This document shows, piece by piece, positions 1 through 64,000 of a DNA stretch of 64,000 nucleotides. This stretch comes from Caecibacter massiliensis (GTDB taxonomy: Bacteria; Bacillota; Negativicutes; Veillonellales; Megasphaeraceae): NCBI GenBank assembly GCA_900095875.1, contig LT608311.1:2512774-2576773 (forward strand), written 5' to 3'. The translations under genes were made by a program, and so were the position numbers. The notes under the pieces are model-generated. The model worked only from the letters and a program-made list of their open reading frames with translations. It had not been told where the DNA came from and made no database searches. Positions within the stretch are counted from its first letter, which is position 1; each line of letters opens with the position of its first letter.

Positions 1-974
1 ATGATATTAATCTGGTTATCAGACCGTCAGAATTCCTTGCTATCCTCGGCCCGTCCGGTTGTGGCAAGACGACATTGCTGCGGATTATCGGCGGCTTCCT
101 GAAACCTACCTCTGGCACAGTACGCCTCGATGGCACGGTCTATTCTGATTCATCAGTCATGGTTCCCATTGAAAACAGAGACCTTGGCATGGTGTTCCAG
201 TCCTTTGCCCTGTGGCCACATATGACTGTGCGGGAACATGTGGAATTTCCCCTGAAGAGCCGTAAAAAAGCAGGCTGGCCGGCAGAGAAAAAAGAAGCCG
301 CTGTCGCCCAGGCCATCCATGATATGGGACTCGATGCATTGGCCGACCGCTATCCCGGGGAACTGTCCGGCGGCCAGCGCCAGCGCGTATCCCTGGCCCG
401 GGCTATCGTCAGCAAGCCGTCCATCCTGCTTATGGATGAACCTCTGAGTGCTCTCGATGCCGAACTTAAAATCAATATGCGCAAAGAAATCCAGGACATA
501 CACCGCCGTACGGGCGCCATTATCATATACGTCACGCACGATCAGAGCGAAGCCCTGGCCATGGCAGACCGCATTCTGGTCATGCGTTACGGCGTCATCG
601 AACAACTGGGAACACCGGAAGAAATTTATACTCACCCGGAAAGCGAATTCGTCGCTACCTTCGTCAGCAAATGTAATCTCCTTCATGGCACCTGGCAGGG
701 GAGTGATTTTCATGTGGCGGGACATCCTTTCGTATATCCTGATACGGGTATTGCCTATCCGCTAAAAGAAAAAGGCCTCTATCCCGTCCGGCCGGAACAA
801 TTCCATATCACCTATGATGGGCCGGGACTGGAAGCGACCATAACGAACCGGCAGTTTCACGGAAGGGAAATACACTACGCCGTCACCTGTGGTAAAGAAG
901 AATTCCAAGTTTTTGCCCGGTCAGGAGAAGTATTTTTCCCCGGCGAATCGGTACGGCTCGTATTTACAGCGTGA
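1..974 (+). CDS. ABC transporter ATP-binding protein, FbpC/PotA-like (5' end outside window)
   Basis: The reading frame is open from base 3, so the start lies upstream; 323 residues are visible. It is the nucleotide-binding subunit of an importer. The sequence shows Walker A GPSGCGKT (bases 48-71), the ABC signature LSGGQRQRVSLARA, Walker B ILLMDEPLSALD and the H-loop VTHDQSEA. A C-terminal TOBE-like beta region of about 90 residues follows, as in ferric-iron, spermidine and 2-aminoethylphosphonate ATPases. The substrate cannot be told from this subunit. Its stop lies 14 bases before the start of the PHP hydrolase gene, so the two are probably one operon, and an organophosphate-type substrate is possible (inference). 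Confidence 0.9.
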   Translation, partial: DINLVIRPSEFLAILGPSGCGKTTLLRIIGGFLKPTSGTVRLDGTVYSDSSVMVPIENRDLGMVFQSFALWPHMTVREHVEFPLKSRKKAGWPAEKKEAAVAQAIHDMGLDALADRYPGELSGGQRQRVSLARAIVSKPSILLMDEPLSALDAELKINMRKEIQDIHRRTGAIIIYVTHDQSEALAMADRILVMRYGVIEQLGTPEEIYTHPESEFVATFVSKCNLLHGTWQGSDFHVAGHPFVYPDTGIAYPLKEKGLYPVRPEQFHITYDGPGLEATITNRQFHGREIHYAVTCGKEEFQVFARSGEVFFPGESVRLVFTA

Positions 975-988
975 AAAGAGGAAAGCAT

Positions 989-1738
989 ATGAATTATTTA
1001 TTTGATCTGCATACCCATACGCTGGCCAGTGGCCACGCCTATGGTTCCTTTACGGATAATATTGCTGCGGCCAGGAAACGGGGCCTCTGGGGTCTGGGGG
1101 TATCAGAACATTCCAGTTCCATGCCCGGTGCGCCGCAGCCTATCTTTTTTACCAATTTTAAAGTAATCCCTGACATCATCGATGGACTGCACGTTTTTAC
1201 AGGGATGGAACTCAATATCATAGATTATGAAGGCCATGTCGATATGGAAGAACGCATATTGCAGAAAGTCGATTACATCATTGCCAGTCTCCATAAAGAC
1301 TGCATCCAGTCCGAATCGGTAGAGGAGAACACATCGGCACTTATCGAGGCTATGAAAAATCCCTATGTTAAAATTCTTGGGCATCCTGACGATGACCGCT
1401 TTCCTGTCGATTATGAAAGACTCGTAGAGGCGGCTTCCCACGAACATATTGCCATGGAAATCAATAATAGTTCTGCTTCGCCACGTAACGGGCGTACCGG
1501 TGCAGAAAAAAATATTCCTGTGCTGCTGAAATATTGTCAGCAGTATCAGGTTCCTGTCATTGCCGGCAGTGACGCGCATATATGGCTCGATGTCGGAGAT
1601 TTGCAGCGGTCGGACGCCTTTTTGCAAGACGCCTGTTTTCCTGAATCTCTCGTTCTGAATGCGACGAAAGAAGGCTTATTATACGTCCTCAACGATACGC
1701 CGAGACGGAAGCGGCTTGCTGCCAGCCTGTCTGAATAG
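989..1738 (+). CDS. PHP-domain hydrolase, YcdX-like phosphatase
   Basis: A 249-residue protein of the polymerase-and-histidinol-phosphatase (PHP) superfamily. The N-terminal motif FDLHTHTLASGHAYG is the metal-binding HxH signature of the YcdX group, and later His/Asp clusters (SEHSSS, SLHKD, GHPDDDRF, AGSDAHIW) supply the remaining metal ligands. The family hydrolyses phosphate esters at a trinuclear metal centre. An in-frame GTG at 971 overlaps the previous stop, but the ATG at 989 is preferred because AGAGGAAAG sits at the correct distance. Tight linkage to the ABC ATPase suggests it processes an imported phosphorylated compound (inference). Confidence 0.85.
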   Translation: MNYLFDLHTHTLASGHAYGSFTDNIAAARKRGLWGLGVSEHSSSMPGAPQPIFFTNFKVIPDIIDGLHVFTGMELNIIDYEGHVDMEERILQKVDYIIASLHKDCIQSESVEENTSALIEAMKNPYVKILGHPDDDRFPVDYERLVEAASHEHIAMEINNSSASPRNGRTGAEKNIPVLLKYCQQYQVPVIAGSDAHIWLDVGDLQRSDAFLQDACFPESLVLNATKEGLLYVLNDTPRRKRLAASLSE

Positions 1739-1808
1739 ATGGTGTAGTGAACACCGGGAATATAAAAAAACAAAAGAATGGGATGGAAAAGTGTAGCACC
1801 TTTTTATA

Positions 1809-1837
1809 TTGCAACGCTTATCGAGCGGGTATATAAT
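1809..1837 (+). promoter_or_regulatory. sigma-A type promoter for the DMT-kinase fusion gene
   Basis: TTGCAA (1809-1814), a 17-base spacer and TATAAT (1832-1837) lie about 70 bases upstream of the ATG at 1908, which is preceded by GAGGAGG. Confidence 0.7.
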
Positions 1838-1907
1838 AAGATTTGCTTTGATGGTTTGATGTATCATTTCATTTAAAAGCAGTAATGTATGAAGAGGAGG
1901 CTTTTCT

Positions 1908-3533
1908 ATGTCATCTAAATTAGGCACAATCTATATTGTGCTGACAGCAATTGCCTTCGGGACCATGGAAATCTCGTTGAAAATCGCTGGCACTGTTTTT
2001 ACCCCCTTTCAATTGACCTTTCTTCGTTTTCTCGTCGGTGGGCTGCTGTTGATGCCATTGGCACTGCGGGATATGAAGAAGCGCCATATCCATCTGAATC
2101 GGTCTGATATAGCTTATCTGGCTGTGCTGGGGCTGGTCAATATCTGTTTCAGCATGATTTTGTTCCAGATTGGGGTCAATATGGCCAATGCCGGCCTTGC
2201 GGCTATCGTCTTTTCCAGTAATCCTGTCTTTGTCATGATTTTTTCGTATTTTATTATTCATGAAGCATTTACCCGCAAAAAGGCAATTACCCTGGTCCTG
2301 AGTATCGTCGGTCTGATTATCGTGGCCAATCCCGTAGCCATTATCGAAAGCGGCAATTTCGGGCTGCTCGTTTCGGCTGCGGCAGCTGTTTCCTTTGCCC
2401 TCTATACGACACTTGGTAAGCTGCGTATTGCCAAATTGGGCGGCAATGTAGAAAATGCCTTCAGTTTCCTTCTGGGCTGCTTTTTCCTGTTCTTTATTCT
2501 CCTGTTTCACGGCGATCCTATCCTGGGCGGCATCAATTCCCGTACTATCTGGCCGCTCATTTATTGCTCCCTCGTCGTTACCGGTTTCGGGTACCTGTGC
2601 TTCATGAAAGCAATTGAACTGACTGGCCCTTCCAATGCATCTTTTGCCTTCTTTATTAAACCAGTCATCGCGTTGATCCTGTCGGCGATTATTCTGTCGG
2701 AACCGATTACAATAAACGCTGTCATCGGTCTGGTTCTCATCCTTCTGGGCTGCACCATGGCAGGGCCTATCGAACATCTCCTGTTCCGCCATCATGCGGT
2801 CGGTGAAATCGAAGGGCGTAAGAATCATCCGGCATGGATCCGGGAAGATGCAGAATGCCCGCTGGTCATCACTATTTCCCGGGAATTCGGCAGTGGCGGC
2901 CGCAATATAGGCAAACTCGTAGCCCGCAAGCTGGGCGTGCCCTACTATGACACGGCTATTCTCAATATGACACGGAAAGAACATCCCCAGACATTCGAAG
3001 CCTGGCGCAAGGAAAAAGACAATCATCTCGGTCCGCTCCTGGCTAAAGTCTACGATGATTACGTCCATTATTCGACAGGGTATGAATCGAAGCGGCAGGA
3101 GATGTTTAATGATGAATCCGATGTTATCCGGGAACTAACCAACGGCAAATCCTGCGTTATCGTCGGGCGGCTGGCAAACTATATCCTGCGCAAGCGTCCC
3201 AATACATTTAATGTATTTATTTCTTCTGATCCAGACTGGGCTGTGCAGCGCATCATGCTGCGCGAACACGTCGATGCCGATACGGCCATGAAAATCCGCA
3301 ACCGCGTCAACAAGGAACGGCGCGACCACTGCATGTATTGCACTGATTCCTACTGGGGATATGGGGCCAATTACGATATGAGCCTGAAATCCAGCGATTA
3401 CGGTGTCGTAAAGACAGCAGACCTCATCCTGGCAGCAGCACAGCATCGTCTTACCATTTCGAAAGACGAACTCAATCCTGTCACAAAAGATAATGCCCAG
3501 AATGAAGAAACAACAGCTGTGCCCGAAGCCTGA
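1908..3533 (+). CDS. EamA/DMT-family transporter fused to a cytidylate-kinase-like domain
   Basis: A 541-residue two-domain protein. Residues 1-290 form about ten hydrophobic segments with EamA (drug/metabolite transporter) character. Residues 318-520 form a P-loop kinase-like domain of the cytidylate-kinase-like (Cytidylate_kin2) type: ITISREFGSGG followed by RNIGK carries the GxxxxGK core (331-336), and INGR-like, R-rich lid sequences follow (VGRLANYILRKRP, NRVNKERRDHCMYC). The Ser/Thr that usually follows the P-loop lysine is Leu, which I recall as common in this family. There is no stop or frameshift between the halves. Known DMT proteins are usually about 300 residues. The function of the fused domain is unknown: it could phosphorylate an imported nucleoside-like substrate or sense nucleotides (inference). 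Confidence 0.85.
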   Translation: MSSKLGTIYIVLTAIAFGTMEISLKIAGTVFTPFQLTFLRFLVGGLLLMPLALRDMKKRHIHLNRSDIAYLAVLGLVNICFSMILFQIGVNMANAGLAAIVFSSNPVFVMIFSYFIIHEAFTRKKAITLVLSIVGLIIVANPVAIIESGNFGLLVSAAAAVSFALYTTLGKLRIAKLGGNVENAFSFLLGCFFLFFILLFHGDPILGGINSRTIWPLIYCSLVVTGFGYLCFMKAIELTGPSNASFAFFIKPVIALILSAIILSEPITINAVIGLVLILLGCTMAGPIEHLLFRHHAVGEIEGRKNHPAWIREDAECPLVITISREFGSGGRNIGKLVARKLGVPYYDTAILNMTRKEHPQTFEAWRKEKDNHLGPLLAKVYDDYVHYSTGYESKRQEMFNDESDVIRELTNGKSCVIVGRLANYILRKRPNTFNVFISSDPDWAVQRIMLREHVDADTAMKIRNRVNKERRDHCMYCTDSYWGYGANYDMSLKSSDYGVVKTADLILAAAQHRLTISKDELNPVTKDNAQNEETTAVPEA

Positions 3534-3580
3534 TGCGGTATAGGTGTTACCGGGCAGGGAAAATTTCTTTTGAAAAAGAC

Positions 3581-3609
3581 TTGCATTATCCTGCTATATC
3601 GGGTATACT
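3581..3609 (+). promoter_or_regulatory. promoter of the metK S-box transcript
   Basis: TTGCAT (3581-3586), a 17-base spacer and TATACT (3604-3609) place transcription start about 20 bases before the riboswitch. Confidence 0.75.
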
Positions 3610-3636
3610 ATCTTACGTCAAATAAAATATAGTTCC

Positions 3637-3734
3637 ATCAAGAGACGGCGGAGGGACTGGCCCTGTGATGCCGCAGCAACCTTCATCTACTGAAAGGTGC
3701 TAAATCCAACAGTGTATATACTGGCAGATGGGTA
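3637..3734 (+). ncRNA. SAM-I (S-box) riboswitch upstream of metK
   Basis: The conserved S-box core is readable: AGAG...GGAGGGACTGGCCCTGTGATG, then CCGCAGCAACC, GGTGCTAAATCCA and the closing CAGATG. SAM binding to this fold stabilises a downstream terminator. The position directly before S-adenosylmethionine synthetase is a classic S-box context, giving product feedback on metK. Confidence 0.95.
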
Positions 3735-3740
3735 TACGTA

Positions 3741-3771
3741 GCCCCCTCTTGTCAGAGAGGGCTTTTTTTTA
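3741..3771 (+). terminator. S-box expression-platform terminator
   Basis: GCCCCCTCT and AGAGAGGGC form a hairpin with one mismatch, followed by eight T. It lies between the riboswitch aptamer and the metK ribosome-binding site. Confidence 0.9.
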
Positions 3772-3815
3772 CATACGTATCAAATGGAACTAAAAAAGTT
3801 AAGGAGGATATACAA

Positions 3816-5006
3816 ATGGCTAAAAACCGCGAATTCTTTACTTCTGAATCCGTTACTGAAGGTCATCCAGATAAGATGGCTGACCAGATTTCCGACAGCA
3901 TCCTTGATGCCATCCTGGCAAAAGACAAAAATGCCCGCGTTGCCTGCGAAACGCTGGTAACGACTGGCATGGTCCATGTCGTAGGTGAAATTTCCACTAC
4001 CTGCTATGTCGATATTCCCCATATCGTCCGCGAAACAATCCGTGAAATCGGTTACACGCGGGCTAAATATGGCTTTGACTGCGATACATGCGGCATCCTC
4101 GTATCCCTTGACGAACAGTCTTCAGATATTGCTATGGGCGTCGATGAAGCTATGGAAGCAAAAGAAGGGCAGAAGGATAAATTTGATATGATTGGTGCCG
4201 GTGACCAGGGTATGATGTTCGGCTACGCTACTAATGAAACGGACGATTACATGCCACTGCCGATTTCCCTGGCACACCGTCTGGCACGCCGCCTGGCGAA
4301 AGTCCGTAAGGATGGCACGCTGTCTTATCTCCGTCCCGATGGAAAGACACAGGTCACGGTCGAATACGATGACGGCAAGCCGGTCCGTATCGACACCATT
4401 GTTATTTCGGCACAGCACAGCCCGGAAGTAACACGTGACCAGATTGAAAAAGACCTCCTCGAATACGTCATCAAGCCGGAACTTCCTGAAGGCCTGTTCG
4501 ATGACAAGACAAAACTGTATATTAATCCGACGGGACGGTTCGTCATCGGCGGCCCTCAGGGTGATTCGGGCCTCACGGGACGGAAAATCATCGTCGATAC
4601 GTACGGCGGCATGGCCCGTCATGGCGGCGGATGCTTCTCCGGCAAGGACCCCACAAAAGTCGACCGTTCGGCCGCTTATGCAGCCCGTTATGTAGCCAAG
4701 AATATTGTTGCCGCAGGACTGGCTGATAAGGTCGAAATCCAGCTGGCTTATGCCATAGGCGTTGCCCGCCCTGTTTCTATCCACGTTGAAACGTTCGGTA
4801 CAGGCAAGGTCGATAACGATGTCATCGTCAGCCTGATCAATAAACACTTTGATCTCCGCCCGGCCGGCATCATCGAAATGCTCGACCTGCAGCGTCCTAT
4901 CTACAAACAGACCGCTGCTTATGGTCACTTTGGCCGCAACGATCTGGATCTTCCCTGGGAAAAGACCGATAAGGCCGATATTCTACGTAAAGAAGCCGGA
5001 TTATAA
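3816..5006 (+). CDS. metK: S-adenosylmethionine synthetase
   Basis: A 396-residue full-length MetK, which makes S-adenosylmethionine from methionine and ATP in the cytosol. It begins [21 protein letters not shown] and contains [12 protein letters not shown] (ATP-binding loop) and [22 protein letters not shown] (P-loop-like K+/phosphate site), all family hallmarks. AAGGAGG precedes the ATG. It is the first gene after the S-box and terminator, so it should be induced when SAM is low. Confidence 0.98.
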
Positions 5007-5073
5007 TAGGCAATCATCCTTGATGTCTGCCTGAGGAAAGTGTATGACTTCACTTTCTACAGTACTTTACGGA

Positions 5074-5102
5074 TTGACAAATATGCTCTTTTTGAGTATA
5101 AT
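5074..5102 (+). promoter_or_regulatory. consensus promoter of rpsU
   Basis: Perfect TTGACA (5074-5079), 17-base spacer and TATAAT (5097-5102), about 55 bases upstream of the rpsU start. Confidence 0.85.
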
Positions 5103-5157
5103 TTCAATGTGTGCAGTAAAGCACTCCCTAACATACATTTGGAGGGAGGGATATAGA

Positions 5158-5337
5158 ATGGCAGAAATCAAAGTTGGTAAAAATGAATCCTTGGACAGCG
5201 CACTGCGCCGTTTCAAACGTTCTTGCCAAAAAGCAGGTGTTCTTTCCGAAGTCCGGAAACGCGAACACTATGAAAAACCGAGCGTACGGAGAAAGAAAAA
5301 ATCTGAAGCAGCACGGAAACGGAAGTATAGAGCATAA
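5158..5337 (+). CDS. rpsU: 30S ribosomal protein S21
   Basis: A 59-residue basic protein with the S21 signature: [18 protein letters not shown], then the KREHYEKPS segment and the Lys/Arg-rich tail [16 protein letters not shown]. The ATG at 5158 is preceded by GGAGGGAGG; an upstream in-frame extension is not supported. It lies directly before yqeY, a common arrangement in Firmicutes. Confidence 0.97.
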
Positions 5338-5362
5338 TCGCAAAGAGTAGAAGGGTGATATC

Positions 5363-5815
5363 ATGTCTCTGAAAGAAGAACTGCTTCAAGATATGAAAAC
5401 GGCAATGAAAGCGAAAGAAGCTGGTAAGACGGCTCTTTCCGTCATACGCATGGTCCGTAATTCCATTAGAAATACGGAAATCAATGGTAAATGCGAACTG
5501 GATGATGCCGGTGTAGCAGCAGTCATTGCCAAAGAAATGAAACAGCGCAAAGAATCGCTGGCTGAATTTGAAAAAGCCGGCCGTACTGACCTGGCAGACC
5601 AGACAAAGGCTGAAATGGCCGTTCTGGAAAAGTATATGCCAAAACAGCTGACGGAAGATGAAGTTGCGCAAATCGTCCGTGACACCATTGCCGGGCAGGA
5701 TGCGTCGTCTCTTAAGATGGGCGATGTCATGAAGCTCGTCATGCCGAAAGTCAAGGGCAAAGCCGACGGGAAGGTCGTTTCCCAGACCGTCAAAAAAATC
5801 TTACAAAACAAGTAG
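5363..5815 (+). CDS. yqeY: YqeY/GatB-related domain protein
   Basis: A 150-residue YqeY protein. It has the N-terminal helical part SLKEELLQDMKTAMKAKEAGK and the C-terminal GatB-YqeY tail (YMPKQLTEDEVAQIV ... MGDVMKLVMPKVKGKADGK). The family resembles the tRNA-binding tail of the GatB amidotransferase subunit, but its role is not established. It starts 25 bases after rpsU and is probably cotranscribed with it. Confidence 0.93.
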   Translation: MSLKEELLQDMKTAMKAKEAGKTALSVIRMVRNSIRNTEINGKCELDDAGVAAVIAKEMKQRKESLAEFEKAGRTDLADQTKAEMAVLEKYMPKQLTEDEVAQIVRDTIAGQDASSLKMGDVMKLVMPKVKGKADGKVVSQTVKKILQNK

Positions 5816-5834
5816 TGAATTTATCATAAATCGC

Positions 5835-5863
5835 TTGACAAATCCGCTGATTGATTGTAATAT
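5835..5863 (+). promoter_or_regulatory. promoter of glutamine synthetase leader
   Basis: TTGACA (5835-5840), 17-base spacer and TAATAT (5858-5863). The predicted start of transcription falls at the first leader hairpin. Confidence 0.65.
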
Positions 5864-5868
5864 TTAAA

Positions 5869-5947
5869 CATGATTTAGACAACAAAATAAGTCATGAATC
5901 AAGTCAAAGAAGACTTCAAACCAAATTTTTGGGGAGAAGTCTTTTTT
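5869..5947 (+). promoter_or_regulatory. Attenuator leader with ANTAR-like hexaloop hairpin and intrinsic terminator
   Basis: Three elements are visible. Hairpin 1 pairs CATGATTTA (5869-5877) with TAAGTCATG (5888-5896), one G-U pair. Hairpin 2 pairs AAGTC (5901-5905) with GACTT (5912-5916) around the six-base loop AAAGAA, which has A at position 1 and G at position 4 as in ANTAR-protein target loops. The terminator pairs AAGACTTC (5910-5917) with GAAGTCTT (5936-5943) and runs into T. Hairpin 2 and the terminator share bases 5912-5916, so they exclude each other. ANTAR control is an inference: the first hairpin has a ten-base loop rather than six. Confidence 0.55.
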
Positions 5948-5969
5948 ATTTGTTAAGGAGGAATTGGGT

Positions 5970-7871
5970 ATGGTAAAAGAAGATTTAGTTTATGTCATTC
6001 CTGCAGGTCAGTATGGTAAAGAAGGGGTATTGGCCCTGCTCGAACAGCATCCGGAAATCAAATTCGTATCTCTCGTAGGCGTCGATCTCGCCGGCAATGA
6101 TACAGATGAAAAGATTCCTATTTCTACGTTCTTTGATGACTATGATGATTTCTTCAATGCAACGGCTTTCCAGACAGATGGTTCTTCCGTCGTCCTGCCG
6201 GGTATTGCAACGCTTTCCAATGCCCGTGTTGATATCAAGGCTGACCCCGGTGTAAACTGGTTCGTCGATTATAACGATGGCAACATCGATTATGCAACAG
6301 GCAAGCCGGTTGGTACTCTCCGTATCCCCAGCTTTCTGCGTCATGCAACGGGCTATATCGATTCCCGTTCCATTCTCCGCAACACATTGAATTATGTTAA
6401 TGATGAACTTCTGGCAGTCATCAAAAAATACGGCGTCAAAGGCCTGACCATTAATACTGACGATATCGAAAAAATCGTATTTACGACGGCAACCGAACTG
6501 GAATTCTGGGTCAAGACCCCGAGCCAGGAAGTGGCAACACGCAGCCTTTCCGTTACACAGAAACTGCAGGAATCGTATTGGCAGCGTACACACGGCGTAG
6601 TCCGTACAGCTTTGGAACAGGCTGTTGAACGCCTCCGTCTCTATGGCCTCGAACCAGAAATGGGTCATAAAGAAGTCGGTGGTATCAAAGCCCAGATTGA
6701 TGATTCCGGTAATCTGATTTACGTTCTCGAACAGCTCGAAATCGACTGGAAATACACAGGCGATCCCGTACAGACGGCTGATAACGAAATCCAGGCCCGT
6801 GTCATCGTCCGTGAAGTATTCCGTGAAAATGGTCTTGAAGTTACGTTCCAGGCTAAACCGATTCAGGGCGTTGCCGGCAGTGGCGAACACACCCATATCG
6901 GCATCGGTGCCATCATGAAGAACGGTAAATTCGTCAACCTCTACAATCCTGATGACATGTCCCAGGAATTCCTGTCTGCTCTCGGCTATGGTGCTATCAT
7001 GGGCATCCTGAAACATTACGAAGTCATCAATCCGTTCGTTTCTTCGACAAACGATGCCCTCAATCGTCTCAAACCGGGCTTTGAAGCTCCGGTCTGCATC
7101 GTAACAGCCCTCGGTGGCGAAACACCGGCTGTACAGTCCCGTAACCGTTCGGTCCTCATCGGCCTGATCCGCAATACGATGAAACCGGCTGCTACCCGTT
7201 TCGAACTGCGTGCTCCTAACGCTTTCACTAATACTTATATTGCCATTTCCCTGTTGTATATTGCCGCTCTCGACGGTATCAAATATGCCCTGTCCAGTGG
7301 CAAGACACCGGCTGAATTATGTGCCGAACTTTCGAAGAAACCGGGCGATGACGCCGATTACCTTGAAAAAGACCGCGCATACCGCAGCGAAGTTGATGTA
7401 TTTGAAGCCTTTACCGATGAAGAACGGGCTGACATGTTTGGCAAGGCTCCGAAGACCGTCTGGGAAAACTTCAAAGCTCTCGACGAATATCCGGAAAAAC
7501 TGGCAGAAATTACCAAAGGTGCCTTTGAAAAACGTTTCGTAGAATCGTTTAAACTGGGTGCTCTTACCCGCTGGGCTCTGGAACTCCAGTACCGCATCAT
7601 CCCGGACAACCTGGAAAAGGTCATTGCCTGCAAACAACTTCATACAGAAGCCGATTCCAACCCGCTGGAAGTTGAACGCTGGAAGATCATCAACACGCTC
7701 CGTACAGAACTGGGCCGCGATACGGAAAAGAATCTGTCTATCTTCTCCAAAATCAAAAAAGCCCTGGCTGTCAAAGATTATGATACGGCTTCCGACCTGA
7801 TGGTCATCATGAACGACAAGATGGATGAATTGCTGAATCTGTATTATGAATACAGCCACAATGCATTCTAA
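5970..7871 (+). CDS. Glutamine synthetase, large clostridial type
   Basis: A 633-residue ATP-dependent glutamate-ammonia ligase, longer than GSI (about 450) and shorter than typical GSIII (about 700). Recognisable blocks are an N-terminal beta-grasp-like part (FVSLVGVDLAGNDTDEKIPI; LPGIATLSNARVDIKADPG), the catalytic-domain ELEFWVKTP, the metal/ATP motif GSGEHTHIGIGA, NRLKPGFEAPVC, and the arginine-bearing RNRSVLIGLIR ... RFELRAPNAFTNTYIA. A C-terminal helical region of about 170 residues is the family's extra part. The ATG at 5970 follows AAGGAGG; a TTG at 5964 is too close to it. Expression is probably set by the leader attenuator. Confidence 0.93.
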   Translation: MVKEDLVYVIPAGQYGKEGVLALLEQHPEIKFVSLVGVDLAGNDTDEKIPISTFFDDYDDFFNATAFQTDGSSVVLPGIATLSNARVDIKADPGVNWFVDYNDGNIDYATGKPVGTLRIPSFLRHATGYIDSRSILRNTLNYVNDELLAVIKKYGVKGLTINTDDIEKIVFTTATELEFWVKTPSQEVATRSLSVTQKLQESYWQRTHGVVRTALEQAVERLRLYGLEPEMGHKEVGGIKAQIDDSGNLIYVLEQLEIDWKYTGDPVQTADNEIQARVIVREVFRENGLEVTFQAKPIQGVAGSGEHTHIGIGAIMKNGKFVNLYNPDDMSQEFLSALGYGAIMGILKHYEVINPFVSSTNDALNRLKPGFEAPVCIVTALGGETPAVQSRNRSVLIGLIRNTMKPAATRFELRAPNAFTNTYIAISLLYIAALDGIKYALSSGKTPAELCAELSKKPGDDADYLEKDRAYRSEVDVFEAFTDEERADMFGKAPKTVWENFKALDEYPEKLAEITKGAFEKRFVESFKLGALTRWALELQYRIIPDNLEKVIACKQLHTEADSNPLEVERWKIINTLRTELGRDTEKNLSIFSKIKKALAVKDYDTASDLMVIMNDKMDELLNLYYEYSHNAF

Positions 7872-7911
7872 TAAACATTGCAGTCTGTGATGTAGTAATA
7901 CTGCATAAAGT

Positions 7912-7957
7912 AAACACCTGTCTTAGGGGAGAATTATCTCATAAGGCAGGTGTTTTT
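7912..7957 (+). terminator. intrinsic terminator after glutamine synthetase
   Basis: ACACCTGTCTTA and TAAGGCAGGTGT form a 12-base stem with one G-U pair around a 17-18-base loop, followed by TTTTT. Confidence 0.85.
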
Positions 7958-8203
7958 GCGTCGTACGGCCATTGTCTCTCAAGCGGAACAGGTATTCAGC
8001 CAAAAGAACAGAAAGTTATTTATCTAATATACGCATATTGACTGGAGAAATAAGATATTTCTATTCACAATATGTATCAATAACCTGTATTAAAGTACAG
8101 GTTATTTTTTTTTGAAATTTAGTATCCTATACGTAGATAAATAGAACTAAAAAAATAACAAAAGAATGCCCACGATGAATCATTTTGTAAAGGAGGTTGT
8201 ATT
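7958..8203. other. Intergenic stretch with a second terminator
   Basis: Between the glutamine synthetase terminator and the SPFH gene there is no convincing ORF. A perfect nine-base hairpin TAACCTGTA/TACAGGTTA (8081-8103) is followed by A and a run of at least eight T, so it is a second intrinsic terminator with no visible gene of its own. A weak TTGACT box lies at 8038. A promoter-like TTGAAA (8112-8117) with TAGATA (8134-8139) precedes the SPFH operon, whose ATG has AAAGGAGG. Confidence 0.6.
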
Positions 8204-9697
8204 ATGGGTTTAATTAAAGCAGCGATGGGTGCGGCAGGTGGCGTCCTGGCCGACCAGTGGAAAGAGTTTTTCTATTGTGACAGTATGCCTGCAGACGTCC
8301 TGATGATGAAAGGGCAGAAGCGGATTAGTTCCCGTGGCCGCAGTTCCAATACGAGCGGGGAAGACAACATCATTTCTAATGGCTCAAAAATTGCCGTCAA
8401 TAACGGACAGTGTATGATGATTGTCGAATCGGGCAAGGTCGTCGATCTCTGCAACGAGCCGGGCGAGTATATTTATGATAAATCTACGGAGCCATCTATT
8501 TTTACAGGTGATCTCAAGCAGGGACTCAAAGACATGTGGGGACAGATGAAGGAACGATTTACCTTTGGTGGCGATACGGGGAAAGATCAGCGTGTCTACT
8601 ATTTCAACATGAAAGAACTGGTCGGTAATAAATACGGTACGCCCCAGGAAGTTCCTTTCAAGATGAAAGATCCCGATACGGGGCAGATTCTTCTGATCCG
8701 TCTGCGTTGTTTTGGCGAATATAGTTATCATATCGTCGATCCCGTCCTGTTCTATACGAATATAGCAAGCAATGTAGACGACAGGTATGAACGCAGCCAG
8801 ATTGACAGCCAGTTGAAATCGGAACTGCTCAATGCGCTGCAGCCGGCTTTCGCCAGGCTGAGCGCCCAGAGGATTGACTACGTCGAACTGCCGGGACGGA
8901 CGTTTGAAATCGCCGATGCCCTGAATGAGGTCCTGTCCAAACGATGGCGGGAACTGCGCGGTCTGGAAATCGTATCCTTTGGCATCAACAGTATCAAAGC
9001 TAATGAAGAAGATGAAGCGAAAATCCAGAAAGTACAGATGGGTAAGACGCTGTCAGATCCGTCCCTGGCCATGGGAGCTATGGCTGATGCCACCAGCGAT
9101 TCCATGCGTATGGCCGCCCAGAATGAAGGTGCCGGCGGTGCAGCTTTTGGTTTCATGAACATGAGTATGGCCGGCAATGCCGGTGCCGGCATGTATCAGC
9201 AGATGGCTCAGCAGCAGGAGCTGATGAACCGGCGGCAACGACTGATGGACCCGCAGCAGTTCGAAGCGGAACGGGTCGTAGCTGCGCAGGCAGGCGGAGC
9301 GATGGCGGCCGGTACGGCAGGCAGCTGGACCTGCCCGCAATGCGGCACGGCGAACCAGGGCAAGTTCTGCCTCAACTGCGGAACGAAGAAACCGAAACCT
9401 AAACCGGCTGAAGGTATGTGGGACTGTGGCTGTGGACAGAAAGGCAATACGGGAAAATTCTGTGAAAATTGTGGCAAGCCCCGTCCGGAACAGAAAAAAG
9501 ATGCCGATGGATGGACCTGCCCGCAGTGCGGCGCTGTCAATCAGGGCAAGTTCTGTATGGAATGCGGTACGAAAAAGCCGGCTGATGCCCCTCTTTTCAA
9601 ATGCGATAAATGTGGCTGGCAGCCGCCGGATCCCCATCATCCGCCAAAATTCTGCCCTCAGTGCGGCGATCCTTTTGATGACAACGATAAACAGTGA
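8204..9697 (+). CDS. SPFH-domain protein with C-terminal zinc ribbons, YdjI-like
   Basis: A 497-residue cytoplasmic protein. Residues 1-300 match the virion-core-protein/YdjI type of SPFH domain (DQWKEFFYCDSMPADVLMMKG, RLRCFGEYSYHIVDPVLFYTN, LEIVSFGINSIKANEEDE). A Met/Gln/Ala-rich linker follows. The tail holds four ribbon-like modules with paired CxxC or CxC knuckles: WTCPQCGTANQGKFCLNCG, WDCGCGQK...FCENCG, WTCPQCGAVNQGKFCMECG and FKCDKCG...FCPQCG. In Bacillus subtilis the relative YdjI is encoded with YdjG and YdjH and works with a PspA homologue in membrane stress (established knowledge). The next two genes here are YdjG- and YdjH-like, but no PspA gene is adjacent. Confidence 0.85.
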   Translation: MGLIKAAMGAAGGVLADQWKEFFYCDSMPADVLMMKGQKRISSRGRSSNTSGEDNIISNGSKIAVNNGQCMMIVESGKVVDLCNEPGEYIYDKSTEPSIFTGDLKQGLKDMWGQMKERFTFGGDTGKDQRVYYFNMKELVGNKYGTPQEVPFKMKDPDTGQILLIRLRCFGEYSYHIVDPVLFYTNIASNVDDRYERSQIDSQLKSELLNALQPAFARLSAQRIDYVELPGRTFEIADALNEVLSKRWRELRGLEIVSFGINSIKANEEDEAKIQKVQMGKTLSDPSLAMGAMADATSDSMRMAAQNEGAGGAAFGFMNMSMAGNAGAGMYQQMAQQQELMNRRQRLMDPQQFEAERVVAAQAGGAMAAGTAGSWTCPQCGTANQGKFCLNCGTKKPKPKPAEGMWDCGCGQKGNTGKFCENCGKPRPEQKKDADGWTCPQCGAVNQGKFCMECGTKKPADAPLFKCDKCGWQPPDPHHPPKFCPQCGDPFDDNDKQ

Positions 9698-9718
9698 CGT
9701 ATGAAATGAGGTGAGATT

Positions 9719-10819
9719 ATGGCTAATACCTCTGTGGGATATACATGCCCCAATTGTGGAGGGCCTCTGGAATTTGCTCCTGGTACCGCCAAGGTAACCT
9801 GTCCGTATTGTGATACGGAATTCGAAGTTACCAAAATCGAAGAATTGTTTGCAAAGCAAGAAAAGATGGCGGCAGAAGCCCAGGCTGCAAAGGAAGCTAA
9901 ATGGGATACGGCAAATGCCGGCAGTGAATGGAGCGAAGACGAAGCAGCCCAACTGCAGATTTTCACTTGTTCGTCCTGTGGTGCTGAAATCGTCAGTGAT
10001 AGCAATACAATGGCGACAGAATGCTGTTATTGTGGCAATCCTACCATGCTGCCCAGTCGTTTCTCGGGGATGCTCAAGCCGGACTTTGTCATCCCCTTTA
10101 CAAAGACAAAAGAAGATGCCATAGCAGCATTAAATGCGTTTTATAAGGGAAAGCGGCTCCTGCCAAAAGCTTTTACGGCCCATAACCGCGTAGAAGCCAT
10201 CCAGCCCATGTACGTGCCCTTCTGGCTCTTTGATTCCGAAGTGACGGCGTCGGCTGAATTCAAGGCAGAGACTGATACGGTCTATGAAACGAAAGACGAA
10301 CGCATCACTGAGACCAGCGTCTACCGCTGCGACCGCAAGGGGACTATGCGCTTCCAGCGTATCCCCGTCGATGGCAGCCAGAAGATGGATGACACGTACA
10401 TGGAAAGCATCGAACCTTACGATTATGATAGCATGAAAGATTTCAGCAGTGTCTACCTGACGGGATGCCTTGCCGATAAATACGATGTCGATGCTGAAGC
10501 AGCCGTACCCCGGGCAGACGAACGGGTCCGCCAGAGCGCCATCGGTGTCCTCGAAGATACCGTCGAAGGGTATGACCGGGTAGAACTCAAAGAAGATGTC
10601 ATCAGCAAAGATAAAGGAGCTGTGTCCTACGCCATGGCGCCGGTGTGGATTTTGACGACGCGTTACCAGGACCAGCCGTATACCTTCATGATGAACGGCC
10701 AGACCGGCAAGATGATCGGCAGCCTGCCCTATGACAAGCAGAAAGCTAATCTGTACTGGGCCGGCAGCTCTCTGATCCTGACAGTGATTTTTTACTTCAT
10801 CGCCAAGTTGTTCGTATAA
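9719..10819 (+). CDS. Zinc-ribbon membrane protein, YdjG-like
   Basis: A 366-residue protein. It has an N-terminal TFIIB-type zinc ribbon (CPNCGG ... CPYCDTEFE), a short charged linker and a second ribbon (CSSCGAEIVSD ... ECCYCGNPTMLP). A soluble region follows (PFTKTKEDAIAALNAFYKGKRLLP; MYVPFWLFDSEV), and one C-terminal membrane segment (NLYWAGSSLILTVIFYFIAKLFV). This is the architecture of YdjG in the YdjFGHI module. GAGGTGAG precedes the start, and the gene lies 21 bases behind the SPFH gene, so they are cotranscribed. Confidence 0.82.
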   Translation: MANTSVGYTCPNCGGPLEFAPGTAKVTCPYCDTEFEVTKIEELFAKQEKMAAEAQAAKEAKWDTANAGSEWSEDEAAQLQIFTCSSCGAEIVSDSNTMATECCYCGNPTMLPSRFSGMLKPDFVIPFTKTKEDAIAALNAFYKGKRLLPKAFTAHNRVEAIQPMYVPFWLFDSEVTASAEFKAETDTVYETKDERITETSVYRCDRKGTMRFQRIPVDGSQKMDDTYMESIEPYDYDSMKDFSSVYLTGCLADKYDVDAEAAVPRADERVRQSAIGVLEDTVEGYDRVELKEDVISKDKGAVSYAMAPVWILTTRYQDQPYTFMMNGQTGKMIGSLPYDKQKANLYWAGSSLILTVIFYFIAKLFV

Positions 10820-10831
10820 GGAGGGATAGTC

Positions 10832-11596
10832 ATGAAAGGATATGTAACGAAATGTATGCTGTTCCTTGTCTGCCTGTTCTTCCTGACGATGAACGCCCTG
10901 GCTGCCAATCCGTCCAGCCTGGCTGACGGGGCTCAGCTCTTAAAGGGAAGTGAACGCATTGCCGTGTTAAATGAAATCGGCAGTGTCGAAAAGAAATATG
11001 GCGTGCGCCTGGCTGTCGTCACGGTCGCCTCGACGAAGCAAGTGAAAATCGGTGACTATGCCAATCAGATTCTGGACAGCACCTATAAGGACGGAAAGAA
11101 TGGCAATATGGTCCTGGTCCTGGCCATGGATACACGCGATTACTACATCGCTACAGATAAGACCATGCGCCAGCGCATCACGGATAAAGGCGGCATACCG
11201 GCACTGGAAGAACAATTCCTGCCTCTGCTGAAAGAAAAGAAATATGGCGATGCTTTCAAAGCGTATGCGTCGGAGTCTGGTGAACTGCTGGCTTATTATG
11301 AAGCCAATGGCAAGGCCTACGATCCTCATGACCAGTTCAGTGTTACGGCCCTGGCCATCGCCCTGGTCCTCGGTATCGTCGGTGGCTTCCTCATCCGGCG
11401 CTATCTCATTAGTACCATGAGCAATGTCGCTCCGGCCCTGGCGGCTTCGGCCTACCTTGATGAAGACAGTTTCGACCTCGTAGAGAAGGACGATACCTTC
11501 CTGTTCATGAACGTGTCCCGCGTAGCCAAAGCCAAAAAAGAAGAACGCCACGATAGCACCGACAGCAGTCACGGTGGCGGAGGAGGGAAGTTTTAA
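10832..11596 (+). CDS. TPM-domain membrane protein, YdjH-like
   Basis: A 254-residue exported protein. It has a signal peptide (MKGYVTKCMLFLVCLFFLTMNALAA), a TPM/YgcG-type extracytoplasmic domain at about 30-150 (YGVRLAVVTVAS, GKNGNMVLVLAMDTRDYYIATD), one membrane segment near 170 (VTALAIALVLGIVGGFLIRRYL) and a cytoplasmic tail ending in HGGGGGKF. The glycine-rich end is typical of TPM proteins. The gene starts 12 bases after the YdjG-like gene with a GGAGGG site. Together with that gene it probably forms the membrane anchor for the SPFH protein (inference from B. subtilis). Confidence 0.82.
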   Translation: MKGYVTKCMLFLVCLFFLTMNALAANPSSLADGAQLLKGSERIAVLNEIGSVEKKYGVRLAVVTVASTKQVKIGDYANQILDSTYKDGKNGNMVLVLAMDTRDYYIATDKTMRQRITDKGGIPALEEQFLPLLKEKKYGDAFKAYASESGELLAYYEANGKAYDPHDQFSVTALAIALVLGIVGGFLIRRYLISTMSNVAPALAASAYLDEDSFDLVEKDDTFLFMNVSRVAKAKKEERHDSTDSSHGGGGGKF

Positions 11597-11620
11597 ACAG
11601 GTGTATAAGGAGAGCTCGTT

Positions 11621-12091
11621 ATGAGATATGAGAAAAAAATACTGCTCATGCTGATGGCGGCCTGCCTGATTGGAACCAGTGCCTTAGCCTGTGAAGAAGG
11701 GTATCGCCGGGCCGTGCGCCTGGATTCTGATGAAGCGCAGCAGATTCACGTTTTTACGCAATACTGGGATACCATTTATCCCAGGGACGGGAACCCCTTA
11801 AAGAAATTTGCTGTCACCGACCTAGACGGCGACGGCCTGCTGGAAATCCTGACGCAGGACCAGAATGGAAAAACCGTTCCCGTCGTCCATGAAGTGAACC
11901 CGCAGCACCAGGGCCTGACCTTGAAGAGCAAGCAATGGTATTACCGGTACGTCTTCCAGCATAACATCGCCTGGTTCACCATGCATCCTGAAACGGCAGC
12001 CGGCCCCTGGGTAGGCCGTACGGAAATCGTCGAATGGATGCTCCAGGACAGCTATGACATCTATATGGGCCGTAAAGAAGGATTTGGATAA
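11621..12091 (+). CDS. Exported protein of unknown function with calcium-loop-like motif
   Basis: A 156-residue protein with a signal peptide (MRYEKKILLMLMAACLIGTSALA) and then a short domain containing DLDGDGLLEI, a DxDxDGxxE loop as found in EF-hand, dockerin and FG-GAP repeats, so it may bind calcium. I do not recognise the family. Aromatic-rich stretches (QWYYRYVFQHNIAWF) suggest a compact beta domain. It lies 24 bases after the YdjH-like gene and is probably the same transcript. Confidence 0.7.
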   Translation: MRYEKKILLMLMAACLIGTSALACEEGYRRAVRLDSDEAQQIHVFTQYWDTIYPRDGNPLKKFAVTDLDGDGLLEILTQDQNGKTVPVVHEVNPQHQGLTLKSKQWYYRYVFQHNIAWFTMHPETAAGPWVGRTEIVEWMLQDSYDIYMGRKEGFG

Positions 12092-12124
12092 GCCCTGTCG
12101 TTCATAAGAATGGAAGTGTTTGCT

Positions 12125-12292
12125 ATGAAATTCAGGACAACCTCGCTTGGAATGAAGCAGAAGAAACTGCTGGTCACGCTGCTCGCAGCCTGCTTTTCAC
12201 CACTGGTGCCGCACTGGCTGCTGACTATGGGAACCCGGCCGGACAAGGACGGATTACCATCGGGCTTTGAAGACTTACCGATAATTCAATAG
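12125..12292 (+). CDS. Small hypothetical protein with one hydrophobic segment
   Basis: A 55-residue frame. The ATG at 12125 has GGAAG at a suitable distance, unlike the earlier ATG at 12110. It has a basic N-terminus (MKFRTTSLGMKQKK) then LLVTLLAACFSPLVPHWLL, so it is a possible signal-anchored peptide. No family is recognised. Position between two same-strand genes is the main support. Confidence 0.4.
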   Translation: MKFRTTSLGMKQKKLLVTLLAACFSPLVPHWLLTMGTRPDKDGLPSGFEDLPIIQ

Positions 12293-12316
12293 AAATAATA
12301 CAAAAGGAGGCGTTCC

Positions 12317-13345
12317 ATGACTATGATGACAAAACGCATCTGTTCTCTCGCAGCGGCCGGTATTCTTTCCGTCGCATTCCTGGCCGGATGTGGCAGTAAC
12401 GCACCGGAATCACCGAAAGCAGATGCCGTGAAGATGAAACCTATCCAAACACTCAAACTGGCTGGTAAAGACGTACCGCTCTATGAATTGACGGGAATCG
12501 AGCTGCCTCACTTTGTCAAATCCCGTCTGGCCGTGACAGCTGATGCAGTCTATGCTCCGACTCAGGAAAAAGGGGAAAACGATGCTCATCTCTGGAAATT
12601 CCCGATGAAGGGCGACAAGCTCTCGGCAGGACAAGAAATCGGTCTGATGAAAATGTCCTGGCTGACGACGAATGGCAAGAACGTCTATTTTTGCCAGGGC
12701 AATCATGTCCAGGGCATCTATGACGGTTCGGCTGTCCACCAGGCGGCCTTGAGCAGCAACCGGGAACGCTCCGTCCAGGCTGTCTACGGCAGTGATACGG
12801 TCTATTTCGATCGCGAAGGGGCCAGTGCGACGGCCGGCATCACGCGGGGCACGCTCACGAAAGACGGCTTTTCGAATCCCAAACTGCTGCTGGCTACCTT
12901 TGGTTATATGGACCAGCGCAAGGCTGCTAAAGACGAAGTCGCTCCCAAGCTGATTGCAGCTGATACAGACGGCTTCTATATGCAGTGGACGGCCCGTAAT
13001 GGTTCGAACAATGGCACGGGATGGACGAACCCGCTTTATGCTTTTGACCCGGATGGCAAGGAACTGCGTTCCTTTGAAGTGAATACGGGCCTGGCTGAAG
13101 GGATGCAAAAAGCTTCCGCCAGCGGACCTGTCTTTGTCACCCGTGATTATGTCGGTTTTACGGGACGGGGGCTGTTCCGCATATTTGATAAAAAGACAGG
13201 TTCCGCCGTCGGTGATATCATCTATCAGATTGATGACAAAGTGTATACGCCGGATACTATTGCCACAGATGATACGAACCATGTGTATTTTACTCTATAC
13301 GATAACAAACAAAAGGTACAACATATTTACCGGATAGACTTGTAA
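12317..13345 (+). CDS. Lipoprotein of unknown function, possible beta-propeller
   Basis: A 342-residue lipoprotein with a signal and lipobox LAGC near residue 25, followed by a Ser/Asn/Pro-rich linker. The body has repeated short beta-strand units of the form xVYFxxGN / TVYFDREG / GFYMQWTARNG / HVYFTLYDNK, suggesting a small propeller or WD-like fold (inference). AAAGGAGG precedes the ATG. It closes the 8.2-13.3 kb envelope gene run and is followed by a terminator. Confidence 0.75.
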   Translation: MTMMTKRICSLAAAGILSVAFLAGCGSNAPESPKADAVKMKPIQTLKLAGKDVPLYELTGIELPHFVKSRLAVTADAVYAPTQEKGENDAHLWKFPMKGDKLSAGQEIGLMKMSWLTTNGKNVYFCQGNHVQGIYDGSAVHQAALSSNRERSVQAVYGSDTVYFDREGASATAGITRGTLTKDGFSNPKLLLATFGYMDQRKAAKDEVAPKLIAADTDGFYMQWTARNGSNNGTGWTNPLYAFDPDGKELRSFEVNTGLAEGMQKASASGPVFVTRDYVGFTGRGLFRIFDKKTGSAVGDIIYQIDDKVYTPDTIATDDTNHVYFTLYDNKQKVQHIYRIDL

Positions 13346-13358
13346 CAGCAGAGCGGGA

Positions 13359-13385
13359 GGGACTGGCCAGCGGCCGGTTCCTTTT
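13359..13385 (+). terminator. intrinsic terminator after the lipoprotein gene
   Basis: GGGACTGGCC and GGCCGGTTCC pair with two G-U pairs around a three-base loop, followed by TTTT. Confidence 0.75.
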
Positions 13386-13407
13386 GCCATATCTACATTA
13401 TATTGTC

Positions 13408-13437
13408 GTGACAACTGTCATGTGTACATGGTATAAT
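13408..13437 (+). promoter_or_regulatory. promoter of the two-sensor signalling operon
   Basis: GTGACA (13408-13413), 18-base spacer and TATAAT (13432-13437) with TGG directly before it (extended -10), 45 bases before the ATG at 13483. Confidence 0.65.
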
Positions 13438-13482
13438 ATTTATAACAAATGGACAGTGCGTTTGCGACGGGCAGGTGAAACG

Positions 13483-15876
13483 ATGATTGGAAAAAAATGG
13501 CTGACCGCATGCGGAATTGTTGTATTCTGGCTCATATCAATGATGTGCCAGGCCGTTTCTATCATATATGATAACACCTGGAGAGATGCCTATGGACAGG
13601 TCCTGGAACGCACCGTCTTTTCTTTGGATGAGTGTACGGGCCATGATGACTATATCATGGAATTATTTACCGATACCGATGTAACTGCTATGGAAGCATA
13701 CGATATCCAGGCCACCGTATTACAGAAAAACACCCGTTATTCCTATTATTGGTATCCTCATTATATGGCGACTGTCGTATTAGCCGTCAGTGATGACTGC
13801 CCGTATGACATTACAGGCTGGCATAGTCTGCAGACCCTGCCTGTAACGGTCTGCATCCTTTCGTCACAGCCACAATATTCTTTTTCTGTCCAGGCTATGA
13901 GTTATGGATTAGGCAGAGATGTTTCCGGCCAGCTGGCCGTGCAGGCACTGAAAAAAATCCATGAGGAGGGCCGGTTCCAGCTGGATACACTCACGGGATT
14001 TAATATCATGCAGCCCTACAGAAACCGTCCGGCTGCACAGGTCTATGTTCTCTACGATTACCAGGCGCGGCAATGGCAGCGGCGCGGGGCGCCTATCCAT
14101 ATCGTCGTCCCCGATGAAGGAACGCTGGCATTTCAGAAGGGACTTTTATCGAAGATACCGCTGGTAGTGGATGATGCTAGACTGGCTGATTGTCTGGCTG
14201 ATGCCGCTTACCGGACGGAACCCATGGAAGGAGCCGTGCAGATATCCGACCAGGAATCCTTTTTTGTTAGTGCTGATTTAATCAGCCATCAGATGCTGTT
14301 CCATGTCTTTCATGTGTATGAAAAAAACGTTCTCACCGGTACGAATAACATGTTATGGTATATGGCCTCCCTGTTTGTGACAATCCTCTGGGGCTGCCGC
14401 CTGCGCCGCCACGTCATACAGCCCCGCATGAGGAATGCCTATGCTGGTCTTACTTTTGTTCTTTGTGGATGGGTTCTCCTGCGCATGTACAAATTGATGC
14501 TGCCGGGATATGCCGTGGATCTAATCCGCTGGAGCTGGTATAGCTATTATCTTTTTTTCGGACTGCTCGTTTCCTTGATCGTATGGATTGGCTATATGGC
14601 GTCACAACCGGACTGGCACCCTGAATGCCCGCCATGGCTGCGCCTGTTGTTTTCTTACAATCTGGTATTGGCCGTACTCGTATGTACGAATGATATACAT
14701 CAATGGGCATTCATCCTGCCGGACATTGCAGGCGATGCCAATTCTTATCATGGTAATGGACCGCTGTATTACCTCCTGGCCGTATCGTATGGTGCTGAGT
14801 TTCTGGTCGTTAATTTCTGGCTCTGTTATGCATCGTGGAAGCAGCATGTGCAGCGTTCGTTCCGCCTTATCCTGCCGTTCCTGTGTTGCCTGTTCTACGG
14901 AGGATATATCGTCGGCTATCTGATGAAAATCCCCTTCTGCCGTATTTCTGAACTAGTTTTGACGACCGTAGTATGGACGCTTATCTGGCTGGAAGTAGTG
15001 ATGCGTATCCGGATTATCCCGACCAATGAAGGCTATATCGAATTTTTCCGTCAGTCCCGTCTTGCTATACAGCTTTGTGATGATTCGGGCCGTGTCGCAT
15101 ATGCATCACGGGATATAAATAATCTGCCTCTGGAAGATATGGAAATCCAGACCATGCCCATACGTGGTGGCTGGGTACGCTGGTATCGCGACGTACGACA
15201 TCTGCGTCAGCAAAAGAGAAATCTCTCCCTCGTTGCGCAGGCACTGGAACGGTCGTACCACTTATTACGGAGAGAAGAAGAAATCCAGCGCCAGGTCATT
15301 CATCAGGAAGTCAGCCGATGTATCTATGCCGAACTGGAGCAAGTCATCAGCAGCAAGCGGGAGCGTATTGCAGCTTATATGAAAGCGCTGCAGTCTATGA
15401 AGCCGGGAATCGAAGCTGATGCTATCGTCAGTCATCTGAACGTCATGGTCTGCTATCTGAAAAAGCGGTGCATTCTCTTGCTCCGCGGAAAAGAAAAAGG
15501 TATCCTGGAAGTACGGGAATTATCTCTGGCAGTCAGCGAATCCCAGCATTATATGACTGTCGCAGGCCTGCGTGGCATGGCTACGGTCCGCCTTTCCGGG
15601 ACCATACCGGATAAGACAGCGCTCTTTCTATATGATATGTTTGAAGAAATAGGGGAAACATCTATTGCTCATCACGAGCCATACTGGATCTGTCATTTTT
15701 CTGAAACCGGTCGGGCATGGACGCTTTCGGTAATGTTGGAAGACCGGCCGGAAGAATCAGACTGGCTTCCCAGGGCTCTGGCGGGCGGCACACTGCCATC
15801 GCCGCTTATCTATGATAGGCTCGAATATGGGCGCCGTTTGACTGTTTCTACTGGAAAGGAGTCGTATCATGATTAA
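13483..15876 (+). CDS. 7TM sensor protein with degenerate histidine-kinase-like tail
   Basis: A 797-residue membrane protein using ATG 13483, which has AGGTG upstream; an earlier in-frame ATG at 13384 would put 33 polar residues before the signal. It has an N-terminal membrane anchor, an extracytoplasmic region of about 270 residues resembling a periplasmic-binding-protein fold (VTVCILSSQPQYS; IHIVVPDEGTLAFQKGLLSK), and seven membrane segments with NDIHQWAF, like the NDxHH motif of HisKA_7TM kinases. Then come a PAS-like segment (LAIQLCDDSGRVAYASRDINN) and a coiled helical region. The C-terminus has kinase-like length, but no N-box, DxGxG or GxGL motif is visible, so ATP binding is doubtful. 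It overlaps the next kinase gene by eight bases. Confidence 0.75.
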   Translation: MIGKKWLTACGIVVFWLISMMCQAVSIIYDNTWRDAYGQVLERTVFSLDECTGHDDYIMELFTDTDVTAMEAYDIQATVLQKNTRYSYYWYPHYMATVVLAVSDDCPYDITGWHSLQTLPVTVCILSSQPQYSFSVQAMSYGLGRDVSGQLAVQALKKIHEEGRFQLDTLTGFNIMQPYRNRPAAQVYVLYDYQARQWQRRGAPIHIVVPDEGTLAFQKGLLSKIPLVVDDARLADCLADAAYRTEPMEGAVQISDQESFFVSADLISHQMLFHVFHVYEKNVLTGTNNMLWYMASLFVTILWGCRLRRHVIQPRMRNAYAGLTFVLCGWVLLRMYKLMLPGYAVDLIRWSWYSYYLFFGLLVSLIVWIGYMASQPDWHPECPPWLRLLFSYNLVLAVLVCTNDIHQWAFILPDIAGDANSYHGNGPLYYLLAVSYGAEFLVVNFWLCYASWKQHVQRSFRLILPFLCCLFYGGYIVGYLMKIPFCRISELVLTTVVWTLIWLEVVMRIRIIPTNEGYIEFFRQSRLAIQLCDDSGRVAYASRDINNLPLEDMEIQTMPIRGGWVRWYRDVRHLRQQKRNLSLVAQALERSYHLLRREEEIQRQVIHQEVSRCIYAELEQVISSKRERIAAYMKALQSMKPGIEADAIVSHLNVMVCYLKKRCILLLRGKEKGILEVRELSLAVSESQHYMTVAGLRGMATVRLSGTIPDKTALFLYDMFEEIGETSIAHHEPYWICHFSETGRAWTLSVMLEDRPEESDWLPRALAGGTLPSPLIYDRLEYGRRLTVSTGKESYHD

Positions 15877-17287
15877 TATTTACACCCTTTCCAGTACATT
15901 CTGCATTATTTGTATGACCGTGGCTATCATCCTCTTCGTTGCCAGCAGCCTGCTGTACTATTTCCTGATGCCACAGCAGGAATTCCGCAATATGGGCCGC
16001 AAATGCCTCGAGGGAAGCAATCTCATTGTTCTTCTGGCAATTGTGACTATCTTGTATGAAGTTATGACTGATAGGGCAGATGGAATCCTGTATATAGAAG
16101 CACTGAATATCTGGCGTTATGGCATCATATTAGTAATTATCATCAGCACATTGTACATGATTCATGATTTCCATGCCGGTGGACAGTATCTGCTCATTGC
16201 CTCGTTCTTTCTCCTTCCGGAATTAGACACGTGGCTCCCCTGGTCGCTGTTATTGGCATTGTCATGCATAGCCCTGCGTCTCATCCTGGTTTTTCCGGCG
16301 GCATACCGCCAATACCGGAGTCAGCTGACAGCCCGTTCCATCCAGTCAGCCGTCGATTTTCTGGAAGAGGGAGTCTTGTTCAGTCTGGAAAAAGGAGAGC
16401 CTGTCCTGGTCAATTACGTCATGTATGATGTCATGGAAAAGTTGTTGGGCACAGTCATCCGCAATGCGAATATTTTCTGGCATCTCCTGTCAAACTGGAA
16501 CAATACAGAACACGTTACCATGGAGCGTCAGGGGCAGGACCTTCTGTTCCGAAAGAAAAATAGCATGGCATGGCTGCTGCAGCGGCATCATATCCAGTTC
16601 AGAAATCAGTCAGGCTGGCAGATCACGGCACTGGATGTGACGAATCTGGACCGGGTAAACCGGGAGTTGGACCAGAAAAATCAGCTTCTGGAACAGCGGA
16701 ATGAAAAAATGAAATACCTTCTCAATCATCTTGTCGATATACAAACCCAGCGGACGACAGAAGAAATGCGCTATAAAATCCACGATCTCATGGGGCAGCG
16801 TATTACTATCCTGCAGCAGCTTCTGAATAATAAAAATACGACCGATTATGCGGCAATCCTGCCACTGGTAGAAAATGTCCTGGCCGATATGCACCGCGAG
16901 ACGGCGGATAATCCGGCAGAACGGCTGGACGTACTTATCCGTACCTATTGCAGCCTTGGCATCGACATCACCCTGACCGGTGCTCTGCCGGCGGATGCGG
17001 AGTTTGCTGCTGATCTGGTAAGTATTATCCGGGAATCCCTGACCAATGCCCTGCTTCACGGAAAGGCAAGCCAGGTCTCGATAGAGCTTCCTCTTACGGG
17101 AAAACGGATACTGACAATCCATGATAACGGTATTGGGTGCCTGGGACCCATACAGCCCGGCAATGGACTGCAGGGAATTGAACGAAGAGTCAGAAAAATG
17201 GGCGCTGCACTTCATCTGAAAGGAAAACCTCATTTTGTTCTGTCCGTAGAAGGAGAGGATGACTATGATTCGTGTACTCGTCATTGA
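15869..17287 (+). CDS. Sensor histidine kinase, HisKA_3-like
   Basis: A 472-residue membrane kinase. About five hydrophobic segments lie in residues 1-145. A PAS-like region follows (160-260; VDFLEEGVLFSLEKGEPVLVN), then a coiled coil (265-300). The phospho-acceptor helix RYKIHDLMGQRITIL puts the histidine at 305. The ATPase domain has the N-box RESLTNALLHGKAS, the G1 box HDNGIG and the G2-like GNGLQGIERRVRKMG. It should phosphorylate the NarL-type regulator, whose gene overlaps its 3' end. The upstream 7TM protein is probably its partner sensor. Confidence 0.88.
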   Translation: MINIYTLSSTFCIICMTVAIILFVASSLLYYFLMPQQEFRNMGRKCLEGSNLIVLLAIVTILYEVMTDRADGILYIEALNIWRYGIILVIIISTLYMIHDFHAGGQYLLIASFFLLPELDTWLPWSLLLALSCIALRLILVFPAAYRQYRSQLTARSIQSAVDFLEEGVLFSLEKGEPVLVNYVMYDVMEKLLGTVIRNANIFWHLLSNWNNTEHVTMERQGQDLLFRKKNSMAWLLQRHHIQFRNQSGWQITALDVTNLDRVNRELDQKNQLLEQRNEKMKYLLNHLVDIQTQRTTEEMRYKIHDLMGQRITILQQLLNNKNTTDYAAILPLVENVLADMHRETADNPAERLDVLIRTYCSLGIDITLTGALPADAEFAADLVSIIRESLTNALLHGKASQVSIELPLTGKRILTIHDNGIGCLGPIQPGNGLQGIERRVRKMGAALHLKGKPHFVLSVEGEDDYDSCTRH

Positions 17288-17882
17288 CGATCAAAAAATT
17301 CTGCTCGAAGGACTGGCAGCCATTTTATCTCAATGTGATGATGTAGAAATTGTTGGAACAATTCCATTCTCGGAAATGGTCGAATCCGCCTGCTCCCTGA
17401 CAAAGCCGGATGTGATTTTCATGGATATCTGCATGGAGGGGAAAAACAGTGGCATTGAATTGACAAAGCGGCTAAAAGAAAAAAATCCCGGTCAGAAAAT
17501 CATCATCATGACCGGGTTTCAGGATATTAGTTTTTTGGAAATGTCCCGTGATGCCGGAGCCGACAGTTTCATCTATAAAGAAAGTTCGGCCGCTGCCTTT
17601 ATCGAGTGCATGAAGCGGACTGTAGCAGGCGAGCAGATATATCCCGATGTACAGGGGAATGTGACGTTCGGTGTCTGTGGTGTAACCCTGACTGAGCGGG
17701 AACTGGATATCCTCCGGCTGATCTGCCGCAATTTGTCCTATCAGGAAATTGCCGACGAACTGGGAATCAGTAAGCGGACCGTCAGCTTTCATATCAGCAA
17801 TATGCTCAGTAAGACCGGTCATAAAAGCATCGTAGGCCTTGCTGTCGAAGCTGCCGATAAAGGATATGCGTCGGCCCCCTAG
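17265..17882 (+). CDS. Response regulator, NarL/LuxR family
   Basis: A 205-residue DNA-binding regulator. The receiver domain has the DD pair (VIDDQK), phospho-acceptor Asp in DVIFMDICMEG, Thr in IIMTGF and Lys in FIYKES. The LuxR-type helix-turn-helix is LTERELDILRLICRNLSYQEIADELGISKRTVSFHISNMLSK. ATG 17265 is preferred over 17259 because GGAGAGG is nine bases upstream. Its 3' end overlaps the convergent outer-membrane gene by four bases. Confidence 0.92.
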   Translation: MIRVLVIDDQKILLEGLAAILSQCDDVEIVGTIPFSEMVESACSLTKPDVIFMDICMEGKNSGIELTKRLKEKNPGQKIIIMTGFQDISFLEMSRDAGADSFIYKESSAAAFIECMKRTVAGEQIYPDVQGNVTFGVCGVTLTERELDILRLICRNLSYQEIADELGISKRTVSFHISNMLSKTGHKSIVGLAVEAADKGYASAP

Positions 17883-19051
17883 AAATAAGCTGTCAGACTG
17901 GTGCCGATGACATATTCATGGAAAGAAGCCATATAGGTGGTATCGTGACGGTTTTTCAGTGAAAAGCCTTCGACAGCCCAGATAAGTCCCGGTTGGAGAA
18001 CGTAGTCCAGACGGATTCCCCAGCCACGGAATCCCATGCGGCGGAAAAATGTCGCATCGGCATCCATCGTGTGGTACAGGATGGTAGAAGCAGGCTGGTC
18101 ATAATAGCGGATCCATGCTTCGTAGGAGCCTTGTTTCCGTTCATCCAGCTCTCCGTAGATGAGGGAGGCGACAAATCCCGTTTCAGACTGGCTGTACTGG
18201 TCCGCCTCATGACGCCCCCAGGCGTGGAGCCATTCCAGGCTGGCCCTGAAATCCGGCCGTATCTGATACGATCCGCGCCACAGGAAGATGCGCTGCCGGT
18301 CATACATCGTACCGGCCTGCCCCGGATAGATTCCGTAAGCAGCTAATGATGGAAACGTCGGTGGGAGACTGCTGGCATTGCGGAAATCCAGGAAGGCCGT
18401 ATCGCTCTGGAAGCGGCCGTTAAGCCGGCTGTGGAGAAGACTCCATCCTATTTTCCGATGTTCATCATCAGGGCCTGTCGTGCGGCCGGCAAAGAGCGTA
18501 ATGCTGCCGGGAGAAATTCCTTTCTGACCGAGGCGGAACCGCAGGCCGTCCACCTTTTTGTCGATAACATTGCCATCGAGCAGATAATAATTGAAACGGC
18601 CTGCTTCTACTTTCGTCTGCTCCGTTTCATGTTGGATATACAGTCTGCCCAGATAAAGATGATGGTCTGCGTCATGGTCTTTATCATTCCGGTTATCTTC
18701 CAACTGGGTCCGTATGGTTGTATGTTCGTTCAGATGGATGAAAGGAAAAATCCGCAGCCGGCGCGTCGCCATATATATCGTTTCATCATGCCGGCGACTC
18801 TCCTTGCCAAACTGGGCGGTATGAGCGGAAAACCGTCCTTTCCCCCAAAGCCAACGGTAATCACCGTGCACTTCGACATAGGGATAGGTATTTTTCTGCG
18901 TCCTCAGAATTTCTTCGTCTTCTAATGGCTCCGATTGTACATCATCAGGAACGATTACTGGAAAAGTGGAAGATCCGGCTGCCTGGCTGGATCCGTAGAA
19001 CATAGGAATGGCTGTCAGAACAAACAAGAGCAACACGCATTTCAGGTTCAT
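17879..19051 (-). CDS. Outer-membrane beta-barrel protein
   Basis: A 390-residue exported protein with a signal peptide (MNLKCVLLLFVLTAIPMFYGSSQAA), alternating aromatic beta strands (YPYVEVHGDYRWLWGKGRFS; VEAGRFNYYLL; GWGIRLDYVLQPGLIWAVEGF) and a terminal strand ending TSLTAYF with the C-terminal Phe needed for BAM-assisted insertion. This shows the host has an outer membrane. It resembles putative porins; the substrate is unknown. It is transcribed toward the response regulator gene, with start GAAAGGAAC upstream, and could be its target (inference). Confidence 0.85.
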   Translation of the reverse strand: MNLKCVLLLFVLTAIPMFYGSSQAAGSSTFPVIVPDDVQSEPLEDEEILRTQKNTYPYVEVHGDYRWLWGKGRFSAHTAQFGKESRRHDETIYMATRRLRIFPFIHLNEHTTIRTQLEDNRNDKDHDADHHLYLGRLYIQHETEQTKVEAGRFNYYLLDGNVIDKKVDGLRFRLGQKGISPGSITLFAGRTTGPDDEHRKIGWSLLHSRLNGRFQSDTAFLDFRNASSLPPTFPSLAAYGIYPGQAGTMYDRQRIFLWRGSYQIRPDFRASLEWLHAWGRHEADQYSQSETGFVASLIYGELDERKQGSYEAWIRYYDQPASTILYHTMDADATFFRRMGFRGWGIRLDYVLQPGLIWAVEGFSLKNRHDTTYMASFHEYVIGTSLTAYF

Positions 19052-19337
19052 GGGGGAGTTCCTTTCATATGCTTTTTCACAATCATATCACAATTAATAC
19101 ACAAAAAGAACAACGGATTCACAATAAAAAATACATAGTGTACATAGGGATATAATTCTTCTGCATATACGTAAAAAATATAGAATTAAATTCTAAATTT
19201 CTTGACAGGCAGGAGAATATAGTGTATTATTTCGGTATACATTAAAAACTGACGAATCAGGAGGTACCGGATATGAACAGAATAGACTGTATGTGTACAA
19301 ATTCATAGCGCGGATCTGAAACAACAGAATGCGCGTC
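19052..19337. other. Divergent intergenic region
   Basis: AT-rich spacer between the outer-membrane gene (minus) and the S-box operon (plus). A near-consensus plus-strand promoter is visible: TTGACA (19202-19207), 17-base spacer, TATTAT (19225-19230), about 108 bases before the riboswitch core. No ORF is supported. Confidence 0.65.
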
Positions 19338-19434
19338 ATCAAGAGCAGCGGAGGGACTGGCCCGGTGAAGCTGCGGCAACCTGCCGGAAGGTAAGGTGCC
19401 AATTCCAGCAGGATTAAACCTGGAAGATGAGACT
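19338..19434 (+). ncRNA. SAM-I (S-box) riboswitch of the sulfur operon
   Basis: Second S-box in the window. Conserved blocks: CATCAAGAGCAGCGGAGGGA, ACTGGCCCGGTGAAGC, CGGCAACC, GGTGCCAATTCCAGC and GGAAGATGAG. It should reduce expression of the downstream SsuABC-type operon when SAM is plentiful, linking sulfur-compound uptake to methionine status. Confidence 0.94.
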
Positions 19435-19445
19435 GGCTAGGGGAG

Positions 19446-19475
19446 CAGCATCTTTCAGGATGCTGATTTTTTTTT
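19446..19475 (+). terminator. S-box expression-platform terminator
   Basis: CAGCATC (19446-19452) pairs with GATGCTG (19459-19465), followed by nine T and then the AGGAGGG ribosome site of the first gene. Confidence 0.88.
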
Positions 19476-19486
19476 AGGAGGGATAC

Positions 19487-19807
19487 ATGAAAAACAGAGG
19501 GGGAGCATCGAATCAGGGAAATGCACTGACCTATGCGCTGGATTTAATACAACAGACCTGTTCCGGAGAGATTGCCCTGGTCATCCAGGATTCCCGGCTG
19601 ATTCAGTTGGAGCGCAATGAACGCATCGTCCTTTGTCAGGGACAAGGAATTTGCCGGAAACCACCGGACCGGAAAGGGATAGAACAACAGATCCGCTCAT
19701 CACTGGGGAATCTGCAATACGGGAAACTAGTCGTCGTCATCAAAAAACATGAAATTGTCCGCATCGAACGGACGGAGAAAAAGCTGATCAGAAAAGCTGA
19801 AGGCTGA
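19487..19807 (+). CDS. DUF2292/YezD-like protein with two repeat units
   Basis: A 106-residue protein. The C-terminal part LQYGKLVVVIKKHEIVRIERTEK matches the small DUF2292 (YezD) family, normally about 55-60 residues and often encoded in sulfur operons. The N-terminal part GEIALVIQDSRLIQLERNERI has the same pattern, so the protein appears to be two units in tandem. Function is unknown. As first gene behind an S-box it belongs with sulfur acquisition. Confidence 0.7.
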   Translation: MKNRGGASNQGNALTYALDLIQQTCSGEIALVIQDSRLIQLERNERIVLCQGQGICRKPPDRKGIEQQIRSSLGNLQYGKLVVVIKKHEIVRIERTEKKLIRKAEG

Positions 19808-19884
19808 ATCATCTGGTACGTATGCCATCAAGGCAGGCGCACCGGGTGTATTCAGCTTTTTTTATTGCCAAAGGGGGAAATGTT

Positions 19885-20942
19885 ATGAAAAAAATATCTA
19901 TTCTGCTTGTTGTAATCTGTTTTCTTATTCTGGGACTGGCAGGCTGTGGCGGTACAGGTACGGCAAAAAGCGAAAAAGACTCTTTCCATGCTTCTAATCC
20001 CTATGAGGTGATTTGTCGGGAGTGACACTGGATATCGGCGCGGCAGGAATCCAAAACGCCCAGGGAGTATTGCAGGCCGCCGGTCTTGATGATACGCCCT
20101 ATACGGTTCATTTCCACAATCTCCGCGGTGGAAATCTGGTATTGGAAGCCATGCTGCAGGCCAGCTGGATGCAGGCTGTGGCAGTCAGATACCACCTATC
20201 TTTGCTTCACTAAGCAATAATGGCGGGAATTTCAAAATCGTCGCTATACGAAAAGGATCAACTTTGGATCAGGAACTGATTACGGGCCCAAAAAGCAAAG
20301 CATCTATCCATACGGTCGCCGACCTGAAAGGGAAAAAAGTAGCCTATGTCAAATCTACGACAGCCCAGTATTTCCTGTTTAAAATGCTGGAAGAAGCCGG
20401 CCTTTCCTGGAATGATATCGAAGCACTGCCTATGTCTACATCAGACGGTCTGTCGGCCGTACTCACTGGTGATGTCGATGCCTATGCCGGATATGGAAAT
20501 AGTATTATTCAGGCCAAAAATAAAGGCGCCGTTACGCTGGCTTCAGCAGAAAGCATTCTTTCCGGCGACTATTACTGGTATGCTGCTCCCGCTGCCCTGG
20601 CGGATCCCAAGAAAAAAGCGGCTCTCATCGATTATCTGGAACGGATCAATGAAGCCGATGAATGGATACGTCAGCATCCGAAGGAATGGGCGGCTTTTTA
20701 TGCCAAAGAAACGAATCAGAAGGCTGATGAATATCAAAAACAATTTGAAGAGCAGGAAGCACAGCGCAAAGGGAGAATAGCCCCTCTTGATGAAAAAACA
20801 ATTCAATCTGAACAAGATATTATCAATTCCTTTATAAAAATGGGTCTGTTGAACCAGCCTGTTGAACCAGCCTGTTGAAGCGGCTGGTTTATTTGATGGC
20901 TCACTGACGGAAGCTATTTCAAAATTTCATGTGTATGAATAA
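19885..20942 (+). pseudogene. ssuA: SsuA-type substrate-binding lipoprotein, three frameshifts
   Basis: Sulfonate/taurine-type binding protein reconstructed over three frames. It starts with a lipoprotein signal (ATG 19885; LILGLAGC), breaks near 20004, where GAGGTGATTTG would read through as EGDLSG with one more G, and continues SGVTLDIGAAGIQNAQG. It breaks again near 20160, where CAGGCCAG lacks one G of a QGQLDAG reading, and continues GCGSQIPPIFASLSNN to YIKMGLL-type sequence. A 13-base tandem duplication (20847-20872) then shifts the frame and stops it at 20878. Without the duplication the frame reads QPVEAAGLFDGSLTEAISKF and ends at 20942. Total length is otherwise normal. Two G losses could be sequencing errors; the duplication is unlikely to be. 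Confidence 0.8.
20846..20879 (+). repeat. 13-base tandem duplication in the binding-protein gene
   Basis: Unit CTGTTGAACCAGC occurs twice in full, and a third partial copy (CTGTTGAA) follows. The unit length is not a multiple of three and so truncates the protein. Confidence 0.9.
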
Positions 20943-20956
20943 AGGAGGTATGCCGT

Positions 20957-21811
20957 ATGGCAGTAAGAACAGTACAGGAAGTAGTACTGAAAAGGCAAGC
21001 ATGCGAAAATAACAAAAAAAGAATGAATATTATAAAAGTCCGGAACTGGTTGAAAACCCTTATTCTCATGTGGTCCGTCCCAGCACTTCTGATAGGAATC
21101 TGGATATACCTTTCCATGACTAATCAGTTGAATCATTTATTTCCCAGACCATCGGAATTGATACAGACGACAGCATCTCTCATTGCTGACGGGACATTGG
21201 CTGCCAATATACAGATCAGCCTGCTTCGCGCTGGAGCCGGTCTGGCAGCGGGAGGAACCATCGGATTTGTATTGGGGACACTGACAGGACAGTTCCGGCT
21301 TTTCGATACCATTCTGAATACGCCAATCCAGATGATAAAAAGCGTGCCCCGTCTGGCTATTCTGCCGCTGATACTTATCTGGTTCGGACTGGGTGAAACG
21401 GCGAAAGTCGTCCTCATTGCCCTGAGCACGTTTTTCCCGGTCTACCTCAATACGTTTCATGGTATCCGCTCCATAGACCCGGAATTACTGGAAATGGGCA
21501 AAGTATACGGGCTGACGCCATGGGAATTATTCCGGCACATTATTTTCCCTGGAGCGGTCTCGTCTATTATGATTGGTCTGCGCAAGTCTATCGGTGGGAC
21601 CTGGCTGATCCTGATTGTCGCTGAAACCGTAGCAGCCCAGTCCGGCATTGGATTCATGGCGACAAATGCCCGCGAATTTATGATGATGGACGTTGTCGTC
21701 CTGAGCATGATTGTCTACGCCCTGCTGGGCACTATATCAGACTGGCTGGCCGTGCGGCTTACCAGGCGTCTGCTCCGCTGGAACACTAATATGAGGAGGT
21801 CCGAATCATGA
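20957..21811 (+). CDS. ssuC: ABC transporter permease, SsuC-like
   Basis: A 284-residue inner-membrane permease of the sulfonate/nitrate/taurine class. About six membrane segments are seen, and the EAA loop MGKVYGLTPWELFRHIIFPGA, which docks the ATPase. AAAGGAGG lies before ATG 20957, although an internal ATG at 21023 would also remove a rather polar N-terminal extension. The permease is intact although its binding-protein gene is broken. Confidence 0.9.
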   Translation: MAVRTVQEVVLKRQACENNKKRMNIIKVRNWLKTLILMWSVPALLIGIWIYLSMTNQLNHLFPRPSELIQTTASLIADGTLAANIQISLLRAGAGLAAGGTIGFVLGTLTGQFRLFDTILNTPIQMIKSVPRLAILPLILIWFGLGETAKVVLIALSTFFPVYLNTFHGIRSIDPELLEMGKVYGLTPWELFRHIIFPGAVSSIMIGLRKSIGGTWLILIVAETVAAQSGIGFMATNAREFMMMDVVVLSMIVYALLGTISDWLAVRLTRRLLRWNTNMRRSES

Positions 21812-22824
21812 ACGGATATGAAATCAATCTGCATCATCTTACTAAAGCATATGGTTCCCATCTCGTATTGCAGGATATCAATCTGACTGTACAGGCTGGG
21901 GAAAGCGTGGCACTCGTCGGCAAGAGCGGTTGTGGCAAGAGTACGCTTTTACGTCTTATATCGGGACTGACATCCAAAACACAGGGGCATATCGTCGTCG
22001 GCGGTCGGGAAGTCTGCGCTGTCAATCCGGAGATACGGTTCCTGTTTCAGAACGCCCGCCTCTTGCCATGGAAAACCGTATTGGAAAATGTTATTCTGGG
22101 TTCTCCGGACCGGGATCAGGATACGGCACGCCGTGTATTGCAGGAAGTCGGCCTGCAGGGCAGGGAAGATGCCTGGCCAGGCGATTTATCAGGCGGTCAG
22201 CAGCAGCGTGTGGCACTGGCACGGGCACTGATCGGCCGGCCGCGGGTACTGCTGCTCGATGAACCACTCAGCGCTCTCGATGCACTGACCCGCCTGCATA
22301 TGCAGCGCCTGATTGAACGGCTCTGGCAGGAACTGGGGTTTACTCTGGTTCTCGTGACACACGATGTCAGCGAAGCCGTCTATCTGGCTGACCGGGTTGT
22401 TCTTATAGAAGACGGACATATCCCCCTGGCATCAGGAGAACGGATTTACTCCCGCTTTGGCTATCTGCCATATTTTACAGACCGGTCATTAGATGTTATA
22501 CAGCCTGATCTGGGGTCGTGCGGCGGATTTTCCGAGTTCCGGAAAATTGCAGATATGGCCCATGCGTATGAAATCACCGTACAAGCCCACGTTGCTGGTA
22601 CAGGAGTAGCAGAAGCGGCAGCGATTCAGGCGGAAGCAGCTATTCCTAATTTTATCATTCATGAACATCACCAGAAAACCTTACTGAAGGAATACAGAGA
22701 ACTGGTTCAATACGATTATCAACCTGTAAACGGACAGTATGCCGTTCCGGATCTCCCGGGAATCGGGCAGGATATTACAGAAGAAGTATACAAACAATCG
22801 GACTACTTCCTGGTTAATTCGTAG
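21808..22824 (+). CDS. Chimeric protein: SsuB-type ABC ATPase fused to the C-terminal part of an enolase-superfamily dehydratase
   Basis: A 338-residue frame overlapping the permease gene by four bases. Residues 1-204 are an ABC ATPase: Walker A GKSGCGKST (38-46), signature LSGGQQQRVALARAL, Walker B LLLDEPLSALD and H-loop VTHDVSEA. From about residue 205 the sequence becomes IPLASGERIYSRFG ... SLDVIQPDLGSCGGFSEFRKIADMAHAYEI ... AAIPNFIIHEHHQ ... PDLPGIGQDI. This is the back half of a mandelate-racemase/galactonate-dehydratase type barrel. It keeps the third metal-ligand Glu (SGE, 211) but lacks the capping domain and the first two ligands. The usual SsuB C-terminus is missing. A deletion joining two genes is the simplest explanation. 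Confidence 0.85.
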   Translation: MNGYEINLHHLTKAYGSHLVLQDINLTVQAGESVALVGKSGCGKSTLLRLISGLTSKTQGHIVVGGREVCAVNPEIRFLFQNARLLPWKTVLENVILGSPDRDQDTARRVLQEVGLQGREDAWPGDLSGGQQQRVALARALIGRPRVLLLDEPLSALDALTRLHMQRLIERLWQELGFTLVLVTHDVSEAVYLADRVVLIEDGHIPLASGERIYSRFGYLPYFTDRSLDVIQPDLGSCGGFSEFRKIADMAHAYEITVQAHVAGTGVAEAAAIQAEAAIPNFIIHEHHQKTLLKEYRELVQYDYQPVNGQYAVPDLPGIGQDITEEVYKQSDYFLVNS

Positions 22825-22862
22825 TATACTAAAAGAAACGACGAAAAGAGGAGATGATTTCT

Positions 22863-23453
22863 ATGTTAGGAGACTGTGCCAATTGCAACTGCAATCATAT
22901 GTGTGCCCGATTGGGAAAAAGCTGTACAGGGGTACAGACCGAAGAAGTACTGGCATTATATAATGAAGAAGAACGGCGCATCATGGATGCCGCGGCTTAT
23001 GTAGAAGCTACATATTACATGAAATATACGCGCCTGCAGGAAACGGCAGCTTTTGCCAGAAAAATGGGGTATACAAAAATTGGTATCGGCTTTTGTATCG
23101 GTATAGCCGAAGAAGCACGCCTGTTTGCTGCTTACTTGTCCAAGGAGTTCGAAGTGTATTCTGTCTGCTGTAAAAATTGTGGTGTCGAAAAAGATGTCCT
23201 GGGTCTGAAAAAAGTAAATCCCGATGCCCCTGTAGAATGCATGTGCAATCCAAAAGGCCAGGCTGATTTTCTCAATAAGCAGAACTGCCAATTATTTGTA
23301 TCGGCTGGTCTCTGTGTTGGTCATGATGCGCTTTTTGCACGGACTTGCAAAGGCCCTGTCACGACACTGGTAGTTAAAGACCGTGTACTGGCTCATAACC
23401 CCATGTCAGTCGTCTATTCCGGCTATTGGAAAAAAAAACTCGGCTTGGAATAG
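22863..23453 (+). CDS. DUF1847 cysteine-rich protein
   Basis: A 196-residue protein with the DUF1847 pattern: N-terminal CANCNCNHMCARLGKSC, central KIGIGFCIGIAEEARLFA, VYSVCCKNCGVEK, VECMCNP, and SAGLCVGHDALFARTCKGPVTTLVVKDRVLAHNP. The many Cys suggest metal or iron-sulfur binding; the function is not established. ATG 22863 has AGAGGAG nine bases upstream, whereas ATG 22854 touches that site. It lies 38 bases after the chimeric ATPase gene and may be cotranscribed. Confidence 0.85.
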   Translation: MLGDCANCNCNHMCARLGKSCTGVQTEEVLALYNEEERRIMDAAAYVEATYYMKYTRLQETAAFARKMGYTKIGIGFCIGIAEEARLFAAYLSKEFEVYSVCCKNCGVEKDVLGLKKVNPDAPVECMCNPKGQADFLNKQNCQLFVSAGLCVGHDALFARTCKGPVTTLVVKDRVLAHNPMSVVYSGYWKKKLGLE

Positions 23454-23755
23454 TCTGTACTGATAAACTCTGCCCGGCTCCTGTCATATACTTTATACGA
23501 TGGGGCTGGGCAGATTCTGTAAATATGTCTACAGGCGGGCCATTTGATGAAAATCTGGAAGAGAAAATGGAAATTCTGGTATAGCTGCTTCAATTGTATT
23601 TCGTCCGCTGGTATTATCGTAGACTGGAGCATGCGGCGCAACATCCCTGATGAAGTAAAGGGCCTGTAGGAAAAAAGGCTCAAGTATGGACAAATTCAGA
23701 AAAAGTGTCTATACTTATAGTTAGTAAGCTAACTAATTATAAAGGGATGACAGTG
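23454..23755. other. Intergenic region with hairpin, small frame and MarR promoter
   Basis: An imperfect GC-rich hairpin (TCTGCCC 23469-23475 with GGGCAGA 23508-23514) may end the sulfur operon, but it has no T run. A 40-codon frame (23547-23669, MKIWKRKWKFWYSC...) is possible but has a weak ribosome site and no recognisable family. A promoter TGGACA (23687-23692), 17-base spacer, TATACT (23710-23715) precedes the marR gene. Confidence 0.45.
23718..23735 (+). promoter_or_regulatory. Inverted repeat in the marR promoter, probable MarR operator
   Basis: TAGTTAG (23718-23724), four bases, CTAACTA (23729-23735): a perfect seven-base inverted repeat just downstream of the -10 box. A related palindrome is found before the efflux genes at 24279. 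Confidence 0.6.
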
Positions 23756-24238
23756 ATGAAAATTGAAGCGTTTCCGACACGGGAAGAACTGGAACAACAT
23801 GCCAGCCTGATTCCGGAAATCAATCCTCCGGCAGTACTGGCCATGTTGCGCATCATGCAGGCTGCCGAAGAAATACGTTGTGATATCAATGACGTCCTGG
23901 AAAAAAAATATCAACTCAGCGAAGGTAAACTGCGGGTCCTCATCGTCCTGCACCAGCATCCGGAAGGCATTGCACCGAGTTACCTGGCAGAAAAGACGGG
24001 AGTGACCAAAGCGACAATCAGCGTCATGTCACAGCGACTAGTACGGGATGGATTAGTAGAAGCCCGGTCGAGCCAGGAAGACCGGCGGGCAAAGAAACTG
24101 TTGCTGACACCGGCCGGGAAGGCCTATACGGAAACAGTACTGCCCGGTCATTATCTGCGCATTACGAAACTCATGGGACGACTCACGGAACAGGAACAAA
24201 ATGAACTCATCGGACTGCTGAAGAAACTGACAGGATAA
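23756..24238 (+). CDS. MarR-family transcriptional regulator
   Basis: A 160-residue winged-helix regulator. An N-terminal dimerisation helix is followed by QLSEGKLRVLIVLHQHPEGIAPSYLAEKTGVTKATISVMSQRLVRDGLVEARSS and the wing QEDRRAKKLLLTPAGKAY. The start is ATG 23756 with AAAGGGAT upstream; ATG 23747 is too close to that site. It lies before a HlyD/ABC-2 efflux operon and is probably autoregulated and derepressed by a toxic ligand (inference). Confidence 0.9.
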   Translation: MKIEAFPTREELEQHASLIPEINPPAVLAMLRIMQAAEEIRCDINDVLEKKYQLSEGKLRVLIVLHQHPEGIAPSYLAEKTGVTKATISVMSQRLVRDGLVEARSSQEDRRAKKLLLTPAGKAYTETVLPGHYLRITKLMGRLTEQEQNELIGLLKKLTG

Positions 24239-24278
24239 GTCTGACTGACAGTCCCTGTGTGATATTAGATGTAATTAG

Positions 24279-24290
24279 TTAGCTAGCTAA
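24279..24290 (+). promoter_or_regulatory. Palindrome before the efflux genes, probable MarR operator
   Basis: TTAGCTAGCTAA is a perfect 12-base palindrome, preceded by TTAG, in the 78-base gap between marR and the adaptor gene. It shares the TTAG...CTAA core with the marR promoter repeat. Confidence 0.55.
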
Positions 24291-24316
24291 ATATATAGAT
24301 GGAAGGACGGTTTAGT

Positions 24317-25444
24317 ATGGACGGACAAAATATGATATGGCGCAGAAAAGCGATGCATATGGGGATATTCTTTATCATCGTCCTCATTGCCGGCGGAATT
24401 CTGCTGCTGTATAAGGGAAATGATGCCGTCGCTCAGGGCATCATAAAAAAAGATGGCATCGTCACGGCAGAGCAGGTAAAAGTATCCTTTCAATCAGTCA
24501 GTGGCAAACTAATCCGGGAAGCCGTGCAGGAATCGCAGGAAGTAAAAGCCGGCGACATCCTGATGGAACTGGACAGTACCGATGTAGACCTCGATATTGC
24601 TAAAACCCAGGCCCAGATTGCCCAGCTCGATGCACAGATACAATCGATGGAAGGTTCTATACAGATTGGCTTTGCCCAGACCAATACGACAGAACAGGAA
24701 AGCCGGCGCCAGATTGATCAGCAGCGTGCAGCTATCGATTCGGCCGCTGCCACACTGGTCAATGCCCAGAGGGATTACGACCGTAAAATGGCCCTGTACA
24801 GTCAGGGAGCCATCGCAAAATCCGATATGGACGACTCGGAAGCGGCTCTTTCTGTAGCCCAGGCCGCTATGAACCAGCAGCAGGAAGGCCTGGCTAAATT
24901 ACTGGGTGGAGCCATGGATACGGGTAATACGAACACCATGGTACTGCCACAAATTGAAGAACAGCGCCAGACTGTAGCCAACAAGGGACATGACAGAGAA
25001 TCCCTGGTCCAGCAGCGCAACCAGCTCCGTGTACAACTGCAGCAGCTGGAAGTACAAAAAGACCGCCTGATTCTGAGAGCGCCGGAAGATGGTAAAATAC
25101 TGAAACTGCTGGCCAAGAAAGGAGAAATGATTCAGGCTGACACGCCGGTCATCCTCCTGGAAAGCAAACGGAAATATTATGATATCTATGTCAGTGAAAA
25201 ACAGGCTGTCCGCCTTCACGAAGGGCAGGATCTGTCCGGTACGGCCATAACGGATGGCCATCGCGTAGGTGGTACGATACGGTTTATCACGCAGGCACCG
25301 GGCTTTGCCGACCTGAAGGGCACGAGAGAAAAAGGGCAGGCTGACCTTACGGCTTTCCAAATCCGCGTCTACACCAATCCGGAAGAAAAAGTCCTGCCGG
25401 GTCAGACAATCGAGGTGACCGATCATGAACTCTCTGAAACGTGA
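24317..25444 (+). CDS. HlyD/EmrA-type membrane-fusion (adaptor) protein
   Basis: A 375-residue periplasmic adaptor. One N-terminal membrane anchor (MGIFFIIVLIAGGILLLYKG), a lipoyl-like half (GKLIREAVQESQEVKAGDILMELDSTDVD), a long coiled coil (IAKTQAQIAQLDAQIQSME ... QLEVQKDRL), the second lipoyl half (ILRAPEDGKILKLLAKKGEMIQADTPV) and a beta-barrel domain. ATG 24317 with GGAAGG upstream is preferred over ATG 24299, which has no ribosome site. It joins an inner-membrane exporter to an outer-membrane channel. Its end overlaps the permease gene by 20 bases. Confidence 0.9.
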   Translation: MDGQNMIWRRKAMHMGIFFIIVLIAGGILLLYKGNDAVAQGIIKKDGIVTAEQVKVSFQSVSGKLIREAVQESQEVKAGDILMELDSTDVDLDIAKTQAQIAQLDAQIQSMEGSIQIGFAQTNTTEQESRRQIDQQRAAIDSAAATLVNAQRDYDRKMALYSQGAIAKSDMDDSEAALSVAQAAMNQQQEGLAKLLGGAMDTGNTNTMVLPQIEEQRQTVANKGHDRESLVQQRNQLRVQLQQLEVQKDRLILRAPEDGKILKLLAKKGEMIQADTPVILLESKRKYYDIYVSEKQAVRLHEGQDLSGTAITDGHRVGGTIRFITQAPGFADLKGTREKGQADLTAFQIRVYTNPEEKVLPGQTIEVTDHELSET

Positions 25445-26561
25445 GCTGGTTTTTCTATTTTCCGGTATGGGCATGCCTTATGAAAAAGTGGCGATGATCG
25501 TAGCGGTGGTCTGCGCCGTATTATTTACAGTGCTCCTGGGGAATAACTATATACAGGATGCCCCGGTCGCCGTCATCGATCTGGATAACTCCAAATACAG
25601 CCATCAGGTCATCGACGAGATGGATGCCTCCCCGTATATCCGCATCGATACGGTCCTTCATACAGCAGTCAATCCGAAATCGCTTTTTTATCAGGACCGG
25701 TTTGCTGCCGTCGTCTATTTCCCAAAAAATCTGGAAAAGAACCGCTACAGTGATGCTGCTGGGACTATTGGTGTATTTTATGACAATACGAGCATTGCCC
25801 AGAACGCAGATATCGTAGAAGGTCTCAATGCTATCGTGGCGGTAGAAAATGAAAAACTGGCGGCTCCCACAACATCCCGGGCAGAAAGGGGCATTACCCT
25901 GCGCGACCGGCTCCTGTTCAATCCACAGGGTTCCGCAGCCAACAATGGGGAAGTCCAGGGATTTCTCTTTTTCTTTTCTTCCATGTTTTTTACCTTTGCT
26001 ACCATCGGTATGATACCCAGGCTGCGCATGACCGGGGAACTAGCCCGTACACAGCAGGAGGGAACGCCGTTTGCCATACTCGTCCGTCTCATCCCGTATT
26101 GTATCTGCCTCATGACGGCCCTTACTGTCGGCATGGTCATCCTTCATTTCCTGAATGACATGGCTTTCACAGGCAGCCTGCTCCTGTTTTTCCTGACCCA
26201 GTGCTTCTATATCCCGGCCGTCGGAATGATGAGCCTGCTCTTTGGATGGAATGCAGCCAACCCCGGCGTAGCTGCCAGCCGCATGATACTCTTTATACCT
26301 ATGGGATTTATTCTTGGCGGTGCCACCAGCCCGATTATGCAGCAAAGTCTGTGGGTACGCTACTTTGCTCATTTCTTTCCCCTGACCTGGGAGTATGAAT
26401 TTACGAGAGACATTACAATCCGCGGTGCCAGATTCTGGGATATTGCCCCGGAATTTGGAGGATTCCTGATTTATTTCGCCTGCATCCTCATCGTCTTCTG
26501 CCTGGTCTTTTACGGAACGAAACAGAAGAAATTGGCACATCAGAAGGAGGAATTGTTATGA
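25425..26561 (+). CDS. ABC-2 type transporter permease
   Basis: A 378-residue inner-membrane protein of the ABC-2/YhgE-like type. One N-terminal membrane segment is followed by a large extracytoplasmic domain (about 45-180; DAPVAVIDLDNSKYSHQVIDEM) and five more segments (FFFFSSMFFTFATIGMIP; LIPYCICLMTALTVGMVIL). No ATP-binding gene is adjacent, so the ATPase must be elsewhere or absent. It probably exports the compound sensed by the MarR protein. Confidence 0.85.
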   Translation: MNSLKRELVFLFSGMGMPYEKVAMIVAVVCAVLFTVLLGNNYIQDAPVAVIDLDNSKYSHQVIDEMDASPYIRIDTVLHTAVNPKSLFYQDRFAAVVYFPKNLEKNRYSDAAGTIGVFYDNTSIAQNADIVEGLNAIVAVENEKLAAPTTSRAERGITLRDRLLFNPQGSAANNGEVQGFLFFFSSMFFTFATIGMIPRLRMTGELARTQQEGTPFAILVRLIPYCICLMTALTVGMVILHFLNDMAFTGSLLLFFLTQCFYIPAVGMMSLLFGWNAANPGVAASRMILFIPMGFILGGATSPIMQQSLWVRYFAHFFPLTWEYEFTRDITIRGARFWDIAPEFGGFLIYFACILIVFCLVFYGTKQKKLAHQKEELL

Positions 26562-26992
26562 ACGAAGAATTACAGCATATACTGGTACCGGTTGATGGAT
26601 CCGAACCATCGAGGCGGGCTCTGGAAAAAGCCGTCTATCTGGCACAAAAATGCGGCAGCAGCTTGACATTGCTGACCGTAGTAGATATGAATAAAGAAAT
26701 CAATTCTTTTGAACAAGTCAGCACTGGCGGATATATACCGGGAGAACTGAAAGAAAAAGGATACAAACTACTTTTGAAACTTATGCCTCTCATTCCCGAT
26801 ACTATCCATGCCGAAGCCGTCGTCCAGATAGGAGACCCGGCACAAAACATCGTAACATACAGTGAAGAACACCCGGTGGACCTCATCATCATCGGCAACC
26901 GCGGCCTGTCAGGCCTGAAAAAAATACTCCTTGGCAGTGTCAGCAATTACGTCCTCCTGCGCAGCCACGTACCGATCCTGATCATGAAATAA
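26558..26992 (+). CDS. Universal stress protein, UspA family
   Basis: A 144-residue UspA-fold protein. ILVPVDGSEPSRRALEKAVYLA at the start and IIIGNRGLSGLKKILLGSVSNYVLLRSHVPILIMK at the end carry the G2xG9x(S/T) nucleotide-binding motif. It overlaps the permease stop (ATGA) and so belongs to the efflux operon. Confidence 0.92.
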   Translation: MNEELQHILVPVDGSEPSRRALEKAVYLAQKCGSSLTLLTVVDMNKEINSFEQVSTGGYIPGELKEKGYKLLLKLMPLIPDTIHAEAVVQIGDPAQNIVTYSEEHPVDLIIIGNRGLSGLKKILLGSVSNYVLLRSHVPILIMK

Positions 26993-26996
26993 CTAT

Positions 26997-27036
26997 AAGT
27001 CCGCACAGTGCATTGTATATCGCCTTGCGGACTTTT
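26997..27036 (+). terminator. terminator of the efflux operon
   Basis: AAGTCCGCA (26997-27005) pairs perfectly with TGCGGACTT (27026-27034), then TT. Confidence 0.7.
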
Positions 27037-27107
27037 CTGTGTTTACGAAGTACTAGAGCAGGTCTGATGGTACCATAACTATTCAAAAAACATATTGTTT
27101 TCTCGTG

Positions 27108-27136
27108 CTGACAAACTATGGCGGGTGTGTTAAAAT
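27108..27136 (+). promoter_or_regulatory. promoter of the first priming transferase
   Basis: CTGACA (27108-27113), 17-base spacer and TAAAAT (27131-27136). A matching CTGACA/TAGAAT pair precedes the paralogue at 31120-31148. Confidence 0.6.
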
Positions 27137-27168
27137 GAAACAAGCTACAAACTAGGAGGATTCTGGGA

Positions 27169-28620
27169 ATGAACGGACATGGTAACGTCATGAAAACATC
27201 CATTTCTATAAAAAATAAATACAGCACTGTCGTGCTGCCTCTGTTGTGGGTCGTAATCGATTATATAGCTGTCCTGTTGGCGGAACAGCTGTCTTTTTTC
27301 CTGCGTAATGCACTCATTACCAATCCGGCCCTGCATATTTCCTGGCTCAGTTTTCACGTAATTGGGCCAGCTATTTTTATCCTTTTCATGCAGGTTCAGT
27401 CTCTGTATACACGGCGCATGCAGTTCTGGCGCATCATTTCCCGCATTTTTAAGGCCAATCTGTATGCCGTCGGTGTGATGATATTTCTCATGTATGTTCT
27501 GGAAACGGCCTCACATACATCACGGTTATTTATCGGATTCATCTGGATATTTGCCTTCTTCTTTCTCGTATTATTCCGCTTCGTCAGCCGTAAACTATTG
27601 AACCGTCTCCATATGCTGCAGCTCCCGGTGCTTATCATGGGGGCAGGAAAGACGGCTGCTATTGTGCTGAAGTATTTCAAGGACGATTCCGGCCTTGCCT
27701 ATGATTTTATCGGCTTTCTGGAAGATCATAAACCAGAACCGGAAGTTGCCAGACTCATGCCACATCTGGGGACCTTTGCCGATGCCGAAGCCGTCATCGA
27801 CCAGACAGGCGTCCAGCAAGTCCTGGTCATCGCGCCGGGGCTCAGCAATGATAAAGTACAAGATATCATATACCGTCTGCAGCCCAAAGTAAAAAACATC
27901 GCCTTCATTCCCGATATGGGAACCATGCCACTGGCCACCCTCGATATGGAAACACTCATCGACGGGCACATCGTAGCCTTCCAGATCCGCAATAACATGG
28001 CCCGGCGGTACAACCGTATCATCAAGCGCCTGTTCGATATAGTCTGTACCTGTATCGGCATTATCTGTCTGAGTCCCGTATTTGTGGCTATTTCCCTGTG
28101 GATATACAAAGACTCGCCGGGCCCTATCATATTCAAACACCGCCGCGTCGGCCGTCATGGAAAGGAATTCAACTGTTACAAATTCCGAAGCATGTGCGTC
28201 GATGCCGATGTCAGGCTCAAAGAACTCCTGGCAAAAGACCCGGAAGCCCGCAAAGAATGGGAGAAAGAATTCAAACTCAAAGACGACCCGCGGATTACCC
28301 GTAGCGGTGCATTCCTGCGCAAAACCAGCCTGGACGAACTGCCCCAATTATTCAACGTCCTGAAAGGAGAAATGAGCCTTGTCGGTCCACGCCCCATCAT
28401 ACAGGCCGAAGTTCCCAAATACGGCAAATACATTGAAGACTTCTACATGGTCCGTCCCGGTGTCACCGGCATGTGGCAGACCAGCGGCCGCAGCGACACA
28501 ACCTACGACGAACGGGTCCAGATGGATACCTGGTACGTCCGCAATTGGAATGTATGGTTTGATATCGTGCTCATCTGGAGGACCATATCCGTCGTCCTGA
28601 AGCATAAGGGTGCATATTAG
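27169..28620 (+). CDS. Polyprenyl-phosphate sugar-phosphotransferase (priming glycosyltransferase), copy 1
   Basis: A 483-residue membrane enzyme that starts capsule or exopolysaccharide repeat units by transferring a sugar-1-phosphate to undecaprenyl phosphate. Four to five N-terminal membrane segments are followed by a Rossmann-like CoA_binding_3 region ([19 protein letters not shown]), one more membrane segment ([24 protein letters not shown]) and the catalytic WbaP-like domain: [61 protein letters not shown]. It is almost identical to the protein at 31184-32635, the differences lying mainly in the first 70 residues. Confidence 0.93.
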
Positions 28621-28718
28621 CTGATATATTTCAAAGACGTATATACTTATAAAAGAAGATTCCAGTGAATGGATACGTACACAGACCTTAATCAAAAAGC
28701 CTGAAAGGGGAATTTTAT

Positions 28719-29645
28719 ATGCATACCATGGATAAAGTAATGAAAGGACTACATGAATTTATTAATGAAAGGGCTCCAAACGGTCCGCAAAGTGAAGCAG
28801 AATTGAATCAGTTAATCGATGAATTTATGGTACAGCATAATGAAAGTATCGAGAATTTGTACGGTGATGCAGAGCCTATGGATGTCTATGATTATTTGGA
28901 CTTTGCCGATAAGGCCTATCGAAAAAAAGACAAGAAAGAATATTTGGCAAAAGCAGCTGAACTGGAACCGGATAATGCCGATGTCAAACTGGCTCAGGCC
29001 GAATTAGAAGCCAAAGGTCCGCTGGAACTTATCGAAGTCCTGCCGGGCCTGATTGCGGAGGAAGAAAAACGGTTAAAAGATCAGCAGATTTACAACCGTA
29101 GTAAAGGCGACTTTTGGCTGGTCGTGGAAACACGCCCTTATATGCGTTTGCTGCATAGATATCTGATGAATTTAACAGAATGTGGTGTCATCAATAAGGC
29201 TATCCAGGTAGGGGAAGAAATGATGCGCCTTAACCGGAATGATAATCTGGGCATTCGTTTTGAGCTGATGCCACTGTATGCTAAAGTATGCAATGAACTG
29301 AAAGCCTTGAAGCTGTATAAGCAAAACAAAGACGAAAAGACGAATTCTTTCTATCTGTTGCCTTTAGCCTTGTTGTACTTCAAGCTCGGTGATTGGCCTA
29401 AAGCGAAATCGTACCTGGAAACTTTGAAACAGTATTATCCAATTACGAAAAAACTCATCCGTGCTATTAAAAAGGAGGACATGAACTTCATCCACGCCAA
29501 CTCCAGCCTACTGGGATACTTACCAGGGACGGACGAAGAACTCATGGCTGCCTATCTGTCCAACTATTCTGTTTACATGACTGAACCATACTTCTTCGAA
29601 TGGGCCGATAAAGCTCTCATCGTCCATCGGAAACCGAAGAAATAA
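28719..29645 (+). CDS. Tetratricopeptide-like repeat protein
   Basis: A 308-residue soluble, helical protein. TPR-like units are visible: DYLDFADKAYRKKDKKEYLAKAAELEPDNADVKLAQAELEAKG and LLPLALLYFKLGDWPKAKSYLETLKQYYP. The family has no assigned enzyme activity. It lies between the two priming transferases with GC content like the chromosome. AAAGGGG precedes the ATG. Confidence 0.75.
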   Translation: MHTMDKVMKGLHEFINERAPNGPQSEAELNQLIDEFMVQHNESIENLYGDAEPMDVYDYLDFADKAYRKKDKKEYLAKAAELEPDNADVKLAQAELEAKGPLELIEVLPGLIAEEEKRLKDQQIYNRSKGDFWLVVETRPYMRLLHRYLMNLTECGVINKAIQVGEEMMRLNRNDNLGIRFELMPLYAKVCNELKALKLYKQNKDEKTNSFYLLPLALLYFKLGDWPKAKSYLETLKQYYPITKKLIRAIKKEDMNFIHANSSLLGYLPGTDEELMAAYLSNYSVYMTEPYFFEWADKALIVHRKPKK

Positions 29646-29904
29646 GCCATATTCATGACTGAACATTTGCCGCTTCCGAACGGACTGAGTATCTTTGCCG
29701 TCCCCTTGATAAGCAGAGAGCCACAATTAAAAGAATATTGTGGTTTCTGTGACGGATGCTGGAGCAGGCTTGTGATGTCTTTGCCGTCCCAGTGAGGGGA
29801 AGGGGGACCGCGTTAGCGGTGGAAGGGGCTTTACTCCAATACAGAGTCCATATCATGAGTCCATTTACTAACCCCATATTCAATCATCGAAAGGACAGGA
29901 CACA
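29646..29904. other. Non-coding stretch with a GC-rich hairpin
   Basis: No supported gene. A GC-rich block around 29790-29830 contains CCGCGTTAGCGG (stem CCGC/GCGG) in a GGGGAAGGGGGACCGC context. Blocks like this often recur between genes in Firmicutes genomes (from memory), so it may be a dispersed repeat. Confidence 0.4.
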
Positions 29905-30003
29905 TTGTCAATTAAAATCATCGTAGCTGCGCATAAACCGTACTGGATGCCATCGGATCCGGTGTACTTGCCAGTACAGGTCGGGGCAGAAGGGACATTC
30001 TAG
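29905..30003 (+). pseudogene. N-terminal remnant of a DUF4422 glycosyltransferase
   Basis: The frame from TTG 29905 reads LSIKIIVAAHKPYWMPSD, then PVYLPVQVGAEGTF and a TAG at 30001. This matches the start of DUF4422 capsule proteins (KIIVAAHKPYxMP...YxPVQVGA), which are usually about 250 residues. The rest of the gene is gone; AT-rich sequence follows directly. Confidence 0.65.
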
Positions 30004-30141
30004 GCTGATTCGTAGAGATTGCATCATGGTGGAGGGCAGCAAAATTGGGGAAAATATGGTAAAAGAAACTATCTGGCTATATTGTCGTTATTTTTTTCAT
30101 ACTTATATTTTAAGAGAAATACAGATTATTGGAGAGAAATT

Positions 30142-30828
30142 ATGAAATTATTGAATATTAATGAAGAAGCTCCTGAATTTTTTTATATCTTTATGAACCC
30201 CGGCAATGATATAGTGGGAAGAGTTTTAAAACATAATTTTCAGTTAAGTAAAATGCTGACATCTACAAGCTTTCAATCATTTTTAGTCTCACCAGAAAAA
30301 TATATAAAAGGAGAAATTCAATATTTGCCTTTTATTAAAAATGAAAATTCTACACAGATGCCATCACCTTTTGTATTGCATATTATTGAAAATTATGCGT
30401 TAGAATATAATTTAGAGATATATAGAATGTCACATTATCCGACCTTCCCTTCACGTTTGGGAGCGTTGTATGCATTTGCAGATTTAGATACTTGTGCGAA
30501 GGTTTCTAAAAAATATGGATGGAATATTAAGGAGATTCGAAAGTTTAAACTTTTTTCAGATAAGCAAGAAACTAGTAAACTCATGCGAATTGTTAAATGT
30601 AATATGGAAATCGTTTCATTTATGCGGTCCCTATCCTATGAGAGTAATGATATGGAATTTTTAAATAAATTATATTTTGACTACTGGCATTGTTTAGAAG
30701 AAAATGTGACTGATTTAAAAAACGATAAAATGATTCATATTGAGAACATTAGTGAATATCTCATTGACGGCATTTTGGAAAGTTGCGAGTTTAGTGATGA
30801 CGATAGATTTCAACTTGGCTTAATATAG
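30142..30828 (+). CDS. Protein of unknown function in AT-rich DNA
   Basis: A 228-residue frame with ATG 30142 after GGAGAG; the frame is open 41 codons further upstream, but that part looks like debris. Base composition is far more AT-rich than its neighbours. A segment YPTFPSRLGALYAFADLDTCAKVSKKYGWN looks faintly like DUF2441-type proteins; I do not recognise the family securely. It lies between the duplicated priming transferases and is not clearly a capsule enzyme. Confidence 0.55.
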   Translation: MKLLNINEEAPEFFYIFMNPGNDIVGRVLKHNFQLSKMLTSTSFQSFLVSPEKYIKGEIQYLPFIKNENSTQMPSPFVLHIIENYALEYNLEIYRMSHYPTFPSRLGALYAFADLDTCAKVSKKYGWNIKEIRKFKLFSDKQETSKLMRIVKCNMEIVSFMRSLSYESNDMEFLNKLYFDYWHCLEENVTDLKNDKMIHIENISEYLIDGILESCEFSDDDRFQLGLI

Positions 30829-31183
30829 TTAATAAAGGAAATGATAAATTTGAAAAGCTATCTGGTTATATGCCAAGACTTTATCTGTTGCAAGAGTAGA
30901 ACTGATTTTTAACTAACAATCCAAGTGTCAGTGTATTTTCCAAATAGCTCAAGAAGATAAAAGTGCAGATTCACCTAATCCAGATAGTAAATTATTTGCA
31001 TTGGAAGATTGGAAATCGAAATGGGTAAATGTTTCTAATAACCTGATGCTTGAAATTACGCAATAATATTTTGAATACATGGATAAGCATATTTACTGGG
31101 AGCATGCCAATTGATGATACTGACAAAGGAAATGATTTGTGATAGAATAAAGCATGTTATAAATTTTGAAGGGAGTTGTAGGA
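30829..31183. other. Debris region before the second priming transferase
   Basis: No intact gene. A 41-residue open frame (30941-31066) reading QIAQEDKSADSPNPDSKLFA and WKSKWVNVSNNLMLEITQ looks like the C-terminal end of a lost protein. A promoter CTGACA (31120-31125), 17-base spacer, TAGAAT (31143-31148) serves the next gene. Confidence 0.45.
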
Positions 31184-32635
31184 ATGAACGATCATGATGA
31201 GGTCATGAAAGCATCCATTTCTATCAGGAATAAATACAGTACTGTCATTCTGCCCCTGGTATGGGGTGTTGTCGATTATATAGCTGTTTTATTGGCAGAA
31301 TACATTTCTTATACATTACGTAATGTATTAATAACCGATTCCGTTTTACATGTTTCCTGGCTCAGTTTTCACGTGATTGGGCCAGCTATTTTTATCCTCT
31401 TTATGCAGGTGCAATCCCTCTATACGCGGCGCATGCAGTTCTGGCGAATCATTTCCCGTATCTTTAAAGCAGATCTCTATGCTGTCGGGATGATGATATT
31501 TCTCATGTATGTACTGGAAACGGCATCTCATACATCACGGTTGTTTATCGGATTCATCTGGATTTTCGCATTTTTCTTTCTCGTATTATTCCGCTTTGTC
31601 AGCCGCAAAATACTGAACCGTTTCCATATGCTGCAGCTCCCGGTCCTCATCATGGGGGCAGGAAAGACGGCGGCTATCGTATTAAAATACTTCAAGGACG
31701 ACTCGGGCCTTGCCTATGATTTCATCGGCTTTCTGGAAGACAACAAGCCGGAAAAGGCGGTATCACAGCTCATGCCTCATCTGGGAACCTTTGCCGATGC
31801 CGAAGCTGTCATTGACCAGACCGGTGTCCAGCATATCCTGGTCATTGCGCCGGGCCTGAGCAACGACAAAGTGCAGGATATTATATACCGGCTGCAGCCC
31901 AAAGTCAAAAACATCGCCTTTATTCCCGATATGGGTACCATGCCTCTGGCAACCCTCGATATGGAAACACTCATCGACGGGCACATCGTAGCGTTCCAGA
32001 TCCGCAACAACATGGCCCGGCGGTACAACCGTATCCTCAAGCGGGCATTCGATATTGTCTGTACCTGCATCGGCATTATCTGTCTCAGCCCTGTTTTCTT
32101 GGCTATATCCCTCTGGATATACAAAGACTCTCCAGGACCCATCATATTCAAACACCGCCGCGTCGGACGCCATGGAAAAGAATTCAACTGCTATAAATTC
32201 CGCAGCATGTGCGTCGATGCCGATGTCAAGCTCAAAGAACTGCTGGCAAAAGACCCGGAAGCCCGCAGGGAATGGGAAAAAGAATTCAAACTCAAAGACG
32301 ACCCGCGCATCACCCGGAGTGGCGCATTCCTGCGCAAGACAAGCCTGGACGAACTGCCACAGTTGTTCAACGTCCTCAAAGGAGAAATGAGCCTCGTCGG
32401 CCCGCGCCCCATTATCCAGGCCGAAGTTCCCAAATACGGCAAATACATCGAAGACTTCTACATGGTCCGTCCCGGCGTCACCGGCATGTGGCAGACCAGC
32501 GGCCGCAGTGATACCACCTATGACGAACGGGTCCAGATGGATACCTGGTACGTCCGCAACTGGAACGTCTGGTTCGACATCGTACTCATCTGGAGAACCA
32601 TATCTGTTGTGCTGAAACACAAGGGGGCATATTAA
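31184..32635 (+). CDS. Polyprenyl-phosphate sugar-phosphotransferase (priming glycosyltransferase), copy 2
   Basis: A 483-residue paralogue of the protein at 27169-28620, same domain order and catalytic motifs ([42 protein letters not shown]). The N-terminal 70 residues and the loop near residue 195 differ, and many third-codon positions differ, so this is an old duplication or a second import rather than a fresh one. ATG 31184 with GAAGGGAG upstream is preferred over an earlier in-frame start at 31166. It borders the AT-rich capsule cassette. Confidence 0.93.
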
Positions 32636-32848
32636 ACATGTGAACTGTAGATTGTAATGCTTAGTCTTTGTGTTCTATATCCATATCGTTATAAATACTA
32701 GTAAAATTTTGTTATTGTTTGATTTTAAAACATGGACAGAGTTGCTAGTTTTATCTATAATTTACTGGACGAATGATTAATGAGTAGTGTTATTTGGTTC
32801 TTTATACGATTTGATTTAAATCTGAATTCTATTGGGAGTGATTTTCTT

Positions 32849-34495
32849 TTGAATTATATAGATAAGTATAATAATTGGTTATCATGGGTAGATGATGATA
32901 CAAAAAAAGAATTATTATCAATAAAAGACGACAAAGAAATTGAGGACAGATTTTATCGTGACTTAGAGTTCGGTACTGGCGGGTTACGTGGTGTTATGGG
33001 TGCCGGCTCTAATCGCATGAATAAATATATTATTCGCAAAGCGACAAAAGGTCTTGCAGATTATTTGCTTGCCAATAGAAGAAATGATGTTCAGCGTGGT
33101 GTTGTTATTGCTCATGATTCTCGAAACAATTCGGATTCTTTTGCATTGGAAGCGGCTAATGTCCTTACCTCTGCAGGAATTCCAGTAAATCTTTTTAAAG
33201 AGTTAGAACCTACTCCTGTATTATCATTTTCAGTAAAATATTTACATGCAGTAGCTGGCATTGTCATTACGGCTAGTCATAATCCTAAAGAATATAATGG
33301 ATATAAAGTATATGACGAACATGGTACCCAAATCGTGCCATCCATTGCCAATGTTTTGATTCAGTATATAAATGCTATTACTGATATTGTATCAATCCCG
33401 GCAGAGGGAGATCCTTCTAAATTAACATATATTGGTGATGAAGTTGTAGATCAATTCGTTGATTCTGTATATACGCAATCTATCTTACAGGGTGATGTTA
33501 CTCCCTTACGAATTGTATATACTCCACTTCACGGTGCCGGTAATAAACCGGTAAGAAAAATTTTAGCGAAAGCTGGTTTTTCTGACGTTCATGTCGTTAA
33601 AGAACAGGAACTGCCAGATGGAAATTTTAGTACAGTAAAATCTCCTAATCCAGAAGAACACAGTGCTCTCCAGTTGGGAATTGAATTAGCTGAATCTATT
33701 GATGCGGATATTATTATTGGTACAGATCCGGATAGCGATCGTATTGGGGTGGGTATAAAAAATAATAATTTATATCAATTATTAACTGGAAATCAGATTG
33801 GCGCATTGCTAGTCGATTTTATCCTTTCTATGCGTAAAGATTTGTTGACGCCTGCGTCGACTATCGTAAAAACCGTTGTCACAGGGGACTTAGGTGCTGT
33901 TATAGCCAAAGATAAAAAGGTCCAAGTCATTGAAACACTTACAGGCTTTAAATATATTGGCGACAAAATTACGAGATTTGCTGATGATGTAAAATGCGAT
34001 TTTGTTATGGGATATGAAGAAAGTTACGGATACCTTGTTGGTACACATGCCCAGGATAAAGATGCCGTCGTAGCTGCGTTATTGATTTGTGAGATGGCAT
34101 CATACTATAAAAAACAGGGAATGACATTAGTGGATGTTTTGTCATCATTATATCAAAAATATGGGTATTATTACGATTCATTATCTTCATATATATTGAA
34201 AGGTAAAGAAGGACATGAAAAAATTAGTGGAATTATGCGGGCATTACGAATGAATCGTGATCTAGTATTTAATGGGATTAAAGAAGTACTTGATTTTAAT
34301 GAATCTATTAATAATTTGCCAAAAGCAAATATGCTGAAATATATTTTGCAAGACGGCTCATGGATTGCTGTAAGACCGTCTGGTACAGAGCCTAAAATTA
34401 AAATATATTGGTCCATTAAATCTGAAAACGAAATCAAGGCACAAAATCGTATGAAACAGTACAAAGAAAGATTTGAAACATACTTTTCATTATAA
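32849..34495 (+). CDS. pgcA: Phosphohexomutase, PgcA-like (phosphoglucomutase/phosphomannomutase)
   Basis: About 548 residues from TTG 32849, which has GGGAGTG eight bases upstream; an earlier ATG at 32780 lacks a ribosome site. The alpha-D-phosphohexomutase motifs are present: FGTGGLRGVMGAG, the phosphoserine loop ITASHNPKEYNGYKVY, the metal loop GTDPDSDRIGVG, the sugar-binding GYEESYGYLVG and the phosphate-binding RPSGTEPKIK. It interconverts hexose-6- and hexose-1-phosphates and, next to ManC, probably supplies mannose-1-phosphate for GDP-mannose. It is the first gene of the AT-rich cassette. Confidence 0.9.
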   Translation: MNYIDKYNNWLSWVDDDTKKELLSIKDDKEIEDRFYRDLEFGTGGLRGVMGAGSNRMNKYIIRKATKGLADYLLANRRNDVQRGVVIAHDSRNNSDSFALEAANVLTSAGIPVNLFKELEPTPVLSFSVKYLHAVAGIVITASHNPKEYNGYKVYDEHGTQIVPSIANVLIQYINAITDIVSIPAEGDPSKLTYIGDEVVDQFVDSVYTQSILQGDVTPLRIVYTPLHGAGNKPVRKILAKAGFSDVHVVKEQELPDGNFSTVKSPNPEEHSALQLGIELAESIDADIIIGTDPDSDRIGVGIKNNNLYQLLTGNQIGALLVDFILSMRKDLLTPASTIVKTVVTGDLGAVIAKDKKVQVIETLTGFKYIGDKITRFADDVKCDFVMGYEESYGYLVGTHAQDKDAVVAALLICEMASYYKKQGMTLVDVLSSLYQKYGYYYDSLSSYILKGKEGHEKISGIMRALRMNRDLVFNGIKEVLDFNESINNLPKANMLKYILQDGSWIAVRPSGTEPKIKIYWSIKSENEIKAQNRMKQYKERFETYFSL

Positions 34496-34514
34496 TAGTA
34501 TAGGAGCAATCATT

Positions 34515-35906
34515 ATGAAAGTAGTTATATTAGCAGGTGGCGGTGGTAGCCGTTTATTCCCTTTGTCACGAACTTGTTATCCTAAGCAATTCTTAAAAAT
34601 AAATGGTGATAAGTCTTTGTTAGCTCAAACCATTGAAAGATATTTACACCTAGTGCAGCCAGAAGATATTGTTATAGTAACAAATGACAAATATATATAT
34701 CATGTTAAAGCAGAATTACAAGAACTACAAGTAGAAAATGTCCATGTTATTACCGAGCCGGTTGGTAGAAATACGGCACCAGCTATTTCCTTAGCGGTAA
34801 CTTATTGTAAAGATAAATTATCTTGCAATGATGATGAACTCATTTTTGTAGGCCCTTCTGATCATGTCATTCACCCAGTAAGTGAATTTATTCAATTGAT
34901 TGTATCTGCTGAATCCGTTGCTGCAAAAGGCGATATAGTGACACTTGGCATTACGCCTACCCGTCCGGAAACGGGTTACGGGTATATAGAAGCAGGCACA
35001 AATTCCGTAGGAAATGCTTATCGAGTTATTAAATTTACGGAAAAGCCAAACTTGGAAACTGCAGAATCTTACGTAAAAAAAGGAAATTATTATTGGAATA
35101 GCGGCATGTTTCTGTTTTCGGTTGGCACCATTGAAAGTGAATTGACTCGACATGTTCCAGATATAATGAAAATTGCAAAATGTGGATACACCAATATGAT
35201 AGAAGAGTTCTCTTCATTGCCGGATATATCCATAGACTATGCTGTTGCTGAAAAATCTGACCATATTGCTGTGGTACCTATGAAAAATATTTATTGGAAT
35301 GATATCGGCAGCTTTGACGCAATTTCAGATATGCTTCAAGATAAAGAAGGAAACGTCATAAAAGGCGATATCATTTCTCGTGATTGCAAAAACACGATGA
35401 TTTTGGGAAGCAATAGATTAATAGCCGGAATTGATTTGCAGAATCTTACTATCGTCGATACGCCCGATGTATTACTGGTTGCGCAAAAGGGGAAATCTCA
35501 AAGGGTAAAAGACGTAGTAAATGAATTAAAGAGGAAAAAAAGAACGGAAGTTGCTGAAAACGTAACAATGTATAGGCCATGGGGAAGTTATACTATTTTA
35601 TCAGAAGGCGAAGGATATAAAGTAAAAAAAATCTGTGTAAACCCGGGCCAAAGTTTGAGTTTACAGATGCATTATCATCGAAGTGAGCATTGGACTGTTA
35701 TTAGTGGAACAGGACAATTAACATTGGATGATAAAACGATTATTTTTAGAGAAAATGAAAGTACATTTATTCCTATCGGGACTCGACATCGATTAGGGAA
35801 TCCTGGGAAAATACCCCTTTATATTATCGAAGTTCAAATCGGTAAATACTTGGGGGAAGATGATATTGTACGATTTGAAGATAAGTATGGGAGAAAAATT
35901 AAATGA
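34515..35906 (+). CDS. manC: Mannose-1-phosphate guanylyltransferase / mannose-6-phosphate isomerase
   Basis: A 463-residue bifunctional ManC/CpsB enzyme. The nucleotidyltransferase domain begins VILAGGGGSRLFPLSRTCYPKQF and has FVGPSDHVI and FTEKPNLETA. The C-terminal cupin isomerase domain has RPWGSYTIL, VNPGQSLSLQMHYHRSEHW and IPIGTRHRLGNPG. It makes GDP-mannose for the following GT4 enzymes. The ATG overlap with the next gene shows an operon. Confidence 0.95.
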   Translation: MKVVILAGGGGSRLFPLSRTCYPKQFLKINGDKSLLAQTIERYLHLVQPEDIVIVTNDKYIYHVKAELQELQVENVHVITEPVGRNTAPAISLAVTYCKDKLSCNDDELIFVGPSDHVIHPVSEFIQLIVSAESVAAKGDIVTLGITPTRPETGYGYIEAGTNSVGNAYRVIKFTEKPNLETAESYVKKGNYYWNSGMFLFSVGTIESELTRHVPDIMKIAKCGYTNMIEEFSSLPDISIDYAVAEKSDHIAVVPMKNIYWNDIGSFDAISDMLQDKEGNVIKGDIISRDCKNTMILGSNRLIAGIDLQNLTIVDTPDVLLVAQKGKSQRVKDVVNELKRKKRTEVAENVTMYRPWGSYTILSEGEGYKVKKICVNPGQSLSLQMHYHRSEHWTVISGTGQLTLDDKTIIFRENESTFIPIGTRHRLGNPGKIPLYIIEVQIGKYLGEDDIVRFEDKYGRKIK

Positions 35907-37039
35907 AAATAGCTGTTGTGTGTGACTGGTTAGTGACATACGCCGGGGCAGAAAAGGTCCTCGAGCAAATTTTGAATGTTTTCCCGGAAGCAGACTTGTT
36001 CGCAGTTGTAGATTTTTTGCCAGAAAATCAGCGCAATTTTATCCAAGGAAAAAAGGTTACTACGACTTTTATTCAAAATATGCCCAGAGCAAGAAAAAAA
36101 TATAGAAATTATTTACCATTTATGCCTATTGCGATAGAACAAATGGATGTATCCGCCTATGATGTAGTAATTTCGAGTTCTCATTGTGTAGCTAAAGGCG
36201 TTCTTACGGGTCCTAACCAAGTTCATATTTCATATGTTCACTCCCCAATTCGTTATGCTTGGGATTTGCAACATCAATATTTACGTGAAGCTGGATTAAC
36301 GCACGGCCTTAAAAGTAAAATCGCCAGATTAATTATGCATTATATGAGAATTTGGGACACACGGACCAGCAATGGTGTGGATTATTTTATTGCCAATTCT
36401 CATTTTATAGCGAAACGAATATGGAAATGCTATCGACGTGAAGCTACCGTCATTTATCCACCAGTAGATATCGAGAAATTTGAATATTGTGAAGATAAAG
36501 ATGATTACTATGTTACAGCTTCTCGCATGGTCCCTTACAAAAAAATGGATCTTATCGTAGAAGCCTTTTCTCAAATGCCAGATAAAAAACTAGTTGTTAT
36601 TGGGGATGGACCAGATTTTGAGAAAATTAAGGGAAAAGCAGGACCTAATATTTCTTTATTAGGCTTTGCTCCTGACGAAGTTCTTAAAGATAAAATGCAG
36701 CATGCTAAAGCATTTGTGTTTGCAGCTGAAGAAGATTTTGGGATTACCCCAGTTGAAGCACAGGCGTGTGGAACACCAGTCATCGCATATGGCAAGGGGG
36801 GATCGCTGGAAACGGTTCGTGAATTAGGTGTACGAGATAATCCAACAGGTGTATTCTTCAAAGAACAAACAGTGGAATCCCTCAAAGCTGCTGTTGCCAG
36901 ATTTGAACAGGAACAGACGGCCATCACCTACAATAACTGCCGTCACCACGCCGAACAGTTCAGCGGAGCAATATTTCGACAGAATTTTAAAAATTATGTA
37001 AATCGCGTTCTGTCAGAAAAAGGTGCGGAGGATTATTGA
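35903..37039 (+). CDS. GT4 glycosyltransferase, WbaZ-like mannosyltransferase
   Basis: A 378-residue GT-B enzyme. The N-terminal MKIAVVCDWLVTYAGAEKVLEQIL and HISYVHSPIRYAWDLQHQYL resemble WbaZ mannosyltransferases; the C-terminal nucleotide-sugar region has KKMDLIVEAF, VVIGDGPDFEKI and EDFGITPVEAQACGTPVIAYGKGG with the E-x7-E pattern. With ManC upstream, GDP-mannose is the likely donor (inference). It overlaps manC by four bases. Confidence 0.88.
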   Translation: MKIAVVCDWLVTYAGAEKVLEQILNVFPEADLFAVVDFLPENQRNFIQGKKVTTTFIQNMPRARKKYRNYLPFMPIAIEQMDVSAYDVVISSSHCVAKGVLTGPNQVHISYVHSPIRYAWDLQHQYLREAGLTHGLKSKIARLIMHYMRIWDTRTSNGVDYFIANSHFIAKRIWKCYRREATVIYPPVDIEKFEYCEDKDDYYVTASRMVPYKKMDLIVEAFSQMPDKKLVVIGDGPDFEKIKGKAGPNISLLGFAPDEVLKDKMQHAKAFVFAAEEDFGITPVEAQACGTPVIAYGKGGSLETVRELGVRDNPTGVFFKEQTVESLKAAVARFEQEQTAITYNNCRHHAEQFSGAIFRQNFKNYVNRVLSEKGAEDY

Positions 37040-38112
37040 TGAAAAAAATTACCGTTGATGCTCGTATGCTGGAATCTTCCGGTATTGGCACAGTACTGCG
37101 GAACATACTGAAACGTGTTATTCCGTCTATGCCGGATACAACATTTTATTTACTTGGCCATCCGGAAATGATGCGGAAGTATCCTTGGTTAATCGCTGAA
37201 AATGTGCAATATGTTTCTTGTAAAAGTGCGATTTATACGATTCGTGAGCAATTGGAACTGGTCCAAAAAATTCCACGAGAAACAGATTTGCTCTGGGTTC
37301 CCCATTATAATATTCCTGTTTTTTATCGTGGCCGGATGCTTGTAACAGTACACGATGTATTTCACTTGGCTATGCCACAATTTGTAGATGGAGCTCTGAA
37401 AAAGTTCTATGCAAAAATCATGTTTCAAGCTGCAGCTGCAAAAGCTTCGCATATTATTTGTGTATCCCATTTTACGAAAGCTGAATTGTGTCGATTTACT
37501 GGTGTATCCTCCAATAAGGTAAGTGTGATTTACAATGGAGTGGATGAATTTTGGAGCACTCCATTGCAGCAAAAACAGCGAATTTTTGCGAAACCGTATA
37601 TTTTGTATGTAGGCAATGTGAAACCTCATAAAAATTTACGGACTCTGGTTCGTTCATTTCAGAATGTGATGGACAGAATTCCACATTCTTTAGTCATCGT
37701 AGGCAAAAAAGAAGGATTCATAACCGGCGATGAGGAAGTTGGACGATTGGCGGAGCAAGCAGGAAATCGAATTTCCTTTACGGGATTTGTTTCAGATGAG
37801 GAACTGAAAAATTATTATCATTATGCAGACTTGCTTGTGTTTCCATCTTTATATGAAGGGTTTGGATTGCCACCATTGGAAGCGATGGCTGCCGGATGTC
37901 ATAATATTTTGTGTAGTGATATTCCTGTTCTTCGAGAAATTTACGGAGATTGTGTGAAGTATTTTAAAGCGACTGATGAGCAAGACTTGGCATCAAACCT
38001 GATTTTTAATATTACAGAAAAATCAAACGTTCTTGACAAAAAATGTTGTAATTCATATGATTGGAATACAGCATCAGACAAATATTTGGTTATTTTAAAG
38101 CGTTTGCTATAA
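37039..38112 (+). CDS. GT4 glycosyltransferase
   Basis: A 357-residue GT-B transferase. DARMLESSGIGTVLRNIL at the N-terminus and LYVGNVKPHKNLRTLVRSF, VVIGKKEG and FPSLYEGFGLPPLEAMAAGC in the C-terminal donor domain are characteristic of family GT4 (WbpY/WbdB-like). ATG 37039 with GGAGG upstream is used. It probably adds a second mannose or related sugar to the repeat unit. Confidence 0.88.
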   Translation: MKKITVDARMLESSGIGTVLRNILKRVIPSMPDTTFYLLGHPEMMRKYPWLIAENVQYVSCKSAIYTIREQLELVQKIPRETDLLWVPHYNIPVFYRGRMLVTVHDVFHLAMPQFVDGALKKFYAKIMFQAAAAKASHIICVSHFTKAELCRFTGVSSNKVSVIYNGVDEFWSTPLQQKQRIFAKPYILYVGNVKPHKNLRTLVRSFQNVMDRIPHSLVIVGKKEGFITGDEEVGRLAEQAGNRISFTGFVSDEELKNYYHYADLLVFPSLYEGFGLPPLEAMAAGCHNILCSDIPVLREIYGDCVKYFKATDEQDLASNLIFNITEKSNVLDKKCCNSYDWNTASDKYLVILKRLL

Positions 38113-38149
38113 ATGTTTAATGGTATACAGGTACAATAAGGTAATAGGC

Positions 38150-39025
38150 ATGAATATGGAACATTTTGAAAATATGCATAAGAATGAATTGACATTACAA
38201 GAAATTAAGAGAATACAATTAGATATTTTAGTTGATTTTGCTAAATATTGTGATGAGAATAATTTAAAATATTATCTTTCCGGGGGTACTTTATTGGGAG
38301 CGATTAGGCATAAAGGTTTTATCCCTTGGGATGATGATATTGATATCATGATGCCAAGAACAGATTATGAATATGCGATGAAAAACTACAAAAACCTAAT
38401 TTATAAAAGCTTGTCCATAGAGTCTTTTTCGGGTTATTGGGATCTTGCTGGTCGAATCATCGATAATAGAACAATTATGGAAATACCATTTGACAAATAT
38501 CCAACAGGTGTTTATGTAGATGTTTTTCCTATTGATGGTGTTTCATGTTATTATATTCTGCAAAAAGTTGAGTTTTTAGTAGAAAAAATTTTAGTAACCT
38601 TAAATCGTTGCACAGTATTAAAACTGCAGAAGAGCCATAGATATAAAATTTCTTCAATATCAGGTCGATTAAAAAATAGGTTGAGAACGATTATAAAATA
38701 TTTAATGATTTTGGCTTTTGGATGGACACCGCCTTCCTTTTGGGTGAAGCTAGTTCATCAAGTAGGGAGAATTTATAAATTTAATCTAGATAAATTTGTG
38801 GCTGTAGTAGTAGTCAATCATTATGGGACTAAAGAAATTGTTCCAGGTAGTATATATAAAGAACGTATACCCGTTGACTTTGAGGGCTATAAATTTTGGG
38901 CACCCAAAGGTTATCAATCTTATTTAAAAAATTTATACGGGGATAATTATATGGAATTACCTCCTGAAAATCAAAGATATTCAGAACATGCATTCAAAGC
39001 GTACTGGAAAGAGGAGATAAGATGA
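38150..39025 (+). CDS. LicD-family phosphotransferase
   Basis: A 291-residue LicD protein of the nucleotidyltransferase fold. LKYYLSGGTLLGAIRHKGFIPWDDDIDIMMPR carries the GGTLLG and DDDID catalytic signatures. LicD enzymes attach phosphocholine or other phosphorylated groups from CDP donors to glycans. The next gene is an IspD-like cytidylyltransferase and could make the CDP donor. ATG 38150 with AAGG upstream is preferred to ATG 38120. Confidence 0.88.
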   Translation: MNMEHFENMHKNELTLQEIKRIQLDILVDFAKYCDENNLKYYLSGGTLLGAIRHKGFIPWDDDIDIMMPRTDYEYAMKNYKNLIYKSLSIESFSGYWDLAGRIIDNRTIMEIPFDKYPTGVYVDVFPIDGVSCYYILQKVEFLVEKILVTLNRCTVLKLQKSHRYKISSISGRLKNRLRTIIKYLMILAFGWTPPSFWVKLVHQVGRIYKFNLDKFVAVVVVNHYGTKEIVPGSIYKERIPVDFEGYKFWAPKGYQSYLKNLYGDNYMELPPENQRYSEHAFKAYWKEEIR

Positions 39026-39744
39026 ATATAGCATTGATAATTGCCGGTGGCTCTGGTAAGCGTATGGGACAGGATATCCCCAAACAGTTTATTAATGTAT
39101 ATGACAAGCCTGTGCTTTTGTATACATTGGAAGGTTTTGAAAGGCATCCGCAAATTGATGCTATTGAAGTTGTATGTATTGATGGGTGGCACGATGTACT
39201 CCGAGCTTATGCTCGTCAATTCAATATAACCAAATTAAAATGGATAGTTTCTGGGGGATTGTCTGGTCAGGAATCCATTCGCAATGGGGTCTATAATCTG
39301 GAAGGTAAGGCACAATTAGATGATATTATTGTAATTCACGATGGTATTCGTCCATTGGTTGACGCTACCGTTCTGACGGATGTCCTGCTTAAGGCACAAA
39401 AATACGGAAATGCAGTGACTTCCATGCCTTATAATGAACAGATTTTTATTATAAATCCCGACGATAACACCACTACAAAACAATATATTCCGAGAGAAAC
39501 ACTACGACGGGTTTCTACGCCTCAGGCATATCGTTTTGACCTTTTAGATAAAAAATATCATGAGGCTTTTGAAAAGAAAATTGGTATCTATGGGTCTTCC
39601 TATACCAATACCATGATGGTAGAATTGGGAGTAACTCTCTATTTTGCAGCAGGATCTGATAAAAATATTAAGCTGACTACTAAAGATGATTTGGAATTGT
39701 TTAAAGCGTATTTGAAGGCGGATAAAGATACTTGGTTAAAGTGA
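39022..39744 (+). CDS. IspD/TarI-like cytidylyltransferase
   Basis: A 240-residue enzyme of the 2-C-methylerythritol-4-phosphate / ribitol-5-phosphate cytidylyltransferase family. IIAGGSGKRMGQDIPKQFINVYDKPVL is the CTP-binding loop, VIHDGIRPLVD the metal site, and RVSTPQAYRF and LTTKDDLELFK complete the fold. Placement between licD and an epimerase in a capsule locus argues for making a CDP-activated polyol or sugar rather than isoprenoid synthesis. It overlaps licD by four bases. Confidence 0.85.
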   Translation: MNIALIIAGGSGKRMGQDIPKQFINVYDKPVLLYTLEGFERHPQIDAIEVVCIDGWHDVLRAYARQFNITKLKWIVSGGLSGQESIRNGVYNLEGKAQLDDIIVIHDGIRPLVDATVLTDVLLKAQKYGNAVTSMPYNEQIFIINPDDNTTTKQYIPRETLRRVSTPQAYRFDLLDKKYHEAFEKKIGIYGSSYTNTMMVELGVTLYFAAGSDKNIKLTTKDDLELFKAYLKADKDTWLK

Positions 39745-39754
39745 GGAACAGAAA

Positions 39755-40816
39755 ATGGATATGCATGAACATCCTTTATATATAGAAGACGTTAAAAAAG
39801 TAGCAGAAATGGCCCTGCCTTGGGAAAAAATCTCAGATACTTCAGTTCTTATTTCTGGAGCTACAGGCTTGATTGGTTCTTTTTTGGTTGATGTACTTAT
39901 GTGGCGTAATACCTATAAAAAGGCAAACTGCCGTATTTTTGCATTGGGGAGAAATGTGGAAAAAGCTTTGAAACGTTTTTCTTTTTATATTGATTCTCCT
40001 TTTTTTCATTTTATTTCCCATGATATTAATGAACCGATGCAAGGAAAAACAGATGAGAACGTTGATTATGTCTTCCATCTAGCCAGCAATACTCATCCGG
40101 TGGCCTATGCAATTGATCCTATTGGAACGATTACGACTAATATTATTGGTTTGAAAAATATGTTGGATTTCAGTGTGGAACATAATACTAAAAGATTTGT
40201 TTTTGCGTCTTCCAATGAGATTTATGGGGAAAATAGAGGCGATCAGGAATTTTTTGATGAACATTATTGTGGCTATATAAATTGCAATACATTGCGTGCT
40301 GGATATCCAGAAAGCAAACGGTGTGGAGAAGCTCTATGTCAGGCGTATATAGAGCAAAAAAATCTAGATATAGTTATTCCAAGGTTTACGCGCTCCTATG
40401 GCCCTACTATGTTGGAAAGTGATACAAAGGCCATCAGTCAATTTATTAAAAAAGCTGTGGCAGGAGAAAATATCGTTTTAAAGAGTGCAGGGAACCAGTA
40501 TTATTCCTATACGTATATGGCAGATGCTGTTTTAGGGCTTTTGATAATTCTTCTATTAGGAAAAACAGGAGAAGCTTATAATATTGCGAATCAAAGCTCA
40601 GATATTACTCTAAGAAATCTTGCTTCTATTCTTGCGAGCATTGCAGGAACAAAAGTAATTTTTGAAATTCCAGATGCTATTGAAAAGGCTGGTTATAGCA
40701 AGGCTACAAAGGCGAGACTAGATGGATCTAAATTACGAATGTTAGGGTGGTATCCATTTTATAATATAAAAACTGGGATTCAGAAAACTGTTAAAATTTT
40801 ATCAGAGTTAAAGTGA
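39755..40816 (+). CDS. NAD-dependent epimerase/dehydratase
   Basis: A 353-residue extended short-chain dehydrogenase. The Rossmann nucleotide loop is SGATGLIGSFLVD; HLASNTHPVAY, SSNEIYGE and the YxxxK-type YPESKRCGEALC follow; sugar-nucleotide binding is suggested by FTRSYGP. It forms the third member of the LicD-IspD-epimerase trio and probably modifies the CDP-linked intermediate or a nucleotide sugar (inference). GAGG precedes the ATG ten bases after the previous stop. Confidence 0.87.
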   Translation: MDMHEHPLYIEDVKKVAEMALPWEKISDTSVLISGATGLIGSFLVDVLMWRNTYKKANCRIFALGRNVEKALKRFSFYIDSPFFHFISHDINEPMQGKTDENVDYVFHLASNTHPVAYAIDPIGTITTNIIGLKNMLDFSVEHNTKRFVFASSNEIYGENRGDQEFFDEHYCGYINCNTLRAGYPESKRCGEALCQAYIEQKNLDIVIPRFTRSYGPTMLESDTKAISQFIKKAVAGENIVLKSAGNQYYSYTYMADAVLGLLIILLLGKTGEAYNIANQSSDITLRNLASILASIAGTKVIFEIPDAIEKAGYSKATKARLDGSKLRMLGWYPFYNIKTGIQKTVKILSELK

Positions 40817-40898
40817 AAAATACGATTATATTGGTGCTTATACTGAAAGTGTTATTCTAAAATAGAAAATATTTTTTAACTTTTGGTAGGTGAGATAG

Positions 40899-41951
40899 AT
40901 GATTAAAAAAGTAATAGAGTCGAAACCATTAGTATCTATTATTATCCCCGTGTATAACGTCCAGAAGTATTTAGTAAAATGTTTGGATAGCTTATTATTG
41001 CAAACTTATAAAAATATTGAAATTATCTTAGTAGATGATGGAAGTCTTGATAATAGTTCATCTGTTTGTAAACAATATGTAGCAAAAGACTCGAGAATTT
41101 ACTTTATTATGCAAGAAAATGCTGGAGTTACAGCAGCTAGATTGAATGGTTTTCTTCACTCCCATGGAAAATTTATTATGTTTGTTGATGCTGATGATTA
41201 TGTTTCGCCCCAAATTGTAGAACTCATGCTACGATGTCAGCAGAAGTATCAGGCGGATATGGTTTCCTGCCAATACTACGATGTAAAAGATGAACGGGTG
41301 ATACCTGCTTCAATTCGCCCTGCATTAGGTTATTATGACAAGAAGAAAATTCAACAGCTCTTGGCAAAGAATTTTCTTTACGATAAAAGTACAAGACTAG
41401 CTGGTATGAGCGGTTTTCTCTGGTCAAAGCTTTTTAAGCGGTGTTTTGTTCAGGATGCATTAGAAGTTGGTAAAGGAATTATTCATTGTGAAGATCAAAT
41501 TGCCATATTTGAAATGTTATATAGTATAAACAGTATGTTTGTCATGCAAAAACCATTATACTATTATGTAGTACGGAAAGGACAAGCAACAAGGAGTTAT
41601 AATGTGGCATATTGGAGAAATTTTGAATTATTTTTTTCAAAATTACAAGAAATAGATCAGGCAAATTATTTAAAAAAACAATTGCCTAATCGGGTGGTTA
41701 TGACGTTGACAAGCTTGATAAAAATGGAATTTATCAATGACAAAATTTCCATTTTTCAACGCTACCTTTCTGTTAAGAAAAATTTTTCGAACTTATTACG
41801 CTCGATGGGTAAGAATGCGAATACCTCTGAAATGGGATGGAAGGTACGATTGCAGTATTACTTGATAATGCATCGAGCGTTTTTGTTATATGGAGTGTTT
41901 ATTTTTTTGAATGGGATTTTGAAAAATATGTATAAAAAACACAGAAAATAG
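40899..41951 (+). CDS. GT2-family glycosyltransferase
   Basis: A 350-residue GT-A enzyme: VSIIIPVYNVQKYLVKCLDSLLLQTYKNIEIILVDDGSLDNS, ENAGVTAARLNG and MFVDADDYVSPQIVE with the DxD metal motif. A basic, hydrophobic C-terminus (FLLYGVFIFLNGILKNMYKKHRK) may bind the membrane. It assembles the capsule repeat unit; donor and linkage cannot be predicted. Confidence 0.88.
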   Translation: MIKKVIESKPLVSIIIPVYNVQKYLVKCLDSLLLQTYKNIEIILVDDGSLDNSSSVCKQYVAKDSRIYFIMQENAGVTAARLNGFLHSHGKFIMFVDADDYVSPQIVELMLRCQQKYQADMVSCQYYDVKDERVIPASIRPALGYYDKKKIQQLLAKNFLYDKSTRLAGMSGFLWSKLFKRCFVQDALEVGKGIIHCEDQIAIFEMLYSINSMFVMQKPLYYYVVRKGQATRSYNVAYWRNFELFFSKLQEIDQANYLKKQLPNRVVMTLTSLIKMEFINDKISIFQRYLSVKKNFSNLLRSMGKNANTSEMGWKVRLQYYLIMHRAFLLYGVFIFLNGILKNMYKKHRK

Positions 41952-41987
41952 TGCAAATGATTAATTAATTTATAGAAAGAGGATATC

Positions 41988-43583
41988 ATGCCTATACAAT
42001 TACGAAATAAATTATTCTTTTTTGTAGTTTTGTTTCTAATTTTTCCCAATATACCTCGTCTTTTACAACTTAATTTCATAGGTGCATTTTTAGGAAAAGA
42101 TTTAAGCTTTTATCCCATCCTTGTAGGTGCATTTTTCTCAGGATATACATTTTTTAAAAGGGAAGAACTGCAAATTCATAAAGAAGAAAGAATATTTTTT
42201 ATTTATATTGCAGCCTATGTTTTTATTCTTATGCTGTCTTTTTTGCATGGATTAGCAATCTATCCTTATTATGAAGCCATTCTGACTGGACCTGCAGATC
42301 AAATTGAGAAACTGCCTCTTGTTCAGCAATTTTTGTTAAATAAAGGCATACAAGTAGATACAGAGTCATTATTAAAAATCTGGATGTTCGCTCGCCCTAT
42401 TAAAAGTTTTATTTTGGAAACTTTTTGGTACTTCGCACTACCTTATCTTATTTTTGCTTGGTATAGAAAGAATATAAATGAAGGCTTTTCTATTTTAACG
42501 AAGGCTGTGTTTACGGCTGCCGTTCTGGTTTGTGGGTATAATATAATAGATTTTTTCTACTTAAGTGGTAGTCCTATTGCTGAAAATATATTATGTGTGC
42601 TAAATCCGATTGTCCATGACATAAAGTCTAATGGAACCTGGTGGCCGCCACTGTTATGGAAGGGACAGCTGAGATCTCTTTTTGCTGAACCGTCACACTA
42701 TGGTATCTATTCAGCATTTGCCATGCCCTTTCTTTGGTACCAGTTAGGGCAAAAGCAAAATATTAAAAGTAAACTTATTCTTATATTTATTATGGCGATA
42801 TTTACCTATAGTCTTTTTTTAACAAAAGCTCGGACAGCAAATGCGCTTTTTGTTGGAGAATTGCTTCTTTTAATTATCTTTTCTTTATGGAAAAGACAAA
42901 AATATCTTGTCAAACGAATGGCCTTTATTATTACGATATCATTTATAACATTTGCTGCGGCTACGTTTTCCTTAAGTCTTATGCCCGGAAGTCCTCAAGG
43001 AAATTTTCAAGAAAATTCTATGGAGTATAATAAAGTTGATAAACAAATGACATCTTATGTAAATGATAACCTAGGCTCTTTGGCCAGCAAGAACAAGAGG
43101 AGCAACAGAGCTCGTTTTTCTATCCTAGAAGCGAGTATCGCAATAGGGAAAGATTATCCATTACTTGGTGTTGGCAAATCTTTAAGGCATGCCTATATAC
43201 CGGATTATTTATCCGAAGAGGGAAAAGACAACGCAGAAGTACAATATTGGATGAAGAATCAAAAAGAAAAGGGAATCATGAAGTCGGGATTCCCAGCATT
43301 AGGGGAATATTGTACCCGGTTTGCAGAAACAGGGATTCTTGGTTTAGTCATTTATTTACTGCCTGCTCTTTTTTTAGCATTCCAGCTAATAAGAAGGATT
43401 ATATTGGCTGGTGAGCAGCAGGAAAGGGAACGATGCATATTTTTCTTTATTTCATTGGCAGGGATTATGGCTTCCGGACTGGGAGATAACATGAGTATCA
43501 CTTGTTGTTATTGGATTCTTATGGGACTTGGTTACGCATTGATTTTGTCCCCATATAAAAAGGAGAAACATGAATCAGCGTAA
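41988..43583 (+). CDS. Polysaccharide polymerase, Wzy/O-antigen ligase-like
   Basis: A 531-residue inner-membrane protein with about ten to twelve hydrophobic segments and a large loop (about 340-450) holding the Wzy_C-like pattern SILEASIAIGKDYPLLGVGKSL and GEYCTRFAETGILGLVIYLLPALFL. In a Wzx/Wzy pathway it joins repeat units at the periplasmic face. GAGG precedes ATG 41988. It overlaps the flippase gene by 14 bases. Confidence 0.82.
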   Translation: MPIQLRNKLFFFVVLFLIFPNIPRLLQLNFIGAFLGKDLSFYPILVGAFFSGYTFFKREELQIHKEERIFFIYIAAYVFILMLSFLHGLAIYPYYEAILTGPADQIEKLPLVQQFLLNKGIQVDTESLLKIWMFARPIKSFILETFWYFALPYLIFAWYRKNINEGFSILTKAVFTAAVLVCGYNIIDFFYLSGSPIAENILCVLNPIVHDIKSNGTWWPPLLWKGQLRSLFAEPSHYGIYSAFAMPFLWYQLGQKQNIKSKLILIFIMAIFTYSLFLTKARTANALFVGELLLLIIFSLWKRQKYLVKRMAFIITISFITFAAATFSLSLMPGSPQGNFQENSMEYNKVDKQMTSYVNDNLGSLASKNKRSNRARFSILEASIAIGKDYPLLGVGKSLRHAYIPDYLSEEGKDNAEVQYWMKNQKEKGIMKSGFPALGEYCTRFAETGILGLVIYLLPALFLAFQLIRRIILAGEQQERERCIFFFISLAGIMASGLGDNMSITCCYWILMGLGYALILSPYKKEKHESA

Positions 43584-45084
43584 ATTAGGAATTTTATTGA
43601 GTTATCTCAATATTATATTACATGCCGTAATCGGTTTTTTATATGTTCCGATTTTACTTCATTATATCGGGAAAAGCGAGTATGGACTCTATCAGTTGAT
43701 AGGGTCCTTGATTGCGTATTTCAGTATTATGGATTTTGGCCTGACGGCTGCAGTTATTCGCTTTTATACAAAGTATAAGGCCCTTGATGATAAGCAAGGT
43801 ATGGAAAATATTTTGGCTATTTCCCTTCGTGGATATGGAATCGTAACTTGCCTGGCATTGATTGTTGGAGGAATTTGCTATCTTTTCCTTGATACGGCTT
43901 TCGAGAATTCCATGACTACTGCAGAGTTAATAGAAGCAAAGGATATGTTCCTTCTTCTGTTGTTCAACATTGCGATTACTCTGTCTACCATGATATTTCG
44001 CGCGGTTATCAATGCGCATGAACGTTTCTTTTTCCTGAAAGGATTAGAAACATTGCAATTAATTTTGCAGCCTGTTCTGGTCGTATTGGTTTTGCAACGT
44101 CATCCCACTGCTTTTTCAGTAGCCGCAGTACAAACGGGAATCAATATCTTTTTGATTATATCTAGAGTTTATTATTGCTTTTTCAAACTGCATATCAAAA
44201 TCAAATACCATTATTGGAATTCTGAATTGTTCCACTCATTTAAACGGTTAGCGTTGAGCGTATTTGCGGTAAGTTTGATTGATCAGGTGTTTTGGAAAAC
44301 TAACCAAGTCATTTTGGGGATTGTTAGTGGGACGGCAGCAGTAGCTGTTTATTCCATTGCATCTTTGATTTATATGAATTATATGGCTCTTTCAACAGCT
44401 ATTTCTGGCGTATATTTACCACATGTTACAGAAATTGTTGCTAAAAGAGAGCCGGTTCAAAAATTGTCTGATTTGTTCATTCAGATTGGTCGCTGGCAGT
44501 ATTACTTGTTAGCCTTAGTAGCTACAGGATTTATCATATTCGGTAGACAGTTTATTCAAATCTGGGCCGGTCATGGTTTTGAAGATGCTTACTGGATTAC
44601 CATTTTGATTATCCTTCCCTTTACCATTGATTTAATCCAGAATATCGGCCTGGCTATATTGCAGGCTATGAATCAATACACATTCAGGGCACGGATTTAT
44701 TTTTGTGTAGGCGTATTAAATCTTTGCCTTGCTATTCCTTTAGGTATTTATTATGGTGGCATTGGCTGTGCTGTTGCGACAGCGATTGCCATGATATTGG
44801 GAAATGGACTGGCGATGAACTGGTTTTATGCAAAACAAATTCACTTGGATATTCGTAGGTTTTGGAATGAAATATTACACATTTCTATTACTGTGGGAAT
44901 TTGTTTAGTAGTAGGTTATATGGGTAATCTGATTTTTGCATCAAATTCTCTCGTTATATTTATATCAAAAGTTCTTGCCTATACCATCATATACATAACT
45001 GGAATATACTATTTTTCTATGTCAAATGATGAGAAACATAAAGTGATGAATGGATTTAAACAAATTCATGATAAAATTTCTTAG
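43570..45084 (+). CDS. Polysaccharide flippase, Wzx-type (MATE-like)
   Basis: A 504-residue membrane protein with about 14 hydrophobic segments, beginning ILLSYLNIILHAVIGFLYVPILLHYIGKSEYGLYQLIGSLIAYFSIMDFG, which is typical of the polysaccharide-transport/MOP superfamily. It moves lipid-linked repeat units across the inner membrane. AAAAGGAG lies before the ATG inside the end of the polymerase gene. Its TAG is the last AT-rich base before sequence of glf begins, in the same frame. Confidence 0.88.
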   Translation: MNQRKLGILLSYLNIILHAVIGFLYVPILLHYIGKSEYGLYQLIGSLIAYFSIMDFGLTAAVIRFYTKYKALDDKQGMENILAISLRGYGIVTCLALIVGGICYLFLDTAFENSMTTAELIEAKDMFLLLLFNIAITLSTMIFRAVINAHERFFFLKGLETLQLILQPVLVVLVLQRHPTAFSVAAVQTGINIFLIISRVYYCFFKLHIKIKYHYWNSELFHSFKRLALSVFAVSLIDQVFWKTNQVILGIVSGTAAVAVYSIASLIYMNYMALSTAISGVYLPHVTEIVAKREPVQKLSDLFIQIGRWQYYLLALVATGFIIFGRQFIQIWAGHGFEDAYWITILIILPFTIDLIQNIGLAILQAMNQYTFRARIYFCVGVLNLCLAIPLGIYYGGIGCAVATAIAMILGNGLAMNWFYAKQIHLDIRRFWNEILHISITVGICLVVGYMGNLIFASNSLVIFISKVLAYTIIYITGIYYFSMSNDEKHKVMNGFKQIHDKIS

Positions 45085-46119
45085 GACGGCAAGTCTTGTC
45101 TGGTTCTGGAACGGCGTGCTCATGTAGGTGGTAATGTGTACTGTGAAGAAAGGGAAGGCATCCGGATTCACAAGTATGGAGCTCACATTTTCCATACCTC
45201 AAACAAAGAAGTTTGGGATTATGTGAATCAGTTTGTGGAATTCAATAATTATGTCAATTCACCGGTAGCCAATTATAAGGGTGAGTTGTATAATCTGCCT
45301 TTTAATATGAATACCTTCAGCAAGATGTGGGGTGTCGTCACGCCTGCAGAAGCCGCTGTCAAGATTGCCCAGCAGCGCCAGGAAGCTGGTATTACGGAAC
45401 CGAAGAATCTGGAAGAACAGGCTATTTCCCTCATCGGTACGGATATCTATACGAAACTAATCAAAGGGTATACGGAAAAGCAATGGGGCCGTAGCTGTAC
45501 AGAACTTCCTGCGTTTATTATAAAGCGTCTGCCTGTACGGTACACGTTTGACAATAACTATTTCAATGACCGTTACCAGGGCATTCCTATTGGAGGTTAT
45601 AATGTATTGATTGACGCACTCCTTGAAGGCATCGAAGTACGTACTGGTGTTGATTATAATCAGGTCCGTCAGGAATATGAAGGCATAGCTAAGACGGTAG
45701 TCTATACTGGTCCTGTTGATGAATACTTTGATTATAAATTGGGACGACTGGAATACCGGGGACTCCGCTTTGAAACGGAACGGCTGGAAGAAGTGAATCA
45801 CCAGGGTGTAGCCGTCATGAATTACACCGACCGGGAAACGCCGTACACGCGCAGCATCGAACACAAGCATTTTGAATTTGGCACACAGCCTGTCACGTAT
45901 GTAACCAAGGAATATCCGGCTGACTGGCAGCCCGGAAAAGAAGCATACTATCCGGTAAATAATGAACGGAACCAGAAATTGTACTGTCAATATGCCGCTC
46001 TGGCAGCAGAAGAAAAAAATGTCATCTTTGGCGGTCGTCTGGCTGAATATAAGTATTACGATATGGATGATGTCATTGCCAGTGCATTGGATATGGTAAA
46101 GAAAGTAATGGCAGAATAG
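45085..46119 (+). pseudogene. glf: UDP-galactopyranose mutase lacking its N-terminus
   Basis: Glf converts UDP-galactopyranose to UDP-galactofuranose using FAD. From base 45085 the frame reads DGKSCLVLERRAHVGGNVYC, then HKYGAHIFHTSN, FNMNTFSKMWG, YTEKQWGRSCTELP, IGGYNVLIDAL and FGGRLAEYKYYDMDDVIA, all good Glf sequence. The first about 23 residues, containing the GxGxxG FAD-binding loop, are missing: immediately upstream is the stop codon of wzx. An internal ATG-like start (45136, GTG) would lose more. The enzyme is probably inactive. Codon and base use match the chromosome, not the cassette before it. Confidence 0.82.
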
Positions 46120-46132
46120 GGTAGGAGATATA

Positions 46133-46999
46133 ATGATGAAACCGATACGCAAGGCCGTCATCCCGGCAGCTGGATTTGGTACCCGTTTTCTACCAGCTAC
46201 TAAATCTATTCCTAAAGAAATGATTCCTATCGTAGACAAGCCAGTCATTCAATACATTGTAGAAGAAGCGTTGCAAAGCGGCATCGAAGAAATTTTGATT
46301 ATTACCGGCCATGGAAAACGGGCTATTGAAGACCATTTCGACACCAACGTAGAATTAGAGTATGACCTGTATCAAAAAGGAAAAGCCCAGATGTTGAAGC
46401 TGGTACAAGATATTTCGGCAATCAACGTTCATTATATTCATCAGAAACATATCCGCGGTTTGGGAGATGCCATTCTTTGTGCTAAATCATTCATTGACAA
46501 TGATCCCTTTGCCGTCCTTCTCGGCGATGATATGATGTATAATAATCAGAATCCTGCACTTCAGCAACTATTGCAAGCCTACGACAAGACAGGAACAACG
46601 ATTATGGGCTGTCAGCCAATGACGGAAGAACAAATGATGCCCGTAGATGCCCTGGAAGGAAGCCAATGTGCCGATAGTGGACTCATACGCGTTCACAATA
46701 TACAAGAGCTACACAAAGCCCCCAAAGGTAGCCAAAACTATAATTGCCTGGGAAGATACGTTTTCACCCCGGATATCTTTGAAATCCTGAATCGGGTAGA
46801 ACCCAGGGACGATGGAGAAATCCACTTGCACGATGCCCTGCGCCTCATGCTGGACCGACAGGCTATATACGCCTGCCCAATAAAAGGCAAGCGATACGAC
46901 ACGGCCAACAAACTGGACTACCTAAAAGCAACGGTAGAATACGCCCTAAGACGAAAAGACCTGGGCCCATCTTTTCGCGAATACCTGAAAGAGCTATAG
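46133..46999 (+). CDS. galU: UTP-glucose-1-phosphate uridylyltransferase
   Basis: A 288-residue GalU, which makes UDP-glucose. Motifs: VIPAAGFGTRFLPATKSIPKEMIPIVDKPVIQYIVEEAL, GKRAIEDHFD, LGDDMMY and the sugar-binding YNCLGRYVFTPDIFEIL; GKRYDTANKLDYLKATVEYAL closes the domain. TAGGAG precedes the ATG, 13 bases after the glf stop. Chromosome-like composition places it in the conserved right flank of the capsule locus. Confidence 0.95.
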   Translation: MMKPIRKAVIPAAGFGTRFLPATKSIPKEMIPIVDKPVIQYIVEEALQSGIEEILIITGHGKRAIEDHFDTNVELEYDLYQKGKAQMLKLVQDISAINVHYIHQKHIRGLGDAILCAKSFIDNDPFAVLLGDDMMYNNQNPALQQLLQAYDKTGTTIMGCQPMTEEQMMPVDALEGSQCADSGLIRVHNIQELHKAPKGSQNYNCLGRYVFTPDIFEILNRVEPRDDGEIHLHDALRLMLDRQAIYACPIKGKRYDTANKLDYLKATVEYALRRKDLGPSFREYLKEL

Positions 47000-47094
47000 G
47001 CGCATAACATTCCAACCATATATCAAATATAAACCAAAACCCCTGTCACCAGATTCCCATGATTCTGACTGGCAGTGGCCGGTTCGCAGACAGC

Positions 47095-47177
47095 ATAGTT
47101 GAATATTCAACTATAGTAGCTGTGCCTATAGCAGCAGGATGATGTGAAATAATCGGAAACTTCTTGACACTAACCTT
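47095..47177 (+). repeat. Palindrome-bearing repeat, copy 1
   Basis: Starts with the perfect palindrome ATAGTTGAATATTCAACTAT (47095-47114), extended by an outer ACAGC/GCTGT pairing, then TGTGCCTAT, a CAGGATGATG core and a 24-base block (47154-47177) identical to the copy at 50956-50979. Confidence 0.8.
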
Positions 47178-47255
47178 TACAGATTTGATGATTTACAAAT
47201 TTGATACAAAATGTTACAATAATAAAAAATAAATCAATAAAAATAGGTGATTATA

Positions 47256-48632
47256 ATGGATAAAAAATATGATTTGCGTATTATAGAATTATCCTTACAT
47301 AATTTTATGAATGTTGCCGATGGACGTGTTAGATTATCTTGTTCAAAAGATAAACAGCGGAATTTTGGCCGTTCTGATATTTTAGGTATATATGGACAGA
47401 ATGGTTCAGGGAAAACTGCTTTTATCCATGCTTTAGCGATTATCAAAACTTGTCTTATGGGACAAAAACTGAATGATGAAGTTGCTGCTTATATAAAAAA
47501 AGATACTTCCAGTATGACAATCCATATCGGTTTTTCGGCATGTATTGATGAGAATATTTGTGATATTTTTTATGATGTTACTATACAGCGGGAACAGGAT
47601 GATAATCAGGCAAAGGCGCAGATAAGTGCAGAACGTATTTCTGTATGTAATGGGAAAAACAGAAAACAAACATGTATAAGTAGTGATATTTTAAATGTAT
47701 TACGACCTAAAAAAGATTTTAATGACCTATTGAAAGCTAATAATATAGATTTACAAGTAAAAAAAGGCATTGTACAAAGTCAAGGAAGATCTTTTATTTT
47801 TTCTAATGAATTATATAAAAGCATGGAGACTATAAAGGATCGAGATAGTATCAGCCAAACTCGTTTTATTTTAACGCAGTTAAAGAAATTCGCCACAGAG
47901 TATTTATATATCATTGGAATAAAAGACATTGGATTTATTAATTTGAGTATTCTTATGCCTTTTTATTTTCATATACAAGACGATAATACACATTCGTTTG
48001 GTACCATCGCGATTCCTATCGATGGTCCTGCGACCATACCACAAAACGCATGTAAAACTGCTGAAACCTTAATCAATGATATGAATTCAGTTTTAACCTT
48101 TTTAATTCCCGATTTTCAATTAGAGATGAAGGACATTGGCGATGAGCTTGATTTGCAAGGCAAAAAAATGAAAAGGATAGAACTTGTATCTCTAAGAAAT
48201 GGACAGGCGATTCCCCTGAAATATGAATCAGAAGGAATCAAAAAAATACTGAGTATCCTTCATGTTTTCACGGGTGCTTTTAATGATTCGTCTATGACTA
48301 TAGCTATTGATGAGTTTGACGCTGGGGTATTTGAATATTTATTGGGAGAAATGTTGGAAATATTTGAAAAATCGGGGAAAGGACAACTTATTTTCACATC
48401 CCATAATTTGCGTCCTTTAGAATTGTTAGATAAAGAATTTATTGTTTTTACTACGACTAATCCTAAAAATAGATACATACGCTTAAAAAATGTAAAGAGT
48501 AATAATAATTTACGAGATTTTTATTATCGCACTATTCTTTTAGGTGGACAAGATGAAAATTTATACCATGAAACTAATCAATATAGGCTGCGATATGCTT
48601 TGAGAAAGGCAGGACATCATGGGGAAAACTAA
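47256..48632 (+). CDS. AAA/ABC-type ATPase, OLD/RloA/AriA-like, first gene of a putative defence pair
   Basis: A 458-residue ATPase. Walker A is GQNGSGKT (47-54) within DILGIYGQNGSGKTAFIHAL; the ABC-like signature region is KYESEGIKKILSILHVF; Walker B is MTIAIDEFDAG (Asp352, Glu353); a His switch follows in FTSHNL (near 383). This is the AAA_15/AAA_21 arrangement found in OLD-family, RloA/AbiLi and PARIS AriA proteins. The middle region is not recognisable. The start is ATG 47256 with AGGTG upstream. The DNA is AT-rich, and its stop overlaps the next gene by 14 bases, so the two are coupled. Confidence 0.85.
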   Translation: MDKKYDLRIIELSLHNFMNVADGRVRLSCSKDKQRNFGRSDILGIYGQNGSGKTAFIHALAIIKTCLMGQKLNDEVAAYIKKDTSSMTIHIGFSACIDENICDIFYDVTIQREQDDNQAKAQISAERISVCNGKNRKQTCISSDILNVLRPKKDFNDLLKANNIDLQVKKGIVQSQGRSFIFSNELYKSMETIKDRDSISQTRFILTQLKKFATEYLYIIGIKDIGFINLSILMPFYFHIQDDNTHSFGTIAIPIDGPATIPQNACKTAETLINDMNSVLTFLIPDFQLEMKDIGDELDLQGKKMKRIELVSLRNGQAIPLKYESEGIKKILSILHVFTGAFNDSSMTIAIDEFDAGVFEYLLGEMLEIFEKSGKGQLIFTSHNLRPLELLDKEFIVFTTTNPKNRYIRLKNVKSNNNLRDFYYRTILLGGQDENLYHETNQYRLRYALRKAGHHGEN

Positions 48633-49341
48633 GAAAGTATGTCTATTTATTGTGGAAGGTATAGCTGATGAATCATCACTAGCGTTACCATTGCAAAATA
48701 TTTTTGATATCTACTATAAACAAAAAGGCATAGAATTTCATATTACCGATGGAGATATAACATCGAAAAATAGTACGACTGTACAAAACATAGTTTCTAA
48801 AATTGGCAGGACTGTAAATGATTTTTTAAATAGGCATCATTTACAGAAAAAAGATATTTGTCAAGTTGTGCAAATTGTTGATATGGACGGAGCTTATGTT
48901 GAAGATTCTAGCGTAGTACTTGATACTAGAAAGAGTTTTTCACGGTACCCTTTTTATAGTACGGATAAGATTTTTGTTCAAAGTTTAGAGAGAATTTCTC
49001 AGTTACAGGATAGGAATCACCATAAGGCACAAAATCTTGAACGGATTATATCCTTACCCAAGGTAATGGGGATACCCTATGATATTTATTATTTTTCATG
49101 TAATATGGATCATGTGCTGCATAATAATGCGAATATGGATGATGCAAAGAAAGTTGATGAAGCGGAAAAATTTTCTGATAAATTTGGAAATGATTCTGCA
49201 GGTTTTCTTGGATTTATTAAAAGCGTTTACCCTAAAAATGTTAATTGCAATAAGGAAAAATCTTGGGAATACATCAGAATAAAGAATAATTCGTTGACTA
49301 GGTGTAGTAATTTCATATTGTTTTTTTGCCATAGCAAATAA
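48619..49341 (+). CDS. TOPRIM-like protein, second gene of a putative defence pair
   Basis: A 240-residue protein. The N-terminus VCLFIVEGIADESS places a Glu (13) after a hydrophobic strand, and QIVDMDGAY gives a DxD (88, 90): together they fit a TOPRIM catalytic arrangement as in OLD nucleases, RloB or AriB. A second conserved-looking block is YYFSCNMDHVLHNNANM (157-173), and the end reads SWEYIRIKNNSLTRCSNFILFF. I recall similar proteins, mostly unnamed, beside AAA ATPases in Firmicutes. Nuclease activity is an inference. It overlaps the ATPase gene by 14 bases. Confidence 0.72.
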   Translation: MGKTKKVCLFIVEGIADESSLALPLQNIFDIYYKQKGIEFHITDGDITSKNSTTVQNIVSKIGRTVNDFLNRHHLQKKDICQVVQIVDMDGAYVEDSSVVLDTRKSFSRYPFYSTDKIFVQSLERISQLQDRNHHKAQNLERIISLPKVMGIPYDIYYFSCNMDHVLHNNANMDDAKKVDEAEKFSDKFGNDSAGFLGFIKSVYPKNVNCNKEKSWEYIRIKNNSLTRCSNFILFFCHSK

Positions 49342-49449
49342 ACCAAAATTAATTATATATTATAATGTCGAATAGGATATAAAATAGACTTTTGAATCTT
49401 GCATATACCTGATGAGGCTATTGTGTTACAGCCCCTTTGATCTAACTTA

Positions 49450-50028
49450 TTGAGTCACTACAATTATGCGAGCCGGTTAATTTCTTCGCAAAAAGGAAGC
49501 GAATTCAATAATAGCGATTACGACAAAATAAAGAAGATCTATACTATTTGGATCTGCATGGAAGCCCCACATGGGAAAAGTGCTATCAACCGGTATCAAC
49601 TGAAAGAACAGCATTTGCTGCACCGTTATAAAGAACCTTGTCAGAACTATGACCTGATGGGCATCGTATTCGTCTACTTAGGGAACAGCAAAGTCAAAGA
49701 CCAGATGATGAACCTGCTGGATTTGATGTTCAAATCGAGAAAGAAAGCCAGTGAAAAAATTACGGTCTTGCATACTGATTTTGGGATTGATTTAACACGT
49801 GAAAGATAGGGGGACTTAGAAACCATGTGCAATTTAGGAGAAGGAATATACGAAGATGGACTAATGAAAGGCAAGCAAGTGGGCTGTGAAGGAGGCAGAA
49901 AAGAAGGAAAATTAGAATTAGCTCTAGAGTTGTTGAAGGATGGGATGGCCTTGGATAAAGTAGCAAAGTATAGCAAATTATCGCTATCTATAATTGAGGA
50001 GCTTGCTAAAAAAAATAAATTGATTTAG
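49450..50028 (+). pseudogene. Rpn-family (PD-(D/E)XK) nuclease/transposase remnant, C-terminal part
   Basis: One reading frame runs from 49450 to 50028 but is broken by an in-frame TAG at 49807. The first part (SHYNYASRLISSQKGSEF, YTIWICMEAPHGKSAINRY, MGIVFVYLG, MNLLDLMFKSRKKASEKITVLHTDFGIDLTRE) and the second (MCNLGEGIYEDGLMKGKQVG, LALELLKDGMALDKVAKYS) are the middle and tail of the Rpn-like family common in gut Firmicutes. The N-terminal nuclease core is missing. Its final TAG abuts another headless relative. Confidence 0.72.
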
Positions 50029-50772
50029 GGCGTCATTCCAACCATTTTTGATGTCCTGGTGAAAATGGATGACGGGACGCGGGTGCATGCAGAAGTACAG
50101 GTGCTCATGGATGAATACATGGTCAATCGGTCTTTGTACTACTGGGGACGGATATACAGCCGTGAGCTGGAAAAAAGTGATTTATATGCAGACCTTCGTC
50201 CGATCATCCCCATCAATCTGTTATATTTCAACCGATTTCCGCAGTATGATACGTATGTAAACACGTATCATATCACAAATGATGATACCCATGATATATT
50301 GACGAACCATTTGGAAATGCATTTCATCGAACTCAAGAAAATCCATATCAGCGACATCAAAAAGCTAAAACGGTCGGACCGGTGGATTGCATATTTCTCA
50401 CCTAATTTTACGGACCAGGAAAGGAGGGCGCTTGCAATGAATGATACGGCAATCCGGGAAGCGATGGATTATGAAAAACAATTTGTCACCAATAACGAAC
50501 TGAAATCAGCCTATTGGGAGCATGAACGTACCATGCGCGATATTGCTTCGGCCCTTTACAGCCGGGAAAAGGCAGGTCAGGAACGCGGTGAAAGAATTGG
50601 CCAGGAACGCGGCGAAAGAATTGGCCAGGAACGCGGTGAGAAAACAGGGAGGCAGGCACTCAGTGCGTTGCTTCAAAAACTGTTGCAGGAAGGCAGGACA
50701 GAAGATATCAACCGCGTTTTGCAGGACAATGAATATCAGGAAAAATTACTACAAGAATATCATTTGAAATAA
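50029..50772 (+). pseudogene. Rpn-family (PD-(D/E)XK) nuclease/transposase, N-terminus missing
   Basis: From 50029 the frame reads GVIPTIFDVLVKMDDGTRVH, then AEVQVLMDEYMVNRSLYYWGRIYSREL and the usual downstream blocks (IPINLLYFNRFP, MHFIELKKI, WIAYFSPN). The D...(E)VQ elements of the PDDEXK_2 core are kept, but the first 40-50 residues are absent because the previous remnant's stop lies directly before. A GTG at 50059 could restart translation. The tail has three 24-base units encoding GQERGERI. These proteins promote recombination or have lost activity; this copy is probably inactive. Confidence 0.72.
50575..50646 (+). repeat. Three 24-base tandem units in the Rpn-family gene
   Basis: Units beginning at 50575, 50599 and 50623 share GGYCAGGAACGCGGYGA and encode GQERGERI, GQERGERI and GQERGEKT. 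Such Gly-Gln-Glu-Arg repeats are usual in the tails of this family and vary in number. Confidence 0.85.
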
Positions 50773-50783
50773 TGCTTCTGAAA

Positions 50784-50812
50784 AAGGCCTCAGGAATAAT
50801 CCCTGGGGCCTT
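50784..50812 (+). terminator. hairpin after the Rpn-family gene
   Basis: AAGGCCTCAGG (50784-50794) pairs with CCTGGGGCCTT (50802-50812) with one T-G pair; the following T run is short. Confidence 0.55.
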
Positions 50813-50895
50813 GATATTACATAATCAACGTATCGACAGGAACTGATACGAGTATCAAATGTAGAAGCCCCATATGCTTCTACATCACACTTTCT

Positions 50896-50979
50896 ACAGT
50901 ATAGTTGAATATTCAACTATACTGTGCCTATTGCATCAGGCTGATGTAAAATAACCGGAAACTTCTTGACACTAACCTT
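50896..50979 (+). repeat. Palindrome-bearing repeat, copy 2
   Basis: A perfect 30-base palindrome (50896-50925) with the core ATAGTTGAATATTCAACTAT is followed by TGTGCCTAT, the inverted repeat CATCAGGCTGATG (50934-50946) and the 24-base block (50956-50979) identical to copy 1. It lies in the gap 50773-51119, which otherwise holds only the hairpin above and an extended -10 promoter element (TGCTATAAT, 51049-51057) for the next gene. Confidence 0.8.
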
Positions 50980-51119
50980 CCTGGATATTCCAATGGTTTT
51001 TGAGTTCTTTATGATGGTTCGCAATGTCTGTAATGACAAACTGATTTTTGCTATAATATAATATATAATAAAGTATTAAATAGAGAGATTTCCAGATTGT
51101 ATAAATGGGAGGGATGTCC

Positions 51120-51677
51120 ATGAGTACGCGTAATGAAAAGAAAACGATTCTGCAGCATTGGCAGCAATTGGTACAGGTTGATAAGGAGGAGTTGGGAGAT
51201 TTCCCACGGTTTGCTGTTCATCCTCTGGTCGTAACGGAGGAAGAGAAACGGAATCTGTTCCGCATGTGCATGCAGTCGGCGGCGGACCGGGACCGGATTT
51301 CTAAAATCAGTGCCCGGTATGAAGCATATAAAAAGGCTGTTAATCGGCGCTTTGCCATGGCACGGTATTATCAGGAGCAATGGGATCAACTTGATGGCAG
51401 CAAGGCTCTGGAAGGCACTATTCACTGTATGTATGATACAAACGGTGATGTGCCTTCCGGGTTGCCTTCTTATGCCTGCGTATTGACGCGAAAGGACCTC
51501 GTACAGTCTCTGGTACAGTTTGCGCTGGGGCAGGAAGGGGTACCAGGATACCCTGCCAGGGATGACAGAGAAGGCGATGTGCCAGGTTTTCTGCGAGCGT
51601 GGGTTACGACCGTATACGGAGCAGGGACACAGGAAGTAAATCTGCATTTCATTGATACATCACTTAAAGACGATTAA
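51120..51677 (+). CDS. Hypothetical protein
   Basis: A 185-residue soluble protein starting at ATG 51120, placed behind GGGAGGG; two earlier ATGs lie on or before that site. It is mostly helical at the start (EKKTILQHWQQLVQVDKEELGDFPRFAVHPL), with a Cys/Met region CMYDTNGDVPSGLPSYACVLTRKDLVQSLVQFALG. No family is recognised. It overlaps nothing but lies 13 bases before the LOG gene, so the two are probably cotranscribed. Confidence 0.7.
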   Translation: MSTRNEKKTILQHWQQLVQVDKEELGDFPRFAVHPLVVTEEEKRNLFRMCMQSAADRDRISKISARYEAYKKAVNRRFAMARYYQEQWDQLDGSKALEGTIHCMYDTNGDVPSGLPSYACVLTRKDLVQSLVQFALGQEGVPGYPARDDREGDVPGFLRAWVTTVYGAGTQEVNLHFIDTSLKDD

Positions 51678-51690
51678 CCGGGGGAATATC

Positions 51691-52224
51691 ATGAATATTA
51701 CGGTGTATTTGGGAGCAAGGACAGGACACAGTGCAGTCTATCGTTCATATGCCTATGAACTGGGAGCATGGATTGCCTGTCACGGTCATACGCTCATTTA
51801 TGGGGGAAGCCGGACCGGGCTCATGGGAAAGCTGGCCGATGGAGCTCTGGAGCACGGCGGCCGCGTCATTGGCGTGGAACCGCAGTTTTTTATGGACGAC
51901 GAATTGCAGCATGAAGGATTGACCCAGCTCATTGTGACAAACGATATGGCATCGCGCAAAGAAAAGATGATGGAACTGGGCGATGTGTTCCTGGCATTCC
52001 CCGGAGGAATAGGGACTCTGGAAGAAATCAGTGAAGTCATGAGTCAGATTAAATTGGGATTATTGCAGGGCCGTTTTGCATTCCTCGATTTCAATGGCTA
52101 TTACCAGCCGATGAAATCACTCATACGGCATATGGCAGAAGAAGGGTTTGTTGATAATCATTGGGCCGGACAAGTCGCCTTTCTTTCGTCGTTTGAACAA
52201 TTAGAAGCTTTCTTAGCCGGATAA
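51691..52224 (+). CDS. LOG-family protein (nucleoside 5'-monophosphate phosphoribohydrolase type)
   Basis: A 177-residue Rossmann-like protein of the LOG/TIGR00730 family. GGSRTGLMGKLADGALEHGG and the phosphate-binding PGGIGTLEEISEVMS (PGGxGTxxE) are diagnostic. Members cleave the base from nucleoside monophosphates. The start is ATG 51691 with GGGGGA upstream, rather than an earlier frame start at 51652. Confidence 0.92.
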   Translation: MNITVYLGARTGHSAVYRSYAYELGAWIACHGHTLIYGGSRTGLMGKLADGALEHGGRVIGVEPQFFMDDELQHEGLTQLIVTNDMASRKEKMMELGDVFLAFPGGIGTLEEISEVMSQIKLGLLQGRFAFLDFNGYYQPMKSLIRHMAEEGFVDNHWAGQVAFLSSFEQLEAFLAG

Positions 52225-52302
52225 TTTCTATTCCAAAATGAAGCTGTATGTGGTACAATAACCCAGTTATTAGTAATATTTTAGTATCTATCAGGAGGAT
52301 GT

Positions 52303-53151
52303 ATGACAACGAAATATCCCTGCGATTGCGATTTTTCCTGCCCTCAGTCAGAAGAGCAGAAGACCCGCGTCATTGTGGAAGAATATGAAAAATTATCACC
52401 GAATCTGATTTTTGAAATTATCCGTCATGACGGCGAATTGGAACTGGAACGCAAGGCCTGGCCCCTCGTCTTATCGGCACTGGCTGCGGGATTGATGATT
52501 TCTTTTTCTTTCTATTTCCGCTCCATTATCAATGTCTATATTGGGAACGCTTCCTGGGCAGAAGCCATCACCGGTATCGGATATACGACGGGTTTCCTCA
52601 TCGTTATTTTAGGCCGGCTCCAGCTTTTTACGGAGAACACGATTACTACGGTCATCCCCGTTTTCCGTGATCCTTGCTGGAAGAATCTCCGCCTGCTCCT
52701 GCGGCTCTGGGGGATTGTTTTCCTTTCCAATATTGTCGGCACCGCAATCGCGGCTCTTTTCATGTCCAGCCCGATTTTCACGACACCGGAAATTACCCAG
52801 TGCCTGTACAACGTGTCCCACCATATCATGGCCCCCGGTCCGGTAGATAACATCATGCGGGGGATTCCGGCAGGCATGCTGATTGCAGCTATCGTCTGGA
52901 TGATGCCCATGTCGCGGAGCTTTGCCTTTTTTATCATTTTTATGTTTACTTATTTCATTTCTATCGGAAACTTCGCCCATGTCGTCGTCGGGTCGTGCGA
53001 AGCGGCCTATGATGTACTCATGGGTGGTTCCACGATGTTTGATTATTTCTTCCGTTTTCTCCTGCCAACAGGCCTGGGAAATATCATCGGCGGTACGGGC
53101 GTCTTTACGCTCCTCGTTGCGACACAGGTCAAAAGTGACGGAAAAAGGTAA
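52303..53151 (+). CDS. Formate/nitrite transporter (FNT) family channel, YfdC-like
   Basis: A 282-residue membrane protein with a Cys-rich polar N-terminus (CDCDFSCPQ) and six membrane segments. The paired FNT elements are GYTTGFLIVILGRLQLFTENTITTVIPV and ISIGNFAHVVVGSCEAAYDVLMG, the second carrying the central-pore His. FNT channels carry formate, nitrite or hydrosulfide; the YfdC-like group has an uncertain substrate. Confidence 0.88.
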   Translation: MTTKYPCDCDFSCPQSEEQKTRVIVEEYEKLSPNLIFEIIRHDGELELERKAWPLVLSALAAGLMISFSFYFRSIINVYIGNASWAEAITGIGYTTGFLIVILGRLQLFTENTITTVIPVFRDPCWKNLRLLLRLWGIVFLSNIVGTAIAALFMSSPIFTTPEITQCLYNVSHHIMAPGPVDNIMRGIPAGMLIAAIVWMMPMSRSFAFFIIFMFTYFISIGNFAHVVVGSCEAAYDVLMGGSTMFDYFFRFLLPTGLGNIIGGTGVFTLLVATQVKSDGKR

Positions 53152-53172
53152 AAAAAAGAAAGGGTGATTGAT

Positions 53173-53703
53173 ATGAATGAAATCATAAAAGCCATGTTAG
53201 AACGGCGCAGCATCCGTACGTATGAAGATAAACCGGTACCTGAAGAGCTGATCCATGAAATCGTCGAAGCCGGCCTCTATGCGGCCAGCAGTATGGGGCG
53301 GCAGAATACGAAAATTATTGTGATTACGAACGATGAACTCCGTCACGATTTGTCAGAAATCAACAATCAGATTGGCGGCTGGCCTGCTGGCAATGACCCG
53401 TTTTATGGTGCGCCTGTCGTCGTTCTCGTATTAGGCAAAACGGGAGAAGGAAAAGAAAAATACGATGGCAGTCTGGTCATGGGAAACATGATGCTTGCCG
53501 CTTATTCCCTGGGTCTTGGCACCTGCTGGATTCACCGGGCCAAAGAGGAAATGGATACGCCTCTGGGAAAGAAGATATTGGACCAGGTTGGCCTGTCTTC
53601 TGATGAATGGGAAGGCATTGGCCATTGCATCATAGGCTATCCGGCAGGAGCGCTCCCCAAAGCCGCACCGAGAAAAGCAGACAGAGTTTATTATCTGAAG
53701 TAG
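53173..53703 (+). CDS. Nitroreductase-family flavoprotein
   Basis: A 176-residue FMN-dependent reductase. MLERRSIRTYEDKPVPEELIHEIVEAGLYAASSMGRQNTKIIV is the FMN-binding start, and LAAYSLGLGTCWIHRAKEEM and GHCIIGYPAG complete the domain. It is smaller than classic NfsB and resembles the minimal clostridial forms. ATG 53173 follows AGGGTG; an upstream GTG at 53164 lies on that site. Confidence 0.9.
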   Translation: MNEIIKAMLERRSIRTYEDKPVPEELIHEIVEAGLYAASSMGRQNTKIIVITNDELRHDLSEINNQIGGWPAGNDPFYGAPVVVLVLGKTGEGKEKYDGSLVMGNMMLAAYSLGLGTCWIHRAKEEMDTPLGKKILDQVGLSSDEWEGIGHCIIGYPAGALPKAAPRKADRVYYLK

Positions 53704-53749
53704 TATTTTCATATCGATACGCAATCAATACGCGGATAAGGAGGTCATC

Positions 53750-54076
53750 ATGAATAGAGCACTGCCATCAGCTGGAGAGATCTGGATCCATTTCAAAGAA
53801 AAACAGTACCGTATCATCACGTTGGCAGAGGATGCTAAGACCGGCGAATCCTATGTGGTGTATCAGGCGCTTTATGGCTCGTATGGCCATTATCTGCGGC
53901 CTCTGGACATGTTTATGAGTGAAGTGGATCACCAGAAATATCCCGACTGCCAACGGACATGGCGCTTTGAAAAGCTTCCGAACATGTGTTCCTGGAAGCC
54001 GGAATTTGCTCGCCAAACAAATGTTCAACACACTAGAAAAAAGGGGGCTAGCGATTCATGTTTGAAAAAGAAATAA
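53750..54076 (+). CDS. DUF1653 protein
   Basis: A 108-residue protein. Residues 6-75 match DUF1653: GEIWIHFKEKQYRIITLAEDAKTGESYVVYQALYGSYGHYLRPLDMFMSEVD. The family is a small beta domain of unknown role. The C-terminal 30 residues are basic and poorly conserved. AAGGAGG precedes the ATG, and its 3' end overlaps the phosphatase gene by 19 bases. Confidence 0.88.
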   Translation: MNRALPSAGEIWIHFKEKQYRIITLAEDAKTGESYVVYQALYGSYGHYLRPLDMFMSEVDHQKYPDCQRTWRFEKLPNMCSWKPEFARQTNVQHTRKKGASDSCLKKK

Positions 54077-54831
54077 TAGAGCTCGTTCGCAGCACCCACG
54101 ATATGCTGACGGAAGAAAAAGACTTGGAAATTACGGCCAAAGGGAGGGCTAATTTCGTCACCCAGATGGATGTTGCCGTACAGGAATATATGCGCACTCA
54201 ACTGCAGGAAATAGACAGAGACGTCACACTTCTGTCAGAAGAGCAGGACAATAGTCAGGCTATGGATCCCGATGGCCGATACTGGATTCTTGATCCCATT
54301 GACGGCACCCAGAATTTTATCCGCCATTTCGATATGAGTGCCGTATCGCTGGCCTATTATGCACAAGGCACCTTACAGGCGGCTGTCGTGTATAACCCGT
54401 TTACGGATGAAGTGTTTCATGCAACCCGTGGTGGCGGTGCCTTTTTAAATGGCAAACCTATCCATGTGACTGGAAATGGAGCATTATCTCACTGTCTGGT
54501 TGCCATTGGAACGTCTCCGTATGACCGGCAATACACAGAAAAGAATTTCCCTTTATTCCAGGCCATGTATTCACAATGCCTGGATATCCGCCGTACGGGC
54601 AGCGCTTGTCTTGACCTGGCCTATGTAGCAGCCGGGCGGACGGATATCTATTTCGAACGCAACCTGAAGCCGTGGGATATGGCCGCCGGTATTTTGCTTG
54701 TCGAAGAAGCGGGCGGCAGAGTCACGACATATGATGGACAGGTTCCTGACGTATTACACAATGAACATATCATTGCTACCAATGGTCTGGTCCATGATGA
54801 AACGGCCCGTATTATACATCAATATTGGTAA
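54058..54831 (+). CDS. Inositol-monophosphatase family enzyme
   Basis: A 257-residue magnesium-dependent phosphatase of the SuhB/CysQ superfamily. LLSEEQDN gives the first acidic site, WILDPIDGTQNFIRHFDMSAVSLAY is the DPxDGT motif, and ERNLKPWDMAAGILLVEEAGGRV is the WDxAAG motif. The substrate could be inositol phosphate, adenosine-3',5'-bisphosphate or a sugar bisphosphate. Confidence 0.92.
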   Translation: MFEKEIIELVRSTHDMLTEEKDLEITAKGRANFVTQMDVAVQEYMRTQLQEIDRDVTLLSEEQDNSQAMDPDGRYWILDPIDGTQNFIRHFDMSAVSLAYYAQGTLQAAVVYNPFTDEVFHATRGGGAFLNGKPIHVTGNGALSHCLVAIGTSPYDRQYTEKNFPLFQAMYSQCLDIRRTGSACLDLAYVAAGRTDIYFERNLKPWDMAAGILLVEEAGGRVTTYDGQVPDVLHNEHIIATNGLVHDETARIIHQYW

Positions 54832-54833
54832 AA

Positions 54834-54881
54834 AAAATCTCCCTGGCTAGCGACGACGAGTACGCCCGGCCAGGGAGATTT
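54834..54881 (+). terminator. terminator after the phosphatase gene, possibly bidirectional
   Basis: AAATCTCCCTGGC pairs with GCCAGGGAGATTT around a 20-22-base loop. It lies between the plus-strand phosphatase gene and the minus-strand ferritin gene, with A and T runs at both ends. Confidence 0.8.
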
Positions 54882-54913
54882 GTCATATATCATATAAGAA
54901 ATTCAAAGTTGGA

Positions 54914-55426
54914 TTAGAGGACTAGTGTCGGAGCCGCATAAACCCGGGTCAGCAGTTCCTGATTCAATGCATAGAGTCCCTTCGGGTCATTGCCAAAGAG
55001 TTTAAATTTCTTAAGCAGATCGCCGACATTCTTTTCTTCTTCGCCTTGTTCTTTGACGAACCAGTTGAAGCATTCCATGGTACGGTAATCCTTTTCATCA
55101 GAGGCAGCTCCATAAATCTTATTAATGCAGCCGGTGATAAACTGTTCATGTTCCAGCGCAGCCTTAAGAGGAGCTTTCAAATCCTTGTATTCCTGATCCG
55201 GTTTGTCTATCGTGCCAAAAACGACGCGGACATCATTATTTTGCAGATACGTACGCATGAGCATAGCATGATCCCGTTCTTCCTGGGCCTGGATTTCGAA
55301 CCAATGAGCAAAGCCATCGAGTCCTTCATCAATATAATAATTTGCAAAATCCAGATAGAGGTAAGCAGAATAAAATTCTAAGGTAACCTGGTCATTAATC
55401 AATTTAGCTACTTTTTTTGCTAACAT
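54914..55426 (-). CDS. ftnA: Non-haem ferritin
   Basis: A 170-residue four-helix-bundle ferritin that oxidises and stores iron. Ferroxidase ligands are in INDQVTLEFYSAYLYLDFANYY (Glu, Tyr), FEIQAQEERDHAMLM (ExxH) and FVKEQGEEEKNVGDL. The start is the ATG at 55426 with GGAGGG upstream; an in-frame ATG ten codons earlier lies before that ribosome site. Confidence 0.94.
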   Translation of the reverse strand: MLAKKVAKLINDQVTLEFYSAYLYLDFANYYIDEGLDGFAHWFEIQAQEERDHAMLMRTYLQNNDVRVVFGTIDKPDQEYKDLKAPLKAALEHEQFITGCINKIYGAASDEKDYRTMECFNWFVKEQGEEEKNVGDLLKKFKLFGNDPKGLYALNQELLTRVYAAPTLVL

Positions 55427-55842
55427 AGTAAATACACCCTCCTTCGTGGGCATCACAATAACTTGCTGTATACAGGTATTATATCACGTACGTAGTACAA
55501 ATGGTAAGCGTATTATGTTTGATTTTAAGAACAAGAATAAAAAACAGAATGGCCAGCTGCATTTTTGCAATTGGCCATTCTTTGTATGATATCGATTAGC
55601 ATACCATTGTTAAAATACTGCATAATAAATTTACAGCGGTATTTATCAGCCTTCCCACAAACCTTCCCACTATGAGATACTAATTTAAGAGATTCGACAA
55701 ACGTTGAAGAGCATTACCAATGTACAGTGGTACCTGATAGTTGGCATAAATAAGCGGTTTACGAGACTTTACAGATACTCCCGGAAATTACTCATTTCAT
55801 TACTTCCGATAAATTAACGTTATCGGAAGTAATGCCTTCTCT
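55427..55842. other. Intergenic region with two hairpins
   Basis: About 415 bases without a supported gene. An inverted repeat AGAATGGCCA/TGGCCATTCT (about 55545-55582) has a T run when read on the minus strand. A perfect 14-base inverted repeat ATTACTTCCGATAA/TTATCGGAAGTAAT (55799-55833) lies just after the minus-strand phytase-like gene and may end it, though it has no T run. The middle (55640-55720) has a short duplicated CTTCCCACAAAC motif and no clear reading frame. Confidence 0.55.
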
Positions 55843-57186
55843 CTATAATGATTTGGGCAATGTGAAAAACCAAATCTGGCTTTCTTGTTCAGACGGTGCA
55901 TTTTTCTTAAGGCTGAGTTTTACTTTATGGACTGTTTTGTCTTTATTATATATCATGACTTTTTTGTCGCTGTCATAGGTATAGTCCGATACATCGGCTG
56001 ACGGGGCTTTGGGGTCCTGTACGGCAATGTCCATACCAAAGTCATTGTCGTTTACGACGGCTATGGTCCTGCGGTCCGGCAATAGTGCCAGGCCTTCGGC
56101 TTTTTCGATATTCCAGCCGTTGGCACGCAGGTCTAAAACGAGTTCTTTCCTGGCTGGTATCAGTTTTCCGTCGAGGCGTCCATATTCCAGATCGCCATTA
56201 TTTGCTACGGGCGTGGCACCATTGAGATCTACTTTATAAATCAGGTTTTGCATAACACCGTGTTGTTTCCCCTGTTCAATCATGAGGAACTGGCCGTGGC
56301 CGATGGAGGTGATATCGCCTAATTTGGCTGCTCCTGTGTTTTTATAGCCTGAATCGACAGGGTAAGCGTACATTTTCGTTTCTTTAGTTACCGGGTCAAG
56401 TTCTACAATACGTGTATATTTAGATGTTTTGCCCGTTTTGCCATCTACATTCAGCGGACTCTGAATCAAAGCAAAGATATGTCCTTGTTCATCAATGGTC
56501 AGGCCTTCACTGCCTCTATTGGGAACGCGGCTGGCAAGGATGCTGGGCAGTCCGGCACCGGGAGCAAATTTTTCCACTATATTGCCATTTTTATCGGCTT
56601 TGACGATAAAAGGACCGTATTCGTCGCTGATCCAGAAATTACCGTCTTTATCTATGGCCAGTCCTTCCGTATCCAGACCGTTGATATCGGTTCCCAAATC
56701 CTTCATTTTGAAATTGAGGGCGATTTCCTTTGTAGAACCAGTCATTCCTTTCGGTACCGGTTTGCCTGTAATCGCTTTTCCCTGTACCTTCAGCGGGATA
56801 GATTCTGTTATATCGGCACGATTCTGTCCGGGACGTACGGTAATGACTCCGATAGACGGGGCAAAATCGGGGGTTGGGAAGAATTTTCCACTTACTTTTT
56901 TACCATTTTTTATGTATGTCGGGATATCTCCATTAGGGCCCCGGTCTGTAATTGCATAAAATTCGATGGTTCCATCGGTTTTGATATCCTTCAGGGCCAA
57001 TGCCGACCCGTATCCGGGATTAATGTGATGCTTGAAGGCTTTTTCGTTGCCTTTATAGGGCAGCTGATAGGAATCGGCATGTACAATATACGATTTAGTC
57101 TGGACTCCCTCAGCCAGCACGGCAGCACTTCCCAGACAAGACACGGCCAATCCCAGAGCTATCCAGCGTTTCCATTTTTTATTCAT
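55843..57186 (-). CDS. Exported esterase/phytase-like domain protein
   Basis: A 447-residue periplasmic protein. It has a signal peptide (KRWIALGLAVSCLGSAAVLA) and then a phytase-like (PF13449-type) beta-propeller domain: GYGSALALKDIKTDGTIEFYAITDRGPNGD, DLGTDINGLDTEGLAIDKDGNFWISDEYGPFIVKADKNG, RGSEGLTIDEQGHIFALIQSPL and AEGLALLPDRRTIAVVNDNDFG. The acidic DxxG...EG motifs are metal-binding in the family. The substrate is unknown; a phosphate ester is possible. A minus-strand promoter lies at 57221-57249. Confidence 0.85.
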   Translation of the reverse strand: MNKKWKRWIALGLAVSCLGSAAVLAEGVQTKSYIVHADSYQLPYKGNEKAFKHHINPGYGSALALKDIKTDGTIEFYAITDRGPNGDIPTYIKNGKKVSGKFFPTPDFAPSIGVITVRPGQNRADITESIPLKVQGKAITGKPVPKGMTGSTKEIALNFKMKDLGTDINGLDTEGLAIDKDGNFWISDEYGPFIVKADKNGNIVEKFAPGAGLPSILASRVPNRGSEGLTIDEQGHIFALIQSPLNVDGKTGKTSKYTRIVELDPVTKETKMYAYPVDSGYKNTGAAKLGDITSIGHGQFLMIEQGKQHGVMQNLIYKVDLNGATPVANNGDLEYGRLDGKLIPARKELVLDLRANGWNIEKAEGLALLPDRRTIAVVNDNDFGMDIAVQDPKAPSADVSDYTYDSDKKVMIYNKDKTVHKVKLSLKKNAPSEQESQIWFFTLPKSL

Positions 57187-57220
57187 ATGAAATTACACCT
57201 CCTGTATATCTGCATTCACT

Positions 57221-57249
57221 ATATCAGGCTGATGTAAACAATCTGTCAA
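57221..57249 (-). promoter_or_regulatory. promoter and inverted repeat of the phytase-like gene
   Basis: On the minus strand, TTGACA (57249-57244), 17-base spacer and TGATAT (57226-57221). The inverted repeat ATCAGGCTGAT (57223-57233) overlaps the -10 region and is also present in repeat copy 2 at 50935-50945. Confidence 0.6.
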
Positions 57250-57308
57250 GACCAGCGATGTGTTTGGTAAATTATTTCATATATTTAGTGATACATAGGG
57301 AAATTTTC

Positions 57309-57337
57309 TTGTCAGAATATGGAATAAAGCGTATGAT
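57309..57337 (+). promoter_or_regulatory. promoter of the MFS gene
   Basis: TTGTCA (57309-57314), 17-base spacer and TATGAT (57332-57337), about 60 bases before the ATG. Confidence 0.55.
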
Positions 57338-57395
57338 AAAATACGTCAACAAACCGGCTTAGCCGTGTAATCTATAATACAGAAAGGATAATGGC

Positions 57396-58748
57396 ATGGA
57401 ACGCATTTCCTATGAAAATAAGATTTTAATTCTCATGATGATGGTTTCGTTCATCAATCCGTTCACCAGCAGTGCTCTTACGACAGCTCTCCCTGACATT
57501 GGAACTGCATACGGAGCCAGTGAAATGGCCCTGAGCTGGGTCATTGAAACGTTTCTCATCGTCTCCACTATCACGATTATGCCCGTCAGCAAAATGGCAG
57601 ACCGGTGGGGCAAACGGCGCATATTCTTAATCGGCGTCCTTCTCTTCTGCTGTTCTTCTCTATCGGTATTTTTCGTTTCATCCATTATGGCATTGCTCGT
57701 CATACGCGTCCTGCAGGGGCTGGCCAGCGCCTGTATTTTTGCTACCAATATGGCAATCATTTCACTCGTTACCAATCCTCAGCGCCGGGGCCGTGCTATG
57801 GGATTTACCATAGCGGCTGTATATAGCGGCCTGTCTTTTGGCCCTGTCCTGGGCGGCTTTTTTTCGTATTATTTGAACTGGCAGGCTATTTTTTATTTTA
57901 TTGCCCTCGTATGTGCCATTGTCTATCTTTTATCGCTGCGCTATATGAAAGAAGAATGGATCGTCAACGCTGGCGGCAGTCTGGACGGTACAGGCAGTCT
58001 TTTGTATGCACTGGCTATGGTAGCCGTCATGACCGGCCTTTCTGAACTAGCCGTCTGGGACGTTGGGAAATATCTGCTGACAGCAGGACTATTGGCATTC
58101 GGCGTATTCCTGTATCGTGAATGGCATACGGCCAGCCCGGTTCTGCCTGTACGTATTTTTTCCGGCAACCGTGTCTTTTCCTTTTCCAGCCTGGCTGCCA
58201 TGCTCAATTATTGTGCAACCTTTGGCATCAGTTTTCTCTTGTCCATTTACCTGCAGCGTGTCATGGGCATGAATGCCCGCGATACGGGCCTCATCTTATT
58301 GATGCAGCCCGTATTCATGGCGGTGTTATCGCCGGTGACAGGGACGCTGTCCGATAAAATCAGCCCGTCTGTCCTGGCTTCATCCGGCATGGTGTTCATC
58401 ACAGCTGGTCTTGCCACACTGACCTATACTGTCACCCATCCGTTGTTTATCTGTATTATTGCCGCCCTGGTTATCATCGGTATCGGTTTTTCCCTCTTCA
58501 CGGCCCCCAATAACAATGCCATCATGGGTTCCGTTACACCCCAGTATTACGGTGCTGCCTCATCCGTCGTCGGAACGGTCCGGCTCATCGGGCAGGTCCT
58601 GAGTGTTGCCATTATTACACTGATTCTTTCGCAGAACCAGAATGGTACGGTATCATGGCTTACAGCCCATATCCAGCTGGCATTTTTGATTTTTACCATT
58701 CTCTGCTCCATTGGCATCATCCCCTCTGCCATACGCAATAAAACCTGA
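57396..58748 (+). CDS. MFS drug:H+ antiporter, DHA2 family
   Basis: A 450-residue membrane transporter with 13-14 hydrophobic segments. DHA2 hallmarks: LTTALPDIGTAYGASEMALSWVIETFLI, motif A KMADRWGKRRIFLIGVLLF, motif B VIRVLQGLASACIFATNMAII and motif C GFTIAAVYSGLSFGPVLGGFF. It probably expels toxic cations or antiseptics by proton exchange. GGATAATGGC precedes ATG 57396; an ATG at 57391 is in another frame. Confidence 0.92.
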   Translation: MERISYENKILILMMMVSFINPFTSSALTTALPDIGTAYGASEMALSWVIETFLIVSTITIMPVSKMADRWGKRRIFLIGVLLFCCSSLSVFFVSSIMALLVIRVLQGLASACIFATNMAIISLVTNPQRRGRAMGFTIAAVYSGLSFGPVLGGFFSYYLNWQAIFYFIALVCAIVYLLSLRYMKEEWIVNAGGSLDGTGSLLYALAMVAVMTGLSELAVWDVGKYLLTAGLLAFGVFLYREWHTASPVLPVRIFSGNRVFSFSSLAAMLNYCATFGISFLLSIYLQRVMGMNARDTGLILLMQPVFMAVLSPVTGTLSDKISPSVLASSGMVFITAGLATLTYTVTHPLFICIIAALVIIGIGFSLFTAPNNNAIMGSVTPQYYGAASSVVGTVRLIGQVLSVAIITLILSQNQNGTVSWLTAHIQLAFLIFTILCSIGIIPSAIRNKT

Positions 58749-58785
58749 CAATATCCGGCTTTACAGACACACAGGATATCTATTT

Positions 58786-59547
58786 TCAGCGGAAAAAGCG
58801 GCTGATCCAGATGAAAAAGGATTGCGGCAGGATACCGGAGCTGATGCGATGAAGTGTAGAAATCAGGTCAGGAGTAATGACGACACGTCCCTGACGGATT
58901 TGACGGAAAGAACGGCGGGCGATAGTCTTCTTGTCTCCGGCAAATAGGTAGTGCGTAAACCGGTTTTCTTGGTCGGTCTTCTTTGCCGTCGCAATAAAAG
59001 CCGTATCTTTGACCCAGTATGGGCAGACTGCCGAGACCAGAATCCCCGATGGTTTCAGTTCTTCTGCCAATGCCCGGCTGTACCGGAGAAGAAAGGCCTT
59101 GCAGGCAGCGTATACGGCCAGATATGGCAATGGCTGGAAAGCGGCACAGGAACAGATTTCAACAATGTGACTGCCCTGCTGGCAATAGGGAATGACCGCC
59201 TTCGTCAGGGAGACAGCGGCCTGGCAGTGTACGGCAATCATACCGGATGTATCTGCTTCTGTCATAGCAGCAGCCCGGCCCATACGGCCATATCCGGCAG
59301 CATGGATGAAATACGAAACGACGGGCTGTTCCTGCCTGAGAGCTGTAGCAAAAGACGTATACGATGCCGGTTTCTGCAAGTCCAGCGGTAAAATGCGGGA
59401 TTTTGTTTTCAATGCATGTGCCGTCTCTTCCAGTTTTTCCTGATGGCGGCTGATGAGCCAGATTTCTTCGACAGACTGTTCATCAAGAAGCCGTACATAT
59501 TCCCTGCCGAGACCACTGGAAGCTCCTGTTACAATGGCTATATTCAC
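58786..59547 (-). CDS. Short-chain dehydrogenase/reductase
   Basis: A 253-residue classical SDR. The cofactor loop is NIAIVTGASSGLGREYVRLL, followed by HAAGYGRMG (NAG-like), Ser in VEICSCAAFQ and the catalytic YAACKAFLLRYSRALAEEL. GTG 59547 is chosen because AGGAAG lies eight bases upstream. The substrate is unknown. It is convergent with the MFS gene, with 37 bases between the stops. Confidence 0.88.
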   Translation of the reverse strand: MNIAIVTGASSGLGREYVRLLDEQSVEEIWLISRHQEKLEETAHALKTKSRILPLDLQKPASYTSFATALRQEQPVVSYFIHAAGYGRMGRAAAMTEADTSGMIAVHCQAAVSLTKAVIPYCQQGSHIVEICSCAAFQPLPYLAVYAACKAFLLRYSRALAEELKPSGILVSAVCPYWVKDTAFIATAKKTDQENRFTHYLFAGDKKTIARRSFRQIRQGRVVITPDLISTLHRISSGILPQSFFIWISRFFR

Positions 59548-59621
59548 ACGTATCACTTCCTTTTACATTCATTATACCCAATCTCCGTTCCACTTCAATC
59601 CTTTTAACGTCCGGATGTAGT

Positions 59622-59672
59622 AAAACAGACGTGCCGTCTGGTGTATAGAGCTCCAGACAGCACGTCTGTTTC
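59622..59672 (-). terminator. large terminator between the SDR and adenine deaminase genes
   Basis: AAACAGACGTGC and GCACGTCTGTTT form a 12-base perfect stem with an inner TCTGG/CCAGA pairing; A and T runs flank both sides, so it may work in either direction. It follows the adenine deaminase stop on the minus strand. Confidence 0.8.
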
Positions 59673-59697
59673 GTTTATCTATTTACTTATTCGTATT

Positions 59698-61428
59698 CTA
59701 CGGCTTTTCCCGTGCTTCCGTAATAAGTGGGACGATTTTCGCATTACGGACATCAATGATCCCCTTATCGGTCAATTTAAAGAATGGGCTTACGGGAAGT
59801 GACAAGGTACTGAGGGACATGATGACATTATCATGGCGATATCCACAATCTGTCAGGACGCGATGCACCTCTTGTATTTGTTTTCCCAATACAGGCAGCG
59901 GCCGGTCGGACAGAATCCCGGCAATGGGAAGCGGTGCAAAGGCTTTCGTGACGCCGTCACAAGCTACAGCATAGCCTCCCTGATTGGCGATGACCGTATT
60001 AGCAGCCGCCATCATATCTTCTTTTGTCTGACCTATGACAAGGAGATTATGATGGTCATGGGCATAGGTCGTAGCTGCAGCACCCCTGGTCATGGCCGTT
60101 CCCCCGACAAGAGCTGTCCCATGGCCACCGTTCTTTCCATGGCGTTCCCAGACGATTGCCAGATTATAAAGACTATGTTCCCAATCAACTTCTCCATGAT
60201 GGACTGGCAGCACGGCCCGTCCTTCTTTGACAAAGGTCGTATGTTCCTGCACCTCCAGGATGCGGCAGGTAACCTCCCCTTCTTCTATAGGAGCTTTCAA
60301 AGTAAAATCATCGGACGTGCGCGGCGCGACGTGGACACTATGATAAAAGGCTTTCGGGAAAGACGTATCCCGTTCTGCTTCCTGCCAGGAATCTCCTTTT
60401 GTATAGACTTCCTGCCCGGCACACCAGGTACTTTCAACGGTCATGTCAGCCAGGTCAGACAAAATGACGAAATCAGCGATTTTGCCAGGTGCAATGCTCC
60501 CTTTATCGCGCAAGCCCATGCGCCGGGCAGGTGTATACGTCGCTGTATAGATAGCTTCTTCCGGTGTCAGGCCGTTGTGCATGGCCTTTTTTACCAGATA
60601 ATTGAGATGGCCCCGTTCCATGAAGGCATCGGGCATGGTATCGTCCGTTACGATGGCCATGTGTTCCAGCAGATTATTTTCTTTAATATAAGAGATAAAT
60701 TCCGGTTTCAGTGACTTTTCCTGCAACTGTACGAACATGCCATTCATGAGCCGTTCCTTCAGGCCTTCCAGCGACTGATCCGTATGGTCGGAATTCACGC
60801 CGCTCATCAAAATCTGGGCCAGCTCCCAGCCACTGAACCGGGGGCAATGGCCTTCCAGAGAGAAATCGGGCCGGCCAGCCCGGATCTGCCGGATCAGGCG
60901 GCTGGTCTTGGAATGGCTGTCCCGTATGACGTCGCGGCAGTTCATGACTTCGCCCAGACAGATGACGTGGTCCATATGCATCAGAGATTCTACATCATCA
61001 TTATCGATGACGCCACCGGTCGTTTCCAGTTCTTCATTTGTCGATGGGACCGAACTGGGAATGGCGATATAAACGTCACATGGCCCCTCTTGCATTGTTT
61101 TAGCCATGGCCTGTATGCCTGCAAGGCCGAATACGTTGGCAATTTCATGAGGTTCGGCAATGAGTGTCGTTACACCATTGCGGACAGCTCCTTTCATGAA
61201 GGTACGCGGTGCTGCCATCGTACTTTCAATATGCATGTGGCAATCGATGAAGCCGGGGATTACGTACTGGCCATCAAGATCCCGCACATGTTCCGGCTTG
61301 ATGGGCAGAGGGTCATTTCCCATATAACAAAATCGTTTCCCACTGATAGCCAGATTACAGGGAATAAATTTTTTCAGATAGACATTATAGATATTCCCAT
61401 TTTTTAACAGCCAATCGATTTTCACCAT
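59698..61428 (-). CDS. ade: Adenine deaminase
   Basis: A 576-residue metal-dependent amidohydrolase that converts adenine to hypoxanthine. DLDGQYVIPGFIDCHMHIESTMAAPRTF is the metal site with HxH; IAEPHEIANVFG, GHCPRFSG, SDHTDQS and VTDDTMPDAFMERGHLNYLV are specific to Ade, as is the C-terminal domain (MTRGAAATTYAHDHHNLLVIGQ; LPLPVSPFFKLTDKGIIDV-like). GGAG precedes the ATG. It lies 11 bases behind the purine permease gene, forming an uptake-and-salvage operon. Confidence 0.96.
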   Translation of the reverse strand: MVKIDWLLKNGNIYNVYLKKFIPCNLAISGKRFCYMGNDPLPIKPEHVRDLDGQYVIPGFIDCHMHIESTMAAPRTFMKGAVRNGVTTLIAEPHEIANVFGLAGIQAMAKTMQEGPCDVYIAIPSSVPSTNEELETTGGVIDNDDVESLMHMDHVICLGEVMNCRDVIRDSHSKTSRLIRQIRAGRPDFSLEGHCPRFSGWELAQILMSGVNSDHTDQSLEGLKERLMNGMFVQLQEKSLKPEFISYIKENNLLEHMAIVTDDTMPDAFMERGHLNYLVKKAMHNGLTPEEAIYTATYTPARRMGLRDKGSIAPGKIADFVILSDLADMTVESTWCAGQEVYTKGDSWQEAERDTSFPKAFYHSVHVAPRTSDDFTLKAPIEEGEVTCRILEVQEHTTFVKEGRAVLPVHHGEVDWEHSLYNLAIVWERHGKNGGHGTALVGGTAMTRGAAATTYAHDHHNLLVIGQTKEDMMAAANTVIANQGGYAVACDGVTKAFAPLPIAGILSDRPLPVLGKQIQEVHRVLTDCGYRHDNVIMSLSTLSLPVSPFFKLTDKGIIDVRNAKIVPLITEAREKP

Positions 61429-61439
61429 CCATCACTCCC

Positions 61440-62768
61440 TTATTTAACGCCAGCAATGGCATAGAAATAATACGCCAGAAGCAGTGCCAGCAGAAAATGT
61501 CCTTTATTAAGTTCCGATGCTCTGCCGGAAGCGACTTTCATGATGACATAGGCAATGAACGCAACGGAGATACCGTTAGCAATATTAAAAGTAAAAGCCG
61601 TAAAGGCAATACAAAGGAAAGCCGGTATATATTCACACATATCAGTGTAATCCAGATTTCTCATGCCTCCCATCATACTCACGCCGACATAGACCAGGAC
61701 AGGAGCTGTAGCCGCTGCCGGAATCATGAGAGCCAGTGGAGTCACGGCCAGGATGAGAAGAAACATAATAGCCGTAGTAATTGCAGTCAGCCCCGTACGG
61801 CCACCGGCTTCGACACCGGCACCCGATTCCAGATAGGTAATGAGTACAGGAATGGTAAAGAAGGAACCCAGCGTAGCTGCTACCGAATCGACCTGGAACA
61901 CTTTATCTATGTCAGGAAGATCCCCGTTTTTATCGAGGAATCCCGCTTTGCCGCCGATACCAATAGCCGTTCCAAAACTAGAAAAGAAATCCGGCAGGAA
62001 AAATACGAATAAATACGGCAAGTATTTGACGTCCAGTGCCCCGAACAGGTCAAAATTAAAAAATACCGGTGCCAAGCTGTCCGGCATGGTAAACAGCGTA
62101 GCCGGGATTTTGGTAATACCCATGGGGATACCAATGATAGTACCGGCAATGATACTGATCAGAGCTGCCCCTTTGACACGGCGCGCCTGCAGTGCCAGCA
62201 GAATGATGAAGGTAATCATAGCCAGAATGACGACAGGCTGTGTCAGGTCACCGAAAGACAGGGCGACTTTCTTGGCATTAGCTGCCAGTAATTTAGCATT
62301 GCGCAGGCCAATTACGGCAAGGAACATGCCGACACCGGCACTGATGGAAATCTTGATACCCTTAGGAATGACCATAACGATGGCTTTGCGGATACCGAGA
62401 ACCGTGACGAGAATGAATAAAATACCGCTTAAAAATACGATAGCACTGGCAATACTGACCGATACATGCTGTAACTGCACCAAGGTAATAGAAAATATGG
62501 CAACGCTGCCCATTCCTGGAGCCAGGACAAAGGGCCGGTTTGTATACAGGCCCATGGCCATCGTAGTCAGAAAAATCATGAGTACCATAGCTGTCAGAAC
62601 GGCCCCGCCAGGCAATCCGGCTTCCCCCATCATATGGGGCACGACAGCTAGTACGTAACCCATCGTGGCAAAAGTAGTCAGCCCGGCTATAATTTCTGTA
62701 CTGACAGATGAATGAAACCGGCTGAGATGAAACCGCCTTTCACAAACGTTATTGATCCATGCATTCAT
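61440..62768 (-). CDS. NCS2-family purine permease, AzgA/PbuG-like
   Basis: A 442-residue proton-coupled purine transporter. It has the AzgA-type start FHSSVSTEIIAGLTTFATMGYVLAVVPHMMG, the core FVLAPGMGSVAIFSITLVQL and the GxESGAGVEAGGRTGLTAITTAIMFL block conserved in adenine/guanine/hypoxanthine permeases, with 12-14 membrane segments. It supplies the adenine used by the deaminase encoded next. GGGGAGG lies before the ATG. No purine riboswitch was seen in the leader. Confidence 0.92.
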   Translation of the reverse strand: MNAWINNVCERRFHLSRFHSSVSTEIIAGLTTFATMGYVLAVVPHMMGEAGLPGGAVLTAMVLMIFLTTMAMGLYTNRPFVLAPGMGSVAIFSITLVQLQHVSVSIASAIVFLSGILFILVTVLGIRKAIVMVIPKGIKISISAGVGMFLAVIGLRNAKLLAANAKKVALSFGDLTQPVVILAMITFIILLALQARRVKGAALISIIAGTIIGIPMGITKIPATLFTMPDSLAPVFFNFDLFGALDVKYLPYLFVFFLPDFFSSFGTAIGIGGKAGFLDKNGDLPDIDKVFQVDSVAATLGSFFTIPVLITYLESGAGVEAGGRTGLTAITTAIMFLLILAVTPLALMIPAAATAPVLVYVGVSMMGGMRNLDYTDMCEYIPAFLCIAFTAFTFNIANGISVAFIAYVIMKVASGRASELNKGHFLLALLLAYYFYAIAGVK

Positions 62769-62932
62769 GTTTTAATTCCTCCCCTTAAACTATGCACTGG
62801 AGTATTATATTTTTCTTATGACGGATTTTATTATAAACTTATGTATTATATATTGCAATGAAAGTTGATGGAAGTTTCAAAAATATATTGCATAATTTTG
62901 AAAAAAACGTTCAGCTGTATGAGGACAAAATA

Positions 62933-62975
62933 AAAACAGGAAGATGCCCTTTGACATAGGACTTCTTCCTGTTTT
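62933..62975 (-). terminator. terminator after the ferredoxin gene
   Basis: AAAACAGGAAGA pairs with TCTTCCTGTTTT; read on the minus strand it ends in a T run. Confidence 0.75.
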
Positions 62976-63012
62976 GAATAGCAATCCTGATAATAACGGA
63001 GCGGTACGCCGC

Positions 63013-63234
63013 TCAGGCATGATAGCACTTGTAAATTTCACAGGCATCCATGCAGCGGGTGCAACGGATGCACTTGCTCATATCGACGACAGGCCGTTCA
63101 CTGCCATCCATTCGCTTTATCATGGTAATCGCATGGGCCGGGCAAATGCTGATACAGCAGCCGCAGCCTTCACATTCTTTTCTGTTAAAATAATCCGGCA
63201 CAATAGACCAGATATCATCAATTGTTTTATCCAT
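63013..63234 (-). CDS. 2[4Fe-4S] ferredoxin-type protein
   Basis: A 73-residue protein starting at MDKTIDDIW, with AGGAGG upstream; an open frame 38 codons longer is not supported. Two clusters are encoded by CEGCGCCISICP and CIRCTRCMDAC, the second followed by a further Cys (IYKCYHA). It carries electrons in fermentative redox reactions; the partner is not evident from the neighbours. Confidence 0.9.
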   Translation of the reverse strand: MDKTIDDIWSIVPDYFNRKECEGCGCCISICPAHAITMIKRMDGSERPVVDMSKCIRCTRCMDACEIYKCYHA

Positions 63235-63366
63235 ATCGTTTCCGCCTCCTCTGGCGTCTCTTATTACGTTATCAGTATAGACGGAAACGCTGTTTTTTTC
63301 TGTTGCAAAAACAACAAAAGAAAAAATGCCACATTCCCACGAAGGCAATGTGGCCGTACAACCACC

Positions 63367-63576
63367 TTATTTTTTGTCAGATAAACCGGCAATGTAATCC
63401 AGCGTCGTATTATAATATTTTGCAAGAATGATGAGTTTCTCGAGAGAAATGCGGCGTTTTCCCAGCTCATACATGCCATAGGCGACCTGAGAACATCCTA
63501 ACAAATTGGCAACATCTTTCTGTGAAAGGTTATTACTGATTCGCAAATATTTCAATCGATCCGTATACTGCACCAT
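63367..63576 (-). CDS. Small Xre-family helix-turn-helix regulator
   Basis: A 69-residue protein that is little more than an HTH_3 domain: YLRISNNLSQKDVANLLGCSQVAYGMYELGKRRISLEKLIILAKYYNTTLDYIAGLSD. The start is ATG 63576 with GGGGAGAG upstream rather than an earlier frame start. It resembles phage- and chromosome-encoded SinR/Xre repressors. Targets are unknown. Confidence 0.88.
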   Translation of the reverse strand: MVQYTDRLKYLRISNNLSQKDVANLLGCSQVAYGMYELGKRRISLEKLIILAKYYNTTLDYIAGLSDKK

Positions 63577-64000
63577 AATTATTTCTCTCCCCTGACTGTT
63601 TATTCCCCTGCCTGATTCAAAAATGTTATATGGATACATGTTATGATGAACAAAAGATTAAAAATTATATATATAATTATAACTCATATATAGAGGCGAG
63701 AGTCAAACAAATTGTTTTTTATGGTGTAATAAGAATATATCATGTATTTGTTTAATTATTTTTTATATTATGTTAATTTTTAGAAGAAAAATAAGGACTA
63801 ATCCCGTTTAAATATGATATATTTTTTATTTTAAAATCATATTGATTTAGCGCAACGATTTTCATCTTATTTTACGTTGGCATATAGACAAATTATCTAA
63901 AACCATATGATTTCAAACTCGGTTTTAAGAAATAGTTAAACGTTTATGTCCTGCGATTCAGGAAGGGTGACCGGCACTTGCAGGCGTAAAAATTCTTCAT
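63577..64000. other. AT-rich region to the window end, possible edge of a minus-strand gene
   Basis: Very AT-rich with alternating AT tracts (63661-63695) and no supported complete gene. The last 60 bases are less AT-rich. On the minus strand they read EEFLRLQVPVTLPESQDINV and stop at 63938-63936, so they may be the end of a gene entering from beyond the window. Confidence 0.35.

Follow-up and report, generated by a model that had tools for sequence, protein, structure and literature searches.

The locus and its surroundings

The window, by which we mean the whole stretch of 64,000 nucleotides analysed from Caecibacter massiliensis, carries two overlapping genes on the plus strand. The first (47256-48632, +) encodes a 458-aa Rad50/PtuA-type ABC ATPase, a distant relative of RloA/AbiLi, when it is read from the ATG at 47256; the longest open reading frame starts with a GTG at 47247. 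The second (48619-49341, +) encodes a small subunit of 240 aa, which is a predicted Toprim nuclease. The two genes share 14 nt (48619-48632, +), and the ATPase and the small protein are thus probably coupled in translation. A first-pass annotation of this DNA had described the same two reading frames and their overlap, and both were recovered here. Each gene is present as a single copy in its own genome.

The pair was said to be AT-rich and to sit between two repeat copies, and this proved correct. Its GC content is 31.5%, against 48.7% for the first 30 kb (1-30 kb) and 47.1% for 51-63 kb of the window, and its GC3 is 0.24-0.25. The flanking copies of an intergenic direct repeat, to which no strand is assigned, measure 88 nt (47090-47177, copy 1) and 84 nt (50896-50979, copy 2); 79 of 84 paired bases are identical, with one 4-nt gap, and the repeat has a 22-nt palindromic core, which is seen in copy 1. 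A third copy, 70% alike, was found elsewhere in the genome (G000:C2:2348887). A promoter-like TTGACA-17-GATGAT lies inside copy 1, at 47164-47192, in a region where the number of TTGACA-type sites is not clearly higher than in shuffled sequence.

Between the repeats there is also an N-terminally incomplete gene for a recombination-promoting nuclease of the Rpn/PDDEXK_2 kind (50059-50772, +; E 5.7e-28, profile positions 62-226 of 229), which is a mobile-type neighbour outside the two-gene system. Decayed mobile genes had been reported beside the pair; this one stands, while a further weak piece at 49450-49809 (+; E 0.064) is only possibly a Rpn/PDDEXK_2 remnant. The gene downstream (51105-51677) was not found in the 14 other genomes of the genus that were searched.

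A surface-polysaccharide cluster (27169-46999), with matches to Wzy_C, Polysacc_synt and GLF and a galU-like gene, lies directly upstream of the pair, and its adjoining genes are AT-rich as well (GC 36.7%). It includes two similar-looking proteins (27169-28617 and 31166-32632). In Dialister (L011), as in the window, a galU-like gene adjoins the pair. We considered a link between the pair and polysaccharide loci and did not find it convincing, as polysaccharide genes like those of the window were present at 11 of 80 pair loci versus 2 of 38 controls of differing length. Within the cluster, the UDP-galactopyranose mutase reading frame (45136-46116; GLF 1.4e-79) matched NAD_binding_8 only at profile positions 35-68; the beginning of its dinucleotide-binding region seems to be missing, and it is probably truncated at its 5' end. 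The genome has a further galU-like sequence at G000:C2:1910459.

A conserved two-gene family

Searching 200 related genomes with the 240-aa protein brought up relatives in nine, counting its own genome, and in none of the 14 other genomes of the same genus. A search seeded with the ATPase returned 6 of 398 Bacillota genomes, again including its own, and a viral scan seeded by the 240-aa protein alone gave no match. An alignment and motif scan of GTDB genomes revealed 218 relatives of the small protein, of which 80, nearly all Bacillota by record title, were kept. The scan pattern was [YFC][YF][FM]S[CS]N[LMA][ED]H, and conservation of the family signature in these 80 loci is therefore by construction because the pattern demands it. 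The signature occurs independently of the pattern in the first alignment, in L203-L205 and in the phage locus L092.

A long reading frame ends within 150 nt of the start of the small gene in 79 of the 80 loci, and an ATPase with a Walker A motif lies directly upstream in 78. The remaining two are cut by contig ends: in one the ATPase stops before Walker A (the contig of L087 ends shortly before this motif), and in the other the small gene begins at the contig end. The junctions, with start codons chosen by rule, vary between an overlap of 20 nt and a gap of 16 nt. The recurrence of the pair, its order and its near-zero spacing in 78 of 80 loci argues that the arrangement is not due to chance. 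Among plasmid records holding the small gene, the ATPase gene overlaps it in all four, one of them in Cetobacterium (Fusobacteriota).

The two proteins also diverged together. The distance matrices of ATPase and small protein across 63 loci were correlated with r 0.898, to which shared descent adds, and none of 1000 permutations was as high (the highest reached r 0.182). Alignment A3 held 63 of the 80 loci and left out L024 and L052 (broken or cut), L071, whose small gene is open over the whole gene, and 14 close ones; alignment A8 held 56 of the 80. Searches of an open-access library listed no description of this ATPase-Toprim family. The ATPase and the small protein are a real, conserved and unnamed two-gene family. 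The whole pair occurs twice on a single contig of genome G147 (L008 and L010), as divergent copies that face each other about 1.25 kb apart, and one of their ATPases has GPNATGKT in place of GQNGSGKT.

The ATPase

The Walker A sequence GQNGSGKT occupies residues 47-54 of the ATPase with K53 as its lysine, as the first-pass annotation had it, and the Walker B stretch proposed there does hold D352-E353. We take ESEG at 324-327 to be a signature-like motif, D352-E353 to be Walker B and H383 to be the H-loop. G47, G52, K53, E324, G327, D352, E353 and H383 are conserved in all 62 aligned rows. The Pfam match was AAA_21 (7.6e-9), with SMC/Rad50-like models lower. With PADLOC the protein matched AbiLi at 95 bits and AriA weakly at 40.8 bits, and the AbiLi profile matched the ATPases of all nine members of the first alignment.

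An AlphaFold model of the ATPase from 62 rows had a pLDDT of 90.7. Its fold matches were headed by Rad50 (Z 21.3), followed by retron PtuA (9e90, Z 20.1) and Septu PtuA (8eea, Z 18.7). With Rad50 on top, a housekeeping complex for DNA repair or processing, similar to Rad50-Mre11, might be proposed. However, such a role is highly improbable for a pair with the patchy occurrence given above (9/200, 0/14 and 6/398), a foreign base composition and carriage on phage and plasmids. The likeness to the PtuA of Septu and the retron is one of ATPase fold. The partner in Septu is described as an HNH nuclease (PMC10440598), whereas the small protein gave no HNH (PtuB-type) match and is predicted to be Toprim-like instead.

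In a tree of 53 rows, in which the bootstrap was not fully settled and some branches were long, 26 family ATPases fell on one side of a branch (100/99) and ten RloAs formed another group (88/83). Together they were separated from OLD, HEC-01A and DUF4435-linked ATPases (100/96).

Predicted fold and metal site of the small protein

Neither PADLOC nor PHROGs had a match for the 240-aa protein, and its Pfam and NCBIfam matches were at chance level only; the Pfam matches to Plasmod_dom_1 and DUF5623 were taken as chance. Among the nine members of the first alignment, two touched OLD-like_TOPRIM (best 0.015), two Toprim (0.04) and one DUF4276 (0.0042) in Pfam, and in PADLOC one touched HEC-01B (2.3e-4) and one PDC-M38B (0.0023). 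The PDC-M38B profile of PADLOC, considered as a possible relative, had zero matches in 199 genomes and zero in the controls alike. When profiles were compared, the small family reached 73% with RloB (E 3e-5), 75% with HEC-01B and 11% with OLD, all of these being local comparisons in which just the first Toprim motifs align.

The AlphaFold model of the small protein, built from 69 rows, had a pLDDT of 94.7 and a pTM of 0.91. E13 lies where strand 1 ends and D88-x-D90 where strand 3 ends, in an order of strands and helices that we take to resemble Toprim. Of 998 chains taken from the best of Foldseek and compared with VIA-align, the top match was 6p74, the Toprim domain of the Thermus scotoductus OLD nuclease (chain residues 371-525; 153 residues aligned, rmsd 4.2), at Z 8.7, which is middling, as a Z near 8 may reflect a common arrangement. 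The second was the hypothetical protein PH0156 (Z 6.9). Other OLD C-terminal domains (6nk8, Z 5.8; 6njv, Z 5.0) were level with lumazine synthase (Z 5.6), a GDSL lipase (Z 5.8) and other unrelated folds. The VIA-align matches listed held no AriB, RloB or M5 chain, which is no evidence against those. Foldseek alone gave no match of the model to the PDB at E 0.001. In the viral set, one Foldseek match (8e-4, TM 0.25) was taken as chance, and a phage RloB-like protein ranked ninth (E 0.04, TM 0.39).

The residues of the proposed metal site raise the Toprim assignment above chance because they match those of OLD. In OLD, metal A is bound by E377, D431 and D433 and metal B by D381, S478 and E480, as given in PMC7049728. 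E13, D88 and D90 of the small protein correspond to the metal A residues, D17 shares the +4 spacing of D381, and S160 and D164 would, by position, be ligands of metal B. In all 69 rows, E13, D88, D90 and S160 are invariant, and positions 17 and 164 are always D or E; the metal-site residues are also present in the nine rows of the first alignment, which were collected without the motif scan. The E13 and D88-x-D90 pointed out at first pass are thus invariant throughout the aligned family, and the Toprim fold suggested then is borne out by the prediction, with the middling Z as its measure. The family signature S-x-N-x-[DE]-H lies at residues 160-165. Overall, the small protein is predicted to have a Toprim fold with a two-metal site made of E13/D88/D90 and D17/S160/D164.

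As the OLD Toprim domain that heads the structural matches belongs to a DNA nuclease and the ATPase is Rad50/SMC-like, the small protein might cut DNA in a defence reaction like that of OLD or Gabija; Ts OLD was reported to cut DNA (PMC7049728). This would differ only in the target from the RNA-cutting nuclease that we favour below. However, a Toprim fold cannot discriminate between substrates, and AriB, a separate small Toprim subunit whose target is known, is described as cutting tRNA. We regard a DNA target as somewhat doubtful.

Relation to known systems

AriB of PARIS is a DUF4435 protein, and in PARIS a hexamer of AriA holds three AriB and responds to a phage trigger such as Ocr. PARIS has the same split into separate ATPase and Toprim genes as the present pair. 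Neither the 240-aa protein nor the members of the first alignment matched DUF4435 at E 1, and hhalign of the small family against DUF4435 gave 2.7%, with only two sequences on the DUF4435 side.

AbiL/RloAB has the same two-gene order with the ATPase first, and hhalign pairs the 458-aa ATPase with RloA across 368 columns (99.4%). Yet it matched AbiLi at those 95 bits while falling outside the RloA group of the 53-row tree. Three RloAs with an AbiLii-matching partner scored 243-305 bits against AbiLi, and their partners 64-72 bits against AbiLii; a fourth, divergent RloA scored 164 bits and its partner had no AbiLii match. The small protein and the nine members of the first alignment had no match to PF13707 (RloB) or to AbiLii at E 1. 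In the control of the AbiLii profile, 3 of 4 RloB-type proteins matched at 1e-5, and the fourth was below the Pfam cut-off for RloB. Most aligned RloBs have SNPxFExW where the small protein has S-x-N-x-[DE]-H.

OLD nucleases (classes 1-3, including GajA) likewise combine an ABC ATPase with a Toprim domain and two-metal residues, but on one polypeptide, whereas the present ATPase and Toprim are separate reading frames, likewise in 78 loci. PARIS was mentioned in PMC10568477 as a proposed OLD class 4, its ATPase and Toprim being on separate genes, and the present family would extend that split kind. In the NetFlax network, AAA ATPases were reported to neutralise adjacent Toprim toxins, with D44 (= RloB) and D60 as AAA:TOPRIM_OLD nodes (PMC10440598). 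The present family could be the same as node D60 (S. agalactiae 2603V/R), which is the main threat to its novelty.

By the tests made, the pair looks like a type of its own among the split ATPase-Toprim systems (AbiL/RloAB, PARIS), because its ATPases form their own clade beside RloA/AbiLi and its small protein fails the RloB and AbiLii profiles. This agrees with the first-pass annotation, which had likened the layout to PARIS and AbiL/RloAB, had seen no clear match of the small subunit to AriB or RloB and had raised the possibility of a separate type. The broader proposal is an undescribed, split OLD-like defence type that one motif scan places in about 200 species genomes and that moves with phage, plasmids and ICE-like elements. 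Its ATPases form a clade of their own, and its S-x-N-x-[DE]-H Toprim effector, for which Pfam, NCBIfam and PADLOC 2.0 have no model, might act on a new nucleic-acid target. We consider this proposal evenly poised.

Mobility, neighbourhood and gene decay

Both genes are present in the Clostridioides phage pCD1602_4. The small gene was found in four viral contigs, three of which have the full ATPase. On a Lysinibacillus plasmid the pair lies near conjugal transfer genes, and in R. albus near a tyrosine recombinase. At L012, L016, L018, L019 and L021 it lies inside one shared neighbourhood; that of L018, the annotated one, encodes a TraG-like P-loop protein, an NlpC/P60 protein and an HTH/RepL-like protein, from which we infer an integrative conjugative element. 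Family resemblance and mobility suggest that the pair may act against phage.

No conserved third gene emerged from 399 neighbour proteins at 79 loci, where the largest cluster spanned seven loci and was ICE-like. The first-pass annotation had regarded the surroundings as the usual setting of defence cassettes, which so far has no support: PADLOC revealed no broad enrichment of defence genes around the pair in 34 of the 80 loci (136 neighbour proteins; 23 families at 1e-15, 22 of them via one protein each) compared with 20 random regions (119 proteins; 96 families, with many type I restriction models among those listed). Two of the 80 GTDB loci, L023 (1585-2882, in pieces) and L033 (8777-10408), and one of four viral loci, L198 (8930-10252), had an RloA-type ATPase near the pair. 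Such an ATPase was matched in none of 38 control regions, which are shorter than the pair loci, and the counts on the pair side are too few for significance. None of L033, L198 and L023 had a match to the RloB profile. RloB lies about 4 kb from the pair in genome G031.

The pair might instead be an addiction module of mobile elements, whose ATPase restrains a Toprim toxin and which stabilises plasmids, ICEs or phages without dedicated phage sensing. The plasmid copies and the ICE-like neighbourhood would suit such a role, and AAA:TOPRIM_OLD pairs are reported to score as toxin-antitoxin (PMC10440598). However, the pair is also chromosomal, as in this window, and its known ATPase-partnered relatives, AbiL and PARIS, are described as acting against phage. 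We consider an addiction module unlikely.

In four or five lineages the ATPase remains but no sound small gene accompanies it. A stop codon splits the small gene in L024, and it is cut short in L202. No small gene was detected beside the intact ATPase of the eligens plasmids L091 and L210 or of Paenibacillus pART37 (L208); a plasmid related to pART37 retains it. The same holds for a Cetobacterium somerae plasmid (L209), where a divergent family ATPase (25% to the 458-aa ATPase) had no detected small gene; this ATPase adjoins annotated cas13c and nucleotidyltransferase/HepT-like genes. The opposite direction was seen in the viral contig L201, where an open small gene directly follows a short ATPase remnant. 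That remnant is fused to unrelated sequence beside a phage tail-like reading frame, and L201 is possibly a recombination or assembly chimera. Both genes are in pieces in L207. The polarity of decay hints that the small gene is the toxic one, but falls short of identifying the toxin. Among known relatives, AbiLii of Fusobacterium nucleatum was reported to inhibit the growth of E. coli while the Lactococcus AbiLii did not (PMC3985639).

Proposed function

In our preferred reading, to which we give a probability of about 0.66, the small protein would be a toxic Toprim nuclease and the ATPase its sensor and restrainer in an abortive-infection defence. The ATPase would bind ATP, oligomerise and keep its Toprim partner inactive until a phage product altered the ATPase, upon which the Toprim protein would be freed or activated. 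As a two-metal nuclease it would then cut nucleic acid, with RNA such as host tRNA a likelier target than DNA, and the infected cell would be stopped. That the ATPase restrains and triggers a Toprim nuclease is proposed by analogy with PARIS, the NetFlax pairs and AbiLii. In PARIS, AriB is described as held by AriA up to the sensing of a phage protein and as cutting tRNA once freed (PMC12409363). Several observations weigh against the preferred reading, namely the neighbour scan, which revealed no enrichment of defence genes, the middling structural match, the local nature of the profile alignments, the unclear polarity of decay and the non-toxic AbiLii of Lactococcus.

Split ATPase-Toprim systems are a growing class of defence whose sensing and killing parts can be separated, and AriB sets the precedent of a Toprim subunit acting as a tRNase. 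From a widespread, unannotated sister group one would learn how many effectors of this sort escape defence-finding tools in anaerobic Bacillota. The pair offers a clean two-gene test case for both substrate and trigger. The own genome also contains, at G000:C2:2254144, a 598-aa open frame with an OLD-like Toprim domain, which may be a one-protein OLD.
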